Both the position numbers and the translations under genes were made by a program. From contig NC_026660.2 in assembly GCF_000004075.3 (NCBI RefSeq), forward strand, positions 29,019,498 to 29,083,497: a DNA stretch of 64,000 nt. The letters run 5' to 3'. Shown here piece by piece: positions 1 to 64,000 of this stretch. Source of the stretch: Cucumis sativus. Lineage: Eukaryota; Streptophyta; Magnoliopsida; Cucurbitales; Cucurbitaceae. Position 1 is the stretch's first letter; every line of letters starts with the position of its first letter. Below the pieces are notes generated by a model. It did not search any database and was not told where the DNA came from. It worked only from the letters and a program-made list of their open reading frames with translations.

Positions 1-1996
1 CAAATTCACATGCCAAATTAACCTTAGGTTTGCTAGGCATTTCTAGGCTCTAATTTCTGATCCATTTCACATTCATGATGTTATATTTTATTTGAAAGAA
101 AAAAAAGTAACAAACTTACTAAGGATTACATAGATCTAGAAAATTATTTTCGGCTTTAATCTCTTTCCATTTCATATTTGTGTTGTTATATTTTATTTTT
201 TAAAAAAAGTACCATACTTTTTCTTTTAATTAAAGGGATTATATATGAATTGAATTTTGCCAGTCAAGAGAGTTCAATTTATCATCAAAGAATAAACATG
301 TCTTTTTCTTTTGATTTCAGTTTTTAATTCACAATCTTCTCTAAAGTAAAGCTGATGAGAAGAGAAGTAAGGTTGAAAAATATACATATTAATAAACATC
401 TTAGAATTAATCAAATGTTGAGATGATGATTATTGTTTGAAGATAAGTTTGTACTCGTTTATCGATGAAGAGAATCATGTAGGCTAAAACTAGAAACATA
501 TAAAACAATAACAAGTTAATTTGAAAACATGATTATCACTTAATTTGAATTCACATATCATACAATAACAAGTGATTGATATATTATATTTCTTTTATAC
601 AAACCGACAACAAGCTTTGTGCCAAAAGTGCGGCTGAAAGCAGATAAGAATGAAAATTTGAAGGAAAAAAAAAAGAAGGAAAACAATGGTATCCTAGAAA
701 TGTGTGACAACTCCCACTCAACCTCAGTTGTTTAGTACTAAAAACAACAAAATAGCCTAATTAAATATAACATTCATAAGATGGACAGGAATCACCAAAT
801 AATTAAAACCCACATAGTTAAATGAATGATGCCGCAAACTAAGTTAATTTTAAAATGAAGAATCATCACAAAGTGGCACAAGTTTAGCTTTAAAAGGAAC
901 CAATCATTCCAGCACTAACCATTAACACTAAAAGAATCATTAGCAGCAGTTACTAATATTCCATTCAGTATTATCGAAGAAGCTAATATTCGATCCCATT
1001 TTCATTACTAGTAATAATCAAACAAGAGCCAATAATTAAAGCTCCGCTTGGCAATTAAGCAAGTTAATTAATCATGCACTAAAGCAAATTAAGACTGTTT
1101 TTGCAAAGTTAAACAAGCTTGAGAAACTTCTTGTAGAGTCCCTGAGTAAAGATTTGAGCTGTGAGTTACGGAATTAAGCCAGACAGACAACCCATTGTCA
1201 ACACCATTTTGGTTTAATCTTTCTTTACAGATGTAAAGCCAAAATTCCTTCGTTTCTTCTACATGTTTTGAAGTTTGAAAAGGAAACTGAAATCTCCAAA
1301 GAGAGGAAGTTTTGGGGTTCGCCAGTTCATCAGCCAGATTGTACAGAAACATATAATTGAGAATTTCAAGCTCTTTTCTAGCGAGTAAAAAGCAGAAACA
1401 AACAGCTGTCAATCAAAGTCGGTTGCTTTCTCATAATTTCTATTCCATTTCCAAATTCTACAATCTTTCATACGTTACAAATCATTCCATCACACACACC
1501 ACACCAAAAAAGGAAAGAAATAGAGAAAACCCAAAATCCCACACTTTATCAAATTATGGAAAAACAAAAAAGCAAAATACACATGAAGGGGAAGAACATC
1601 AATAATGACACAAAAAATTGCGAGGAAACTATGGTTCGATTTTTATTAGATAAAGAAAGAATGAGAGAAAAAGTACATACAAATGTACTGTTCAAATTTA
1701 TCAGAGAATTTGAAAGGGACTAACCAAAATACTACCCTTCATCAACGAATTTACCTATCAACCTGTCTGTAATACCTGTACAAAAAAAGAGATGCATTTC
1801 TAACCCACCCACCATCTTCATCTTCAATGAAAGATTTGAAGATTTGGTCAGTGGGAATGTACAGCTACTTCTTTTTCTTCAACCATGATCTGAGATTTCA
1901 GATCCTTAACTACATCTTTCTTCCTACCGCCACAACCGTGTTTCTACAACAATATGAATACAGATTGTATTTACAGAGCCTCTGGGTTGTTAAAAT
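1..1996. other. Intergenic / 3' flank, no supported gene
   Basis: This AT-rich stretch lies downstream of the minus-strand F-box gene, and its right part probably holds that gene's 3' UTR. A minus-strand open frame of about 107 codons at 1089-1412 could in principle be a terminal exon, but I recognise no domain in it and find no convincing partner exon, so I do not call it. No RNA gene or clear mobile element was seen. Confidence 0.5.
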
Positions 1997-2759
1997 TCAC
2001 ATCTCTGTCCATATGGGCAATTTTTTCTTTGGCCATTGATCTTCTTCTTCGGCAAATAAGGCTATGGATATCTCCGCCAGCTTCTTTCTATTTAATGGAG
2101 TTCTGAATCGTCTTGTGGGACAAGCATTTGGCGCTTCAATCTCGTCGAAATCGCTGGAATCGTCTAATTCAATGGCGGTGCGAAACCTACGGACCTTCGA
2201 GGGAGTGCTATAAGCGAAATGCGAGTCTTTTGCAATCAAAGTCTGTAAATGTGAACGAAACCCTAAATTAATGAGAATCGTTGAATCACCGACTGAAAGA
2301 AAATGAAGAATGATTCGAGTGATATTTACTTACCGCTTCGTTAATTGTTTTCGAAACGCGGATTAGCTGTTTCAAATCATCATGTTCCACACCGCAGAGA
2401 ACCCTAATCTGATGGAGAGGAGAAAGGGGGAAAAATCTATTCAGAAACAACAATAAAATGAAAGATACAATTATCGAAACGATTTCAATCTCCTATGAAG
2501 CACTAACCAGAATCTCCTGAGGCAGAGCCTCGAGCAGAGACCTATCGTCCTCCACCGCCGTACTGACAACGTTGCAGCGCCTCTTAGACGGCGCCTTCGG
2601 TGTCAAGTCGGTGGGTGAATCTTCCTCATGGCAAGAAATGACGACACGCTTCCTTCCTAAACCACGAGTGTATCTCACGACTCCGAAATCCAGTCCCTTA
2701 TCAGCGGCAGAGACGACGCTCTTGGATTTCAAACAACCAGTCTTCTTTCCCAAAGCCAT
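1997..2759 (-). CDS. SKIP27: F-box protein, SKIP27 / FBS (F-box stress induced) family
   Basis: Probable substrate-recognition subunit of an SCF E3 ubiquitin ligase. Three exons read on the minus strand, 2759-2508, 2408-2334 and 2242-1997, give 190 residues with GT..AG borders and intact frame. A basic family signature TRGLGRKRVVIS lies near residues 31-42. A short F-box follows at about 74-112 (SLLEALPQEIL, IRVLCGVEHDDLKQL, IRVSKTINEA). The C-terminal block includes ELDDSSDFDEIEAPN and the basic TRRFRTPLNRKK, and the protein ends PIWTEM. The ATG at 2759 is chosen because upstream in-frame sequence has no other ATG. A TATA box lies upstream, and the 5' leader may carry an intron with a donor-like site near 3009. 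In Arabidopsis the FBS group is known as stress induced and 14-3-3 binding; which paralog this is cannot be settled by eye. Confidence 0.9.
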
Positions 2760-3141
2760 TGTCAATTCTCAAATACTCGATTTAAATTAAACCTAATCGT
2801 TCTATCTGTATCAATGTACGAAAAAGAGGAACAATCAATCATCTAAAAAAAAAAAAAAATCCTAAAAAGAAAATACCGAATCCTAAAAAACCCTAACAAA
2901 AATGTGATGAAAGCAAAGCAGGATTTGAGTGAAGAGTTGTGAAAAGCGGATTGAAAGTGACGAATAAGGAAGAAATCCAAAATAGAAATCCGGAAGGAAA
3001 CGAACCTGATTAAAAGGAGATTGGAATATGTGAATGTAAGATTGTGTTGTATTGTTTCGAATTTTGAAAGAAAGGATTTAGCTCTTGAAATGGAAACTGA
3101 GGAAACTACGGAGTTGCTTTTAAAATTGTCGATACTGTGTG

Positions 3142-3148
3142 TTATATA
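3142..3148 (-). promoter_or_regulatory. TATA box of the SKIP27/FBS gene
   Basis: On the minus strand the sequence reads CCTATATAAC, a canonical TATA box about 380 bases upstream of the ATG. The implied transcription start near 3115 leaves a leader of roughly 350 bases, which may contain an intron. Confidence 0.6.
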
Positions 3149-3214
3149 GGGGAGGAAAAAGATTGGGGATTTCTCACTTTTCAAAAAACTAGAAAACAGT
3201 AAAATAAAAACCCC

Positions 3215-3775
3215 ACGCGTTTTAGAGAATCCGCTGGAAATTTCGGAGGAAAAATCTGCGTTTTTATCGTTGGTGTCATTTATCTCCCTTTGGCGGTTAA
3301 AAAAAAAGAACTAGCCGTTGGGAGTAGTGGGACACGTGTTGATACTCTAATGGGATGAATGCTTTCAGAGTGATGACGTGGAGATATGGTCGGTCCAAGT
3401 CGGCGGTGCCGGTTCCTTCTCGAACACGTATTTTGTTTTAAATTTTTTTTTAATCGTACGTGGGAAGGGTTTATATAAAAAGAAAGTTAGGCTAACAAGA
3501 TGAGAGAGAGACGTGTCCATTAAGCTAACGTGTAGAGCGCGACGTCGTTTTGAGTAGAGAGAAGTAGAAGCATGGAAGGGTGAGGGTTTGTTTTTGACTG
3601 AGGGATGGGTTCCATTTATTCCAATAAGGCGGGCGGCAAGGAGTTGACGCCTGTTTCTGTTTTCATTATACATTTTTTTTAAAGGTTGATATAGTGAGTA
3701 ATGAGTGAGTCAACAACGCGTAGGACCAACCACATTTCATCCTTTTAGTTCAATTATAAATAATAAATAACGCGT
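3215..3775. promoter_or_regulatory. ACGT-core and ACGCGT cluster upstream of SKIP27/FBS
   Basis: Seven ACGT tetramers fall at 3334, 3376, 3426, 3458, 3511, 3528 and 3542. They include a perfect G-box CACGTG at 3333-3338, a TGACGTGG-type site at 3375 and a GTACGTGG site at 3457. Three ACGCGT motifs (CGCG-box type, bound by CAMTA factors in plants) are at 3215, 3716 and 3770. G-box/ABRE and CGCG motifs are established stress and ABA response elements, so the cluster fits a stress-induced F-box gene. That this region acts as its promoter is inference. Confidence 0.5.
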
Positions 3776-6700
3776 TGGACTCCGACCATAATGGTCAAAA
3801 ACATTCACATTCCCACTTCTATATACTCTTTCTAATCATTCATTCCTATATTTAACCACTACACTATACACTATTTCCATTCATTTTAAGTACAATCTTT
3901 AATTTAACTTTCAATACTTCAAACCTTTTATAAATAATTATAACTAATTAAATTTATATGATATTTCAATTTCTTTACAAATAAATACCCCATTTAATTG
4001 GTAAATTAAATTTGCATACAAGTTTTCTTAATATAAAATCGATAACAAATGTCTCCATTTATTTAATATAATTGATTTGTTATTCTTGTATAATTAATTC
4101 AAAATAAAAAATGGTAAACTTTATTGGTGTATTTTAGTAAGGAATATAAACTTTATGGTGTAGATTTAAGAATTGCAAAAGTAGTAGTCCTACAAAAAAG
4201 AAAAATTGTAAAAAGTAATAGTCATACATGACTCATATTATACACGAAGATGATGAATCAATCCACCTAATCCATCCAACTAGTGGAGTTAGTTGGCTCC
4301 AATTATTCCCATCATTAATTCCAGCTAAATAACAACACACATACATGGTTTAACAATAATTAATATAATCTCCTCTGTTCTTAGATTCATCTAACACACT
4401 GATTTTATACTAATCTAAATTAAATTTTCAACATCTATTAATTACTATTTTATTACCTTTATTTAATTAGTAATTTTCGGGGATTCTCAAAGCTGTTAGG
4501 ATTTTTGTTTTTCTAAACAATATATATGGTTAATTTCACTCGGATTTTTGGCTTAGCTGACGTAGGAAAATAAATACTTTTCAAATAATATATATAATAT
4601 ATTAATTTTAAAACTGTCAAATTTGATTTTTTTAACAAATCCGTTTTGATTTCTTTTTTAAGAGGTCCATAGTATAGTTTAGTACACTAACATTTAAAAT
4701 TTCATATAATAATAGAATAATGACGTGATCACATTGACACATTAGTCGAGTTTGATTTTGAAATACCTTAATTTAAATTCTATAATAAATAAATAAAAAA
4801 TAGGTCAACTTTCGACCTACAAAACATTGAAACTTATTATTGTCCCAAGAAAAATGCAATTGAAAATTCAGGTGGACAATAATACATATTTAGTCATTTT
4901 TATAATAAAATTTTTATTTCAGATTCAAACTCTTTCTAAGTTTGGACAACGCTATACTGATCAAAATATACTAATATAAAAACAAAAGTATGTTTAAATT
5001 AGTTTTGTTTAGATTAAAAATGAATTACTTGGACTAATGATAATGATGATGATGATGAAGAGGATGAACGCTGATGATGATGATCAACGATGAACTAAAT
5101 GCCTTGAAAAGTGCTGGTCTCCAACAGTCTTGATTAGCCCCTCAAATCCAATATACTCTACCTGAGTTTAAAATTCTTCCTTTTATTTCAATTATTTACA
5201 AACTTATCCTCAAAACCAAATATAAATCATTTTCTAAGTACTTTTTGATTACTGGGGTATCAACAAATTCACGTAGAAGCATTATACATACAAAATGTAA
5301 TTGAAAGATTACTACAAAGAAAGATAAAAACAACAGTGTCGTCATTGGTTCTATGTTAACTTTATGATTATTTAATACACTAAAACTATCTTTTCATGGA
5401 TATTTTAACTAAGCTTTGGATAGTATACTAAACTAAAATAAGCTAGGGAAAGGAGATAGATAAGAGGGTCAAGTCAAAGAGGACCTGCTGTGAAACAGAT
5501 GAACGAAACAGGAACAGAAGGTATTTATTTTTGTCCTTTTCATATGAAAGTGAAACACAAAATATGCAAATATTTTTGCGAACTTTTTGTTTGGTATCGT
5601 CAAAATAAGTTAGTTTTTTTTTTTTTTTTTTGCGGTCCATCTTCCTATTGGCTGCTTTTGAAGAGTATATCATCAAAATAGGAGATATATATGGATGAAC
5701 AATACACTTCTTACTTATTTATACATTTATAAACTAAAAGAAAAATGTAGACTTTCGGTATCTTTGAAGACATAAATTGCAATAATGCAGATTTAGGGAA
5801 GTTTGGGAAAAGTATTAAAATCACATACCAAGCCTAGCACAGACAAATTTTAATAATTCTTCACAAATGTATTTTCATCTTCTGGTTGGTGATTTTCTGA
5901 CTATTGGTTGAGGTGGTTTCTCATTTGATCACTGGTATATCCGATAACTCCATGCACAGTATATGATATTCAAAATTTGAAAATATTATAATAAATGAAA
6001 TTGACTTTGGAAATTACATTCACAAAATGCTCAATAAGTGCAGCCTGTTAAGGTGAGTTTGAAGAATCATTCAGAAATAAGGGGAAAAAAAAACTTAGAG
6101 AAATTGATTGTTATTGCCCAAACAACACACTTTTAGAAAAATCAATCAACCAACCTTTACTAACCCAAAAAATTAATTCGGACGTTGATTTAATAGTACC
6201 CAATATCCTAATGACATCAAGGTCTTGACATTTGAAGGATCTAGCTAGTAATCAACGTACCGTAGTTGTTGACAGTGGTTTAGTATAAGACTAAAAATTT
6301 CATATTACAAATGAATAATTTACCAGTATATATATTACACATAGTTTTCATCCTCAATGTTACCAATATTTACCAATAAGTATTTAAATATATAAAAATC
6401 AAAAGTGAAAAGGAAAAAAGAGATATTACCAAAACATTAAACCAATACGATTTGGAGTGCCAAAATGATGAATAGTACAAAAGCTTCCAATGTAATAAGT
6501 TCATTGTGCTCGTGAAATGCTGTCATGATATTAAACATATTATATATGGAAGTGGCTGTTACAGGAAAGGAAATAGAACCTATCCAAAACCACCGTCGCA
6601 CTTGTAAAGTTCAGATAGGGTGGGAGGGGGAGGGCAGTTGAAGGAAAAAAATGGATTTGAATCCATGGCTATAGGAAATTGACATGCTGCCATTGGGGGA

Positions 6701-8955
6701 ACAATTTCTGTTTGTGTAAATGTCCCAATTAGATTTAGGGTTCTCCATATCGATATAAACACCAACAGATGGGGAGAAATTCACAAGTGTTGATAGATTG
6801 GAGTAGAAATAGGTCAAACTGTATCTTATCTCTCTCCTTCTTTATTGATATTTATTCTTTATTCTACCTTAGTTAGTTTTAATTTTCATACCTAACCATA
6901 GCCTACAGAAAATTGAAAAAGAAGAAATCAATGTTTATATTGAAAATATTCATAGCAAAGCATTTAATTCCTCTGAAAAGTTCTAATCCTTTTGCTGTGG
7001 ATTTTTGCTTGAGAATTCAATCTTTCCTCCACATAACCTACCGACCTCCTCAAATAATCAAGCTTATAAACAAAGGCTCTCACTCCCAAATTTCTTTCTT
7101 TGTTATCTATAGGTTGGATTAAATGTGCTGAATGCAACCAATAGCTTAAATTAAACCTGTTAATTAAGCGTATTAAAAAAGATTTATTACATTGTTTAGA
7201 ATAGATACTCATCAATAATCAGTCAGAAAATAAAACACTAATGCATGAATAAGAAATTCATCTTATTTTACCATAATATAATATATTGTCCATCTAATTT
7301 GTTTGCATTCTTCACATCCATTATCCTAAAATATTGGGTAGTCTAAAGATGTAATAAGTATCAATCCAATACATACCTCCAAGGGTATAGGAACGTACTT
7401 GATGATCGAGCAGAGAAATATGTTGATCAGGAAGTAAGGAGCAAATAGTTTGCAGTGGCTACTGGCTAATAGGTGAAAAAACATTTGAAATAAATTTTAA
7501 AACTAATAGACAAACACGTAGAATAATAAAATGTTTAATTACAAACATAAAGAAGAATGTGGGTTGTAATGATCTGCATTAATGTAACCAAATTCTTGTT
7601 ATAGTGTGTGTGCATTTGTGGTATTGCAAACTAGCTGACAAATTATAAATTAAAGAAGAATTCAAAGAAGAGGAGGGTAGGAGGGAATTCCTGTTAGATG
7701 CCGGCCTGCTCATCAAGATTTTCCTTCAAAATCAATATGCAAACACAAAGAAAATAAATTAGGGTAATACTATATACACTCAATTTTCCTTAAATACACA
7801 AACAAACCATTCCAAATGGAATTCCTAATATTCTAATATGAATTTGTATTGATGGGTATGTTGGATTTTTTCTTTTTCTTTTAAATTTTTTTTTTTTATG
7901 CTTGTTTGTTAATACAAATCAATAAATTATAAGTAAAATAAAGAAGAAAAATTGATTAAAGTTAGATAACATAATATTTATTTTTCATAAAAAAAACAAT
8001 AAAATTCAATTTGTCCCAAATGACCAACTCAGCCAATTTTGACCTAGTTATCATCAATGACTTTGAACTCTAATTAAAATTATAGCCTTTGAAACAAATA
8101 ACAAAGTTTTGATTTTTTTTTTAATAATGATTAAATTAATGCATTTACCTTCAAATTTTAAAATAATAGTAATAATAATAATAAATGTTAGGTTGGAAAG
8201 TCTATATCTCCAACTTACCTGATTTTAGTTTGAAAAAAAAGCATTATTCTTGAGTGATTATCCATCATATCAGGGTGACACACTCTTTCCTCTTTGGGCC
8301 GTGGCCCAAAATTACCAAACATTTGGCCCATTTTTTAGCATGGCAGAGATAGGTAGGTATTTTGGCTTTGAACCACAACAAACATAATTTATGGTTTGCG
8401 GAGCTTCTTAGGAATCAAAGGATAGGCACTAATTTTTGTATTTACAGCTGCCTAAGAAAGTAACAAAAATAAATACTAAATTACTTGTAAAATAATAATG
8501 AAAAAATGTAAACTAAAATACTCATTGTGGCCTGCCGAACTCACAAATCCTTTTCCTTTGAATTTTTTGAAGTTGTAGAAATTATAAATAAATTGACAGA
8601 GAATTTATTTGTTTGTTTGTTTATTTGATGTGGAAGTTGGAGAAATTAATTTGTAGTTTAGTTTTGTGCTGTGAAATTGTCTCCCGCTGTTTCCTTTGAA
8701 TTTTAATTTCTCGCACCCGAAAGGTATTAAGCTGACTAAACTAAAAGACAACTGCTCCTCTTTCTTTCTCTCTCTCTCTCTCTACGATTCCATTCAATTT
8801 TCCCGATTGAACCGTCAAACGTCTTCGGGTTCCGCCTTTGAATTGCTTACTCTCTAAGTTTTTTCTCCATTTTTCCCTGTTCTTCATATCAGATCTAAGG
8901 TTTTGCGATTCCACTTCTTAGTTCTTACCTTCCCTTTGCTACTACCACTTTCGCC
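3776..8955. other. Long intergenic region, no supported gene
   Basis: Very AT-rich DNA with short open frames only. It contains a GATGAT-type trinucleotide patch near 5040-5095, poly(T) near 5610-5630 and a CT-rich tract near 8760-8785, which lies in the probable SCAMP 5' leader. A slightly GC-richer patch at 6580-6800 has two overlapping minus-strand frames of about 60-68 codons without recognisable content. Confidence 0.55.
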
Positions 8956-11900
8956 ATGGCTGGTCGCTACGACAGAAACCCTTTCGATGAAGAAGAGGAA
9001 GTCAACCCCTTCGCTGTGAGTTCTCTCTACCTTTTGATCATCATGCTTCTGCTTACCTCTTCTAATCTTACTTTTATCTTTGAATAATGGAAGTGTTGCT
9101 CGACTCTATGTACTGCTTTGCTTTGCTTTGCTTTATTAATTCCATAGACTAGGTCGTTTGAGTATGCGGTGGATGCGGATTTCCGTTTAGCTTAGTGCTA
9201 TTTCATTTCTATTAATTTATTTTTGATGCTCGGATTGGATCCCTTTTCTCTTTCCATATCTCACTAAGAGAAACTCATAAAGGATTTTCCCACCCTAATA
9301 ATTTGGTTACTCTCAACATGATTTACGGTCCTCATGGTGCTTCAAAGATGCAGTAGTTGATAAGTTTAGTTTCATTCAGTATCCAATTACTGGAAATTTA
9401 AGCTTGTTCTGGGTTTCTGCATTTATTGGCATATATTGTCGGCGTTCTATTCTAGACAATTGGGTGTTCAGATTTTTAACGATCCATCTGCAGACCAGTA
9501 TCTGGCCTTTGGGTGAAGGTACCGGGGCAGTCATATTATGACGGAGGTGCTTTCTTTTACATCTGAAACAAGGAATCTAATCTTTTAGCTAGTTGCCCCT
9601 CACCAACCCAAAACAAAAGTAAAATAGAAAGGGGAACGAGATTGAAGTATTCAGTTCATCGAGTTTGGATAAACTTTGCACTTGCGTTTTTCTCTTAAGA
9701 GCTATACATCTTGGTTTAATAAGTTCCTGCCTTCATTTTTTTTTTCAGCTCCAAAATTTCAATTTTGTAGGGAAATTTCTTTTTCTTCTTATTTTTGTAT
9801 GGCTTCTTATTACGATATATATCCCTTAGTTTATGGATAATCTGATAACTGATAAGAAATTGACCTATGGGTTTAAATACAACCTTGTTTTAATGGTTTC
9901 ATTAATCTGTTGAATCTATTAAGATGATTGTTTGCAACATCACATTAGTTGGTTAAAATGTTATCTTATCAAATTATTTACTCATTTAACCAAAGATATA
10001 TATGCAATTTTTCAGAATCCTGGAAGTGTTCCCCCTGCCACAAATTCCAGGCTTTCACCTCTTCCTCCAGAACCTGTTGATTTTAATTATGGTCGTGGTG
10101 CAACTGTTGACATACCACTCGATTCAAACTCTGAAGGATCAAACTATAAGGTTTTTGAGATTTTATTGTGTACTTTATTCTTTGTGCCACCATTGATCTC
10201 CTGGTCTTGCTAACTGCACTATGTTTTAATTTTACTTAGGATTTGAAGAAGAAAGAGAAGGAGCTTCAAGCTAAAGAGGCTGATTTGAGAAGGCGGGAAC
10301 AGGTACTTCTTAGAGAATGTACAAAATCTTTAAATATGTTATCATTTCCAGTTGTTATGTTTTAAACTCAATGCTCGTTAGGTACCAATCAGGATCATTT
10401 CCTTGTATGATTTTGATTTATGTTACAATAGTATGCTTGAGAGTAGAAAAAATGATTTTGCAATACTGGTGCTAGTTCAACTTATACATGATATTGAATA
10501 GCCATATTTCAAGATAACAAGATTAAAGGCCCTTATTATCTTTTCCTTTACCCCTTTGAAATGGATTTTTTTTTTAATCAAATTTAAAATCTAATGTTAT
10601 AGGCTTATTGGTCCATTGATAGCGCTAGAGTGGATCAATGTTGAAGCATCTACTGATTTTATTTAATTCTTTAGCATTCTTGGTTAAATGCAGGAAGTAA
10701 AACGGAGGGAAGATGCTGCAAATCGGGGTAATTTATTCTGACTGTTGAAATTCTTAGAAGGATGCTAAATTGCCAGTAGAACTCTCAGAATATATTTCAT
10801 AAAGTTAGAGGCAATCTATCTTAATAGGACCATAACTTTGGTTGTGTGAAGTTTAATCAAAACTATTTGTATTAGCATATATGAAAATGCACCCAATACT
10901 TGAGTAATAAAAAAATTGGGAAAATTTAAGGAATCAGAGGGTATGATATTATAACATTTAAAATGGTGTTCCCCCTTGTGGACAGTTCTTTTGGTGTCTT
11001 GAAAATAATTCTATAACAGTTAAATTGCATCTCATATCAATTTAAGTTATTGCCCTTATTCTTAACAACCACCGAGAAGGTGAATTAGAGAGATACGCCT
11101 CAACTTATTGAAGAAAGCAACACATTCTCTAGACCACACGTTTTTCCCAATGCAGCTTATGACCTGATCTGTTTTTGTTTTGCAGCTGGAATTGTACTAG
11201 AGGAGAAAAATTGGCCACCTTTTTTCCCAATTATCCACCATGATATTGCAAATGATATTCCTATTCATCTGCAAAGGTTGCAGTATGTTGCGTTTACTAC
11301 ATTGTTGGGTATGTGAACTTGTGGACTATCTTCACTTGATGTCGTCCATAGGCTGTTAGTACTTATGTTTGTACTTTGAGTTTTCTTATGCAATAATAAA
11401 GAAACAGTCTCCTTTTCAAGAACTTATATGATGAATGATGATATAACAATCCTAATTTTAAACTTGCTACGTTGTATGGGCACCGTTATTGAATCTTACA
11501 CTCACAATTTGATTGAAAAAAATACACTGTTTGAACAAGACTATTGTTCTCCCCCTGTAAAGTTTCCTTATTTCTTTCTTAGATGAGTATTGGGTATTAA
11601 CAACATAATCTCTTACGCAACCTAAGGTTTCCTTGCAAAGTTGCACTCATTTCTTTCTCAGATGAGTTATCACTAAAATATTTTTTACAAGAGCAATTGA
11701 CATAAGGACTTTGTCATGTTTCACAGGACTAACTCTTTGCCTCCTCTGGAACATAGTAGCTGTTACTACGGCGTGGATTAAGGGAGAAGGTAAATTGAAA
11801 TACCATTTTAGCAAAAATGATTTATCCATTATAATTAACTGTTGTCTCTAATGTTGAAAATATTGCTGCTCATAATCTTACAATTTCATGGTTGTAGGAG

Positions 11901-13605
11901 TAAAAATTTGGTTCCTTGCTGTCATCTATTTTATTGCTGGAGTTCCAGGAGGGTATTTCTTGTGGTATCGCCCACTTTACAATGCATCTAGGTACCCTTT
12001 TCATCTTTAAACTTGTCTTTGACTTCCCCCTTTCCTTTCCTTCCTTCTATTTGAATGCTTTTTTTTAGTTGACATTGTACAAATAGATAGTTATAGTTTT
12101 AGGTTAAGATTGATTTCCTAAAATATTAAATTGACCAGTTACCAGACACAGATATTGTTGGATTAGTTAGTAGAGTTTTAGTTAGTGTCGTATTTCTCCT
12201 TTTGTGTAGTTGTTAAGGCTCCCAACACTTCCAAAGGTGGAAATCTATATTCTATGCACATGTATTGATTTGATCATGAAGAGATTAGTTAGCATTGTTT
12301 CTCTTTCCTGTTGCAGGAGTGAAAGTGCTATGAAGTTCGGATGGTTTTTCATGTTTTATTTGGTAATGGTTTTTTTCGCTAGTTGATTATTTTAGTTTTC
12401 TTCTAATTAAACACACGTTTGAAAATTGGATCTCTTATCATTACAATTTTATTTACTCTTCTCCTACAGCTTCATATTGGTTTCTGCATCTTTGCTGCAG
12501 TAGCACCTCCAATAGTCTTCAGGGGAAAATCTCTGACGTATGTTCCTTTGTATTAACTATTTACTATGCTTGCTGTTAATTTGTGTTATCAATATGATTT
12601 GGTCGATGAAGCTTTAAAATGTTATAGTCAATGACTTAAATGCATATGTGAAGAAGGGCTCAGCTAAATCTTTTCAATCGGTACTTTTTACATCAAATGT
12701 TTTCTAGAGTTGTATATTGCATGTTTCGGTTGGTTATTTCTTGTTGTTGACTCAGGAGACATTTGACAAGGAATGAAGTTGTTTAGTCCCATGAATTCCT
12801 TGGACCAAACAAGAAGTGGAGTTAACAACTCCACTCTTCCAACAGCAATTCCTTAATATCATTGTTAAATAGGATTTTGTCTTTAAATGTTCCAGAATTT
12901 TCTCCTTGTACTAACAATTTTTGTTTTTGGTTGTAACAGTGGCATCTTACCTGCAATAGATCTTATTGGTGGACAAGTCTTGGTTGGGGTAAGGATATAT
13001 TTACTTGCTTTTCAGCTACTTGTTTTGTTTTTTATTTTTTATATAAATTCCTAAACGTCAGCTTACTTTGTCAAACCCACAAACATGTATTGGAGTTTCT
13101 GGTTTATTTTGGTCTTTTTGGTATAAGATGGTTTTATAATACTAGGAAAATAATTGAAATGAGCGGATGGACCAGATTTTATTGTCGTTAGAATTTCCCT
13201 TCGGAGTTAAGGAAGTTTACTTCCTATGATAAATCCTAGGAAAATACTATGATAAATCCTAGGAAAATAAACAGTAGAATGAAGTATTACTGTGTACTCT
13301 GAGAGCCTCGAGGTTTCATCCGCCATTTTTCTCTTTTTTGCAGATATTCTATTTCATTGGTTTCGGATTATTCTGTCTTGAATCAGTTCTCAGCATCTGG
13401 GTTATTCAGGTCAATCACGTTTTTCCCTTTTTCTATCCACACGCTTACAAATAGAAAACAACAGAATTGCTATTTAACTCATTTCTTTACTTTGTTCACC
13501 ATCTCTTTTGTCATTCAGCAAGTATACATGTACTTCCGAGGCAGCGGTAAAGCAGCTCAGATGAAGCGTGAGGCTGCCAGGGGTGCTGTGAGGGCAGCCA
13601 TTTGA
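8956..13605 (+). CDS. SCAMP: Secretory carrier-associated membrane protein (SCAMP)
   Basis: Four-pass membrane protein of the trans-Golgi network, plasma membrane and secretory vesicles, involved in endo- and exocytic traffic. Twelve exons join in frame to 295 residues: 8956-9015, 10016-10150, 10240-10302, 10694-10727, 11186-11308, 11727-11789, 11898-11991, 12317-12362, 12470-12537, 12940-12988, 13344-13409 and 13519-13605. The N-terminus carries two NPF repeats (residues 8-10 and 17-19), the EH-domain binding motif typical of the family. A charged coiled coil encoded by exons 3-4 follows ([19 protein letters not shown]). Next come the conserved [15 protein letters not shown] segment, four hydrophobic segments and the loop [12 protein letters not shown], which corresponds to the E peptide after the second segment. 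The tail is basic. The length is normal for plant SCAMPs. The CT-rich leader upstream of the ATG is typical of a plant 5' UTR. Confidence 0.95.
13223..13272. repeat. Two-copy tandem repeat in a SCAMP intron
   Basis: The string CTATGATAAATCCTAGGAAA occurs twice in direct succession, with a period of about 23 bases, inside the intron before exon 11. It looks like a local duplication and nothing suggests a function. Confidence 0.7.
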
Positions 13606-14964
13606 TGCTGTGGTCACGTAGAACCACCACGAATGATGAGCTTCTTCCTAGATTGTAGGTTGTATATGCACTTAGCCACGGGATGTGGGTAAGTTTACAG
13701 GTTTGTTTTAGGTTGAGGGCTGTTCAGTTCTGTTGCTTCATTTTTACCAGCCAACTTTACTGTATGTTTTTTTCACCCCTGATGTAATTTGATGCTAATG
13801 GTAGTAGTCGCTTTTATAAACCCTATTATTAATATTGTTGAGGTTGAATGAATTCTGAGTTCAATTTTACACATTGCTTGAGAAAGTGGGTGTCATCATT
13901 TATTTATTCAAATGTCTTCAATTTCACTATCCATTTGGAGAGAATTGTTGGTAAAATGATTATAGTTTATGAATGGAAAGAATCACCAAAGTAATTAGGC
14001 TGAAGTGTGTCATTGTTTCAATGGTTTCATTGTCAACAACGTAATCACTACTTTCGAGCACTCACTTTGCCAATAGTCTTTAGTTGGCCATTAGGCACCC
14101 GGACGCGTTTTTAATTAAATTATATTATAATTATCTATCTCTGTATATTTTCATCCATTTTATTTTATTTTTGTTTTTGTAATTTTTATACGAGAATTGA
14201 ATCTTTACATCTTGAATCCTTGATGACAACAAGTCTTGTTATCGACATCAATAATTTGGTAAAATTAAGACATGCCAAAAATATTTGTTGATAATGATAT
14301 TCTATGGATGTTTTCATCGAACATGGATACTTTTATAAAATTGAAGTTTTGACTAGGACGCCATGAACTGAACCTCAAGGAAAGAATCATTATTTAGCTT
14401 TCCATTCACCCTCCATCACTACCAGACGGATTCTTTCTTTCTAGCATGTGTTGTTTTCCCATTTACTCAATATCCATCTTCTTTCAGTTTTAAATTCAAT
14501 CGTTTTTTACTGTCTTCACGATTTTATTTTCATTTTGTTCTCTATTCTTTAAGCTTACACCAAGTGTTTTGTAGTAATCTAAATATCACAGGATGAGGAT
14601 ACCAATACCAAGCTCCAGCCAACTCTATAGAAACAAAAACCCACAAATGATAGGAAACCAAGCATGAGAATTATTAAAACGCTAAGAGAATACTGAAATC
14701 AGAAAAGAGAACCCAATTCCAAAACATTTCAAGAGAACCATAATTTAAAAAACTCATACATAGCGATCCAAACACCAACATAACATTACTTATAATTATA
14801 TATTTCTATTAGTTTATATATCAGTCTTCTAGTAAAACTCCAATACATAGCCTTTCTTTCCCATTAAGGCAAACCTTAATTACTACTTATAGGTACTTTC
14901 CGGCTACCGAGCGGCCGTGTCAAAGAAAACACTCAGAAGCCGCCGCCGCCATTACCGCCCCTCC
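13606..14964. other. Convergent intergenic region (SCAMP 3' UTR and glycine-rich gene 3' flank)
   Basis: The first roughly 250 bases look like the SCAMP 3' UTR, and the region next to 14964 should hold the 3' UTR of the minus-strand glycine-rich gene. Between them I see only AT-rich sequence. Confidence 0.5.
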
Positions 14965-15366
14965 CTAACAATAGCCGATACATTTCTTAGTACAATCGAT
15001 GGTACAGCCACCGCCGCCACCTCCACCGCCGTAACCCTTGCCCGATCGGCTGTAGGAGGAGAAGCACTTAGCCGGACAAGTCACCTTCTTATTGTAACAA
15101 GGACCCTTAACTTTACAAACCACAGAATTTCTTATGATACCACCCTTGCCGTAACCGCCTTTGGGGCCACCGTAGCCGCCGCCGTATCCCCCGCCGATGA
15201 TCCCCTTGTCCCAACCCTTTCCAAAGCCGGGTATGTCGCCAAATCCGTTCCCGGGTCCGAACATGCCATCGAAGCCGCCGTCCTTCCGGGCGGTGGCGAG
15301 AGAGATAGACGGCGAGAGAAGAAGAATGGCAATGAGAAATGGGAAAATGGGGATGAAGAGATTCAT
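14965..15366 (-). CDS. Secreted glycine-rich protein with eight cysteines
   Basis: Single-exon gene of 133 residues. A hydrophobic signal peptide (about residues 1-25) precedes a glycine-rich middle with GGGYGGGYGG repeats at 58-67 and a basic C-terminal half. Eight cysteines lie at residues 84, 90, 97, 101, 121, 125, 129 and 133, interrupted by an eight-glycine run at 113-120, and the last residue is Cys. I recall small plant glycine-rich extracellular proteins with a similar C..KGPC..KK.TCPAKC..S.SRSGKGYG layout, whose role is mostly undefined; a cell-wall or apoplastic location is inferred from the signal peptide. The opposite strand also has a long open frame here, caused by GC-rich GGN codons and not counted as a gene. 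Confidence 0.82.
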   Translation of the reverse strand: MNLFIPIFPFLIAILLLSPSISLATARKDGGFDGMFGPGNGFGDIPGFGKGWDKGIIGGGYGGGYGGPKGGYGKGGIIRNSVVCKVKGPCYNKKVTCPAKCFSSYSRSGKGYGGGGGGGGCTIDCTKKCIGYC

Positions 15367-18300
15367 GATTTTTTGTTTTGTCTTTCTTTTTCTTTTTGTG
15401 GAATTTGCAAAATGTTTGGGAGAGGAAAGTGAGGGATTGGGCAGAGATTAAAAGTGGGTAAGAAGATAGTGGGAAGGCAGCAAAAGCATTTATGGAAGAA
15501 GGTAATGGAGGGGCAGTTGGCTCCTCATTAATGGACTCAGCTATCATCTTTCTTTTCTTTTTTATCTTTTTCTTCTTTCTCATGAATGTCAAATGTGCCA
15601 TTCTAAATTTATGATTCATGTTACAATTGTTTGAGATATTCAAACTTACATCTGAATCCCACTGCTTCATCCAAATTTTTATGTTACCAGAACCCTATCC
15701 TCTTTTAACTTTCTAATTAATTTATGTATGCATATTGACTAATTCAATTCTCCTTCTATTTAATGACTTGATTGATATACTAACCACTCAATAGCAAAAG
15801 TATATTTATCATAATACTCTAATTTGATGTATTATAGATAGATTATGATATTTTGACTATATTTATAAATATTTTAAAATAAAATTTCATGTCTTTGTTT
15901 AAATGAACATATTTGGTAACTCTAAACAATACTAGACTTGTTACATAAAGTAAAGTATAGAGTTGGCTGTTGTCCCTTAAAAAGGTTGGTTTTGTAGCAG
16001 TTTTAAAAGTTATATTGTTTGTATTATTAAAAAGATAATAATGGAGGGATATAACCAAATGGGAAATGAAGAAAATATGAGAAGATTTCATTTAAGTGTT
16101 ATATCCAACTCCCAACCATGAAAGCACATGCCCTTTTCTCCATTTCCCCCCTGAATTATTTGATGCCACTTTAATCAACCCATTTGACTAAAGTCACAAA
16201 AATACTATTCATCCATACATATATTACAATTACACTATCATTTCTTTAACCATACCCATGCAAAGATCATACCAATGTCCCATAAGTGATTTTGGCAAAG
16301 AGAGATAAAATAAGGAGTGAAAAGATAAGGCATGTTCTTGAGTATATCATGGAGAAGAATGTGGGAAAAGGGCATTTGAGATTTGGGAAACAGAAAGTTC
16401 AATGAATATTATTCTTTTGTTCTAATAGGGCCCTCCTCTCCATTACTTTACCATTTAAGTAAGAAAGCAATTACTTAGTTGATCCAACTAATGAGTTAGT
16501 GTACTACATATATAGGTCTTATGTATTCATGATTTTCATAACTCCTTTGCTTTACACATTTGACTTACTCAAACTTTAATCAAACATATGAGTAGTTTCA
16601 AGTGACATCAAAATAAAAGGTACATTTCATTAACATATAACAAAAAGTTAAAGTTTAAATGCTCCAAATTGTAACTATTGTACACTTGACATAGTTGTAC
16701 ACGATCAAGCGAGTCGATGTTGATAAACGATAAATCATTACAAGTAAGATAGATTTCATCAGATAAGTAGGGTATAAAATTGAATAGAAATGTTTGAAAA
16801 TTTGGAAAGTAGGCCCTTGGACAATCACTAGTGGATGAAGTCTCAAGTCTCAAACAATTCATTAGATTCTTATTTTTTAAAAGAAAAATGCAACTAGAGG
16901 ATAAGATATAATGGTATATTTTTCATATTATAAAGTAACAACTATTTAGTATTTGAATTTAGTTTTTTATTTTCGATTTTGTAACAAAATAGTCTTTCGG
17001 GCAGATGTTGATTTTTATTGTTTCATGACTCTAGATTTTGTAATTTGAAAAAATAATAATTAAATTGGTATATAATATTGTAAAATGTACTAGATTATTA
17101 CAAAATTAAAAATAGAAAAACAGAATCATTGCAAAGTACTGTTTAATAAATCAATATACAAATTAAAGTGGTTAGTTGTATCAAACTTTGAAGATTAATA
17201 GTGATCTTCGTAAGCGATTTGTGTATTATTTTTGCCTCTTACGTATGACCATGAATAATTAATAAACAACGTGCATTTATTTAGAAATTAAATGGAAAGA
17301 GATATATAATAATGTGATAATTAAGCCCAATTAAGCACCCTAACACCATCACATGTTGTCGGGCAAACATCAGATTAATTATACAATTAAAAGGCTAAAC
17401 AAAGATATGCAAATTGATAAGATATATATTATTATGATTATTTTGTTTTTGTATTAACCAATTCTTCTTAATTAATTGTAATTGTAATTAAATGTTTGTA
17501 TTTGTATTTGTTATGAAGCAGTGATTAGGACATTTGGTTCCCTCATTGAATACATTAGCTGTACATGCTCTTGTCCTTTCATACTTTTTTATTTCTAAAT
17601 TCAATCAATCCTACCCCTTCACTTTTGCTCTCATTAATACCCATTCCTTTTTTCTTCTTTTCTTGTACTTAATGTATTAAACATTAATATAGTTAATTAT
17701 TGGTATGTGTATGGCATAAACTCCCTCTAAGTTGTATTTATTTTAAACTAATTTTCTTTAGTTTTTTAAGTTGAAATTAGAGATTCGTTTTTTATTTTTT
17801 ATACAGAAAAACTGCTAAATAAACAAATGAAGATATTCATGAGACAAAGTATCTTATTATTATAAATATATATATAACGCAATCAAATTTAAAGCCAATA
17901 TTACAAACATTGAATCCATCAATTCCTCCAACTGTCCTACAACTCATCCAAATTTGAGTTCAATTTCCGATCGTCTTCTCTTTTTTTTTTTTAAATCACA
18001 ACATATTATATAACAATTTAAGCAATTACACAAGTTTTTAAAACTTCAAAATTGTACATTTAGATCATGAGCTTTCACTTTCACTTTTTTTTTTTTTTTA
18101 ATTTCACCCATCTACTGAATATATCACTAAAATATTGAATCTTTGAAGACTCTATTATTATTATTTAAATATAGCAAAAATTTACAAAATATAACAATTT
18201 TTTTAGTTTAATATTTTATATTGGTGATATACTATATTGGTATATAGACCCACTATCATTATTAATCCTAAAAGAACTGCTCTCTATGTATATTTGGAAT

Positions 18301-18779
18301 TGTAAATTGGACCGGAATGATGGTAATGGGCTTTGAGGCACACAAAAGCAGCCCAATACTGATTTGGATTGAGGTGGTCTTTTTCTAAAGAAAAAATGAT
18401 TGGAAATGGCAAGGAAGGGCTAATTTTGTGTGTGTTTCACGTTGTATTTATGTTGAATTGCATCACAAGAATCTCTTTTTATTTGTATGATATTATCTCT
18501 GTTTTGGTAAAGTGAAAAAGTGTGGTTTGTTCCCAAACGCTCCTCTTTCACATATATTGAATGGTTACAATTAAAAATGGAATAAATCAGATTTTTCTTT
18601 TGAGCTTGTTGGGTTGGTTCTTAACATGGAATCTCCTCAGTTTCATAGTGTAGTGGTGGGACAAAGGCAAAGCACCGCTGTCATCACTCCCCACTCATTC
18701 AACCATTTTCCATTTCCCCATCTCACTCTTTTTCTTTTTCAATTATTTTGCTTTATTCTGTCCCCTTCTCTTTCCTCTC
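15367..18779. other. Intergenic, AT-rich; includes 5' flank of the glycine-rich gene
   Basis: No supported gene. Near 18120-18290 there is a patch with ATATAGCAAAAATTTACAAA-like sequence and GTGATATACTATATTGG, which resembles short AT-rich transposon debris. I could not find its ends, so it is not called as an element. Confidence 0.45.
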
Positions 18780-18786
18780 TATATAA
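18780..18786 (+). promoter_or_regulatory. TATA box of microprotein gene 1
   Basis: TATATAA lies about 80 bases upstream of the ATG at 18867, inside a pyrimidine-rich stretch. It supports transcription of this short frame. Confidence 0.6.
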
Positions 18787-18866
18787 CACCCACCCAATGC
18801 TTTCCCACTCCACTTTCAACCAACTCTCATTCAAAACTCTTCTCTTCCTCTCACAATCCAACACAC

Positions 18867-19025
18867 ATGGCCGCTTCCAGAACCCACTACATCACCGCCG
18901 CCGCCTACTCTCCCAGGGCTTCTGCCCGCCCCTTTCCCAAGCGAGGTCAGGTCAAATTGGGGATTATGGTGGGTCTTGCCCACACCGTTGCTTCAATTTT
19001 CTCACCCACCACTCGTCGGACTTAG
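18867..19025 (+). CDS. Microprotein 1 of a three-gene cluster (PKRGQVK family)
   Basis: Intact single-exon frame of 52 residues, starting MAASRTHYIT and ending TTRRT. Residues 21-46 are the shared core: RPFPKRGQVK, then LGIMVGLAHTVASIFS. The core combines a basic PKRGQVK patch with a short hydrophobic or amphipathic stretch, and there is no signal peptide. I do not recognise a named family and assign no function. The ATG context ACACACATGGCC is favourable. Two related genes follow on the same strand at 22230 and 24547, with almost perfect agreement across the core but different N- and C-termini. A longer overlapping frame starting at 18614 reads the same DNA in another phase and has no support. 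Confidence 0.78.
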   Translation: MAASRTHYITAAAYSPRASARPFPKRGQVKLGIMVGLAHTVASIFSPTTRRT

Positions 19026-22000
19026 ACTACAAGGCGGCCAGCGGTGGCTCTCACACTGAACCGCCCGGCCCGGCCCGACTCCCTCTTTTTTTCTTTTTTA
19101 TGAGTTGATGGAAGAGAAACGGCATGGACACGGATCGGAGAGTCTCCGGAGCTCTTTTGGTGTCTTTTTGTATAAACAATTTTTCTTTTTTTCTTTTGTG
19201 AAATTAATGGAAAAAATGGAGACTTATTCATTCTCTATTTATCATTTTGTGGCTCTAAGTTTCTAATTCTTCTTTTTTAAGTATAATAAATTATGCAAAT
19301 TAATCATCCCAATTACATTTATTATTTTTGTACTCAACTATAATAATTAATAAATAAATTAGATGAGATGGAGGAAATTATGATGCTACAAATTAATAAT
19401 AAATAACAAAAGAATCTACAATTATAGATATAGTTGAGAAATTCTAAGTATTTTCATTGCCTATAATTTAAGATGGATAAGGTTTGGATTGTGAAAAAAT
19501 TTGGATATGCACTTGAATATTTCCAAAGGATGATGTCTGTAAAAAAAAATCTTTTATTTATCTTATAAATATGTTATAGTTTCTTATAGAAAAACATATA
19601 GAAGAAGATCAAGCTCATATATAAGATTACAATAATATTCATCTTTTATTGAATTATATAACAAAATACTTTTTAAACTGATTATCAATTCTACCATAAA
19701 TCGTCATAAACTATAAAAGGGCTCAAAGCTTTAAATTAGAAGGTTAAGGATTAACAATCTTCTTTCTTTTTCTTTTAATTCATTGATGAGAACGTCGTAA
19801 GCTAATTAGTTATGAAATATATCGGCTACAAACAACACACAACATTCAACACTGATGACTTTGACAGTTTATTAGCAATATTACAGAAAGAAAAAAAAAA
19901 GATGGATATAGAAAAGAGAAATGAATTGTTACATATGATAAATAGTAAAGAAATGGAAATGGGTACATATGAAATTAAAAAAGGGGTACGGGAAAACGAT
20001 GTCCCTAGCTGTACTGATAAAAATGATCCCACCCATTTAAAACCAAATCTATTTATTATATTTATGTCTATGTTTTGATACAAAGATCTCAAATTTACTT
20101 AAAACAAAAGATCTCACACCAATACATTGAATCCAACATACATCTTTCAAATTTGCAGCCTCTCTCAGATTCAGTGTCTTGTTTTTTTGTCCACTGATAT
20201 ATAATCCATAATAAACTAAAGTAAAATCATAATACACAATTATTTGCAACTTGCTAATCTTTCTTCTAATTATTGCCTTCAATTCTATACTTGACATCTT
20301 AATTATATAATTATATCGCCTTTCTCTCTACTTTGTCTTTTATTAATGCCAGTGAAGGTGACATGCATTTATTTAACTGATTAAAGTGATGCTTTACTTT
20401 TCTTGTATCCCTTTACCTTATTTCACACTTGCTTTTACATTTTTATAAATCTTCTTCTTTTGCTTTAAATCAATAGTTACAAATGAGTTAGTTGTGCTTA
20501 ATTATTTAGTTTGGGTTAATGGAACATGAGTTGGCTTCTCATGATTGCTCTTCTGTTTTTACAAAAATGGGTTTGAGAGAAGTTGATGGATGAATTATTA
20601 TAATTAATTCGGTTTTTTAATTTTAGTTTAAAGAATAATTATATACTTTGACCTCTAAATTTTGTCTCTTCCGGAGTTACTACATCTCTAATAACTCAAC
20701 GTATGTAATCCTTACCTACGTATGTGTTCATATATACAAAAACTTACTCCTTCCTCTCTTCTTCGTAATATCATTTTTCTTAATTAAGGGACTTTATCTA
20801 AATTGTAGACAAAAGGTGGATGGGTAAGGGATAACGAGTAATTATGGTACAGGCAGTTGAAGGGGTTGAGTTAGGAATTTTAGGAGTCATATCTATGTTT
20901 TCTTGGATATGTTTTAGTATATCAATGTATTTTGGATGTTTGTTCTTTTACCTATAATTTAAAAAATGAATCCAAAATTTGAAAACTAAAAATAAATACG
21001 GTAATGGTTACGTGCAATTAAATTGTTAATTTTGTTTAAATTCATATTCTAAATTTAATACATGAATTTTGTAAATTTGAAAAAATAAAATAAATAATAT
21101 TTAAATTTAAATTAATTAACTATACATAAAAAAAGAATTGAGATGGATTGAGGTAGGAAGGATTGGAGAAATTAAGGAAAGATTGAAGAAATTGGGGAAG
21201 AAGTAAAGAGTTATATAACCCTTTCTCCCTATCATTTTCCCTCCTCAATGTTTCCAAATCTGTGGGACAACTTCGATTTTAAAAAAGAAAGGTTATGGAG
21301 CATTAATTGATAGTGATAAGACTTGGTTGAGGTCGTATCAAATTAAAGAAGAAGAAGAAGAAAAAGAAATGGTTAAGGTTAAATGAATGGGAGGAGAAAG
21401 CCACCGATAGTGGCGGGGCAGCCTTTTAAGTTTAGCTTATGGTACCCCCAACCCATCATGATTTATCATTAATTAAAGCCTTTTCTTTTTCTAGTGGAAG
21501 CCATATGAGCACGTTTTTCTTCTTCTTCTCCTTTTTCTTTTTCCCTACTACATTTCTCCTGTGATTAACAATTTCGTTTATTAGTGTCACTTTATTTCAA
21601 ATCTCCAAATTGCCCTTCCTCTTCTTACCCCACCTCACTACTACTACTCCCAACTCCCACCCCATTTCAAACTTTCAATTCTGACCTTTTCCCTTTCACT
21701 ATTCAATTCAATTCAATTATTTATTTTCCTTCCGGCTCAAGCCAATATTTGATTCATATTATAACTTTACAATATAATTCTATATTTAAAATTGATGGTT
21801 TTATGTCATATTACATATTTGACTTCCATTATTTTGATAAAAATTGGAATGAGTTTTCTAGCTTGCTTGCTTGCAAATCAAGTAGTTTGAATAAGAACCT
21901 GAATTTGACCTTATCTCTATGGAAGTGGGAAATGACGTCACTGGCTCTACTTAAGAGAAAAGGTCAAATTTGTAATTGAGGACTGATTTTGATTTGAAAT

Positions 22001-22139
22001 TTGACTAAGACAGCGGTGGGGTGAAAAGCTCTGATTGATATAGAAAGCAAACGGGAAACGAAAAACAAGACGCCAGTTAGGCAGGGTCAAGATCGTCAAC
22101 TTCTACTACGGCGTTTCCCTCATCTTAACCTTCTCGTTT
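19026..22139. other. Intergenic between microprotein genes 1 and 2
   Basis: AT-rich DNA. A plus-strand frame of 88 codons at 19812-20078 has an AT-driven, Lys/Asn/Ile-rich composition, no domain and no similarity to the neighbouring microproteins, so it is not called. A short GAA repeat lies near 21345-21360. Confidence 0.45.
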
Positions 22140-22153
22140 TATATATATATATA
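22140..22153 (+). promoter_or_regulatory. TATA box of microprotein gene 2
   Basis: An uninterrupted TATATATATATATA run lies 77-90 bases upstream of the ATG at 22230, the same spacing as in gene 1. Confidence 0.55.
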
Positions 22154-22229
22154 CCAATTACCAACAAGCTCTAACCATAACTTCAACAATCATCTTCTTC
22201 TTCTTTCTCTCACTATTTCAGAAACTCAG

Positions 22230-22385
22230 ATGGCGGGTACACGGATCAACGCAATCAACCATGGAAATTTGTCGAGGAAATGTTCGGACCGTCTGATTCC
22301 AAAACGGGGTCAAGTGAAATTGGGAATCATAGTGGGTATTGCTCACTCAGTGACTTCGATATTCTCTCACGGCAGCCGGAAATGA
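22230..22385 (+). CDS. Microprotein 2 of the cluster (PKRGQVK family)
   Basis: Intact single-exon frame of 51 residues, starting MAGTRINAIN and ending SHGSRK. The core at residues 21-46 is RLIPKRGQVK followed by LGIIVGIAHSVTSIFS. Compared with gene 1 over the 23 codons from PKRGQVK to SIFS, I count 4 amino-acid changes, 12 synonymous codon differences and 7 identical codons, the pattern expected when selection maintains the peptide. The N-terminus is unlike that of gene 1. No function is assigned. Confidence 0.78.
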   Translation: MAGTRINAINHGNLSRKCSDRLIPKRGQVKLGIIVGIAHSVTSIFSHGSRK

Positions 22386-24447
22386 CTGTGGTGGCCGAGG
22401 AAGAGAACGGGTTCAGTTAATTGGGATCGTTGACTTGGTTTTTTTTTAAAATCGACGGTCCTGATTTTCCGAGAGTGAGCGGTTCAAATTTTATCGAACG
22501 TCACAGATTTAGACGCTGAGATCTTCCGAATTGTTAATTGAAAGATGAGGAAGAACCCGAGGTGGCCTTTTTTGTGTATGTGTGTGTAACTTTTTCTCTT
22601 TTTTTTTTCTTGTTTTAAAGAAGTTGTTCATTTTATGGTTTGTGATGGTGTCTGTAAATTAGCAAAATTGCTTAATTTACTGTAAAATAATCATAATAAT
22701 AATTTACTTTCCTGATTACTGGTTGTGTTTAATTCAATTACGTATGAAATTTTAGTTAATGTAGTAATATAAATGAACTGTTTGAGGAAATACTTGATTG
22801 TAATGCTTAATAATTTCAAAAGAAGGAAAAAAAATGGGTTGAAGAGATAAGAAATATAGTGAGAAAAAGACAAAATGTGACAAGTTGGATGCGAATCTTT
22901 GAGTGTTGGAACAAAATCCATCACTCTGTCAAATAGAAATATAAAAATAGTTTAGAAAGATTGTTTGTAAGGGTAGGGCTCAGCTCAGTGCATTGGATTG
23001 AATTCAGCAAAGACGTATTCAAATTCAATGTCTCCATTGTGTTATAATATTTACCATCGCCCCCACAATTACAAATTTGCTGTCTTACTCTACCATTTTT
23101 TTAAAACCTCTTTCCTTTCTATGTATATAATAATCAAATGTTGGTCTAATTTTTTTTAATTGTTGTCAGAGTTTTGAACTTGGTTTAATTTTTCTCTCTA
23201 TATTTCAAAATTTGAAGTTTATCATATACTCTTTTCAATTTAGTTTCTCAAAAAAAATTAAGAAACAAATTTGACGTTGGTTTTCAAATACCTATTAAAT
23301 ACAAAACCAAAAGTTCAGAATTTTTATTTTTTAAAAAATTATAAACCCACAAACTTTAATTATACTTCCCAAGTGGTTATTTAATTTAAGAAATATTAAA
23401 AAATATATATATATTTAAACGTATACTAATCAATTCCTAATGTATTCAATACAAATCTAAAAGATAAATCAACAGTAGTATTGTTAGGAAAGTAGAGTAG
23501 CAAAATTAGATAACGAAGAAAAGCTGTTCAATAAATTAAACGAACAAATTGGACCCATTTCTCAAATTCGGTAGCATATAATATCACATTTCTAAACACA
23601 TAAGAAAAAACAAAAAAGCTACTTTCCTAAATTATAAAAAATTAGAGAACGAACATTCAGAAATTAAATCTGGAATCTCATCTCCCACAAAATAAGATGA
23701 ACTGAATTTTTTAAAAAAAAAATTGTATAAAAAAGAAGAGAGGTTCTAGAAGAAATTTGTGGAAGTATGATCCACATAATTAATATTAATAAATGAATGG
23801 GACCTTCACCTTCAGTAAAATTAATATAATATCGAAAAATTATATTCGATAAAAATAAAATACAATGAACCTTCTCCTTCTCCTCCTCCCTCCCCCATTC
23901 CAATTCCGCAACCACAATACCCCGTCGCCGGTGCCTCAGTTGTTAAATAATAAATAAAATCGCTGGCTAAGAGGTGCCATATGGTTCAGGTGAACCGAGC
24001 CCACATGCCCACTTTCTTCTATGTGTATTTTTAATTAGGAGTTGATTGATTTCGAACACGTTTTTCATTTTATTTTCGTCAATGGATTTGAAAGCATAAA
24101 ACTCCATCTACATCTTCTTTTTAAATTACTCATGGCGTTTGCCTTTATCTTGTTCCCCACGGTCGAATCGAATCCCATTTTATTTTTCCAATTTACCAAA
24201 AACACCCTTCTCCTTTAGAGAAATTCTCAAAATCATGCCCCCCCTTTGCGTGGAGAAAGTGGTAATTTTGACAAAAATATAAAATGCAAGAGACAGCTGT
24301 TATGCAAAAGCCAAGGGCCACCTACTAGCAATTTTTAAAATATGAGCCATGGGCAGTGTATTAGTAGTAAGCAATTTCATCATCAAATTAAAGCAAGTGC
24401 TTATCTTCAAATAAATTATTAAACTTTAAATTTTGAGTTTGGATCTC
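22386..24447. other. Intergenic between microprotein genes 2 and 3
   Basis: AT-rich sequence whose first 250 bases are probably the 3' UTR of microprotein 2 (T-rich, with a TGTGTATGTGTGTGTAA stretch near 22570). No other gene or structured element was recognised. Confidence 0.45.
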
Positions 24448-24454
24448 TATTTAA
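24448..24454 (+). promoter_or_regulatory. TATA-like box of microprotein gene 3
   Basis: TATTTAA lies 93 bases upstream of the ATG at 24547 and is a weaker match than in the other two genes. The leader reads through an A/C-rich stretch typical of plant 5' UTRs. Confidence 0.45.
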
Positions 24455-24546
24455 GTCCACCTCATCTAGCCTTTCAAAGCAACCAAAACTTCTGCACTAA
24501 CAACAATTTTTCCTTTTGCTTGCTCCTAAACTGATACCTCTGGAAG

Positions 24547-24732
24547 ATGGGTGAAGAAGCTAAGATGATGAACAACATCAACGGTCAGAGAATGGGAAGG
24601 AGAATTTCTGGGCGTTTGATCCCAAAGAGAGGGCAAGTGAAGATGGGAATCATGGTGGGGTTGGCTCAAACTGTCACTTCTATCTTCTCTTACAGTCACA
24701 GTACTCAACGACAACATTGTACATCTAGATAG
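24547..24732 (+). CDS. Microprotein 3 of the cluster (PKRGQVK family)
   Basis: Intact single-exon frame of 61 residues, starting MGEEAKMMNN and ending RQHCTSR. The shared core lies at residues 23-48: RLIPKRGQVK followed by MGIMVGLAQTVTSIFS. It is the longest member, with an acidic/Met-rich N-terminus and a Ser/His/Gln-rich tail. The frame ends about 260 bases before the stop codon of the minus-strand NDA gene, so the two genes converge. No known function is assigned. An antisense frame of 70 codons over the same DNA is treated as a shadow. Confidence 0.78.
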   Translation: MGEEAKMMNNINGQRMGRRISGRLIPKRGQVKMGIMVGLAQTVTSIFSYSHSTQRQHCTSR

Positions 24733-24987
24733 ATACAAACATATGTAGCTTCTATGTAATTTTGAGGTTGAAGAGATTAAGGTTGTAAATTTGTAGTGAT
24801 ATCAATGTCAATTTATAGCTTTTCAACTATTCCTTGTGATTCTTCAACTTTTCTCTATCCTAAAACTTTTCTCTATGAATTGGGGGAGAAACACCAAAAA
24901 TGAAAGAATCAAATCTGTATAATTCTAAGAAATGAGCAACAGAAAAAAGACGAAAAACTCAAAAAATTTCGTGGTTATTGGTGAAGT

Positions 24988-27632
24988 TTAACCGATCCGG
25001 GAGTTGTCTCTGCCGAAAACAAGAGTGGTAGCCCAGTTGACAGCCACATAAAACCTGTTTCTCCAGCTGATTACACGAGTCAGATATGCAGATCGCCATA
25101 TGAGCCAACTCAAGAACCCTGCTAGTGATATGCCTTTTGCATCCTGTTAATACCCACAATTCAAAAACATTTCATGACCCCAAAGTTAAAGATATTTGAA
25201 TCAATCAAGATTGATTGTTTTTTTCTATTTACCTTGGACTGGCGTAGATCGACAAGAGCCTTGTAACGACCAACTGATGCCATGCTTCCCAGATGTTTAT
25301 ACACAAAAGGGTCACCTAAAGGAATGTCTTTTGCACTCAAAGCCTTGCCTCCATTCTCTTTTCCAATTCTATTGAACAGTTCTACAAGATACTTCCCTTC
25401 CCTCTCTGCAACCTGTTTCATAAAGTTTTTGAAGAAGTTGGTATTGATGGTATAGTTATTTGACTCAGAAATCTCATGAACTTTGGTATAAAATAAATGT
25501 TATGTGAAGGTTGCATTTCTTCTAGCCTACCTGAGCTAGAGCAGGAAGAACTGGTTTTCCTGTTTGTTCAAGAAAACCGGCACAATCCCCAAGTGCAAAA
25601 ACATCTTCCACAGAAGGAACTCGCATCCATCCATCCACACCAATCCTGAGTCACACAGCAAACCATTGTAGACAGTCTTGAAGAGAATAGTGGTTATTAG
25701 ATTCTCAAGGTTATTATAGATATATACCTTCCACCAGGGGCCTTTGGAAGATGGAGTGATTTAACAAATTCAGAGGGGCCAACGCCTGTAGACCAGACCA
25801 AGAGGCCATACGGAACATCAGTACCATCACTCAGAATTATCTTATCGGCAAGCACTTCCTTCACAACACCTCGCATCAGCCGAACGCCACACTACCGAGC
25901 AAAACAGAGAATTTCTTTAAGAAACAGATTCTATGCAGAAAACTAGTCAGAGGGTTTGATGCTAGACTGTACTACCTTGGTCAGGTGCTTTGCTGCATAG
26001 GTTCGCAGCCCGAAGTCAAAGGAGGACAGAATCTCATTTGCCTGTTTATAAAAGGAAGTGTCAAAACCAACACAAAAATAGAATGTTGTATCATCTTCTT
26101 AGCAATGTTGTTTGATCTGAAGTTTGAAAGAATGGTACCTCAATCAGTGTAACTTTAATGTCGTCTTTAATGTGAGCATAGCGATCTTGAACATCCCTTA
26201 TGATGAAATCGCTCAATTCGCCGCTAAACTCAACGCCTGTCGGTCCGCCTCCAATCACCACGCAGTGGAGAAGGCGTTTCTTTTCTTCTTCTGATAGACC
26301 TGCAGTATACGGTAGCATCTAAAGTTAAAAATCATCAGATGTATGAAAGATTGAATTCCATTGTCAAACAGAATTTCCATCTATTTTTTTCAGCATGGGG
26401 ACTTCTGATGACAAGGAGGGCCGAGCTAACCTGGATTTTCAGAGAGCATTAGATTTAAAAGAAGCTTTTTCCTAATTTCTTGAGCATGATTTACTTCACG
26501 GAGGAAAAAGGCGTGTTCTTTGACTCCCTTGACACCAAAAGTCAAGGGCTCAGATCCAACAGCAATCACAAGCTTGTCATAAGCAACTCTAAATTGGTAA
26601 GTCTCGTGAGGGAGTTCACCATAGTTAACAGTCTCACAGAACACCTGGTCAAAGAATGAAAGAAACGATTATGTCATTTTGGAAATGAAAGATAACAACA
26701 CAGATCCATTCAGCATTAAGTCAAATGCTTTCAACTTTTGTTTTATTTTTGAAAATACATATTTCGGACTCCTAGAATAGAAGTCATCTAACCCTTCCTA
26801 GAAGCAACTATTTCCGGAAAGGAATCCATTTTAGTACTTATAAGCGGTTGATAACCCGTAACTCAGTAAAACAGATATTTTATTCACAATTCATACAAAT
26901 TAGAAAGGTATTCAGTTAGGATAACAGAACAATGATGCATCTGGGACCGAGTAGTAATTGCATTATCTATACTAAGTTTAATAGGCATTAATAACATAAA
27001 AGGAATGCATGCAACTGATAGAAAAACAAAATGAACTACCCACAAGATTCACTAACCTCGTGTTTATCTGTATCAACACCGGTGCAAGAAGCCAGATAAA
27101 AGTATGAATTGGGATCCTTTGCTAAGGCAGTTTGTATTCTACTGACAGGCTCAGCTACAGAGCGAAATTCCAAGGTTCCAACACAAGTTGAGGCCAGAAG
27201 AGGAGTAAAGACCATGTGATTTCTAGGTGATATGCAGACAACATCATAAACCTTTGTATCAATTCCCTTTAGGAAACGACATGCAGCCCAGCCAGTGCCA
27301 AGGACAACCACCCTTGGCTTTTCCCCTGGCTTGGTTGCTTCAAGTCCAGGCCCAAAAGATGGCTCATCACTCTCTAAATCAGATTCTTCTACAAGTCTTT
27401 CAGCTGATGGGAATTGGCGCTGTGGCGTTATACTTATTCCCCTGCTCCAAAAACTCACGTGATTCACTCTTTCAATGTGAGGAAGGTTCAAGAAAAAGCC
27501 ATTTGTAGTGGTATTGTTGAAGCTTCTATATGTTGATGCTCCTTGGGAATATGAATCCTTCTGGTGTGAATGCTTATTGAATGCGCTACCTGATCTTCTC
27601 AGTCCATTCCTGGCAATCCTTGATAAAACCAT
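24988..27632 (-). CDS. NDA: Internal alternative NAD(P)H-ubiquinone oxidoreductase, NDA type, mitochondrial
   Basis: Type II NAD(P)H dehydrogenase: a rotenone-insensitive, non-proton-pumping flavoprotein on the matrix side of the inner mitochondrial membrane that feeds electrons to ubiquinone. Eight minus-strand exons join to 543 residues: 27632-27057, 26644-26431, 26299-26139, 26041-25976, 25891-25728, 25645-25531, 25412-25233 and 25143-24988. The N-terminus is rich in Arg/Ser and fits a transit peptide. The FAD-binding Rossmann motif LGTGWAAC lies at 111-118 and the NAD(P)H motif [11 protein letters not shown] at 277-287. LGDCAGF marks the second FAD contact, and the C-terminus carries the membrane-associated [10 protein letters not shown] helix. 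No EF-hand insertion is present, which separates NDA from NDB enzymes. The exon 3 start follows CTGCAG because frame and family sequence demand it; a nearby TTTAG would shift the frame. A 5' UTR intron with an acceptor near 27709 is likely. Confidence 0.95.
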
Positions 27633-30600
27633 CTTGACAACAAGATTTGATAATGCCTTTTCCCGTTCTATTGGATGCCAAATTCAGTAATCCTAGTCTG
27701 CTGCAACTGAAAATATAAGAATGAGCAAAAATATCATGAGACTAAAAACTAGATTTCACCACGACATGACAAGAAAACAAAAGACAACTTTGCTCAAGTC
27801 ATCAAATGGTGGCAGATACTAATGGCAGTCTCTTACATGTCCAATTAACCAAGGAATTAAAAAGACAACAAAAACTCCCATCATTCAAAGCCTCATCAGT
27901 AACGAACTCCTAACATTTACTTTTCCTTTGGGAAACAGAAAACCCAACAATTGTAACTACCATCCGTAGAAGACCCATTCAGCTTTGTCGTTGTTCTTCT
28001 AGGTAGGTTCGGGAGTAATTTTAAAATACTTTTGTACAGTATACTTAAATCCAATCATTCAAAATGAATTTAATATTTAATTTCGTTAACAAAACTGATT
28101 TTGAACGATAAAGACATGTCTTGTTTGTAACATTCTATAATAATTTAGTCCTTATTTTTTATTGTCACTACGTGTTAGAGCATTGATACTGAATCTTTCA
28201 TCTTAGGCCTTAGGATTACAATAATGATATGTACGTAAAAAATATTGAAGAATTAAACTATTTTATTCAGCGCGCGCAATAGACTGCAACCAACTAAAGA
28301 GCATTACTTATCTATTAATAATACAACACATCTAGAAAAAATGGGAAAAGTTCTTAAAACCATGCTATCCCCACGCCAATAATGAAACATATATGCATCC
28401 AATGAAATCTATATAGACAATGGAAGCATCTTCAAAACCATTGAAACCATAGATTTCAACCATTTACAGAATTAAAATGACGGCATCCCATCTAAGATCC
28501 AATATTCAAGCTCCTGTAATATCATTTCTTAATTGATTTACTCTCTACAAATTTGTAAGGCACAAAAGAAACTCATGGGCAGCAATAACAACCCTTGAAA
28601 ATTGAGCATTATAACAAACACATGCAGCCACTTCCCAACAGATCTACAAAAGGAGTTACCACGTAACCCTTTCATACAAACACATTTCCATAATGAAATC
28701 AAGGGCAAAATATATGTAACTTGTAAAGCATGGAAGAACAAGACAATGTGTGAAAATGAAAATGAAAATGATGGGTTAGTCAGTAAAATGCAAATAAAAT
28801 AATCAGAAAAGGAGGAAATGTAGGAAGAAGAGAAACAAAAAAGATCACTTTTTTTCTTTCTCCTTATTCTTCTGATGGTGTTATGAAGGGAAGACGGCGA
28901 GCAAATCCCAGAAGAGTGGAGAGATTTAATAAGAAGAAACTGATTTGGGGGGGTTTTTAATTTAGATCTTATGTAAGGAAAGTAGCAATGGACGTGTGTT
29001 ACATGGGTGCAAAAGACAGAGAGGGGTACGAAAGAAACGTCAACATTCCAGAGTACTTGGGGTGCAAGTAAGTCAAAAAAAATGCTTTGCTTTTGTCATT
29101 ATTTCATTTATCACATTTTGGATTCTCCAATTTTGGAAATGGGTAGAGAAATTTAAGGACTTTCCTGGAAAGTAGACTGAATAAGATGAAGAGGCTGCTT
29201 CTTTCACAGTCTCGTTTGTTGAACGACACCGTTGTGGAAATGTTGTTACTTTTTCCCATTTGAGGAGGAACCGTTAAAAAGTTTTCAACTTTTGTGTTTA
29301 ATACATATTCAAATGAGAACTTCTTTTTTATAATACCAAAATAAATTAAAATATTTAGTCGTAAAAAAATTTAAATTCTATTAATAGATTTGTACATATC
29401 ATTTAAAAAATTTCCTTTCCCAACAACGTTTCATTTTCTATAAAAATAGGACAATAAATTTATTATGCATTCTTCCTTCTTTTTGTTTTAAGGGTTTTTT
29501 TAGTTAGTAAAGAAGATTTTGGAGGTGAAAATTTTGATTTTAATAATTTCAAATTAATATTAAATAATCATTAAATACAATGAATTAAGGAAAGTTTGAA
29601 AAAAATAGTATAAAAATTATTATAATAGACTATATTTTTTAAATTGTAAAAATAGCAAATTTAAAAGTAAAATAAAAAATGTTATCCAATATAACCTTCT
29701 TTTTCGTATTTAATGGGTTGTCGAGGTGAAAAATGTTAGATTTGTATAAATCTTCCTAGATGCAAATAAATAAACAAGTTTAGGAAATTTTAGATACAAA
29801 ATCCATTTTTTTTTGTAAGCTCTAACAAATGTATGCATTAAGTTCATAAGTTCATGTATAACGTAATAAATAACTTGATGTGATAGTAATAAATTTTAAC
29901 GGATGGATCAATGGTTAACAAGTTTGAATCATGAATGTAATTGGACTTGGTTTTGGTAGGTTACACAAAATTATCAATTTTCACATGTTTGCTATTACCA
30001 TTAATGATAAGGGAATGTAATATCGACCAAAATTGTGATATGTTGGTATCATAATTTTATGGGCAAATTCAAAATTGGTTTAACAATGACTTTGACTTCC
30101 GTTTCAAAGGGGATTTCTTTTTTTTCCATCTCTGACGACGCAACAACAATGCCATACATCAAATTCCTTTGGAAAAAATGTCATTTAAAGTAAAATTTCC
30201 ATCTTCTTGCGATTATGTAGCAATTCAAAGATGCCATCTTTACCATTACAGACCACTGTTTTAACTACTTAAGTACACCAGTTAGATCAAAAATTCATTC
30301 TATTGGTTTTTTGACCTTTCGCTTTCAAATTTAAAAGGAAAAAAAAAAGGAATTGATTCCATTAAGACTGCTTGAAAATCACTATCATACAATACAGGAT
30401 GTTAGACTCAGGTCTTTGAGTTTGACCCTTCTTTAATCTCCTATGAAATTCTCATAAAACATGGTTTCTAGATTGAATGTGTGATGATGGCAGTTGACAA
30501 TACTACTCTTGCAGGTAAAAGATGAACCATACTTGCACCCTTGTTGCAACTTGTAAGTGGAAGTTTCCAATATACAGTGTACAAACGAGCCCTCCACAAG

Positions 30601-30968
30601 AAATAATTATCGTCACTTGTGTGGTTAAAACTACATTATTTAACGTGGATTTGGAAATTTGTTTGTTTTCTAACAACTATTGATATAAGGTCGAGATGCT
30701 ATTAAAGTGATCTCTCTCAAATATCTAACAATGATTGTATGAGATAAGATATTCAAAATATTCATCCATGTACTATGTTTTTTCTGCATTAATTAATTGA
30801 GGTGATTTCTGATTTTTTTTTTTAATAATAGATCGGTCTGCTTTTGGCTTTGAGAGTGACATTTAATCATAGCATGTTCTACTTGATGCGTAGTAGATTT
30901 ACCTCACTATAGTCTTTCTAATCATTTGCTAATTTCCTTGTCTTGGAGAGTCCAACTACAGTCAAACA
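27633..30968. other. Divergent intergenic region between NDA and the quinone oxidoreductase
   Basis: The left part should hold the NDA 5' leader and promoter, because a splice-acceptor-like TTTTCAG near 27709 on the minus strand implies a leader intron; a leader exon near 28850-28970 is plausible. Around 29580-29700 there is AT-rich, transposon-like debris (repeated short AAATAGCAAA-like strings). No other gene was recognised. Confidence 0.45.
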
Positions 30969-33412
30969 ATGAAGGCCATTGTGATTAGTGAACCGGGGGA
31001 AGCGGACGTTCTTGAATTACAGGAGGTTGATGATCCAATAATCAAGGACGATGAAGTTCTGATCAAGGTTGTAGCCACTGCCCTGAACCAGGCCGACACG
31101 GTTCAGAGGAAAGGCTCTTATCCCCCTCCAAAAGGCGCCAGTCCCTACCTCGGCCTCGAATGCTCTGGGATTATCGAAGCTGTTGGCGTAAACGTCTCCT
31201 GCTGGAATATTGGCGATCAGGTAATTCATGGGCTTTCATGGAAATTCATTTCTACTTCATCTTATTTCACTCTTCTCCATTTCTTTTGGATCTTTTCTTG
31301 CTCTTATTTATTGTTATATCACTACAGAAGGGTTAAAGTTTTCATGGGCTTTGTGTAATTCTGTTAAGCCCGTTTCTTCTTATGCTTAATGTTGTGGTTA
31401 TAACAATTTTACTCTACTTGTTTGAGGACTCTAAACGTTATTTAATTATCTTTTTTGGGTAGGGAACAATTCCTACTATACTATATGCTTTAAGGAATTT
31501 AAATTACTAGCATCTGTAGCACAGGTATGTGCTATTCTTGCTGGAGGCGGATATGCTGAGAAAGTGGCTGCCCCAGCTGGACAACTACTTCCAATTCCAC
31601 CCGGTGTTTCATTGAAGGATGCTGCTAGTCTTCCGGAGGTGGCTTGCACCGTTTGGTCGACTGTGTTTATGACGAGTCGATTATCGAGAGGAGAAACATT
31701 GTTGGTATGATTTTGGATAACTCCATTTTGGTTTTAACTTTACTTGGGTAAGCTACAAAAGACTGAAAGGAAAATGAGAGAGAGAAAAGGAATGTTATTT
31801 TCTTTAGTAGGTATGTTGATTAACATGAAGTCGGTTATAATCACAATTGAATTCATTTTTTCATTGCCATCATGAATGAAACGGTATTCAAATTTCAGGT
31901 TCATGGAGGCTCTAGTGGAATTGGTACTTTTGCCATTCAGATAGCTAAATACCAAGGAGCAAGAGTATTCATTACTGCAGGTTTAGTGATTACTTTGGTC
32001 TTCTAATTGTTCAATCCTGAGTTTGTCCTGATGTTTTTTAATCTTCTTCGCCAGGAAGTGACGAGAAATTAGCTATCTGTAAAGAACTTGGAGCAGACGT
32101 GTGCATCAATTACAAAACTGAAGATTTTGTTGCAAGAGTGAAAGAAGAAACAGATGGAAAAGGTTGTTCTTTAGTATCTCTATTATAACTGTTCAATGTT
32201 TCAAGGTTCCATTTCCTGAAAATGCTTGTTCTTTTCTAATATTGTAGCACTGAAAATGAATGTGATATTCTATACCGTGACAGGTGTGGATGTTATTCTC
32301 GATAGTATTGGAGCCCCTTACTTTCAGCGAAATCTTGAAAGCTTAAACTTTGATGGTAGGCTTTTTAGTATTGGAAGCACGGGGGGAGACGTAACACAGC
32401 TAGATTTTCGCAGTTTGTTTGCGAAACGCCTTACTGTGCAGGGTAAGGTCATTTTAAATGAGATTTGTCGAAATAATTTGCAGTCTGAGCGTCTATCCAA
32501 GAAGCTTTCATTCATTCCACCCAAATCAAAAACCCATTCTACTGTTTAGAAATTTTAAGAGTTCAAATGAGTCGAAACTCAAAAGTATGCAAATGTCAAA
32601 TAAATGTAGTAAACGTTATAGTAGCAATCGATATATCCTTATCCTTTTTGCACCATTCTGTACTTTTTAGATGATTAAGATACTATACTACTTAAATAAG
32701 CATCTACTTCTCTATTGCCACACTCACAATGTTTTCTTTAATTTTTCACATATTACATATCATATTAAGACGAAAGTGAAACATTTTAAGAAAAGAAAAG
32801 ATTCCCCTTCTTGAATTCTTGAAAGTTTCCACTTTTCCTCCAACTTTTAATCTGCACACGAGATCTTACGATAACTTTTATTTCTCGAATGCTGCACATC
32901 TGGTCATTACAAGGAAAGACTTTCTCCATTTTTGAAGCATGGGTCCTTTTCTCCAATCCTCAATCCTATTTGGTACTTATCTTTCAATGAAGAAATATCA
33001 GGTTGTCAAGGACAACTCACTTTCATGTATCTTCACAATGATATGATTTTATTTTCATTCATTTTTGGTTTAAACCCACGTGATTTTCTTGCTTTTGATT
33101 TCATTCAAAAGGCCTCGTACCAATAGATATAATTATGCTTCTGTATTCATGATCATTCTCTTCTCTAACCAATGTTAGACTTTGTTTGTGTCTAACATAT
33201 GTATCATGTACACAGCGGCTGGCTTGCGAAACCGGTCTCCTGAAAACAAAGCAGTCATTGTAAGTGAAGTTGAGAAGATAGTTTGGCCAGCCATTGCAGC
33301 AGGCAAGGTGAAGCCTGTGATCTTCAAGTATCTACCACTGTCAAGAGCAGCAGAAGCCCACAAGCTGATGGAGAGCAGCAATCATATTGGAAAGATACTG
33401 CTGATTCCATGA
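30969..33412 (+). CDS. NADPH:quinone oxidoreductase, PIG3-like (zinc-independent medium-chain dehydrogenase/reductase)
   Basis: Predicted soluble enzyme that reduces quinones or related carbonyls with NADPH. Six exons join in frame to 325 residues: 30969-31220, 31525-31704, 31899-31980, 32055-32162, 32284-32442 and 33216-33412. The N-terminal GroES-like half includes NQADTVQRKGSYPPPKG and GLECSGIIEAVG, which match the PIG3 branch. The Rossmann half carries the NADPH motif VHGGSSGIGTFAIQIAK (exon 3) and the DSIGAPYFQRNL segment. The C-terminus reads HIGKILLIP. The structural zinc cysteine cluster of alcohol dehydrogenases is absent, as expected for this family. The length fits plant PIG3-like proteins. 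The physiological substrate cannot be read from sequence. Confidence 0.94.
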
Positions 33413-34666
33413 TGGACGTGGATTGTCAAAAGACGAAGGTAAAACGTGATTGGTGATTAACTTTTGATTGAAGTTTAATTTGAACTTGGTAGGTTCTGGC
33501 TTTACTGTTCCCTGTGAGACCCCCCCTATAATAATACATACTGATGCTGGAAAGGGCAAAAAGGGATGTCATAAGAGAGGTATTTATTGGATTGTGTTTG
33601 TGTGGGCTTGTACATACATAGATACATACACATTGTTTGAGAATAAGGGTTTTTTTATGGTGATCGGTGGGAACTCTGTTTGGGGTGTTGAATTTTGTGG
33701 TGAGCAAAGTATAGAGAGTTTTCTAGCACTCTCAAAGGAGCTAGTACTGCTAATGCTAGGCTACGTTTTTCCTTGATTTGTGGTTCTTGTTGAACTCTTG
33801 TATTGAGAATTTTGTATGTATTGCATAGCACTGGATATTGAAGAACTATCAATACCACAGTGCTTTGGCAACATATTTGTGTTGTTTGGGTGTTTTCTTG
33901 TCACTTGCCAAATTATTAAAACCGGATACTAACATAGGCCTTCCAAATTTGGCAGTAACAAAACAATATAATGCATTGTACTATGTGTATGACTTCGGGG
34001 TTGCATTACTGGAGGACGTCAATCAATGAGGCGGTCAGATGAAGGAGAAGGCAATTTTGAGATTAAGAAAGACATTTGTAATTTAACTCTAATTAAGGAG
34101 ATTTTTTTTCTTTTGAGGACGTAGATGATGTGGTCTTCTTCAATAACATATGTGACACAATCATGTTGCATCATGCACAACCGAACTTGCTAGTATGGTA
34201 TCCTCGGCTATAAAATGAACAATTAGTTAACATCATCACACCATCTAGATAATTTTATTTCATATGATATTAAAATTTGTATTTTTTTTTTTAATTAAAG
34301 GTAACAGAGAGGATGGTTGATTTAAATCATTGAAGTTAACATAATTCATTTTGGAATCCTTCGAAATCACGAAGTTAACGCTAACCATAAGGCTATGTCT
34401 CAGTCTTAATTAATGCGACTTCTATTATGGGTTCATCTGTCTTCTAACTTCAAAACGATTCAAATTACAGAGAAATGAAATGAATCAATTTCAATTTCCT
34501 AACTACTTAGCAACCCACGGCAACAATCGATTAAATATAATTTATAATCTAAAAAGATGTTATTTTCTACCATAAAACCCCAAGAATACAAACGGGGTGT
34601 TTTTCATATTTCCTTCAAAAATTCATCGATTCTAAAACAACTCTGCTTTACATTACAAAAAAACTA
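33413..34666. other. Convergent intergenic region
   Basis: The first 400-500 bases are probably the 3' UTR of the quinone oxidoreductase, and the right end holds the SYF1 3' UTR. Several short overlapping frames occur on both strands without recognisable content. Confidence 0.5.
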
Positions 34667-37600
34667 TTATGCTTTTTTTTGCCGTTTTATTCTCTCAAGC
34701 GCACCAAGGTGGCTGTCATCATCCTTTTCTCCGTCCACCTCGTCGGAATCTTCCTTCTTTCGAGTAAGGCCTCCGAAAACTGCAGAGGGAACTTCTTTTT
34801 GAGCAATTTCAACGTTCTCATCTTCTTCTGAGTCACTTTCATCAGGTAACTCAATGTCTTCTTGATGAGCAGTAACCTTCAGTTCTCCATCAGCCTGTGA
34901 TTCAACTCCAGCACTCACAAAACCAACTTTGCGGCCGTTATCTTTGGCTGTGTCTTCAATTGCAGGGGCCAACTGCCTCTCTAGAGCAGCCATCTCGTCT
35001 TCTGTAACCCCAGCCTGCTTCAATTTATCTTTTGCCTCGTCAAGGTTCATCGTCTGATCCTTTTGCATTAGATACTCGGGCAGAATAAAATGTGTCTGAA
35101 GAACATAAAGAAGGTAAAATGTGTAAGATGAGTATTCCAAACAATTAAACAAAATAATTAACTAAGTGTTCAAGAAGGCAAAAACATGGTTACAAATCAC
35201 TATTTGTCCCTAAACTTTCATCAAAATAACAATTTAGTCCTCAAACTTGGTAAGGATCATGTCCCAACGCATTTTCCTCCTGCACTTCCGTTAACAGTCA
35301 CTTCCCTATCATTTGCGTCCCCTCTTATTTCAAAACTCTTCGGTTTTGATTTCAATTTCATAGAAGTTGGAATGAAAGGACGAGATGATGGTCCAGCAGT
35401 GGAGGAGATTTTTATGGGCCGCGTGTTTTAACTTTTTCGTTTTTTGTGGGAGAAAGCAGAGCTTTGTGAAAACTTAGCCAACAATCACCTTGAAGTGGTG
35501 GTGAGATATGGATGATGATAATCTCCTCCTTAGCTCATCAAAATTGGGGATTATACAGTGAAAGGTAGAGGCTCTATAGTCTATAGTGTAATCAATGTTT
35601 TAAAAGGCTTAAGACCGCCTTGAGGCGTTTGCTCGTAGAGAGGCAAGGTGCAATGAGACGTAAGCCTCGTTTAAATGCAATAATAATAATAATCATAAAA
35701 TGTATAACATTGTATGCTTACTACTGTAGTGCCACAATGTAAAACCACATTTTTTATAAAAAAAATTCAAATTAGAAACGATACCAAGAACAGAGGGAAA
35801 TAAATAAATACTATAAAAAATAGGGGGGAAATCTAATCTTAAAGTATAAAATAGGAGATACAAGGTTTAAAGTAGCTACAGTACCAGAGAAAAGATAAGA
35901 TTAAGGAAGAGAAAAAATTATTATTTTGTCTGGGCTGTGATAATGAACAAAAAAAAGACCAGGAACCATTACAAAAAACAAAAAAAAAAAAGGAAAACGT
36001 TGGATAAGTAGTAGGAAAAAGAAAACTCTTTTTCTTATGGAATAGAAAGATAACTTGTTTTCCATCTGCCATTATTTTTTTATCCAAGTGAAAACAATCA
36101 AAGTTCACACATGTCAAAACATTTAAGCCTACAAAATATTTTTTTTTTCACCACCGCCAACATCCCCTCACATTTTTTTTTTAAATTTCTTTTACCCACT
36201 TCTCACCGAGGCTTACGCCTTAAAGGCAGAGCTCCGAGGCTTACACCTCTGTCCATAAAGGTGTAAGCCTCCTTTTACCACAAGCGTAAGCCTTGAGGCA
36301 TAACAAGGCCACCTCGCCTCAAGGCCTGCCTCAAACAATTTTGAAAACATTGAGTGCAATAGTTTTCCAAATCTTTCTATCTCCTCTCAGGTGAAGAAAG
36401 CTAAAAACTTCTCCGCAGATTTCAAAGTTGTATCTACGAACAACTCCATGCCAAATAGGCCTGTTTTCATCTTCCCAATCAAAATATTGAAGGAAACTTT
36501 TTGGTTGGAAACTACTGCTCCCAAACTTCAAATTGGGAAAAACAAACCAATAATTGAAGAATTTCAAAAAAAAAAAGAGAAGGAAAGAGAAAGTTAACAG
36601 CGCGCACAAGGAAGGTGGAATTTTTAACCTAATGACTAAATTGTTACTATTATTTTTAGTAGTCAAATATCTATGGTCCAACAAATTCTCTTGACAATGA
36701 AGCAAAACAATATCATAACTGAACTATACAGCCTAAGGCCAATATTTTTTTGAAACAGGGACGAACATTTTCATTTATTATTAATAAATGAGATTTAAGC
36801 TCAAGCACAAGAGTGTTATACTAAGAGCAGGAGAAGGGGAAAAAAATCTAGCGATGCATGAAATTGAGATAGTTAACAATATCAATTCCAGATATATTGT
36901 ATCCTAAGATCTGCTGGAAAAAATCAACCAGGTCGGACAACAAAGTCCCAAAGGAGGATTAATTACTTGTCTCCATGAGCAACAGTTCACTATGGGAGGG
37001 ATACATTAGAACTAGAAGTGAATAAGAACATACCTGGCTATAGCTAGCAGAAACACTCCTTTTGATACGAAGCATCTCTCTAAAAGTATCTTCATTTCCA
37101 TGTTGCACCTCAAACTCATGCCACTTATTCCAAAAGTTCAAATCTGATCTAGGGTCTGCAAACTGTGAAGCAAATACATATATTCCACGAGCACGATCAA
37201 TTTCTCCCAAACTCTTCTCCAGCTCCGCATACTTCAAGCACATAGTCTTCACATCTTGATCGGGAAGACCAGATTCTATTGCTTGTTCATAGATTTCTCT
37301 AGTTTTAGGAACACCAAATATCTCAGCTGCACGGGCAATGTATATTTCATACATGCTCAATTTCTCATTATTCGGAACAGCTTTAGTTGCCTGATCATAG
37401 ACCTTCATAGCTCGCTTTGCCAAACCATGGTCTTCCTCGAGCTTTGCATATTGAAGATACAAAGGCCTAACTGAATCAGCGGGTGCCTGAATGCACAATC
37501 AAAATATAGAACCTTTAGCATCATCAGTTCCATTGTATTCCGTGATGTGAAAAAAGAATAATCTCAACATCATTCAACTCAGAAACAATGGCAAGGCCTT

Positions 37601-40600
37601 GAATCAAACTTAATGAAAAGAAATGTTCTAATTAAACAAGAAATACTCGGAAGTATATACCAAACCTTTTTTAGAAGGGACTAAAGGTGAGGAAACGCTA
37701 GCTTTTAAGATCCTAAATGGTAACACTTAAGAACTACCCAAACGCAAATTCTAACAACCATTTTGTTATTTCCATAAACAGAAAAAGGGAACTTTAAGAA
37801 TCTAAAATATATGCAGAAACACCAGAGAATATGGCACTCACTTGGAATGGAATATATATGTGTGTGGGTGTGTGTGTGCACAAGTACTGCAAGAGCGGTA
37901 ATTAAAATTTGTTTTTTCTCATGAATTTTTTATATTTAAAAAAAAAACTCCACAATTTTTGCTTCAAATATAAACACAACAGACATCAGTCTTTTCAGAA
38001 CTTATACTACAACTTCATGTGCATCATGAAACTCTGGTACTTTCTTCAAACCAGTAACTTCAAAAATATCCAACTGTCATGGAACATTCAAAAGGCTTCA
38101 CTTTTGTTTTCTATTGCTATCAAATAGTTTTAGATCATTTTCATTTCAGCATAATTATAATAACTCTTTTTTTTCTCTTCAAAAGAACCAATTCCATTGA
38201 TTCAAAGAATGCAAGAGCTGGAGAAGAGATTGATTATACATACTGTTTCAACTGCATGCTCAAATAGTTCTCTTGCCCGCTCCAATTTTGTCTTCCCATA
38301 TCTTTTCACAAATTTGGATAGATATGTGACCCATATATCTTTAACATGAGGATATTTAAAAATCTTGACGCCCCTTTCATATACCTTGAATGCATCTTCA
38401 AAGTACTTATGTTCCTGACCATGTCAAAAAATATGTCAAAATCATATGAACTAATCTTAATCCATCAACTGAAGAAAGGTAATATAAAATGTCACAAGAC
38501 AAATTTAGCATACCTCAAGAAGCAAAGCATAGTTGATTATTATTTGTGGGGTAGCAATTCTTAAGTCAAGTATTCGCTCATAAACTGCCCGGGTAGACTC
38601 CAAGGTTCCAAGACTTTCTTCCAAATCAACATAAAAGGTCCAAAGTCTTAGGGACTTGTGCACCTTCATCTGGACGGGTTCATTCCCATCAGCAGCCACT
38701 GCAATTATAAACATAAACCAATGAGATTATACTGTACTCCATAAACCTTGAGCTCATTTTTTTTTATATAAAAACAACTTTCATTGAGAGAAAAAAAATG
38801 AAAGAATAAAAGGACATACAAAAAAAAAAGCCCAACAAGAAAGAGCCCCACTAGAGGAAGGGGATCCAACTAAAGATTAATGTTTTCTAACGAATAGTTA
38901 CTAAAAGAAGGGGATCCAACCTTGAGCTCATCTTAACGACAAACATAGGTTTGTTGAAATCAATACTATTTTACTGAGAAACAAACTATTTAACTTACTG
39001 TTCAAAATATTCTACAAAATAACCTCTAATTTAACTCCTTGGTCTATACAACCAAAATGCTTGCGACTAAATGCTAAGTAAGATGCTTTAACACAAGAAA
39101 AACCTAGTGTACTGTTAACTGTAAATGAGAGAACTAGTAAAGTAAATAAACATGAATGCAGTTACTAATGAGAAAGCTTTTTGAAGTTACCTTTTCGTTT
39201 GACTTCAACAGATGGCTCTGCTGTAGCTCGACGCATTAGCTCCAAAGCTCCTTTAAAATTTTTATGCCTCAATTCCATTTCCGCCCATTCACACCAAATG
39301 CTAGCCAAGTTATCCACAGTCTTGTAGTTAACTTGTACAGCTTTGTCAAAAATAACTCTTGCATTTGGAAGATCTTTGTGTGCTTCATACAACTTGGCAA
39401 AAGCAACCCACAAGGTGTGAGGCTTACCCACTGCTTTCATGGGGTCCACTGTTCTCACAGCCTCAGTATAAGTCAAGATCTGTCTTGTGGGATTGCCCTC
39501 AAATAATTTAATCCTCCGATGCCACTGTTCGACATTGTGAGGATTTTGTCTTAGAAGAACACTATTAGCTAATTCTGGCCTTCTGTCCATTAGATGGTCT
39601 AACCTAGCTAGTCTCAGATCAATATCATTATCATCGTACAGCCAGAAGCCTTGAAGTATCTTCTTCTCAAACTTAGATACCGATAAATCAACATCCAATC
39701 GTATGTCCTCCTCCTCCTCCTCCTCCTCCTCCAGGCCATTCTCTTGTACTTCATCTTCTTCATCACTCAAATCCATATTTTCCATTTTATGAGCTAGCAT
39801 ACTCTCCTCAAATTGAGAGTACGAATCAAATATAACACTAAAATCTCTTACGGTAACAACAGTAGTCATCCCTTCTTCGAATATATCTCTTGCCTTCTCG
39901 TGCAAATTCCTTCTGATGTAATATTCTGCAAGTGATGTCCATAAGCGCCCTACTTCATCTGTGAACTTCCTAATGCCGCCCCTTATTATGGCATCAACAT
40001 TCAACCCTGAAACTTCAGTAGCATGCCTAGTAAGCAAGTCACACAACTCCAACCACAGTCGATGCTTGGTCTTCCCCTTTATAGAATAAAATTGATCGTC
40101 ATTCAACACAGAAGCCAAATTCTCTGCAGCTTCTTGCCACAGATTTGAATTAACCAAAAATTCGATCAAGTCTTCAATATGTGTAGGATCATATTTTAAA
40201 TACCTTCGATAAACTCTAAGCGAGGTCTCAATTGGAATACCCTTTTGGCTAACAAAAACAAGATATGGCTCCCAAATGCGATCATGTTGTGTCACTGGAA
40301 GGGCACAGAGGGCTCGATCAAATGTCCGACGCGTTCGTGTCACTAATTTCTGGTTTGTCAAAGTCTGTAGGTACATTATCCATATTCTTGGCATTTTATG
40401 CATAGTCACAAGCGCTCGTTCAAACGTGTTGTTAAGAGTTTCGTATTGAGAATGAGTAATGGGAAGATTTCGTACCAAATCGAGGCGTTCGCGCAGATAT
40501 GCATACCACAACTTATAGCTACCCGGGAGGGCCTTGAGTGCTCGCTCATAGATTATAAATCGCTTTTTGAATGGTGCTTCTGCTCGTGCTATGAGGTAGC

Positions 40601-40694
40601 GCCACCACAATTTCAAACTAAAAGGATTTCGAAGGAGCTCTTCTTCGTAGAGAAGGTCATCCTGTGATGGATACAAATCTTGGGAAATCGACAT
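34667..40694 (-). CDS. SYF1: Pre-mRNA-splicing factor SYF1 (XAB2 homologue)
   Basis: Scaffold of the Prp19/NTC complex of the spliceosome, also linked to transcription-coupled repair in animals (XAB2). Five minus-strand exons join in frame to 913 residues: 40694-39191, 38698-38514, 38414-38244, 37486-37034 and 35095-34667. Almost the whole protein is HAT (half-a-TPR) repeats, recognisable by recurring W..Y and ERAL blocks such as KLWYAYLRERL, RIWIMYLQTL and DIWVTYLSKFV. An acidic insert near residues 300-325 includes an eight-Glu run. The C-terminus carries a second acidic region (PDESDSEEDENVE) and a basic end RIKRQKKA. The length agrees with plant SYF1. Intron 4, about 1.9 kb, and intron 1 contain transposon insertions described separately. 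The 5' leader may have a short intron with an acceptor near 40762. Confidence 0.96.
35585..36360. mobile_element. hAT-like non-autonomous DNA transposon (MITE) in SYF1 intron 4
   Basis: Element 35593-36352 (760 bases) flanked by a likely 8-base target-site duplication: AGTGTAAT at 35585-35592 and AGTGCAAT at 36353-36360, one mismatch. The ends are inverted repeats: the left starts CAATGTTTTAAAAGGC and the right, read inwards on the minus strand, starts CAATGTTTTCAAAATTG; both then contain GCCTTGAGGCG. The octamer GTAAGCCT or its complement occurs at 35660, 36209, 36237, 36263 and 36286, a subterminal repeat pattern typical of hAT elements. No transposase frame is present. The 8-base duplication and CA..TG ends are hallmarks of the hAT superfamily; the assignment is made by eye. 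Confidence 0.75.
36745..36905 (-). mobile_element. Possible LINE-like 3' tail fragment in SYF1 intron 4
   Basis: On the minus strand a segment with ATTAATAATAAATGAAAATG followed by GTTCGTCCCTGTTTC and a run of seven A resembles the 3' ends of plant L1-type retroelements. I found no target-site duplication, so the call is weak. Confidence 0.25.
38744..38931 (-). mobile_element. Short retroposed insertion (LINE/SINE-like) with 14-base target duplication, SYF1 intron 1
   Basis: AACCTTGAGCTCAT occurs perfectly at 38744-38757 and 38918-38931, bracketing a 160-base insert. The insert begins with eight T on the plus strand, which is a poly(A) tail on the minus strand. Just inside it, the minus strand reads CTCTCAATGAAAGTTGTTTT and GGGCTCTTTCTTGTTGGGC, similar to plant L1 tails I remember. 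A long variable target duplication plus poly(A) is diagnostic of LINE-type target-primed insertion. The insert also has an internal direct repeat AAGGGGATCCAAC. Confidence 0.7.
39706..39732. repeat. Trinucleotide repeat inside SYF1 exon 1
   Basis: Nine TCC units on the plus strand encode most of the eight-Glu run of SYF1 on the minus strand. This is a coding microsatellite in an acidic linker, so length changes would stay in frame. Confidence 0.85.
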
Positions 40695-43600
40695 GAAAAT
40701 AAACCTAACAGTCCTAACTCAACCAATCCTCCCACAATCAAAAGCCGTGAATGCTTCCTGACCTAAATTGCAGAGAGACAATGAGAGGACAAAGAATTAT
40801 CTAAAACTTTTAGGGCTGATGTTAGAGAGAAAGCAAGAGTGGATTGTGTACACTGAACTCAAAGACATAGATACCACCGAAACAGAAAGCAGTTGCTCCA
40901 GTGCCCTCCTTTTCAACAGTAAAAATCCTCTCCGACAGAACCCTAAACCCTTCAGATCAGGGAGAAGACGCCGATGTCGGATTCAGCAAGATTTCAAATT
41001 AAAATTGTTCCTAGTTCCAAATTTGGAAGTACCGAAATGGAGGAGACGCCAATGCGCACGAACGGATGGCGGCGAACGAAACCCTTTAACTGGAACGGCG
41101 CGCGAACCATGTGACGGAGGAAGGAGTTTGGACGACTTGAACGGCGGCAGCGCTGAGGTGCAATTAAGATACCTTGAAATCGTATTGGCTACTCCACTAG
41201 AGAGGAGACACCGATGTTTATGTATTCACATGTTTTAGTTTCACTAATTCTATATTATTACTTTATAATTTGAAAACATATTTTATAATCAATCGTCTTC
41301 GTTTCTAGAAATTAATTTTAATTTTAGTGATTTTTAAATCAAATTGGTTCAAAGTGTAAATAGGCATTTTCAATTAATTCATTGGTTAAAATCTTATAGT
41401 TAGAAATTATTTCAATTGCAATCGTGATACCAAATAGAGTATTAGTTTTTCACATGACTTATGTAGATTTTTAGTATGAAACATATTGGTTGCTACCTAA
41501 TTTATCCATCCGTCAATGTGAATAACTTTCTTACATTTTGATTCTAGTTTTTACTATAAGACTAAATCATTTTAGATTTTTAATTACTCTTGTAACTATG
41601 TATAACAGAAAAAAAATGTTTAAATTTTAATTGGTGTCCCAACTTTATATGTTGTTATATTTTGGTCCTTGAATTTTAAAAAATGTATGCTTTAATTCTA
41701 AAACTTTTTAAAATAGCACATGACGTTAAGATTCGATAACATTTTAAGGAATAGTGATGCATGCTTCGATATTTAGATGATTACGATGAGAGGCGATATA
41801 ATCACTCTTAATAATCTATTATTTTTAGTTAGAAAAAAAAAATTATGTTTAATTAGAGAATTAAGTTTTTTTAGATCTTAATCATTACCATTGAAATGCA
41901 ATTTATCCATATATATACATTTTATAGTGTCTCAACCTTATGATATTTTATGATTCATTGAGGTATTTTTGTTATATTCCTTCTAGTTATTTCTTTATCC
42001 TCGTATGAGATTTTACAATTCTACATGAAAACATTTATTTGCAATTTTGTAAAGTTTATTTTAAGATAAGTGTCGCAATTATTTGATTTTTTATAGTTTT
42101 TTTTTTTATATTATACTAATATCATTTGATGGTTTGCTTCAAAATTTCAATTTAATAACTAAATAAAGAGTGAAGAGTCGAGAAGAGATGTGAGATATTT
42201 AAGTTTTGAAAAAAAAAATCAAAATTAATTTTAAATTTAGGTTTTATTTAATTAGACTGATAAAATCCAAAAATTTTCTATAGCTTATAAATATTTTAAT
42301 TTATTTTGTTATTTTTAAAAATGTATATAATTAAAATATATTAATTATATTTATACGTTAACATACAAACTTTATAAAATAAATTAACAAATTTTATTGT
42401 TTAACTGACAATTTAATTAACAATACGAATATAGAACTTAATAATTCAAATATAGAATGACACGTGGACATTTTGTTAAAGAGTTAACATAATTCTATCG
42501 TCAAACATCAAAACAAGTTTTTTTCATAGGTTATCGATCAAAACAAACATTTTCAAAAGTTCAAGAACCAAAATAAAACATAAAGACGACTTTAACAAAA
42601 ATAAAAAAGTTAAAGAAGAGTTCGAAAACATTAATTAAACATACAACAACCACTTTTAAGAGAACAGCAAAAGTAGCAACTATTTTTTAAAAATATAGCT
42701 ACACACTTGCTTATTTTCATAAAATTGTTACCTACAAAGTATTGTGCGGGTATATTCTCAAATTGTTACCTACAAATCAGGGAAGATTGCAAATTTAGCA
42801 ATTAAATTAAAAATAATTAAATATATAGCAATATTTTTTAAAAATTAAAATTTGTGGAATTGAATGCAATTTTTTTTAAACGTGGCTATATCATTGGTTA
42901 ATGTTTGTCCATTACAAGTACCCTACAAATTAAGGTTTGGGCCAAGATAGATTGGTGTGAAGCCCAAGGTTGGGGCGATCAATTAAAAAGGCCCAACAGT
43001 AATCAGATAAAGCAAAGAGGAGAGACCGCATGAAGCTCACTGTACCGTCGCTCCACCGTAACAGAAGATGAGATGAATTTCTTTTTCGTTTCGTTTCATT
43101 TTTATTTTGTATTTTTTGGTATTTTGGTTTGCAACTGCCACACGCAGATGCCGTAAGCAGCAATAATAACATGTGCGAGCCCACACGCAATCTTTTCCCT
43201 CTCTCTCCACATTTCTTCTTCTTCTCCTCCTCCGACACGACCTCCGTCTCTCACCATTCACATATCGCCTCTCTTTCTCTCATCAGGGTTAACTTCTCCC
43301 CTTCTCCTTCTATTTAGATTGTTCTTCTTGTTTGTTTCCTTTTGATCTCTCCATTCTTTTACTTTTCCCCTTTTGCTGCTACTTTTTTCCTTGTTTGCCC
43401 GCCGTTAATTCGGAGGCAAAACTATGAATAACAAGTTTTTGTTTGTTGTTTGTCTCTTGCTCTACGATAATATTTCTCTTCTCTTTTCTTAGATCCGATT
43501 CGATTCAAATTTGCTTGATTTTCCAAAGGGTTTTCTCTGTTTTTCAATTTCTTTTTCCTCCAATTAAAGAACCCATGTCTTGTTTTTCCTTCTTCACGTC

Positions 43601-43814
43601 TCTAAACTGAATGGATTTTGGTTATATTTTTGTGGGTTTGGAGTGTTGATCTGTGAAATTCAACCTTTTCTGGATTTATGTTTACTTTCTATCTGTGTTT
43701 TCTTCAGTGAAGAAGGTCTTTCTCTTTGCGCGTGTCCCGTTCTCTTCTCCAATCCTCCACAGAACATAAAACCCCCAATTTCTCTTCACCATTCGCACCC
43801 CGAAGATTGATTCA
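40695..43814. other. Intergenic between SYF1 and VPS28 (divergent)
   Basis: 40695-41000 should contain the SYF1 leader and promoter. A plus-strand frame of 156 codons at 40768-41238 overlaps it, has no recognisable content and is treated as chance. 41240-42900 is very AT-rich with transposon-like debris; a 17-base string AAATTGTTACCTACAAA occurs at 42722 and 42760. From about 43180 the sequence becomes pyrimidine-rich and looks like the VPS28 leader, with an acceptor-like TCTTCAG ending at 43707 that suggests a leader intron. Confidence 0.5.
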
Positions 43815-44444
43815 ATGGAGGTCAAGCTTTGGAACGACAAGCGCGAGAGAGAAATGTACGACAATTTTGCAGAGCTCTACGCCATTATAAAGGCTACCGA
43901 AAAGCTCGAAAAGGCTTACATCCGTGACATCATTTCCTCCTCCGATTACGAGGCCGAATGCTTCAAACTCATCGCACATTTCAAGACCCTCGCCTCGACA
44001 CTCAAAGACACAGTCCCGAGTATTGAACGTTTTGCTGATACTTACAAAATGGACTGTCCGGCGGCGATCAACCGTCTTGTGATAACTGGGGTACCTGCCA
44101 CGGTGGAGCACAGGGCGGCCGCCGCTGCTTCCGCCACTACCTCCGCTGCTATTGTGGCGGAGTGTGTGCAGAACTTTATTACGGCTATGGATTCGTTAAA
44201 ATTGAACATGGTAGCGGTTGATCAAGTGCACCCCTTGCTCTCGGATCTCTCTGCTTCATTGAACAAATTGACCATTCTGCCCCCGGATTTTGAAGGGAAA
44301 ACAAAGATGAAAGAGTGGCTTGGACGACTTTCGAAAATGGGTGCCGCGGATGAGTTAACAGAGCAGCAGGCTCGGCAGCTTCACTTCGATCTTGAATCTT
44401 CTTATAATTCATTCATGGCGGCTTTGCCTACTGCTGGTACTTGA
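43815..44444 (+). CDS. VPS28: VPS28, ESCRT-I subunit
   Basis: Subunit of ESCRT-I (with VPS23/TSG101 and VPS37), which sorts ubiquitinated cargo into multivesicular endosomes. Uninterrupted frame of 209 residues, the usual length of plant VPS28. The N-terminal half begins MEVKLWNDKREREMYDNFAE and contains KLEKAYIRD and FKLIAHFKTL, the ESCRT-I core-binding helices. An alanine-rich linker (RAAAAASATTSAAI) near residue 100 joins it to the C-terminal four-helix bundle (VAECVQNFITAMDSLKLNM through LHFDLESSYNSFMA) that contacts ESCRT-II or accessory factors. The coding region has no intron, and an intron in the 5' UTR is likely. The start is the first in-frame ATG and matches family N-termini. Confidence 0.96.
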   Translation: MEVKLWNDKREREMYDNFAELYAIIKATEKLEKAYIRDIISSSDYEAECFKLIAHFKTLASTLKDTVPSIERFADTYKMDCPAAINRLVITGVPATVEHRAAAAASATTSAAIVAECVQNFITAMDSLKLNMVAVDQVHPLLSDLSASLNKLTILPPDFEGKTKMKEWLGRLSKMGAADELTEQQARQLHFDLESSYNSFMAALPTAGT

Positions 44445-47400
44445 TTGTTAATGGTAATCTTGTGTGTATATAGATACAAGAGCTTATTGTTTTTGTCGTA
44501 CTGCATAAGTTCTCTTTCTTCATAAATCAAGATGGGCTGTGCTCTTTTCCCCCTTTAATTATGGATGCCTGTTGAAGAAGATGGAGCTTTTTTTTCCCTC
44601 TTTAAATTATCACATTCAGTTTAAGAAGGCTCTTGAATTTCTATTGTTGGTTTAGATTGTTTCTGAATCTTGTATTTAATTCTGAAAATGTGCTTTGGAA
44701 CTTGTTCAAAGTAAGATTATGGGTTCGGTTTGGATTGGGATGCCTGAACCCATGATTCTATGGTCATTGGTAGGTCTGTTCTATTAGGCTCTTACTTTCA
44801 AACTCATGGGTTTGTATAGTTCTTTATTGAGAAACCTACTTGGCTACTCATTTCACCAAATTATTGTTTGGAAACTGGTTCTGAATTGTGCATGTGATAT
44901 CCTGATTGTTGTAAGAATTTCTTTTTTGCTTTTGAAGCTGATGCTGCTATGTGCCAAGAGCTATATCCACATCTGATCAACAAATCCTTTTTTGGATACT
45001 TTTGGGGTTATGTGGGGTTGGATTTTGTGACTTTTGTGCTTTCAGTTCCAGAACTCATGGGTTACATTGTTACAGTTCTTTATCAGAAACCTGCATCATT
45101 TCCTCAACTTTTTCAAATCTCTGCTCATATTATATTTTGTCGTCCATACTGAATTTTCTTATTAATAAAGCATGTCAATCTAAGTCATGGCAAGTATCTA
45201 GTGACAATCTTGGCCTTGGAGACTACTTTTATTCCCTGAAGGCGGAATCCATGACCTTCAAGTTCAAGGAAGTTGTACTGATGATTAGTTCATTGGCAAG
45301 GCTCCAAATTTATTTAGCTACACCCACTTATCTTTTAGGATTATGGTTAGGCAATCTCTTGATGATGATTCAGATGTTGCAAGTTGTATTTAAATTGTAA
45401 TATAATTAATTATAGTTTGAAGATATCATTTGAATTCTAACATTGATTTGCTTTAATGTTCTCAAAATGCCTGTTTGGTAACCTCATACTTTCACATCAT
45501 TCCAAACAAAGACTGTATGATGGATGGCATCATGACAATGGCTCTGACCTAATTTGGTTTGGTTTGATTTGATTGAATTGAGCTATAAACTTGTGGTTAA
45601 TATAGATTCACGTGAGAAGAGTTATTAGAATTCGTTTCAAACACTCAATCTCTCCTTGAAGACTATATGTGACAACCTAATTGATTGCGGACTATATTAG
45701 ACTTGATAATTGTTTTAATTTAGATTGGGTTGATCATCACAGAATTGAATCATTTAAATCTTAGTCTAGATTCATGTTTAAGCCCATCCCTTTCCTTTTC
45801 AAATCTGGTGTTGTTCTTGACTATAGACATAATTTTTCTTCTTAGATCTAAAAATAGAGTTGCGATGTTCTCATCTACTTCTGATGTCTTAATTGCTTAG
45901 AGGTGGCATCAAGAATGTGAAAAATACATATATATTTTTTTTCAATTCCAAAATTCAATGAAGAAAAAAATATGTCCTTTATTTCATGTTGAATTAAATT
46001 GAGGAATCTGTGGTGGCAGTAAATGCCCAAGTTCAATAATTGGTGAGGCAAAAGTGGAGGATAGTGTCATACCTTGAAAGAAGATAATTTACAACTTTTT
46101 GCTATAAATTTCATTCCAAGCGTGCAATTTTTCTGCATAGGAATTAGTATAAATGCTACGGATGGACCTATTGCACTCAACATATCTATTTCATTTCAGT
46201 TTATTTGTCATATTTTAGTGACTGTTTTTATTATTTTTTCAGGAGGACCTAATGAGTGAGATTTTGAATTTAATACGTGATATGATCAATTTAATTAGAT
46301 GTTTTAAGGGCTTAGCTATTCCACAGTTTCTTCTTTTCATTCATTTGGAATTTGGATTTGCAGTTGATTGTATGATTTAGCTTAATATAACCATTCATTG
46401 TTTGAAATTGCAACATCTAACTCTAATAATTCCTTTGAAAATTTTGAATTTAACTAAAAATACGAACTCTTTCTAAACAAAAAATTAAAAAGAATAAATA
46501 AATAATAAAACTAGACTTGGACTTGGAGTTGTAAACAATTGATGCATGTCGTCGTTTAAGCTATTAAAATATGCATGGTTTATCATTTATTAATCATACA
46601 ACTTTTGACTATGATAAAATTGTGTGAATATCTATATCAATATATATTTTCTTTTTGATTTTTGGTTTTTCGTTTTTTAAACTCATTTAGATTTTACGAC
46701 CGTCATGTAAATTAAAATCAAAATATGAAAAAAAGATAATAATTATCTCCAAAAATTTATTTTTGTTTTTTAAATTTTAGCTAAAATTTAAATATCTATA
46801 CATGGAATATGAAGAAAATATGCTGGGAAAGAGCTTGGTTTTCTTCCTTAAAAGTTCAATGTAAAAAACAATAAATAAAAAACTAAGGTTGGTTTAGTGA
46901 TATCATATTTATTGTTTTATGCATTAAAATGTATAAAGAACAAAAATCCAATGCCTTACATTAGATAATGGAAATAAATCCTAACGTAATATTAATGACA
47001 ATAATATAACTATTTTATCTTCCAAACATTGTCCAATTTGGTTATGCCTAGTTAATTGTCACTAAGTCATTTATATTCAATATTATTGACTAATATCCAA
47101 CTCTATTATATTGCTTTTGTAAATTTTGTTATTGTAAATACTAAAGTGAGGTTAAATGCATGTCCAGACAAACAAAATTTACTTTTTAAAGACAAAAACT
47201 AAATTTATGCAGTGTAAATCAATATTATTAGACTAAGTAGGATTTTTTAAAAAAATCTATAAATTATTTAAAAAATACAAAATTCATTCCACTTCATTTT
47301 TCAATAAAATAATAAATATTATCAATCTAATTTGCTTTTTTTTTTAATATTTAATGCGTAGAAGCTAAAACTAACTTTAACTTTTCCTTTTCGCCTTCCT

Positions 47401-48167
47401 TCTAAATTAAATCCAGAGCTATCCTTTTAATATAGAAGAAGAAGAAAAAAGTTTGAAATGAGAATGAGCAAAGTGGTTTTAGAAAACTCAATTGTGTATT
47501 TTCTACACACACCTTAGTATTCTATGAAAAAGGTAAAGCATAATTTTACAATAGTCTGTAGGATTCTATTTAAAAAGGTTAAAAGCATAATTTTAATCAA
47601 AGCAAAATGATTTAATCTTGGAAATTCTATTAAAAAGGGTTAAGAGTGTAACTTTTATATGTGTATAAAGCATTGACTTAATATCAACCTTTCCGATTAA
47701 TTTATGAATTAAAATTTGTATTAAAATCTTATACAACTTTATTAAATTTATTTTTAGTTATATTAAGTTGATTTTAGTGTATGGAGTCTTAATGATATAA
47801 TTTTCGATGGTTAGATGAATTAATGTAGAGTTGAATATTTTTCTTAAAATGATTTAAATGACAAAACCCATTTTTGACTAAGAAGAAATGCAAACTTCAA
47901 GGATGCTAAAAAGAAAAAGGAAAGAAAAGGGTAAAATCCACGTAGGAAGTTTGAACAACCAACAGCGGCTTAGCTTCAGTTAACCGTCGCGGAGCGCCTA
48001 CGGTCTGAGTTCCCAGCCGGGCCAGCCCAACTTCGTTGTCTAAACGCCCACGCTTCATTGGTTTTCTCCGCCGGCGGCCATCAACACAAACCAAACAGAG
48101 CACATACATACATATAGGAGATCGGTATCCTTACGATTTTCTTTCTATTTCAATCTGTTCTGAACAC
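44445..48167. other. Intergenic between VPS28 and the sphingosine kinase gene
   Basis: The first roughly 250 bases are the probable VPS28 3' UTR. An imperfect repeat, with CTCATGGGTTnnnATnGTT followed by AGTTCTTTAT and AGAAACCT, occurs near 44803 and again near 45053, suggesting an old 250-base duplication. The remainder is AT-rich without a supported gene; 47900-48167 is GC-richer and likely contains the next gene's promoter and leader. Confidence 0.5.
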
Positions 48168-51100
48168 ATGGATCAATCCGGGGACTCAGACTTCATCCTC
48201 AACCACCGTGTTCTTCTTCCAGACGGAACCGTCACGCCGATGATTCTTACTACCGACGGTTGGCTTCAGTGGTCGGAGAAAAGTCAACGGCGTTTGTCCG
48301 TTGATAAGGAGGTTCTTGGATTCTCTATGGATGGTCCGAAGATTAGGATCAAAGCTCTTGTGGAGGACCATGGTGGATTGCGGTGTTTTGGAAGCAGCGG
48401 AGCTTTGGTGAGGAAGGAGTTTGTATTTCAGCCTCTTTCCGAGGAGTCACGGGCGCTTTGGTGTCTGAAGCTTCGTGAATGCATCGATTTGATTGGTAAT
48501 ATTATCGCCCGGAATTCATTTTTGGTTCTTGACTTTGGTAGCTTAGGTAATGCATGAAACGACTAGTAAGGATTTTGCTGTGTTCTGATTTGTTTGTGGC
48601 TTTTGGTTCCGGTGACGATTTAATACTTTGGATTCTCTCAAAAGCCAAATAAAAACTTGCAATTTAATTTTTCGTTCTCGTTACTATTCATTCGGCTTGA
48701 TTTTGAAAAGGGAAGAAAATTAATCTTATTACGATTTTTCTCTTTGCAAATTCTCGTCATCATATGTTAGTTCCGGTATAGGATGAATATACGATGCATA
48801 CTATAAGGTGCGTTAGAGTCTGGGCCGACTACGAGTCCGAGAATCCTCCATGTTCGCTTAGTTTGGAACGTTATTGGTATTCATTGATTTGGTATCTTGA
48901 TTACTCGTACGCGAAGCAAGGGAACATCAGTGTTTTTAGTGCTTCAAGCGCACTGTGCCTAGCTTTATTTTTCAGTAGTTTTCTGGAATAATGGCATTTC
49001 TGTTTCTCCAGGTCGCCCAAAAAAGCTGTTTGTTCTCGTTAACCCATTTGGTGGGAAAGGAACTGGTTCCAAAATTTATCGAGATGAAGTGAAGCCCATT
49101 CTCGAGGATGCCGAAATCGACGTCACACTGCAAGGTGGAAATACTTTTAATAGATGTAGACTAATGTCACTTGTGAGTTTGCCTACTAGCATTTAATAGG
49201 ATTTCACTAAGTTTGTTTCCTCTGAATTTTAAATCTTAGAGACTAAATATCAGCGCCACGCAGAGGAGGTTGCTTATTCATTGGATTTTACTAATTACGA
49301 TGGCATTGTTTGTGTTAGTGGTGATGGAATCTTGGTAGAGGTTTGCCTTCTACCCCTACTTGCTTCTCAAATTTATATTCTTTCTGCATTCTTTTTGGCA
49401 CCGTCAATAATTCTGGATAGCACATAATAGTTGCTTTAGCCTTCTGATTGTAAAATCAGTTTTTTCTTCTTCTACCCCTATTTTCGCATTCTTACAAGCA
49501 TCACATTGTTTAGTAGGTAATAAACGGATTGCTGAGGAGAGATGATTGGGTTGATGCAATTAAGACGCCTTTAGGAGTAGTACCTGCAGGTACATTACTA
49601 TTAGCTCAGTTCATGTGCCATTTGGTTGATATGGTATAACCCTTTTTTATTATTTCCTTTTCAAGTATTACTCTGAGCATTATTCTAACTTAACTACATT
49701 TAGGGTTTAGGAGGTAATTAAATAGTATGCATGATTAATTTGTAATGATAAATGGCATGCATGATTGATTTGTAATGATAAATGGCATGCATGATTGATT
49801 TGTAATGATAAATGGCATGCATGATTGATTTGTTATGACTTGTACCAAATCATTTATAGTGAAAGAATTACATGTCTAACTAATAACTATCGGAAAAACA
49901 TTCCCACTCTATTAGTATTTAGTCGGGTTTCGTGCGTTAATGGCAAACGTTCTATTAGTATTTATTGTGGTTTACAAATGCTTAGGCACTGGAAATGGGA
50001 TGGTGAAATCACTTCTTCATTCAATCGGTGACCCTTGTACAGCATGCAATGCTACTCTTGCCATCGTTCGAGGTTTGCATAGTGCTGTCAGTTTCTTTTC
50101 CTTGTCATTTTCCCCAATCTCATCTCTAATCATTATTTTCTTTTACTTCGTGATTGAGGCAGAGTGCCTGCAAATTTTTATTTCTTGTAGGCCATAAATG
50201 TTCATTGGATGTTGCCACCATTTCGCAAGGAGAGGCTAAACATTTTACCGTGTTGATGCTTGCTTGGGGTATCTCTATTATAAAATCTCTCTCTTTAATG
50301 TGATTTACAGTTCGGTTGAGATTAATTTTCCCGTTTCTAGTGGAAAAAGTTCAAAGATTTTCCGTTTGGTCAATGCTGCTGTTTCTTGTTTTCACTTTTG
50401 ATTATAAGATGAAATAACTTTAGTTTGTCTCCTTAATCAAGTATTGCTTCATTTCAGGATTGGTGGCAGATATTGACATTGAGTCGGAAAAATATAGGTG
50501 GATGGGAAGTGCTCGGTTAGATATTTATGTATGTATGAGTTCCTCATAAAAGATGATCATATTTTATCACTCAATTTATCTCTTTACGTCATAACTTGTT
50601 TGTAAAGTCTGAGAACAGTTATGCTATATACAACAACAAAACAAGTATGCTAAAAAATGAATGAAATATATCTAAAAATAAGAGGTCAATTGGCTGCTGA
50701 CCGGATTATAATTTTAAATCTTCAAGTATTTTAGTTATTCTTTTTAATTTATTTATGGTGAGTTTCGGTTTAGATGCAGAAAGCTCTGTTCTAGAACTAA
50801 TGAGTACCCACTGTGTGATTTCAAATTCTCATGAAGTTCCCTCAGTGAATAATTGGTGTTAGAATTCTAACTTGTTCTTGTGTTTAGGCTCTCCAACGAA
50901 TTATAAGTTTGAGGCACTACAGAGGAGGTGTTTCTTTTGTGCCTGCACCTGGATTTGAAGATTATGGAGAGCCGACAAGGTATGATTATGAAACTGCTAG
51001 CGTAGTAGAGGTTGACAAAAGTGATGGTGAGCCCATTAGTATTCAACGGCATGGCTACGAAGGACCTAATATCAACTTGAAGGATTTAGAATGGAGAAAA

Positions 51101-52502
51101 TTTGACGGACCTTTTATTTCAGTCTGGCTTCACAATGTACCTTGGGGAGCTGAAAACACCTTGGCAGCGCCAGATGCTAAGGTCGGTTTGTTTTACGTTG
51201 TTAGATTACTAATGAGAAATTCCCCTTGATATTGCAATATAGTTACGATAATGTTTCTTTTTCCTGCATTAAGGATGTGGTTGTCAGTTTCCACATGCCC
51301 TTTTCATAGGATCTACCAATTTGGATGCCTAGGTTGAAAGTTATCATTGAGCCTCTTGTTAAAGATAATCCAATTCTAAATGACTCTTCGATGTCTTTGG
51401 TAACTTTCATTTCCACCTGAGACTGGCAAGGCAGCTATTAAAAACAATCTTGCAGGAGAAAAACTTGCATAATCTTTTATCTTTATTGATATTTAAATTA
51501 AACAATCTCCTTGAGGTTGCCACAATGCTAAGCAGTTTCTTCTTATCCTGATAATCTTGCACCAATTCATTATTTTGAGTGTTCTAGTATTTGTGAACTT
51601 TTACATTAGTAATGTTCTTCCACCCCCTGAGAACTTTTGTACAGAAAAGAGTTCTCTGGAATCTAACCATCCAAATAGGATTTTTGTGATAGATTTTTCT
51701 GAGAGACTGACTGTGATAATATTACTCAAGTGGTGCTGGTGCTTGATACAATTTGCTTTTGTCATTCATCAACAGCTCAATTATTTATTGGAAAATATTC
51801 AATATATAGAATCAAATGCAGTAATGTTTCTTTATTGCTTCAATCCTGCACAACAAGGTTTTCCTTTTGTGAATGGTGTGTGGTTTAGTTGCGAAGTTAC
51901 CTGATGTTTGCTACTGCAGAGCTCTCTAAGTTGGGTTCCTAGGAATTTTACATACGAGTTACTACTTTATCTCTTGTGTTTAAAGTTAACATATACTGCC
52001 GTGGTTAATTGATATACAGATGTCAGATGGCTTCTTGGACTTAATAATTATCAGAGACTGCTCAAAATTATCCTTGCTGTCGTTGATGACTGAGTTAAAT
52101 AATGGAAAGCATGTGAAGTCTCCATTTGTTACGTATATCAAGGTTCATGCTTCGGTTTTACGTTGGCGTTTTCTATCTTCTTTCAATCATCTCATGCGAA
52201 ACTGTGATTTGTGACAGAAATCTTGAACGTTTCCTCTTTGCATTTTTATTTCGGTCTTTCAGTTTTCTCTTAAGATTTCCTTCATGTTGGGCAACTAATT
52301 GTAGGTCAAAGCATTTATTTTGAAACCTGGCACACGGGTAAAGGAGCCAAGCAAAGAAGGAATTATAGACGCAGATGGTGAAATCTTAGCTTTGGGGAAG
52401 GGAACTCTCACGACTAGTCAGAAAACTCTTATGAATTATGATGAACTTCTAATCAGCGTACATCAAGGGTTAGCCACTCTATTTTCCCCCTGTAGGAATT
52501 GA
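48168..52502 (+). CDS. SPHK1: Sphingosine (long-chain base) kinase
   Basis: Lipid kinase that phosphorylates sphingosine and phytosphingosine to signalling phosphates; in plants linked to ABA and stomatal responses. Ten exons join in frame to 491 residues: 48168-48495, 49012-49134, 49240-49340, 49517-49589, 49986-50072, 50191-50268, 50458-50528, 50888-51181, 52020-52142 and 52305-52502. The diacylglycerol-kinase-type catalytic domain shows LVNPFGGKG at 118-126, the nucleotide loop SGDG at 177-180 followed by ILVEVINGLLRRDDW, and VVPAGTGNGM around 205-214. The segment SFVPAPGFEDYGEP and the C-terminal motif DADGEILALG match the family, and the protein ends after QGLATLFSPCRN. The first 110 residues are a plant-type N-terminal extension. 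The length is close to the Arabidopsis enzyme. Confidence 0.95.
49722..49840. repeat. 30-base tandem repeat in a sphingosine kinase intron
   Basis: About 3.7 copies of a unit containing GCATGCATGATTGATTTGTA followed by ATGATAAATG lie in the intron after exon 4. The middle copies are nearly identical and the outer ones diverge. Each unit carries the palindrome GCATGC or TGCATGCA, which includes an RY-like CATGCA core. Confidence 0.85.
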
Positions 52503-53502
52503 TCAAATCAGATGGTCTTGATTAAATTTTATTCCTGATTAGGAACTGAAAACAACCCTGATTCTTTCCCCTCAACTGTAAAGAACTAATATATATAGCA
52601 ATTTAAGAGTTGACAAAATTGAGTGCGCGACTGTCTTGGGAAATTTTCAGTTCATATTTGTTCTTCATTTTCAAACATTATTTTTATTTGAAATAGTTTG
52701 GAGCGCTGTTACGGACATGAATCATGACATAACACGCGCAGAGAAACTAAACACACACAAGTATTGATACCAAAATAAAGGTATTCATGACCTGGTTTAG
52801 ATTCACAAAAACTAGTGTTACTCATTGGCTTTGCCTCAGACCCTTATAAAGGTCTTAATCAATTGCACATCTGCTGCTCAAGCCAATCTTGATGGCTGTG
52901 CTTAAGCTCCTGGTTGATGTCATTGCTGTATCCATTATCTTAATTTGTAGCTTGAGAAGTATTCAAGAATTCAAATAATATACAAAAAGAAACTCTATAT
53001 ATTTCTCCTCAAACAAAAGGAACAAATATTTGATATCTTTCTTTATCCATGCATTATGTTAGATATCAACGGAAATCTCTTTTTATCTTTTCAAAGGTTC
53101 TTTTTGTTCACTTTTGTTCCATATAAGCATTTTTTTTTGTAATTTTCTTCTTAGTTTCTTGCTCATTGTTTCTTTCCTTTTCTCCATTAACAACGTCTAT
53201 ATGTTATCTTTAGTACATTTTGTCTATCTCTTGTTTTTTTTCATTTGCACACCTTTTAGTTAATCAAAAGCAGTCCATCGACATTCTCGCTATAATATAA
53301 ATCTATCGGTGATAAAAGTATTGCTATTTAGTATAGGAGTTAGGATAACGTACAACATTTAAGAAAACAAATCATGAATCAATTAGGAGTTTTATGATAA
53401 CCATTTTGAGTTTTTGAGAATCTTTTTGTATAATTGTGATGGGGAATAAAAACAGAATTCAAATCATTGCAAGCCTGAAAATTCCCTAAAGAACATCGTT
53501 GA
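52503..53502. other. Intergenic with possible decayed retroelement sequence
   Basis: The start is the kinase 3' UTR. Around 52690-52960 a stretch including AACACACACAAGTATTGATA and a GACCTGGTTTAGATTCAC-like string has the feel of a degenerate retroelement, but no LTR pair or coding remnant could be identified. Confidence 0.3.
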
Positions 53503-53760
53503 GTCGGCATTGCTTCAGACTCCCATTCAATAACTTTTCAAAGAATTCTTCAATGTTTTTCCTCTTTTTCCTCCCTAAGGAACATGAGCAAGCTTTCAGT
53601 AGTATTAAGTTTGTTAAGTAGAGTTGATATGTCAACTTAATAAGACGCTCTATGGTACAGGGCCTGATCCAGCCAATTTTTAACATATATATTATGCCTT
53701 TTAGTCTTTCAGTCTGTCGAGTAAAGCTGAATCGGAAAAACAAGAAAGACTGCCATGCTG
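53503..53760 (-). pseudogene. Decayed inverted copy of a VAL gene exon
   Basis: Read on the minus strand, this segment matches exon 4 (57667-58003) of the VAL gene in order: TTCAGCTTTACTCGACAGAC against TTCAGCTTTGCCCGACAGAC, then GTTAAAAATTGG, GGCTGGATCAGGCCCTGTAC against GGCTGGATCAGGTCCTGTAC, AAGTTGACATATCA, CTTAACAAACT and finally TTGAATGGGAGTCTGAAGC against TTGAATGGGAGCCTGAAGC. The copy has a deletion after the GTACCAT block, other small indels and frame changes, and no flanking VAL exons were found, so it is non-functional. It lies about 2 kb upstream of the VAL start and in the opposite orientation. It may derive from this gene or from a lost paralog. Confidence 0.82.
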
Positions 53761-55414
53761 CATGTGCATGAGCATATAAATTGATAGACTTGGCCATTTT
53801 AGCTCTCACTTAGCACCACCACTGCCAACAAGGAGCATATATTCAAGTGAAAAGTCTCACAGAACCATCAACTTGTTGTAGAACCATTCAACTCAAAGCA
53901 TAGATAGGACTAAATAGTGGGAAAAAGACATCGGTTGGAAGGAAAAAAAATAATCAATCCAACAAGAAAATATTTTAAAACTTCAACATGGTTGTAGGTT
54001 TGGCTGAACAAGTAAATTCAAAGATGGGATATCTGTTCAACCTTAAATCTATTTATTCATTTATGCTTTGTTTGAATTACACTCGTAAGTATTTAAATTT
54101 AATTTAAAAAGTAAATTATTTTGAAAAAAAATTAAAGTGTTTGGAAACACTCAAAATATATTTTAAAGTAAATTTTAAATAATCTTTAGAAAAAAGTATT
54201 TAAACAAAAATGAAATTCTTAAACAATATTTTTTTCTTTAATTCAATTGAAACGGATCCTTAATTTTGTAGAATACTTACGACATTTTTGAAATTTGGAA
54301 AATTGTATCTTCTCTCACCTACCGCTACAATAACTTAACCTATTTTGTTTAGAACCAATGATTAGTAGAATAAAATAGTAGTTTAGAGAAAGATCATTAT
54401 TAAGCGATTCAAGTTACTTTACAATAATATATTGTTCGTTATCTTTTTTTAGTGGTACTCTCCATGTTCATTTTGATAGAATCTTGAGCTGGTTGCAGAG
54501 TTTGAGATGTGTCATCCGTGGCCAAGAAGAAGTATTAGATTGTAACCCAGTCAAATAAAACCAAATAAATAAAAGGTCAAACCCTGGAATCATCTATTAT
54601 TCATCCTCAAGTTTGAGTTCCTATGATGTCTTATAAAATACAATCCTTGTAAATATTTTCAACAATGCAACAAAAAGTTCTTCTCATTTATCTTCATACT
54701 CTCCTTTAGTCTTCTCTATCTTATTTGATTAGAGTGCGTTTCTTTTCTATTACATTAAATTGATTATTGTACTTCAATATGTTTTATGTTGCATTTTTGT
54801 ACTATAATCCAATATTTGTATCGTAGTTTGTACTCTGGTAGTTAGCTCGACAACTTATGACTTTTATTAGATTTGGCAAAGTACATTTAATATTTTTAGG
54901 TTATATTTATTTAAGAAAAAAAGGGTGTATGTTCAATATATTAGTATCTTAAGTTTTTTAGAAATTGAGGTATTGTCGCATCATATCATGATAAGTAATC
55001 TCTAAAGAAGGTACTCATCTTTATTTCGGTATGTACTTAACTAAATTGACTATTCGGAGTGTCAATTTAATTGTTAAAGTGTGGTATTTTTGAATGTGAA
55101 GATCTTGTTGTCATGTAGGTTAGTTCGAACCATATCTAAGCAAAATTTGAGGAAGCAGTAAAATCGACAAGTGACCTATGACAGAATACAAAGGGAGTTA
55201 AATTGTTGTTGTGGTAAAGAAGTTTAGGAATTATAAAAAAGGAAAGAAAACAAAAAAGAAATGAAAATAGGGAGACGGAAAAGGAAGGGAATGGGAAAAT
55301 ATAAGAGGGCCGAAGTAAAACGGAGACGACTCGACTTGATACCGAAGCCTCGTGGATTGATTGTATTGTATGCTATTATTTATTATTGATAAAGGATTGA
55401 TTGTATCGTTTGTT

Positions 55415-55451
<37 letters not shown>

Positions 55452-55690
55452 GAAAAGAAAATGATTTTCCAAAGAAAGACGCAATTTTTACTTTCGTCAA
55501 ATTTAGTTTTATTTGGTTTAAATAGGTCGCTGTCTTCTCTACAAGCCGTCTATGGGGTCTGATACAAATCCTGTTAGGCTTCTCGTCCCATGATTATTGC
55601 AGATCAGGTCGCAACTACCACCATTTCAACTCTTGAACTTTCTACCTCTTTTCTTCTTTCCTATTCTAGGGTTTATGCCCTCCAACTCCC
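53761..55690. other. Intergenic upstream of the VAL gene
   Basis: AT-rich sequence that should include the VAL promoter and leader toward the right end. A short plus-strand string near 54490-54545 could encode about 18 residues ending HPWPRRSIRL before a stop; it might be a gene remnant but is too short to assign. The GAAA microsatellite is listed separately. Confidence 0.45.
55418..55452. repeat. GAAA microsatellite upstream of VAL
   Basis: About eight GAAA units lie in a purine-rich stretch about 240 bases before the VAL start codon, close to or within the 5' leader. Confidence 0.85.
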
Positions 55691-58600
55691 ATGTCTTCTG
55701 CCCTTACCACTGCTTCTTCCTCCTCCTCCCCTCTTTCCTCTAAATCTTGCTATAATTCCGACTGTAAGGAACTCAGGCCTGACCGCTCCAGAAAGGGATG
55801 GCGTCTTCGCACCGGCGACTTTGCCGAACTCTGTGATCGATGCGCGTAAGTCTCTTCTCTTTCTACTTTTATTAAAAATTGTTTCTTTCCTTTCTTTTTA
55901 CCCCCTCTCACTCGGTTTCCTCTAGTTATTAGTCTGGACTACTTATCTGGGCATGTTTGGAGTTTTCTTTGCTTGGTTTAGTGCAGGTTAAAGGGGAGGG
56001 GATTTACTTTTGCCCCGTCCACTTTAATCGCCATTTTTGTGTGGGGATGTTTTCACACTGGTTCCATCAAGTTTCGAGTTTTACGGGTTAAGGTTCTGGG
56101 GATTGGTTTACAAAACTCAATGAATTATGGTTGCAGTTTCTAAATACGGTGAAGCTATATTTTCTGTTTTAGAGAGCTTACCGACGTGTGTTGTGGGGTA
56201 GAAGACTAGATACAATTTTCATTGGAAGATTTGCTTTCCAATGACCTGTGAGAGTTAGTTGATTCATGTTCTGGTTAGAAGTTCTTTTGTTACTGAACCT
56301 GCAATTGTTCTTATGATATGGACTAAGTGACTCGTTTTTTTCCCCTCCTGCTTCGAAATTATTTCTTTCTAGGAAGTTGGAGTGGTTCTGACTTACTAAT
56401 ATTGTGGGCAATTTATTTCTTTTGAGTATCCGTAGTAATTGATATGATGCGTGCATGTGGATGGATTTAGCGCATTTTGTATAAGAGTGCTGAAGTATTG
56501 GAAGTAAACAGATATCATAAGATGGTTGGTTGTGATGAGAGGATTTTTTTTTTCATTAAAAGAATTATGTCGATTGAAATTCGTCTATGTCTACGAATGC
56601 TTACGTCTTCTTGTAAGCACTCTGGTCAAATTGACTACGAACATTTTAAGAACTCTGGTCAAATTCAATTCTTTTTAGTTCTGCTTACGAGGAAGGAAGA
56701 TTCTGTGAGACTTTTCACTTGAATGCTTCTGGTTGGAGGTGCTGCGAATCCTGTGGAAAGGTGAGTGAAGTTAATTTCTATCATTTTATATGCTCTATCT
56801 TGTAAGTGTGACCATGCATCTCCAAATCTTTACTTTTTGTTTATTTTATACATATTTACTAATGAGAAGTCTCTGTCTCCAGCGGGTTCATTGCGGGTGT
56901 ATTGTTTCAGCTCATGCATTCACCTTACTGGATCCTGGGGGTATCGAGTGCATGACATGCGCACGGAAGAATGTAATCTTAGTAAGGATGCATCTTGCTA
57001 TTGTTAATTCTTTCATTGATATTTCTTTTAACTGTTCATACTTTTTTTGATCGGTTTGTTTGGTTGTGACACATGAGTAAAATATTGCCATTTGAAGTTT
57101 CTTTAGTTAAAACTTCTGCATAGACTATCCTTTTTACACATGGCAATTTTTTAACGAGAGGTTCTGCCTCAATGCTGATGCAATAATTTCATCTCTCTTG
57201 GTAAACAGTAAACATTGATCTCACAAGGGAACCGCCTGGTGAAAGTGGAAATTACGAAGGCAGTACTTAAATTTTGTTCTTCAAGTTGGGTCATAAAAGT
57301 CACGTTTGTCCAAATGAAACTATTATTTAAATTGATGTGCTATAAGTTGACAAAGATATCTTTTTCTCAAAAAGACTAACCAATTCTGATACCTTTTCAT
57401 AATCCTTACTATGTTTTTTTTTTGCGGCTTTCCTTTTAGTGTTTATTTGTTAGGTTTTATCTTCCTACTGTTAAAAGTAATCCTCAATTATTTTAGGCAT
57501 TAACTTTTGAAATTTATGTTAAATCCGGTTTTCTATCTTGGGTTCACTCTCTAGTCTTAGGATATGGTTCATGCACGTGCAGTTTATGGAATTTTAAGTT
57601 AACATTAGTTTGATTGAATTCCAACATGATTGACGTTCTAAATCAATTTTCTTGTTTTTGGTTCAGCCACTAAATCCAGCCTGGCCACCGTCTTTGCTTT
57701 TCCATTCAGCTTTGCCCGACAGACTAAAAGAACTATCTGTTAAAAATTGGAGTCAGTTGGCTGGATCAGGTCCTGTACCATGGCGCCAAGCTCCCAGTAT
57801 GTTCAATTCTTCTCTCCCTTCTGGTGAATTGCATCACAGAGCACCTTATGAAGTTGACATATCAGCTGCACTTAACAAACTCAATACTAGCGAAAGGTTG
57901 CCTGTATCTTTAGAAAAAAGAAAAAACGAAGACTTCTCTGAAAGGTTCTTGAATGGGAGCCTGAAGCCTTGTGGGCAGGATTTATGTGAAAATGGGACTG
58001 CAGGTGTGCATCTTTTCTTTTCTATATTTTATGTTTTGAAGACGTGTAGATAATTAGTATAAAGTTGATATGTAGTTACTATTCATTTTGGTCAGAGCAG
58101 TGTTTTAGTTGTTATGAGTGCGAAGTGTTGGCTAAACCTGACTAGTGATATCGTGTAGGAGGCATTAAATGTGATGACAAACCTAGCTCATGTTCTAATA
58201 TGCCGAAACAGTCTAGCTTTGTGAAGGAGGATTCATCTACTATGCAATATGGTTTGAATATACCTTATGCACCTCCAAATGAACCAAGTGCTCGGGGTAG
58301 GATTTCTGGAACTCATTTGAGACCAACCCCACTATCTTCTCTTCCAAAGCAGATCCATACCAATTTGCAAAATGGTGCTGACTCGTCTAACGAAACACAG
58401 CTGCGCAATGGAAGGCCTAGAGGAGAATCACGTGGAAAGAATTATTTGCTTCCGCGATACTGGCCTAGATTTACCGACCAAGAGCTACAACAAATATCTG
58501 TCGAGTATCCTCAATCTTGGATAATTATAAAATACAAAATAAAATTATTTGTAGTTGTCGAGGGCTTGTAACTCTGGTTACTAGGGTTCTTACTCCTTTA

Positions 58601-61600
58601 AAGCATTTCAGTTAAATTTTCAGGGAAATATTCAAGGATCTTCAAGTTCCTTTGCATAATTTTGTCAAATTTTTTAGAAGTATTAGCTAATAGCCTTGAC
58701 AATATTCAAGCTCGAATTCTGTAATTACTCCATTGTTTGAGAAAATGTTGAGTGCTAGTGATGCTGGGCGGATTGGGCGGTTGGTGCTTCCTAAAAAATG
58801 TGCAGAGGTAAGTAGTCAATTTCTAGTGTCTATTGGGGTTTTTTTCTTTGGAAGTTTTGAAGTAGCCATTGTTTTTCAATGCTTGAAGGAGACCTTATTC
58901 ATTGTTTTGGACAAAGTTGTTAAAAAGCTAGTGTCTATTTTCCTGTATTCATGTTGATATATTTTCACTCCTTTTTGGATTTTGTATCTTTTGAATATTT
59001 ATTCCTTTTCATCATATCAGTGAGAAGCTGTTTTTTGTTTTTCAAAAAATACTATTTGTTAGTTCAATATGCATGCTACTGTCTAATTTTGGTTGCAAGT
59101 TAAATTGTGCAGACATCATGGGCTGAAGTTTTAGCGGTTTCAATCTTTCTAGCATAGTAGCTGTAGCTCTAGTGTCGTACCTCATACTTATTTGATACTT
59201 GAGATGGGTTCTTAAAGGCAACCAAACTTAGTGAAATGCTTGCTGCTTTTGATCATTATGCATTTTTTTTCCTCATTATTTTGCTTCATCTATGGATTGA
59301 CTTTACGTGTTTGTTCTGTCATCACTCGGTTATATACTTTCATCATGCAGGCCTATTTTCCATCAATTTCCCAGCCCGAGGGATTGCCTCTAAAAGTACA
59401 AGATGCAAAAGGAAAGGAATGGATATTTCAGTTCCGTTTCTGGCCTAACAACAATAGCAGGATGTATGTTCTTGAGGGGGTTACTCCTTGCATACAGTCC
59501 ATGCAACTGCAAGCAGGTGACACAGGTAAGCATACAATAAGAAAATATGTAATTCTCATCAGCAATCGCACACCACAGTTTGTTAAAAATTAGGTTTGAT
59601 TGGAAGCTTTTGTACACACCTGCAATGCCCTAAATTGCCAAGGCCAGTTTGATAGTAATGTTTTAAGTCCTGTATCTACAAAACTAAGGCTGCTTCCTTG
59701 TAATTTCCATGTTCATTTGTTTTTTCAGTCTCTGCTTTCTCAAAATTAGAATACCAAAATATATATTCAAAAGCTCTCTTTTATAGTTAAAATTTTGGCG
59801 AAGATTTTAAGAACGATTAAAAAAATCAATGTTACAAAATATTTTAATTGTTGATACCGAGGTTATTTTAAACATGTAAAACTTACAACAAAAATGCTGC
59901 TTGGTAGTTATGGTTTGTTTTGTTTTGTTTTGTTTATTTTTGTTTTTTAAGGGTTTTCCTGTATTTATGTTCTCTCATGTGTCCTTTATGTAGAAAAATT
60001 GAATTTATTTTTCTTTCAGGAATTTTCAGGCTTCTGGTGATTTCAATTGTGCTTTTAGAATTCTATCAAAATTATATAAAAAGGTTCTCAAAAAAGTAAT
60101 CTGTAAAACAAATTGCTAAATAGTTTGTCAAACAATTCCTAATTGATTCATGATTCATTACTCATTTTCTTGAATGCTGAAACTTAGATTAGTTTACCAC
60201 CTATCAAAGAATTAATTTCATATGAATTTCCTTAACACCCAAATGTTCACCCTGTTGTTGGGTTATGCGGGTTTTCCTATGAGATTACACTCACGGATAC
60301 TAAATAAAAATATTTACTATCTTTTTTTTATAAAACCATAAATTTTATTTTATATCATATATTGTGTATGGTCTCACTCATGGTATGGGACTGAAATCTC
60401 CTTTCACATTACCAGTGACATTTAGTCGGTTAGAGCCAGAAGGGAAGCTGGTAATGGGTTTCAGAAAGGCCTCAGCTACAGCCGACCAGGTTATGCATTT
60501 TCAAGATAGCTTATGGCTTTTGTGTATGTTGAAAATTTTGAGTGAGATCCAGAATCTTGATGCCATTAGAATATGAAAGTTAAATGCATTGTTTTGTATG
60601 CAAAACATTGCATGGACGCATTATGTGTAAAGATCTTTCATTGTTCACTTCTTTTGGGATATCAATTTGTATTAAAAACGTCTAAGTCGCTATAATTTTG
60701 CACCTGAGACTGGAAACAGAGTATTCTAATTGATTTTGTAAGTTTTAGATTGTTGAAAATGTTGACATTAGTGCTTACTGGAAAAAAAGTTGCATATATT
60801 TACAACTAAATGAGAATATGAATGCCTGTCTGCAAATGTTCACATGTAACGTCACTTACTGAGTTAGTAATTGTCATGGCAGGTTTTTTGTGATATAAAT
60901 TTATACTTATTGGGTGGTTACGTTTTCCAGATTATGTCTAAGTTTAAGCATGAGTTTCCATTTTTCTTTACCTTCAAAACAGACTGATTGTATCTAAAAT
61001 TGTTTGTGATCTAACTCTATATTTTCTTTGGCAGGAAAATGAAACAAACAAGACCAAGAATGGAGCTCCTGTACATGGAGATGTCAGTAATATAAAAGTT
61101 AAAGTCAGTAAAGTTTCATTTGCTATCCATTACTTTAAACAATAAATATTGGATCACCTTTTTTTTCATGAATCAACCAGGCTGAACTGGCTGATCCTAA
61201 TTCGTGGACAAAAGTTGATAAGTCTGGATACATAGCGAAAGAGGTCTTGGGTGCTAAACCTTCAATTTCTAGAAAGAGGAAAAACAGTACCCTAGGTTCT
61301 AAGAGTAAGCGCCTTAGAATTGACAATGAGGACATGATTGAGTTGAAGATAACTTGGGAAGAAGCTCAAGGATTGCTTCGGCCTCCTCCAAACCAAGTTC
61401 CAAACATTTTGGTCATTGAAGGGTTTGAATTTGAGGCATATGAGGTATAGCTCACTACAGCTATGTTTTTATGATTCCATGTATCCATTATTAGCATTTT
61501 AATTCTTTGTGAACTGAAAACCAACACATCCTTGACTCAAAGAAAAAGAAAATTAATATATCCTTCTTTTGGTGCTCATCACGGAATAAAATGCTTTGGC

Positions 61601-64000
61601 TATGGTGATCTGGATACCAGCAACTGGTTATATCCTTATACTTTACTTATGTCGACAGTCATATGACTAATGGAAGTGAAATGTTGCAGCCAAATACTAT
61701 TGGGCAAAATGTTGGAGCTACCCTTGTCTTTGGGCAAAATGTTGACTCACAACTTTAATGCTAGGAGTTACCCTTATGATTTCGTGCATAGTAACTAATT
61801 GGAAATCTGTTAGGAATCAAGTTAGTGTAGGATGCCTTTGTTCAATATTGGTTAGAATGAGATTAGCAATGTGGTACTTAAGTGGCTTGACTCTCCCACC
61901 CCAATAAATAGCTTTTAGTGTGCAGTTTCTTAAGGTTCTTAAGTACCTAACAAAATCCTTTTTGTTATCTTTTGGTTTTGTGGGTTAACTCATTCTCATT
62001 CTTTTGTATTGACTTCTTTCTTCAATATATAGTTACATATCCAAAGGAAAAAAAAAGCAGCTAGAAGCTATATTAACATTCTAATTCAAGTGCTTTAAAC
62101 TCAAGTTTTAAGCTCTTCACTGCTTTTGGATCCAAAAAATGTTTTAATTTATGTCATGAATTAGAATGATCGTGACAGTGATTTTGGAGGTTGTCCTTTC
62201 TCTTTGATCCAATGTTTGCCTGAGATTTGCCATGATTTGGTTACTGTCATTAGGGGTGATTGTTGTTTTGGTTTTGTCGGTTTTGGAGTCAACCAAGAAC
62301 CAAACCAATCGATTTTCATTGATTTAAACCGATCACTGGTAAATAACAAAACCAACGAATTGGATTTATTTGGTTTGGTTTATTTTGGGTGTTTGGTGTT
62401 CCTTTTTTCTTGCGAACTTTTATTTCATTTTGACCTTTGTTTTGAATGTCAGCCTTAGGTTTTGGAGTTAAAGTAATTGGTGTTGGTTATATGATGTCTA
62501 TTTTATGCTGCATGTATTTTAGGGTGATGGTAACATCAATATTCTGGCTTATGTTATTACAGGAGGCACCTGTACTTGGGAAGCCATCAATTATACCACC
62601 TGATAATACAGGGTAAATAACCTCTCTTTTCTGGTGGGTTGATCACTTTCGTGTAGCTTTTCTGCACCGTCATGATGTTCATTTTTTCTGTTGTGTGCTT
62701 TGCCTACTTATGGGCAGGACTGCTGATTTTTCATTTTGCTACTGAAACTTCTGTCTGTTATCTGAAATTAGTAAATCTTGTATGTGTGTTGCTATTTTTT
62801 CCCTCTTTTTTATTTTTCCTTCATATTTGAAAATAGCACGTGTCTTGTAGCTTTTTGTTTTGTCTTCCCGTGGTTATGACATCTTACCATACATGGCATT
62901 GGCTAGTCTGTAAGTAAGATATATATTATCCTTGCACATTCCAAATACTTTGGTTCATTTTCAGCGAAAGGATTCAATGGACGCAATGTGAAGACTGTTT
63001 GAAGTGGCGAAAATTGCCAGCTAGTGCTCTTCTTCCCTCAAAATGGACTTGTTCTGACAACTCATGGGAACCTGAGAGGTAGCAAGGATGCATTATTCTC
63101 TATTGACTTCTCTAGTGTTGTATATTTATTTTTATCACAATGAGATCTAAGACAGTAAGCACAAACTAGTATTATTCTCAGTGCAGCCGTATAGTGTATA
63201 GAGAGGTGCTTTCGCCTATTTTCTACAATATGTTTATTTGTTGTTTGGGCATGTCATTTTATCATGGTGCTGTTACCAGAGGTTAATTATTTATTCCTCT
63301 TTGCGGTCAATGAAATTGGATTTGATATGTTGAGGTAACACTGTCTGACATGCTTCATTAGAATTCATGGTCCGTTCAAGGCTCTATTTTGGAGGAAAGG
63401 ATTAAAATGTACTGTGGGAGTTTTTGGGAGGAATTATCTTGGTGCTTCTGATGTAGTCAGTGTGGCCTATGTGAATATTACTAATATAATTCTCTTTGCC
63501 ACTAGATCTTTTTGCTCAGCGCCTCAAGAGTTGTCAACCGAGCAGCTAGAAGAACTACTTTCCCCGGGTAATTCAGGTGTGAATTGTTCAAAACGAAAAC
63601 TATCACATCTTTGACCGTATCTTCATGCATGATGAATCTCGACTGATTCAATAATATTTTGTTTCTTATCCAATGTTCCTATCCTAATCTGTTGTTTGCT
63701 ATTTATATAGTTGCTCCTGTCAAGAAAATGAAGGCTGCCAAACTAGAACCAGATAATGTTGAAGCTCTGGAAGGACTTGACACTCTTGCAAATTTAGCCA
63801 TCTTAGGAGAGGGTGAGGCAAGCCAGACACCTGGCCAAGCAACCACAAAGCACCCTCGCCATAGACCTGGATGCTCATGCATAGTATGCATTCAACCACC
63901 AAGCGGGAAGGGACCAAAACATAAGCAGACATGCACTTGTAATGTGTGCCTGACAGTAAAGCGTCGGTTTCGAACATTAATGCTTCGACGAGAAAAAAAG
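55691..64000 (+). CDS. VAL: VAL-type B3 and CW domain transcriptional repressor (3' end outside window)
   Basis: Plant repressor of the VP1/ABI3-LIKE (HSI2/HSL) group. It binds RY (CATGCA) elements and recruits histone deacetylase and Polycomb complexes to silence seed-maturation genes and FLC. Visible exons: 55691-55845, 56679-56760, 56883-56981, 57667-58003, 58159-58504, 58711-58807, 59351-59525, 60416-60489, 61035-61082, 61181-61444, 62563-62612, 62965-63078, 63506-63576 and 63711-64000, giving 734 residues so far. Domains: an N-terminal PHD-like zinc finger (about 28-108, with LCDRC, CCESCGK, HCGC and CMTCARK); PVPWRQAPS; the B3 domain (about 344-446, with [33 protein letters not shown] and [11 protein letters not shown]); a CW zinc finger (about 577-625, W..C..C..WRKLP); and a cysteine-rich block ([15 protein letters not shown]). 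The ends of exons 5, 9 and 13 were chosen by frame and family sequence. The C-terminal repression motif, if present, lies beyond the window. VAL1 versus VAL2 is undecided. Confidence 0.93.
59909..59945. repeat. TTTTG repeat in a VAL intron
   Basis: About four consecutive TTTTG units in a T-rich stretch of the intron between exons 7 and 8. Simple-sequence DNA with no apparent function. Confidence 0.7.

Follow-up and report, generated by a model that had tools for sequence, protein, structure and literature searches.

Three tandem genes in cucumber very probably encode microproteins of an apparently unnamed small-protein family

The window analysed here, a 64,000-nucleotide stretch of cucumber (Cucumis sativus) DNA, contains a cluster of three short genes that, judged from their sequences, very probably code for microproteins and belong to a small-protein family that apparently has no name yet (Table 1). 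All three are complete single-exon frames for which an intron is unnecessary, each with a G at position +4, and the preliminary description of this DNA, which had noted single-exon frames of 52, 51 and 61 codons on one strand, was accurate in coordinates, strand and codon counts. It had also reported a common 23-residue core beginning PKRGQVK and ending SIFS at a near-identical position, and this is indeed what the three proteins share: the cores PKRGQVKLGIMVGLAHTVASIFS (gene 1), PKRGQVKLGIIVGIAHSVTSIFS (gene 2) and PKRGQVKMGIMVGLAQTVTSIFS (gene 3) give the consensus PKRGQVK[LM]GI[MI]VG[LI]A[HQ][TS]V[AT]SIFS, in which 17 of 23 residues are invariant.

Table 1. Positions of the microprotein genes, their upstream elements and Pfam-matched neighbouring frames in the window.
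Feature	Position	Strand	Remarks
Microprotein gene 1	18867..19025	+	52 aa; core = residues 24-46 (18936-19004)
Microprotein gene 2	22230..22385	+	51 aa; core = residues 24-46 (22299-22367)
Microprotein gene 3	24547..24732	+	61 aa; core = residues 26-48 (24622-24690)
Conserved 96-nt coding block, gene 1 (lead-in + core)	18912..19007	+	Direct-repeat family D1; 68% identity to gene 2 block
Conserved 96-nt coding block, gene 2	22275..22370	+	Reference copy of direct-repeat family D1
Conserved 96-nt coding block, gene 3	24598..24693	+	Direct-repeat family; 74% identity to gene 2 block
TATA-like box, gene 1 (TATATAAC)	18780..18787	+	87 bases 5' of ATG; consensus match only
TATA-like stretch, gene 2	22140..22153	+	Boxes start 90 and 84 bases 5' of ATG; consensus match only
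TATA-like box, gene 3 (TATTTAAG)	24448..24455	+	99 bases 5' of ATG; consensus match only
W-box cluster (5 x TTGACY, counting both strands), 5' of gene 2	21819..22090	.	Window maximum; palindrome TGACGTCA at 21933
Pyr_redox_2 frame	27036-27683		Pfam, 25 bits, just below cut-off 26.1
ADH_N frame	30933-31358		Pfam
SYF1 repeats frame	39165-40718		Pfam
VPS28 frame	43770-44444		Pfam

According to the direct-repeat finder, the shared DNA starts eight codons 5' of PKRG in all three genes, and the seven residues preceding the core (RASARPF, KCSDRLI and RISGRLI) follow the pattern [RK]xSxR[LP][IF]. Two of the last seven columns of this lead-in are invariant (p = 0.00065 against shuffled N-termini, the choice of seven columns being post hoc), as are three of the last 22 columns of the N-termini (p = 0.0002 against shuffles). 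The C-terminal tails (PTTRRT, HGSRK and YSHSTQRQHCTSR) are short, with the core ending 5-13 residues from the protein end, and, basic residues apart, are largely dissimilar. The termini had been described as unrelated, which is true of the C-tails save for these basic residues but not of the N-termini, where the lead-in is kept.

The protein core is under strong purifying selection, and its DNA is free to drift. The three pairs differ at 3/0/14, 4/0/16 and 4/0/12 of the first/second/third codon positions (each out of 23), and Fisher tests of positions 1+2 against position 3 give p = 2e-6, 4e-7 and 1e-4 for the core pairs. Nei-Gojobori estimates for the core, rough values since they rest on 23 codons, are a dS of 2.3 for genes 1-2, beyond saturation for genes 1-3 and 1.1 for genes 2-3, and a dN of 0.083, 0.081 and 0.126, respectively. 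With 12-16 of 23 third positions changed and no second positions, the pattern indicates strong purifying selection on the protein and old duplications. Among the six reading frames over the core, the proposed frame keeps 17 of 23 columns, and the other five keep 4, 4, 4, 5 and 11 (of 22 or 23). Outside the frames, the one-kilobase flanks of the genes show no significant similarity to each other (best match E = 0.017); the only long repeat family common to all three is the 96-nt block inside the frames, and the remaining repeat families there comprise 24-31 nt of AT- or pyrimidine-rich sequence. As the protein core has been kept despite far-drifted DNA, the trio very probably consists of real, old genes, and that they code for protein is close to certain.

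A TATA-like box precedes each gene, as had been reported; the distances of 87, 84-90 and 99 bases lie close to, but not entirely within, the 77-93 bases first given. The only upstream ATG within 110 bases of any start is found at 18797, before gene 1 and out of frame; it lies 17 bases behind the start of the TATA-like box and so probably precedes the transcript start. The upstream 500 bases of gene 2 carry five W-boxes against 0.59 expected from the window, a count reached by 8 of 1270 overlapping windows, all at the gene 2 cluster, and by 1 of 2000 dinucleotide shuffles, with a Poisson p of ~0.02 after correction for 57 motif-promoter tests. The palindrome TGACGTCA occurs once in the window, among these W-boxes. 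Genes 1 and 3 have no TTGACY in their upstream 500 bases, and the bare TTGAC occurs there twice in gene 3 and not in gene 1. The arrangement upstream of gene 2 is suggestive, but no proof, of WRKY/TGA control and stress- or defence-linked expression; the chances that gene 2 is inducible appear evenly balanced.

Searches for relatives returned the same three loci throughout. Queried with the gene 2 protein, the 226.6 Mb genome yielded only three places, with E = 1.5e-10 and 2.4e-8 for the two besides gene 2 itself, and gene 1, gene 3 and a 32-residue consensus each led to the same loci; all of these protein searches score only the candidates of a loose first look, three of three in each case, so that a much-diverged copy could be missed. 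An exact degenerate DNA motif matched only the three genes in the genome, with no matches in the backward control, and a six-frame profile scan of the window likewise picked out just these genes, the runner-up having E = 0.82. A loose DNA pattern of the Px[RS]Gx[x]K type fitted 103 genome places including the three genes and 126 in the backward control, and therefore shows no excess. In 39 of the 100 places outside the genes, 12 of them chosen by eye as closest, the frames were inspected for further paralogues, and none continues like the core. The only PKRGQIK among the matches listed, at C6:23729226, lies in a frame without a preceding Met and without a core downstream, and tighter patterns fitted three and two other places (one common to both), again in frames lacking the core. 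Profile searches of viral and prokaryote genome contigs yielded 14 and 48 stretches, respectively, that fitted the pattern, none of which was confirmed.

The preliminary description had recognised no named family, and the libraries used here agree. Pfam and NCBIfam contain no model matching any of the three proteins at E<=10, bearing in mind that NCBIfam is built for prokaryotes and that the HMMER filters drop most very weak matches. Among PDB sequences only three matches were obtained, to flagellar FliR at E 0.26-0.49, and these were taken as chance. Pieces of the core motif were absent from the open-licence literature searched, and among the papers listed by topic none could be tied to this cluster. 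Homologues may well exist under unnamed plant protein database entries. Searches for RNA families at gathering scores and for tRNAs each returned none, and the stretch 22385-24546 occurs once in the genome and hence gives no sign of a repeat element there.

Four of ten neighbouring frames matched Pfam (Table 1), and six had no match at E<=0.001. The Pyr_redox_2 and ADH_N frames may represent, respectively, an alternative NAD(P)H dehydrogenase of the NDA type and a quinone oxidoreductase, and the neighbour order appears to resemble that of the Arabidopsis regions around AT4G21560-AT4G21620 and AT2G29990-AT2G30560. The frame at 14965-15447 (-) starts with a hydrophobic segment, becomes glycine-rich in the middle and carries several cysteines towards its end (CKVKGPCYNKKVTCPAKC, CTIDCTKKCIGYC), with no Pfam match at E<=0.001. 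A further frame without a match at that threshold, at 58149-58571 (+), looks like part of a VAL/HSI2-type B3 transcription repressor.

The three proteins are strongly basic, with 8-10 K+R per protein, a net charge (K+R minus D+E) of +8 in each and a pI of 11.6-12.0. The most hydrophobic part of each protein falls within the core: residues 31-45 for gene 1 (mean Kyte-Doolittle 1.85) and gene 2 (1.90), and residues 33-47 for gene 3 (1.54). Over 19 residues the best means reach only 1.12-1.35; a stretch of 15-16 residues is on the short side for spanning a plasma membrane, and the proteins have only a modest helical moment (0.25-0.28). By hydropathy, used as a proxy for a signal peptide, none of the proteins has a hydrophobic N-terminus, and with the best hydrophobic stretch in the core, export by signal peptide is unlikely. 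AlphaFold, given three sequences for gene 1 and one for gene 3, predicts a helix over the core at residues 26-45 of gene 1, together with a short low-confidence helix at 6-12 (ten-residue means 77, 87 and 65 over residues 21-50; mean pLDDT 67.6, pTM 0.37), and a helix at 28-59 of gene 3, whose confidence is low past the core (ten-residue means 70, 89 and 92 over residues 21-50; mean pLDDT 72.1, pTM 0.37). The core is thus predicted to form a helix of ~20 residues behind a PKRG basic cap. The basic patch had been proposed to adjoin a short hydrophobic helix, a picture on which the basic residues, the hydropathy and the AlphaFold helix, itself a prediction, agree. A small/polar stripe of the pattern G-xxx-G-xxx-[TS]-xx-S-xx-S runs along the predicted helix (G32, G36, T/S40, S43 and S46, with H/Q39, in gene 1 numbering), opposite most of the I, V, L, M and F residues.

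From these features it could be speculated that the PKRG cap together with the lead-in keeps the peptide attached to an acidic partner or to the anionic surface of a membrane, and that the helix, with one small/polar and one mostly hydrophobic side, docks into the membrane or a groove of the partner. That the proteins act as non-secreted, membrane- or partner-docking helices is a reading to which we give an even chance. The conserved serine of [RK]-x-S-x-R may further serve as a phosphorylation switch weakening the electrostatic hold, a rather doubtful refinement. The three copies would then differ mainly in the timing of their production, gene 2 being controlled by WRKY/TGA factors and induced by stress or defence.

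Known plant peptides offer several points of comparison. Secreted plant peptide hormones (CLE, PSY etc.) are likewise encoded by short genes, often in families; the trio differs in lacking a hydrophobic N-terminus and in having the core as its best hydrophobic stretch, both judged by hydropathy only. The RTFL/DVL peptides are described as short and without a predicted signal peptide, with one conserved domain of ~30 residues towards the C-terminus and variable flanks (PMC4408365). The cucumber trio resembles them in that its core also lies in the C-terminal half, but differs in that none of the three proteins matches the DVL model (PF08137) in Pfam at E<=10; on the signal peptide, the hydropathy proxy shows only that a hydrophobic N-terminus is lacking. 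That model scores above its cut-off in at least 17 genome places, none in the window, and the trio are not DVL/RTFL peptides. The DVL/RTFL places themselves (at least 17) constitute a ready control set for short-gene annotation.

The RTFL/DVL member ROT4 is located at the plasma membrane, binds the kinase BSK5 and is S-acylated at C42 (PMC10897394). Unlike ROT4, the trio has no conserved cysteine: gene 1 encodes none, and genes 2 and 3 encode single ones at unrelated places outside the core. An S-acylated cysteine is a feature of ROT4 and is not known to define the RTFL/DVL family. ROT4 provides an example of a peptide that is not secreted and acts on a kinase linked to a receptor (PMC10897394). 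A second parallel is BKI1, which has a cationic membrane hook and a 20-residue kinase-binding helix, with a phosphorylation-driven electrostatic switch (PMC7809621). The likeness is one of logic only, namely the cationic part, helix and phosphorylation switch proposed for the trio, with no homology claimed; the switch residue of BKI1 is a tyrosine, whereas the candidate in the trio is a serine. As a candidate counterpart of the hook, the trio has its 8-10 K+R and net +8. BKI1 and the MAKRs (membrane-associated kinase regulators), which are also marked by a conserved C-terminal kinase-binding peptide, are much longer than the trio proteins.

The same features may be read differently. It is unlikely, though worth weighing, that the microproteins go to mitochondria or plastids, with a basic N-terminus poor in acidic residues acting as a targeting sequence and the helix sitting in an organelle membrane: gene 1 encodes no acidic residues and an N-terminus containing Ala, Ser and Arg, and a helix that is short and hydrophobic would fit a small subunit of an inner membrane, yet gene 3 starts MGEEAK, unlike a presequence, and the conserved N-terminal part adjoins the core rather than the protein start. 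Cationic amphipathic antimicrobial or cell-penetrating peptides are less probable still. The charge, the basic-headed predicted helix and the gene 2 W-box cluster would suit such a role, but the core amino acids hardly vary while silent sites are near saturation, whereas defence peptides usually diversify fast; moreover, the proteins lack a hydrophobic N-terminus for secretion and have only a modest helical moment. A helix that is short and strictly conserved is also typical of binding modules, which would suit microProteins in the strict sense, with a core borrowed from a larger protein whose complexes they block. This origin is very improbable, as the protein searches and exact motif return only the three loci in this genome and no larger frame containing the core, although an intron-interrupted core, or one diverged beyond the reach of the loose first look, would escape them. 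Finally, that the frames are no genes, having arisen by chance or being in decay, or that they mark a non-coding element under conservation, is scarcely credible given the codon-position pattern, the near-saturated silent sites and the confinement of similarity to the frames, even though short frames abound, with 53 ORFs of >=35 aa overlapping 18000-25500.

The preferred reading, in which old tandem paralogues encode non-secreted basic docking helices and gene 2 is inducible, is plausible when taken whole, its probability falling a little short of even. Considerably more speculative, and improbable in its full form, is the proposal that the trio represents an old, as yet undescribed family of plant microproteins, not secreted and working as electrostatic switches, that dock intracellularly on a receptor-kinase complex or membrane, with gene 2 placed under WRKY/TGA control so that stress or pathogen signals set the switch. 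Few non-secreted plant microproteins have been characterised, and annotation often misses genes of this size. The trio, very probably real, appears to belong with the short non-secreted plant peptides, in a family of its own that is apparently unnamed. A family whose silent sites are close to saturation and whose 23-residue core has hardly changed should have a precise target, and its three copies, common core and contrasting promoters provide a compact test system, with one core peptide, clear point mutants and one copy that is predicted to be inducible.
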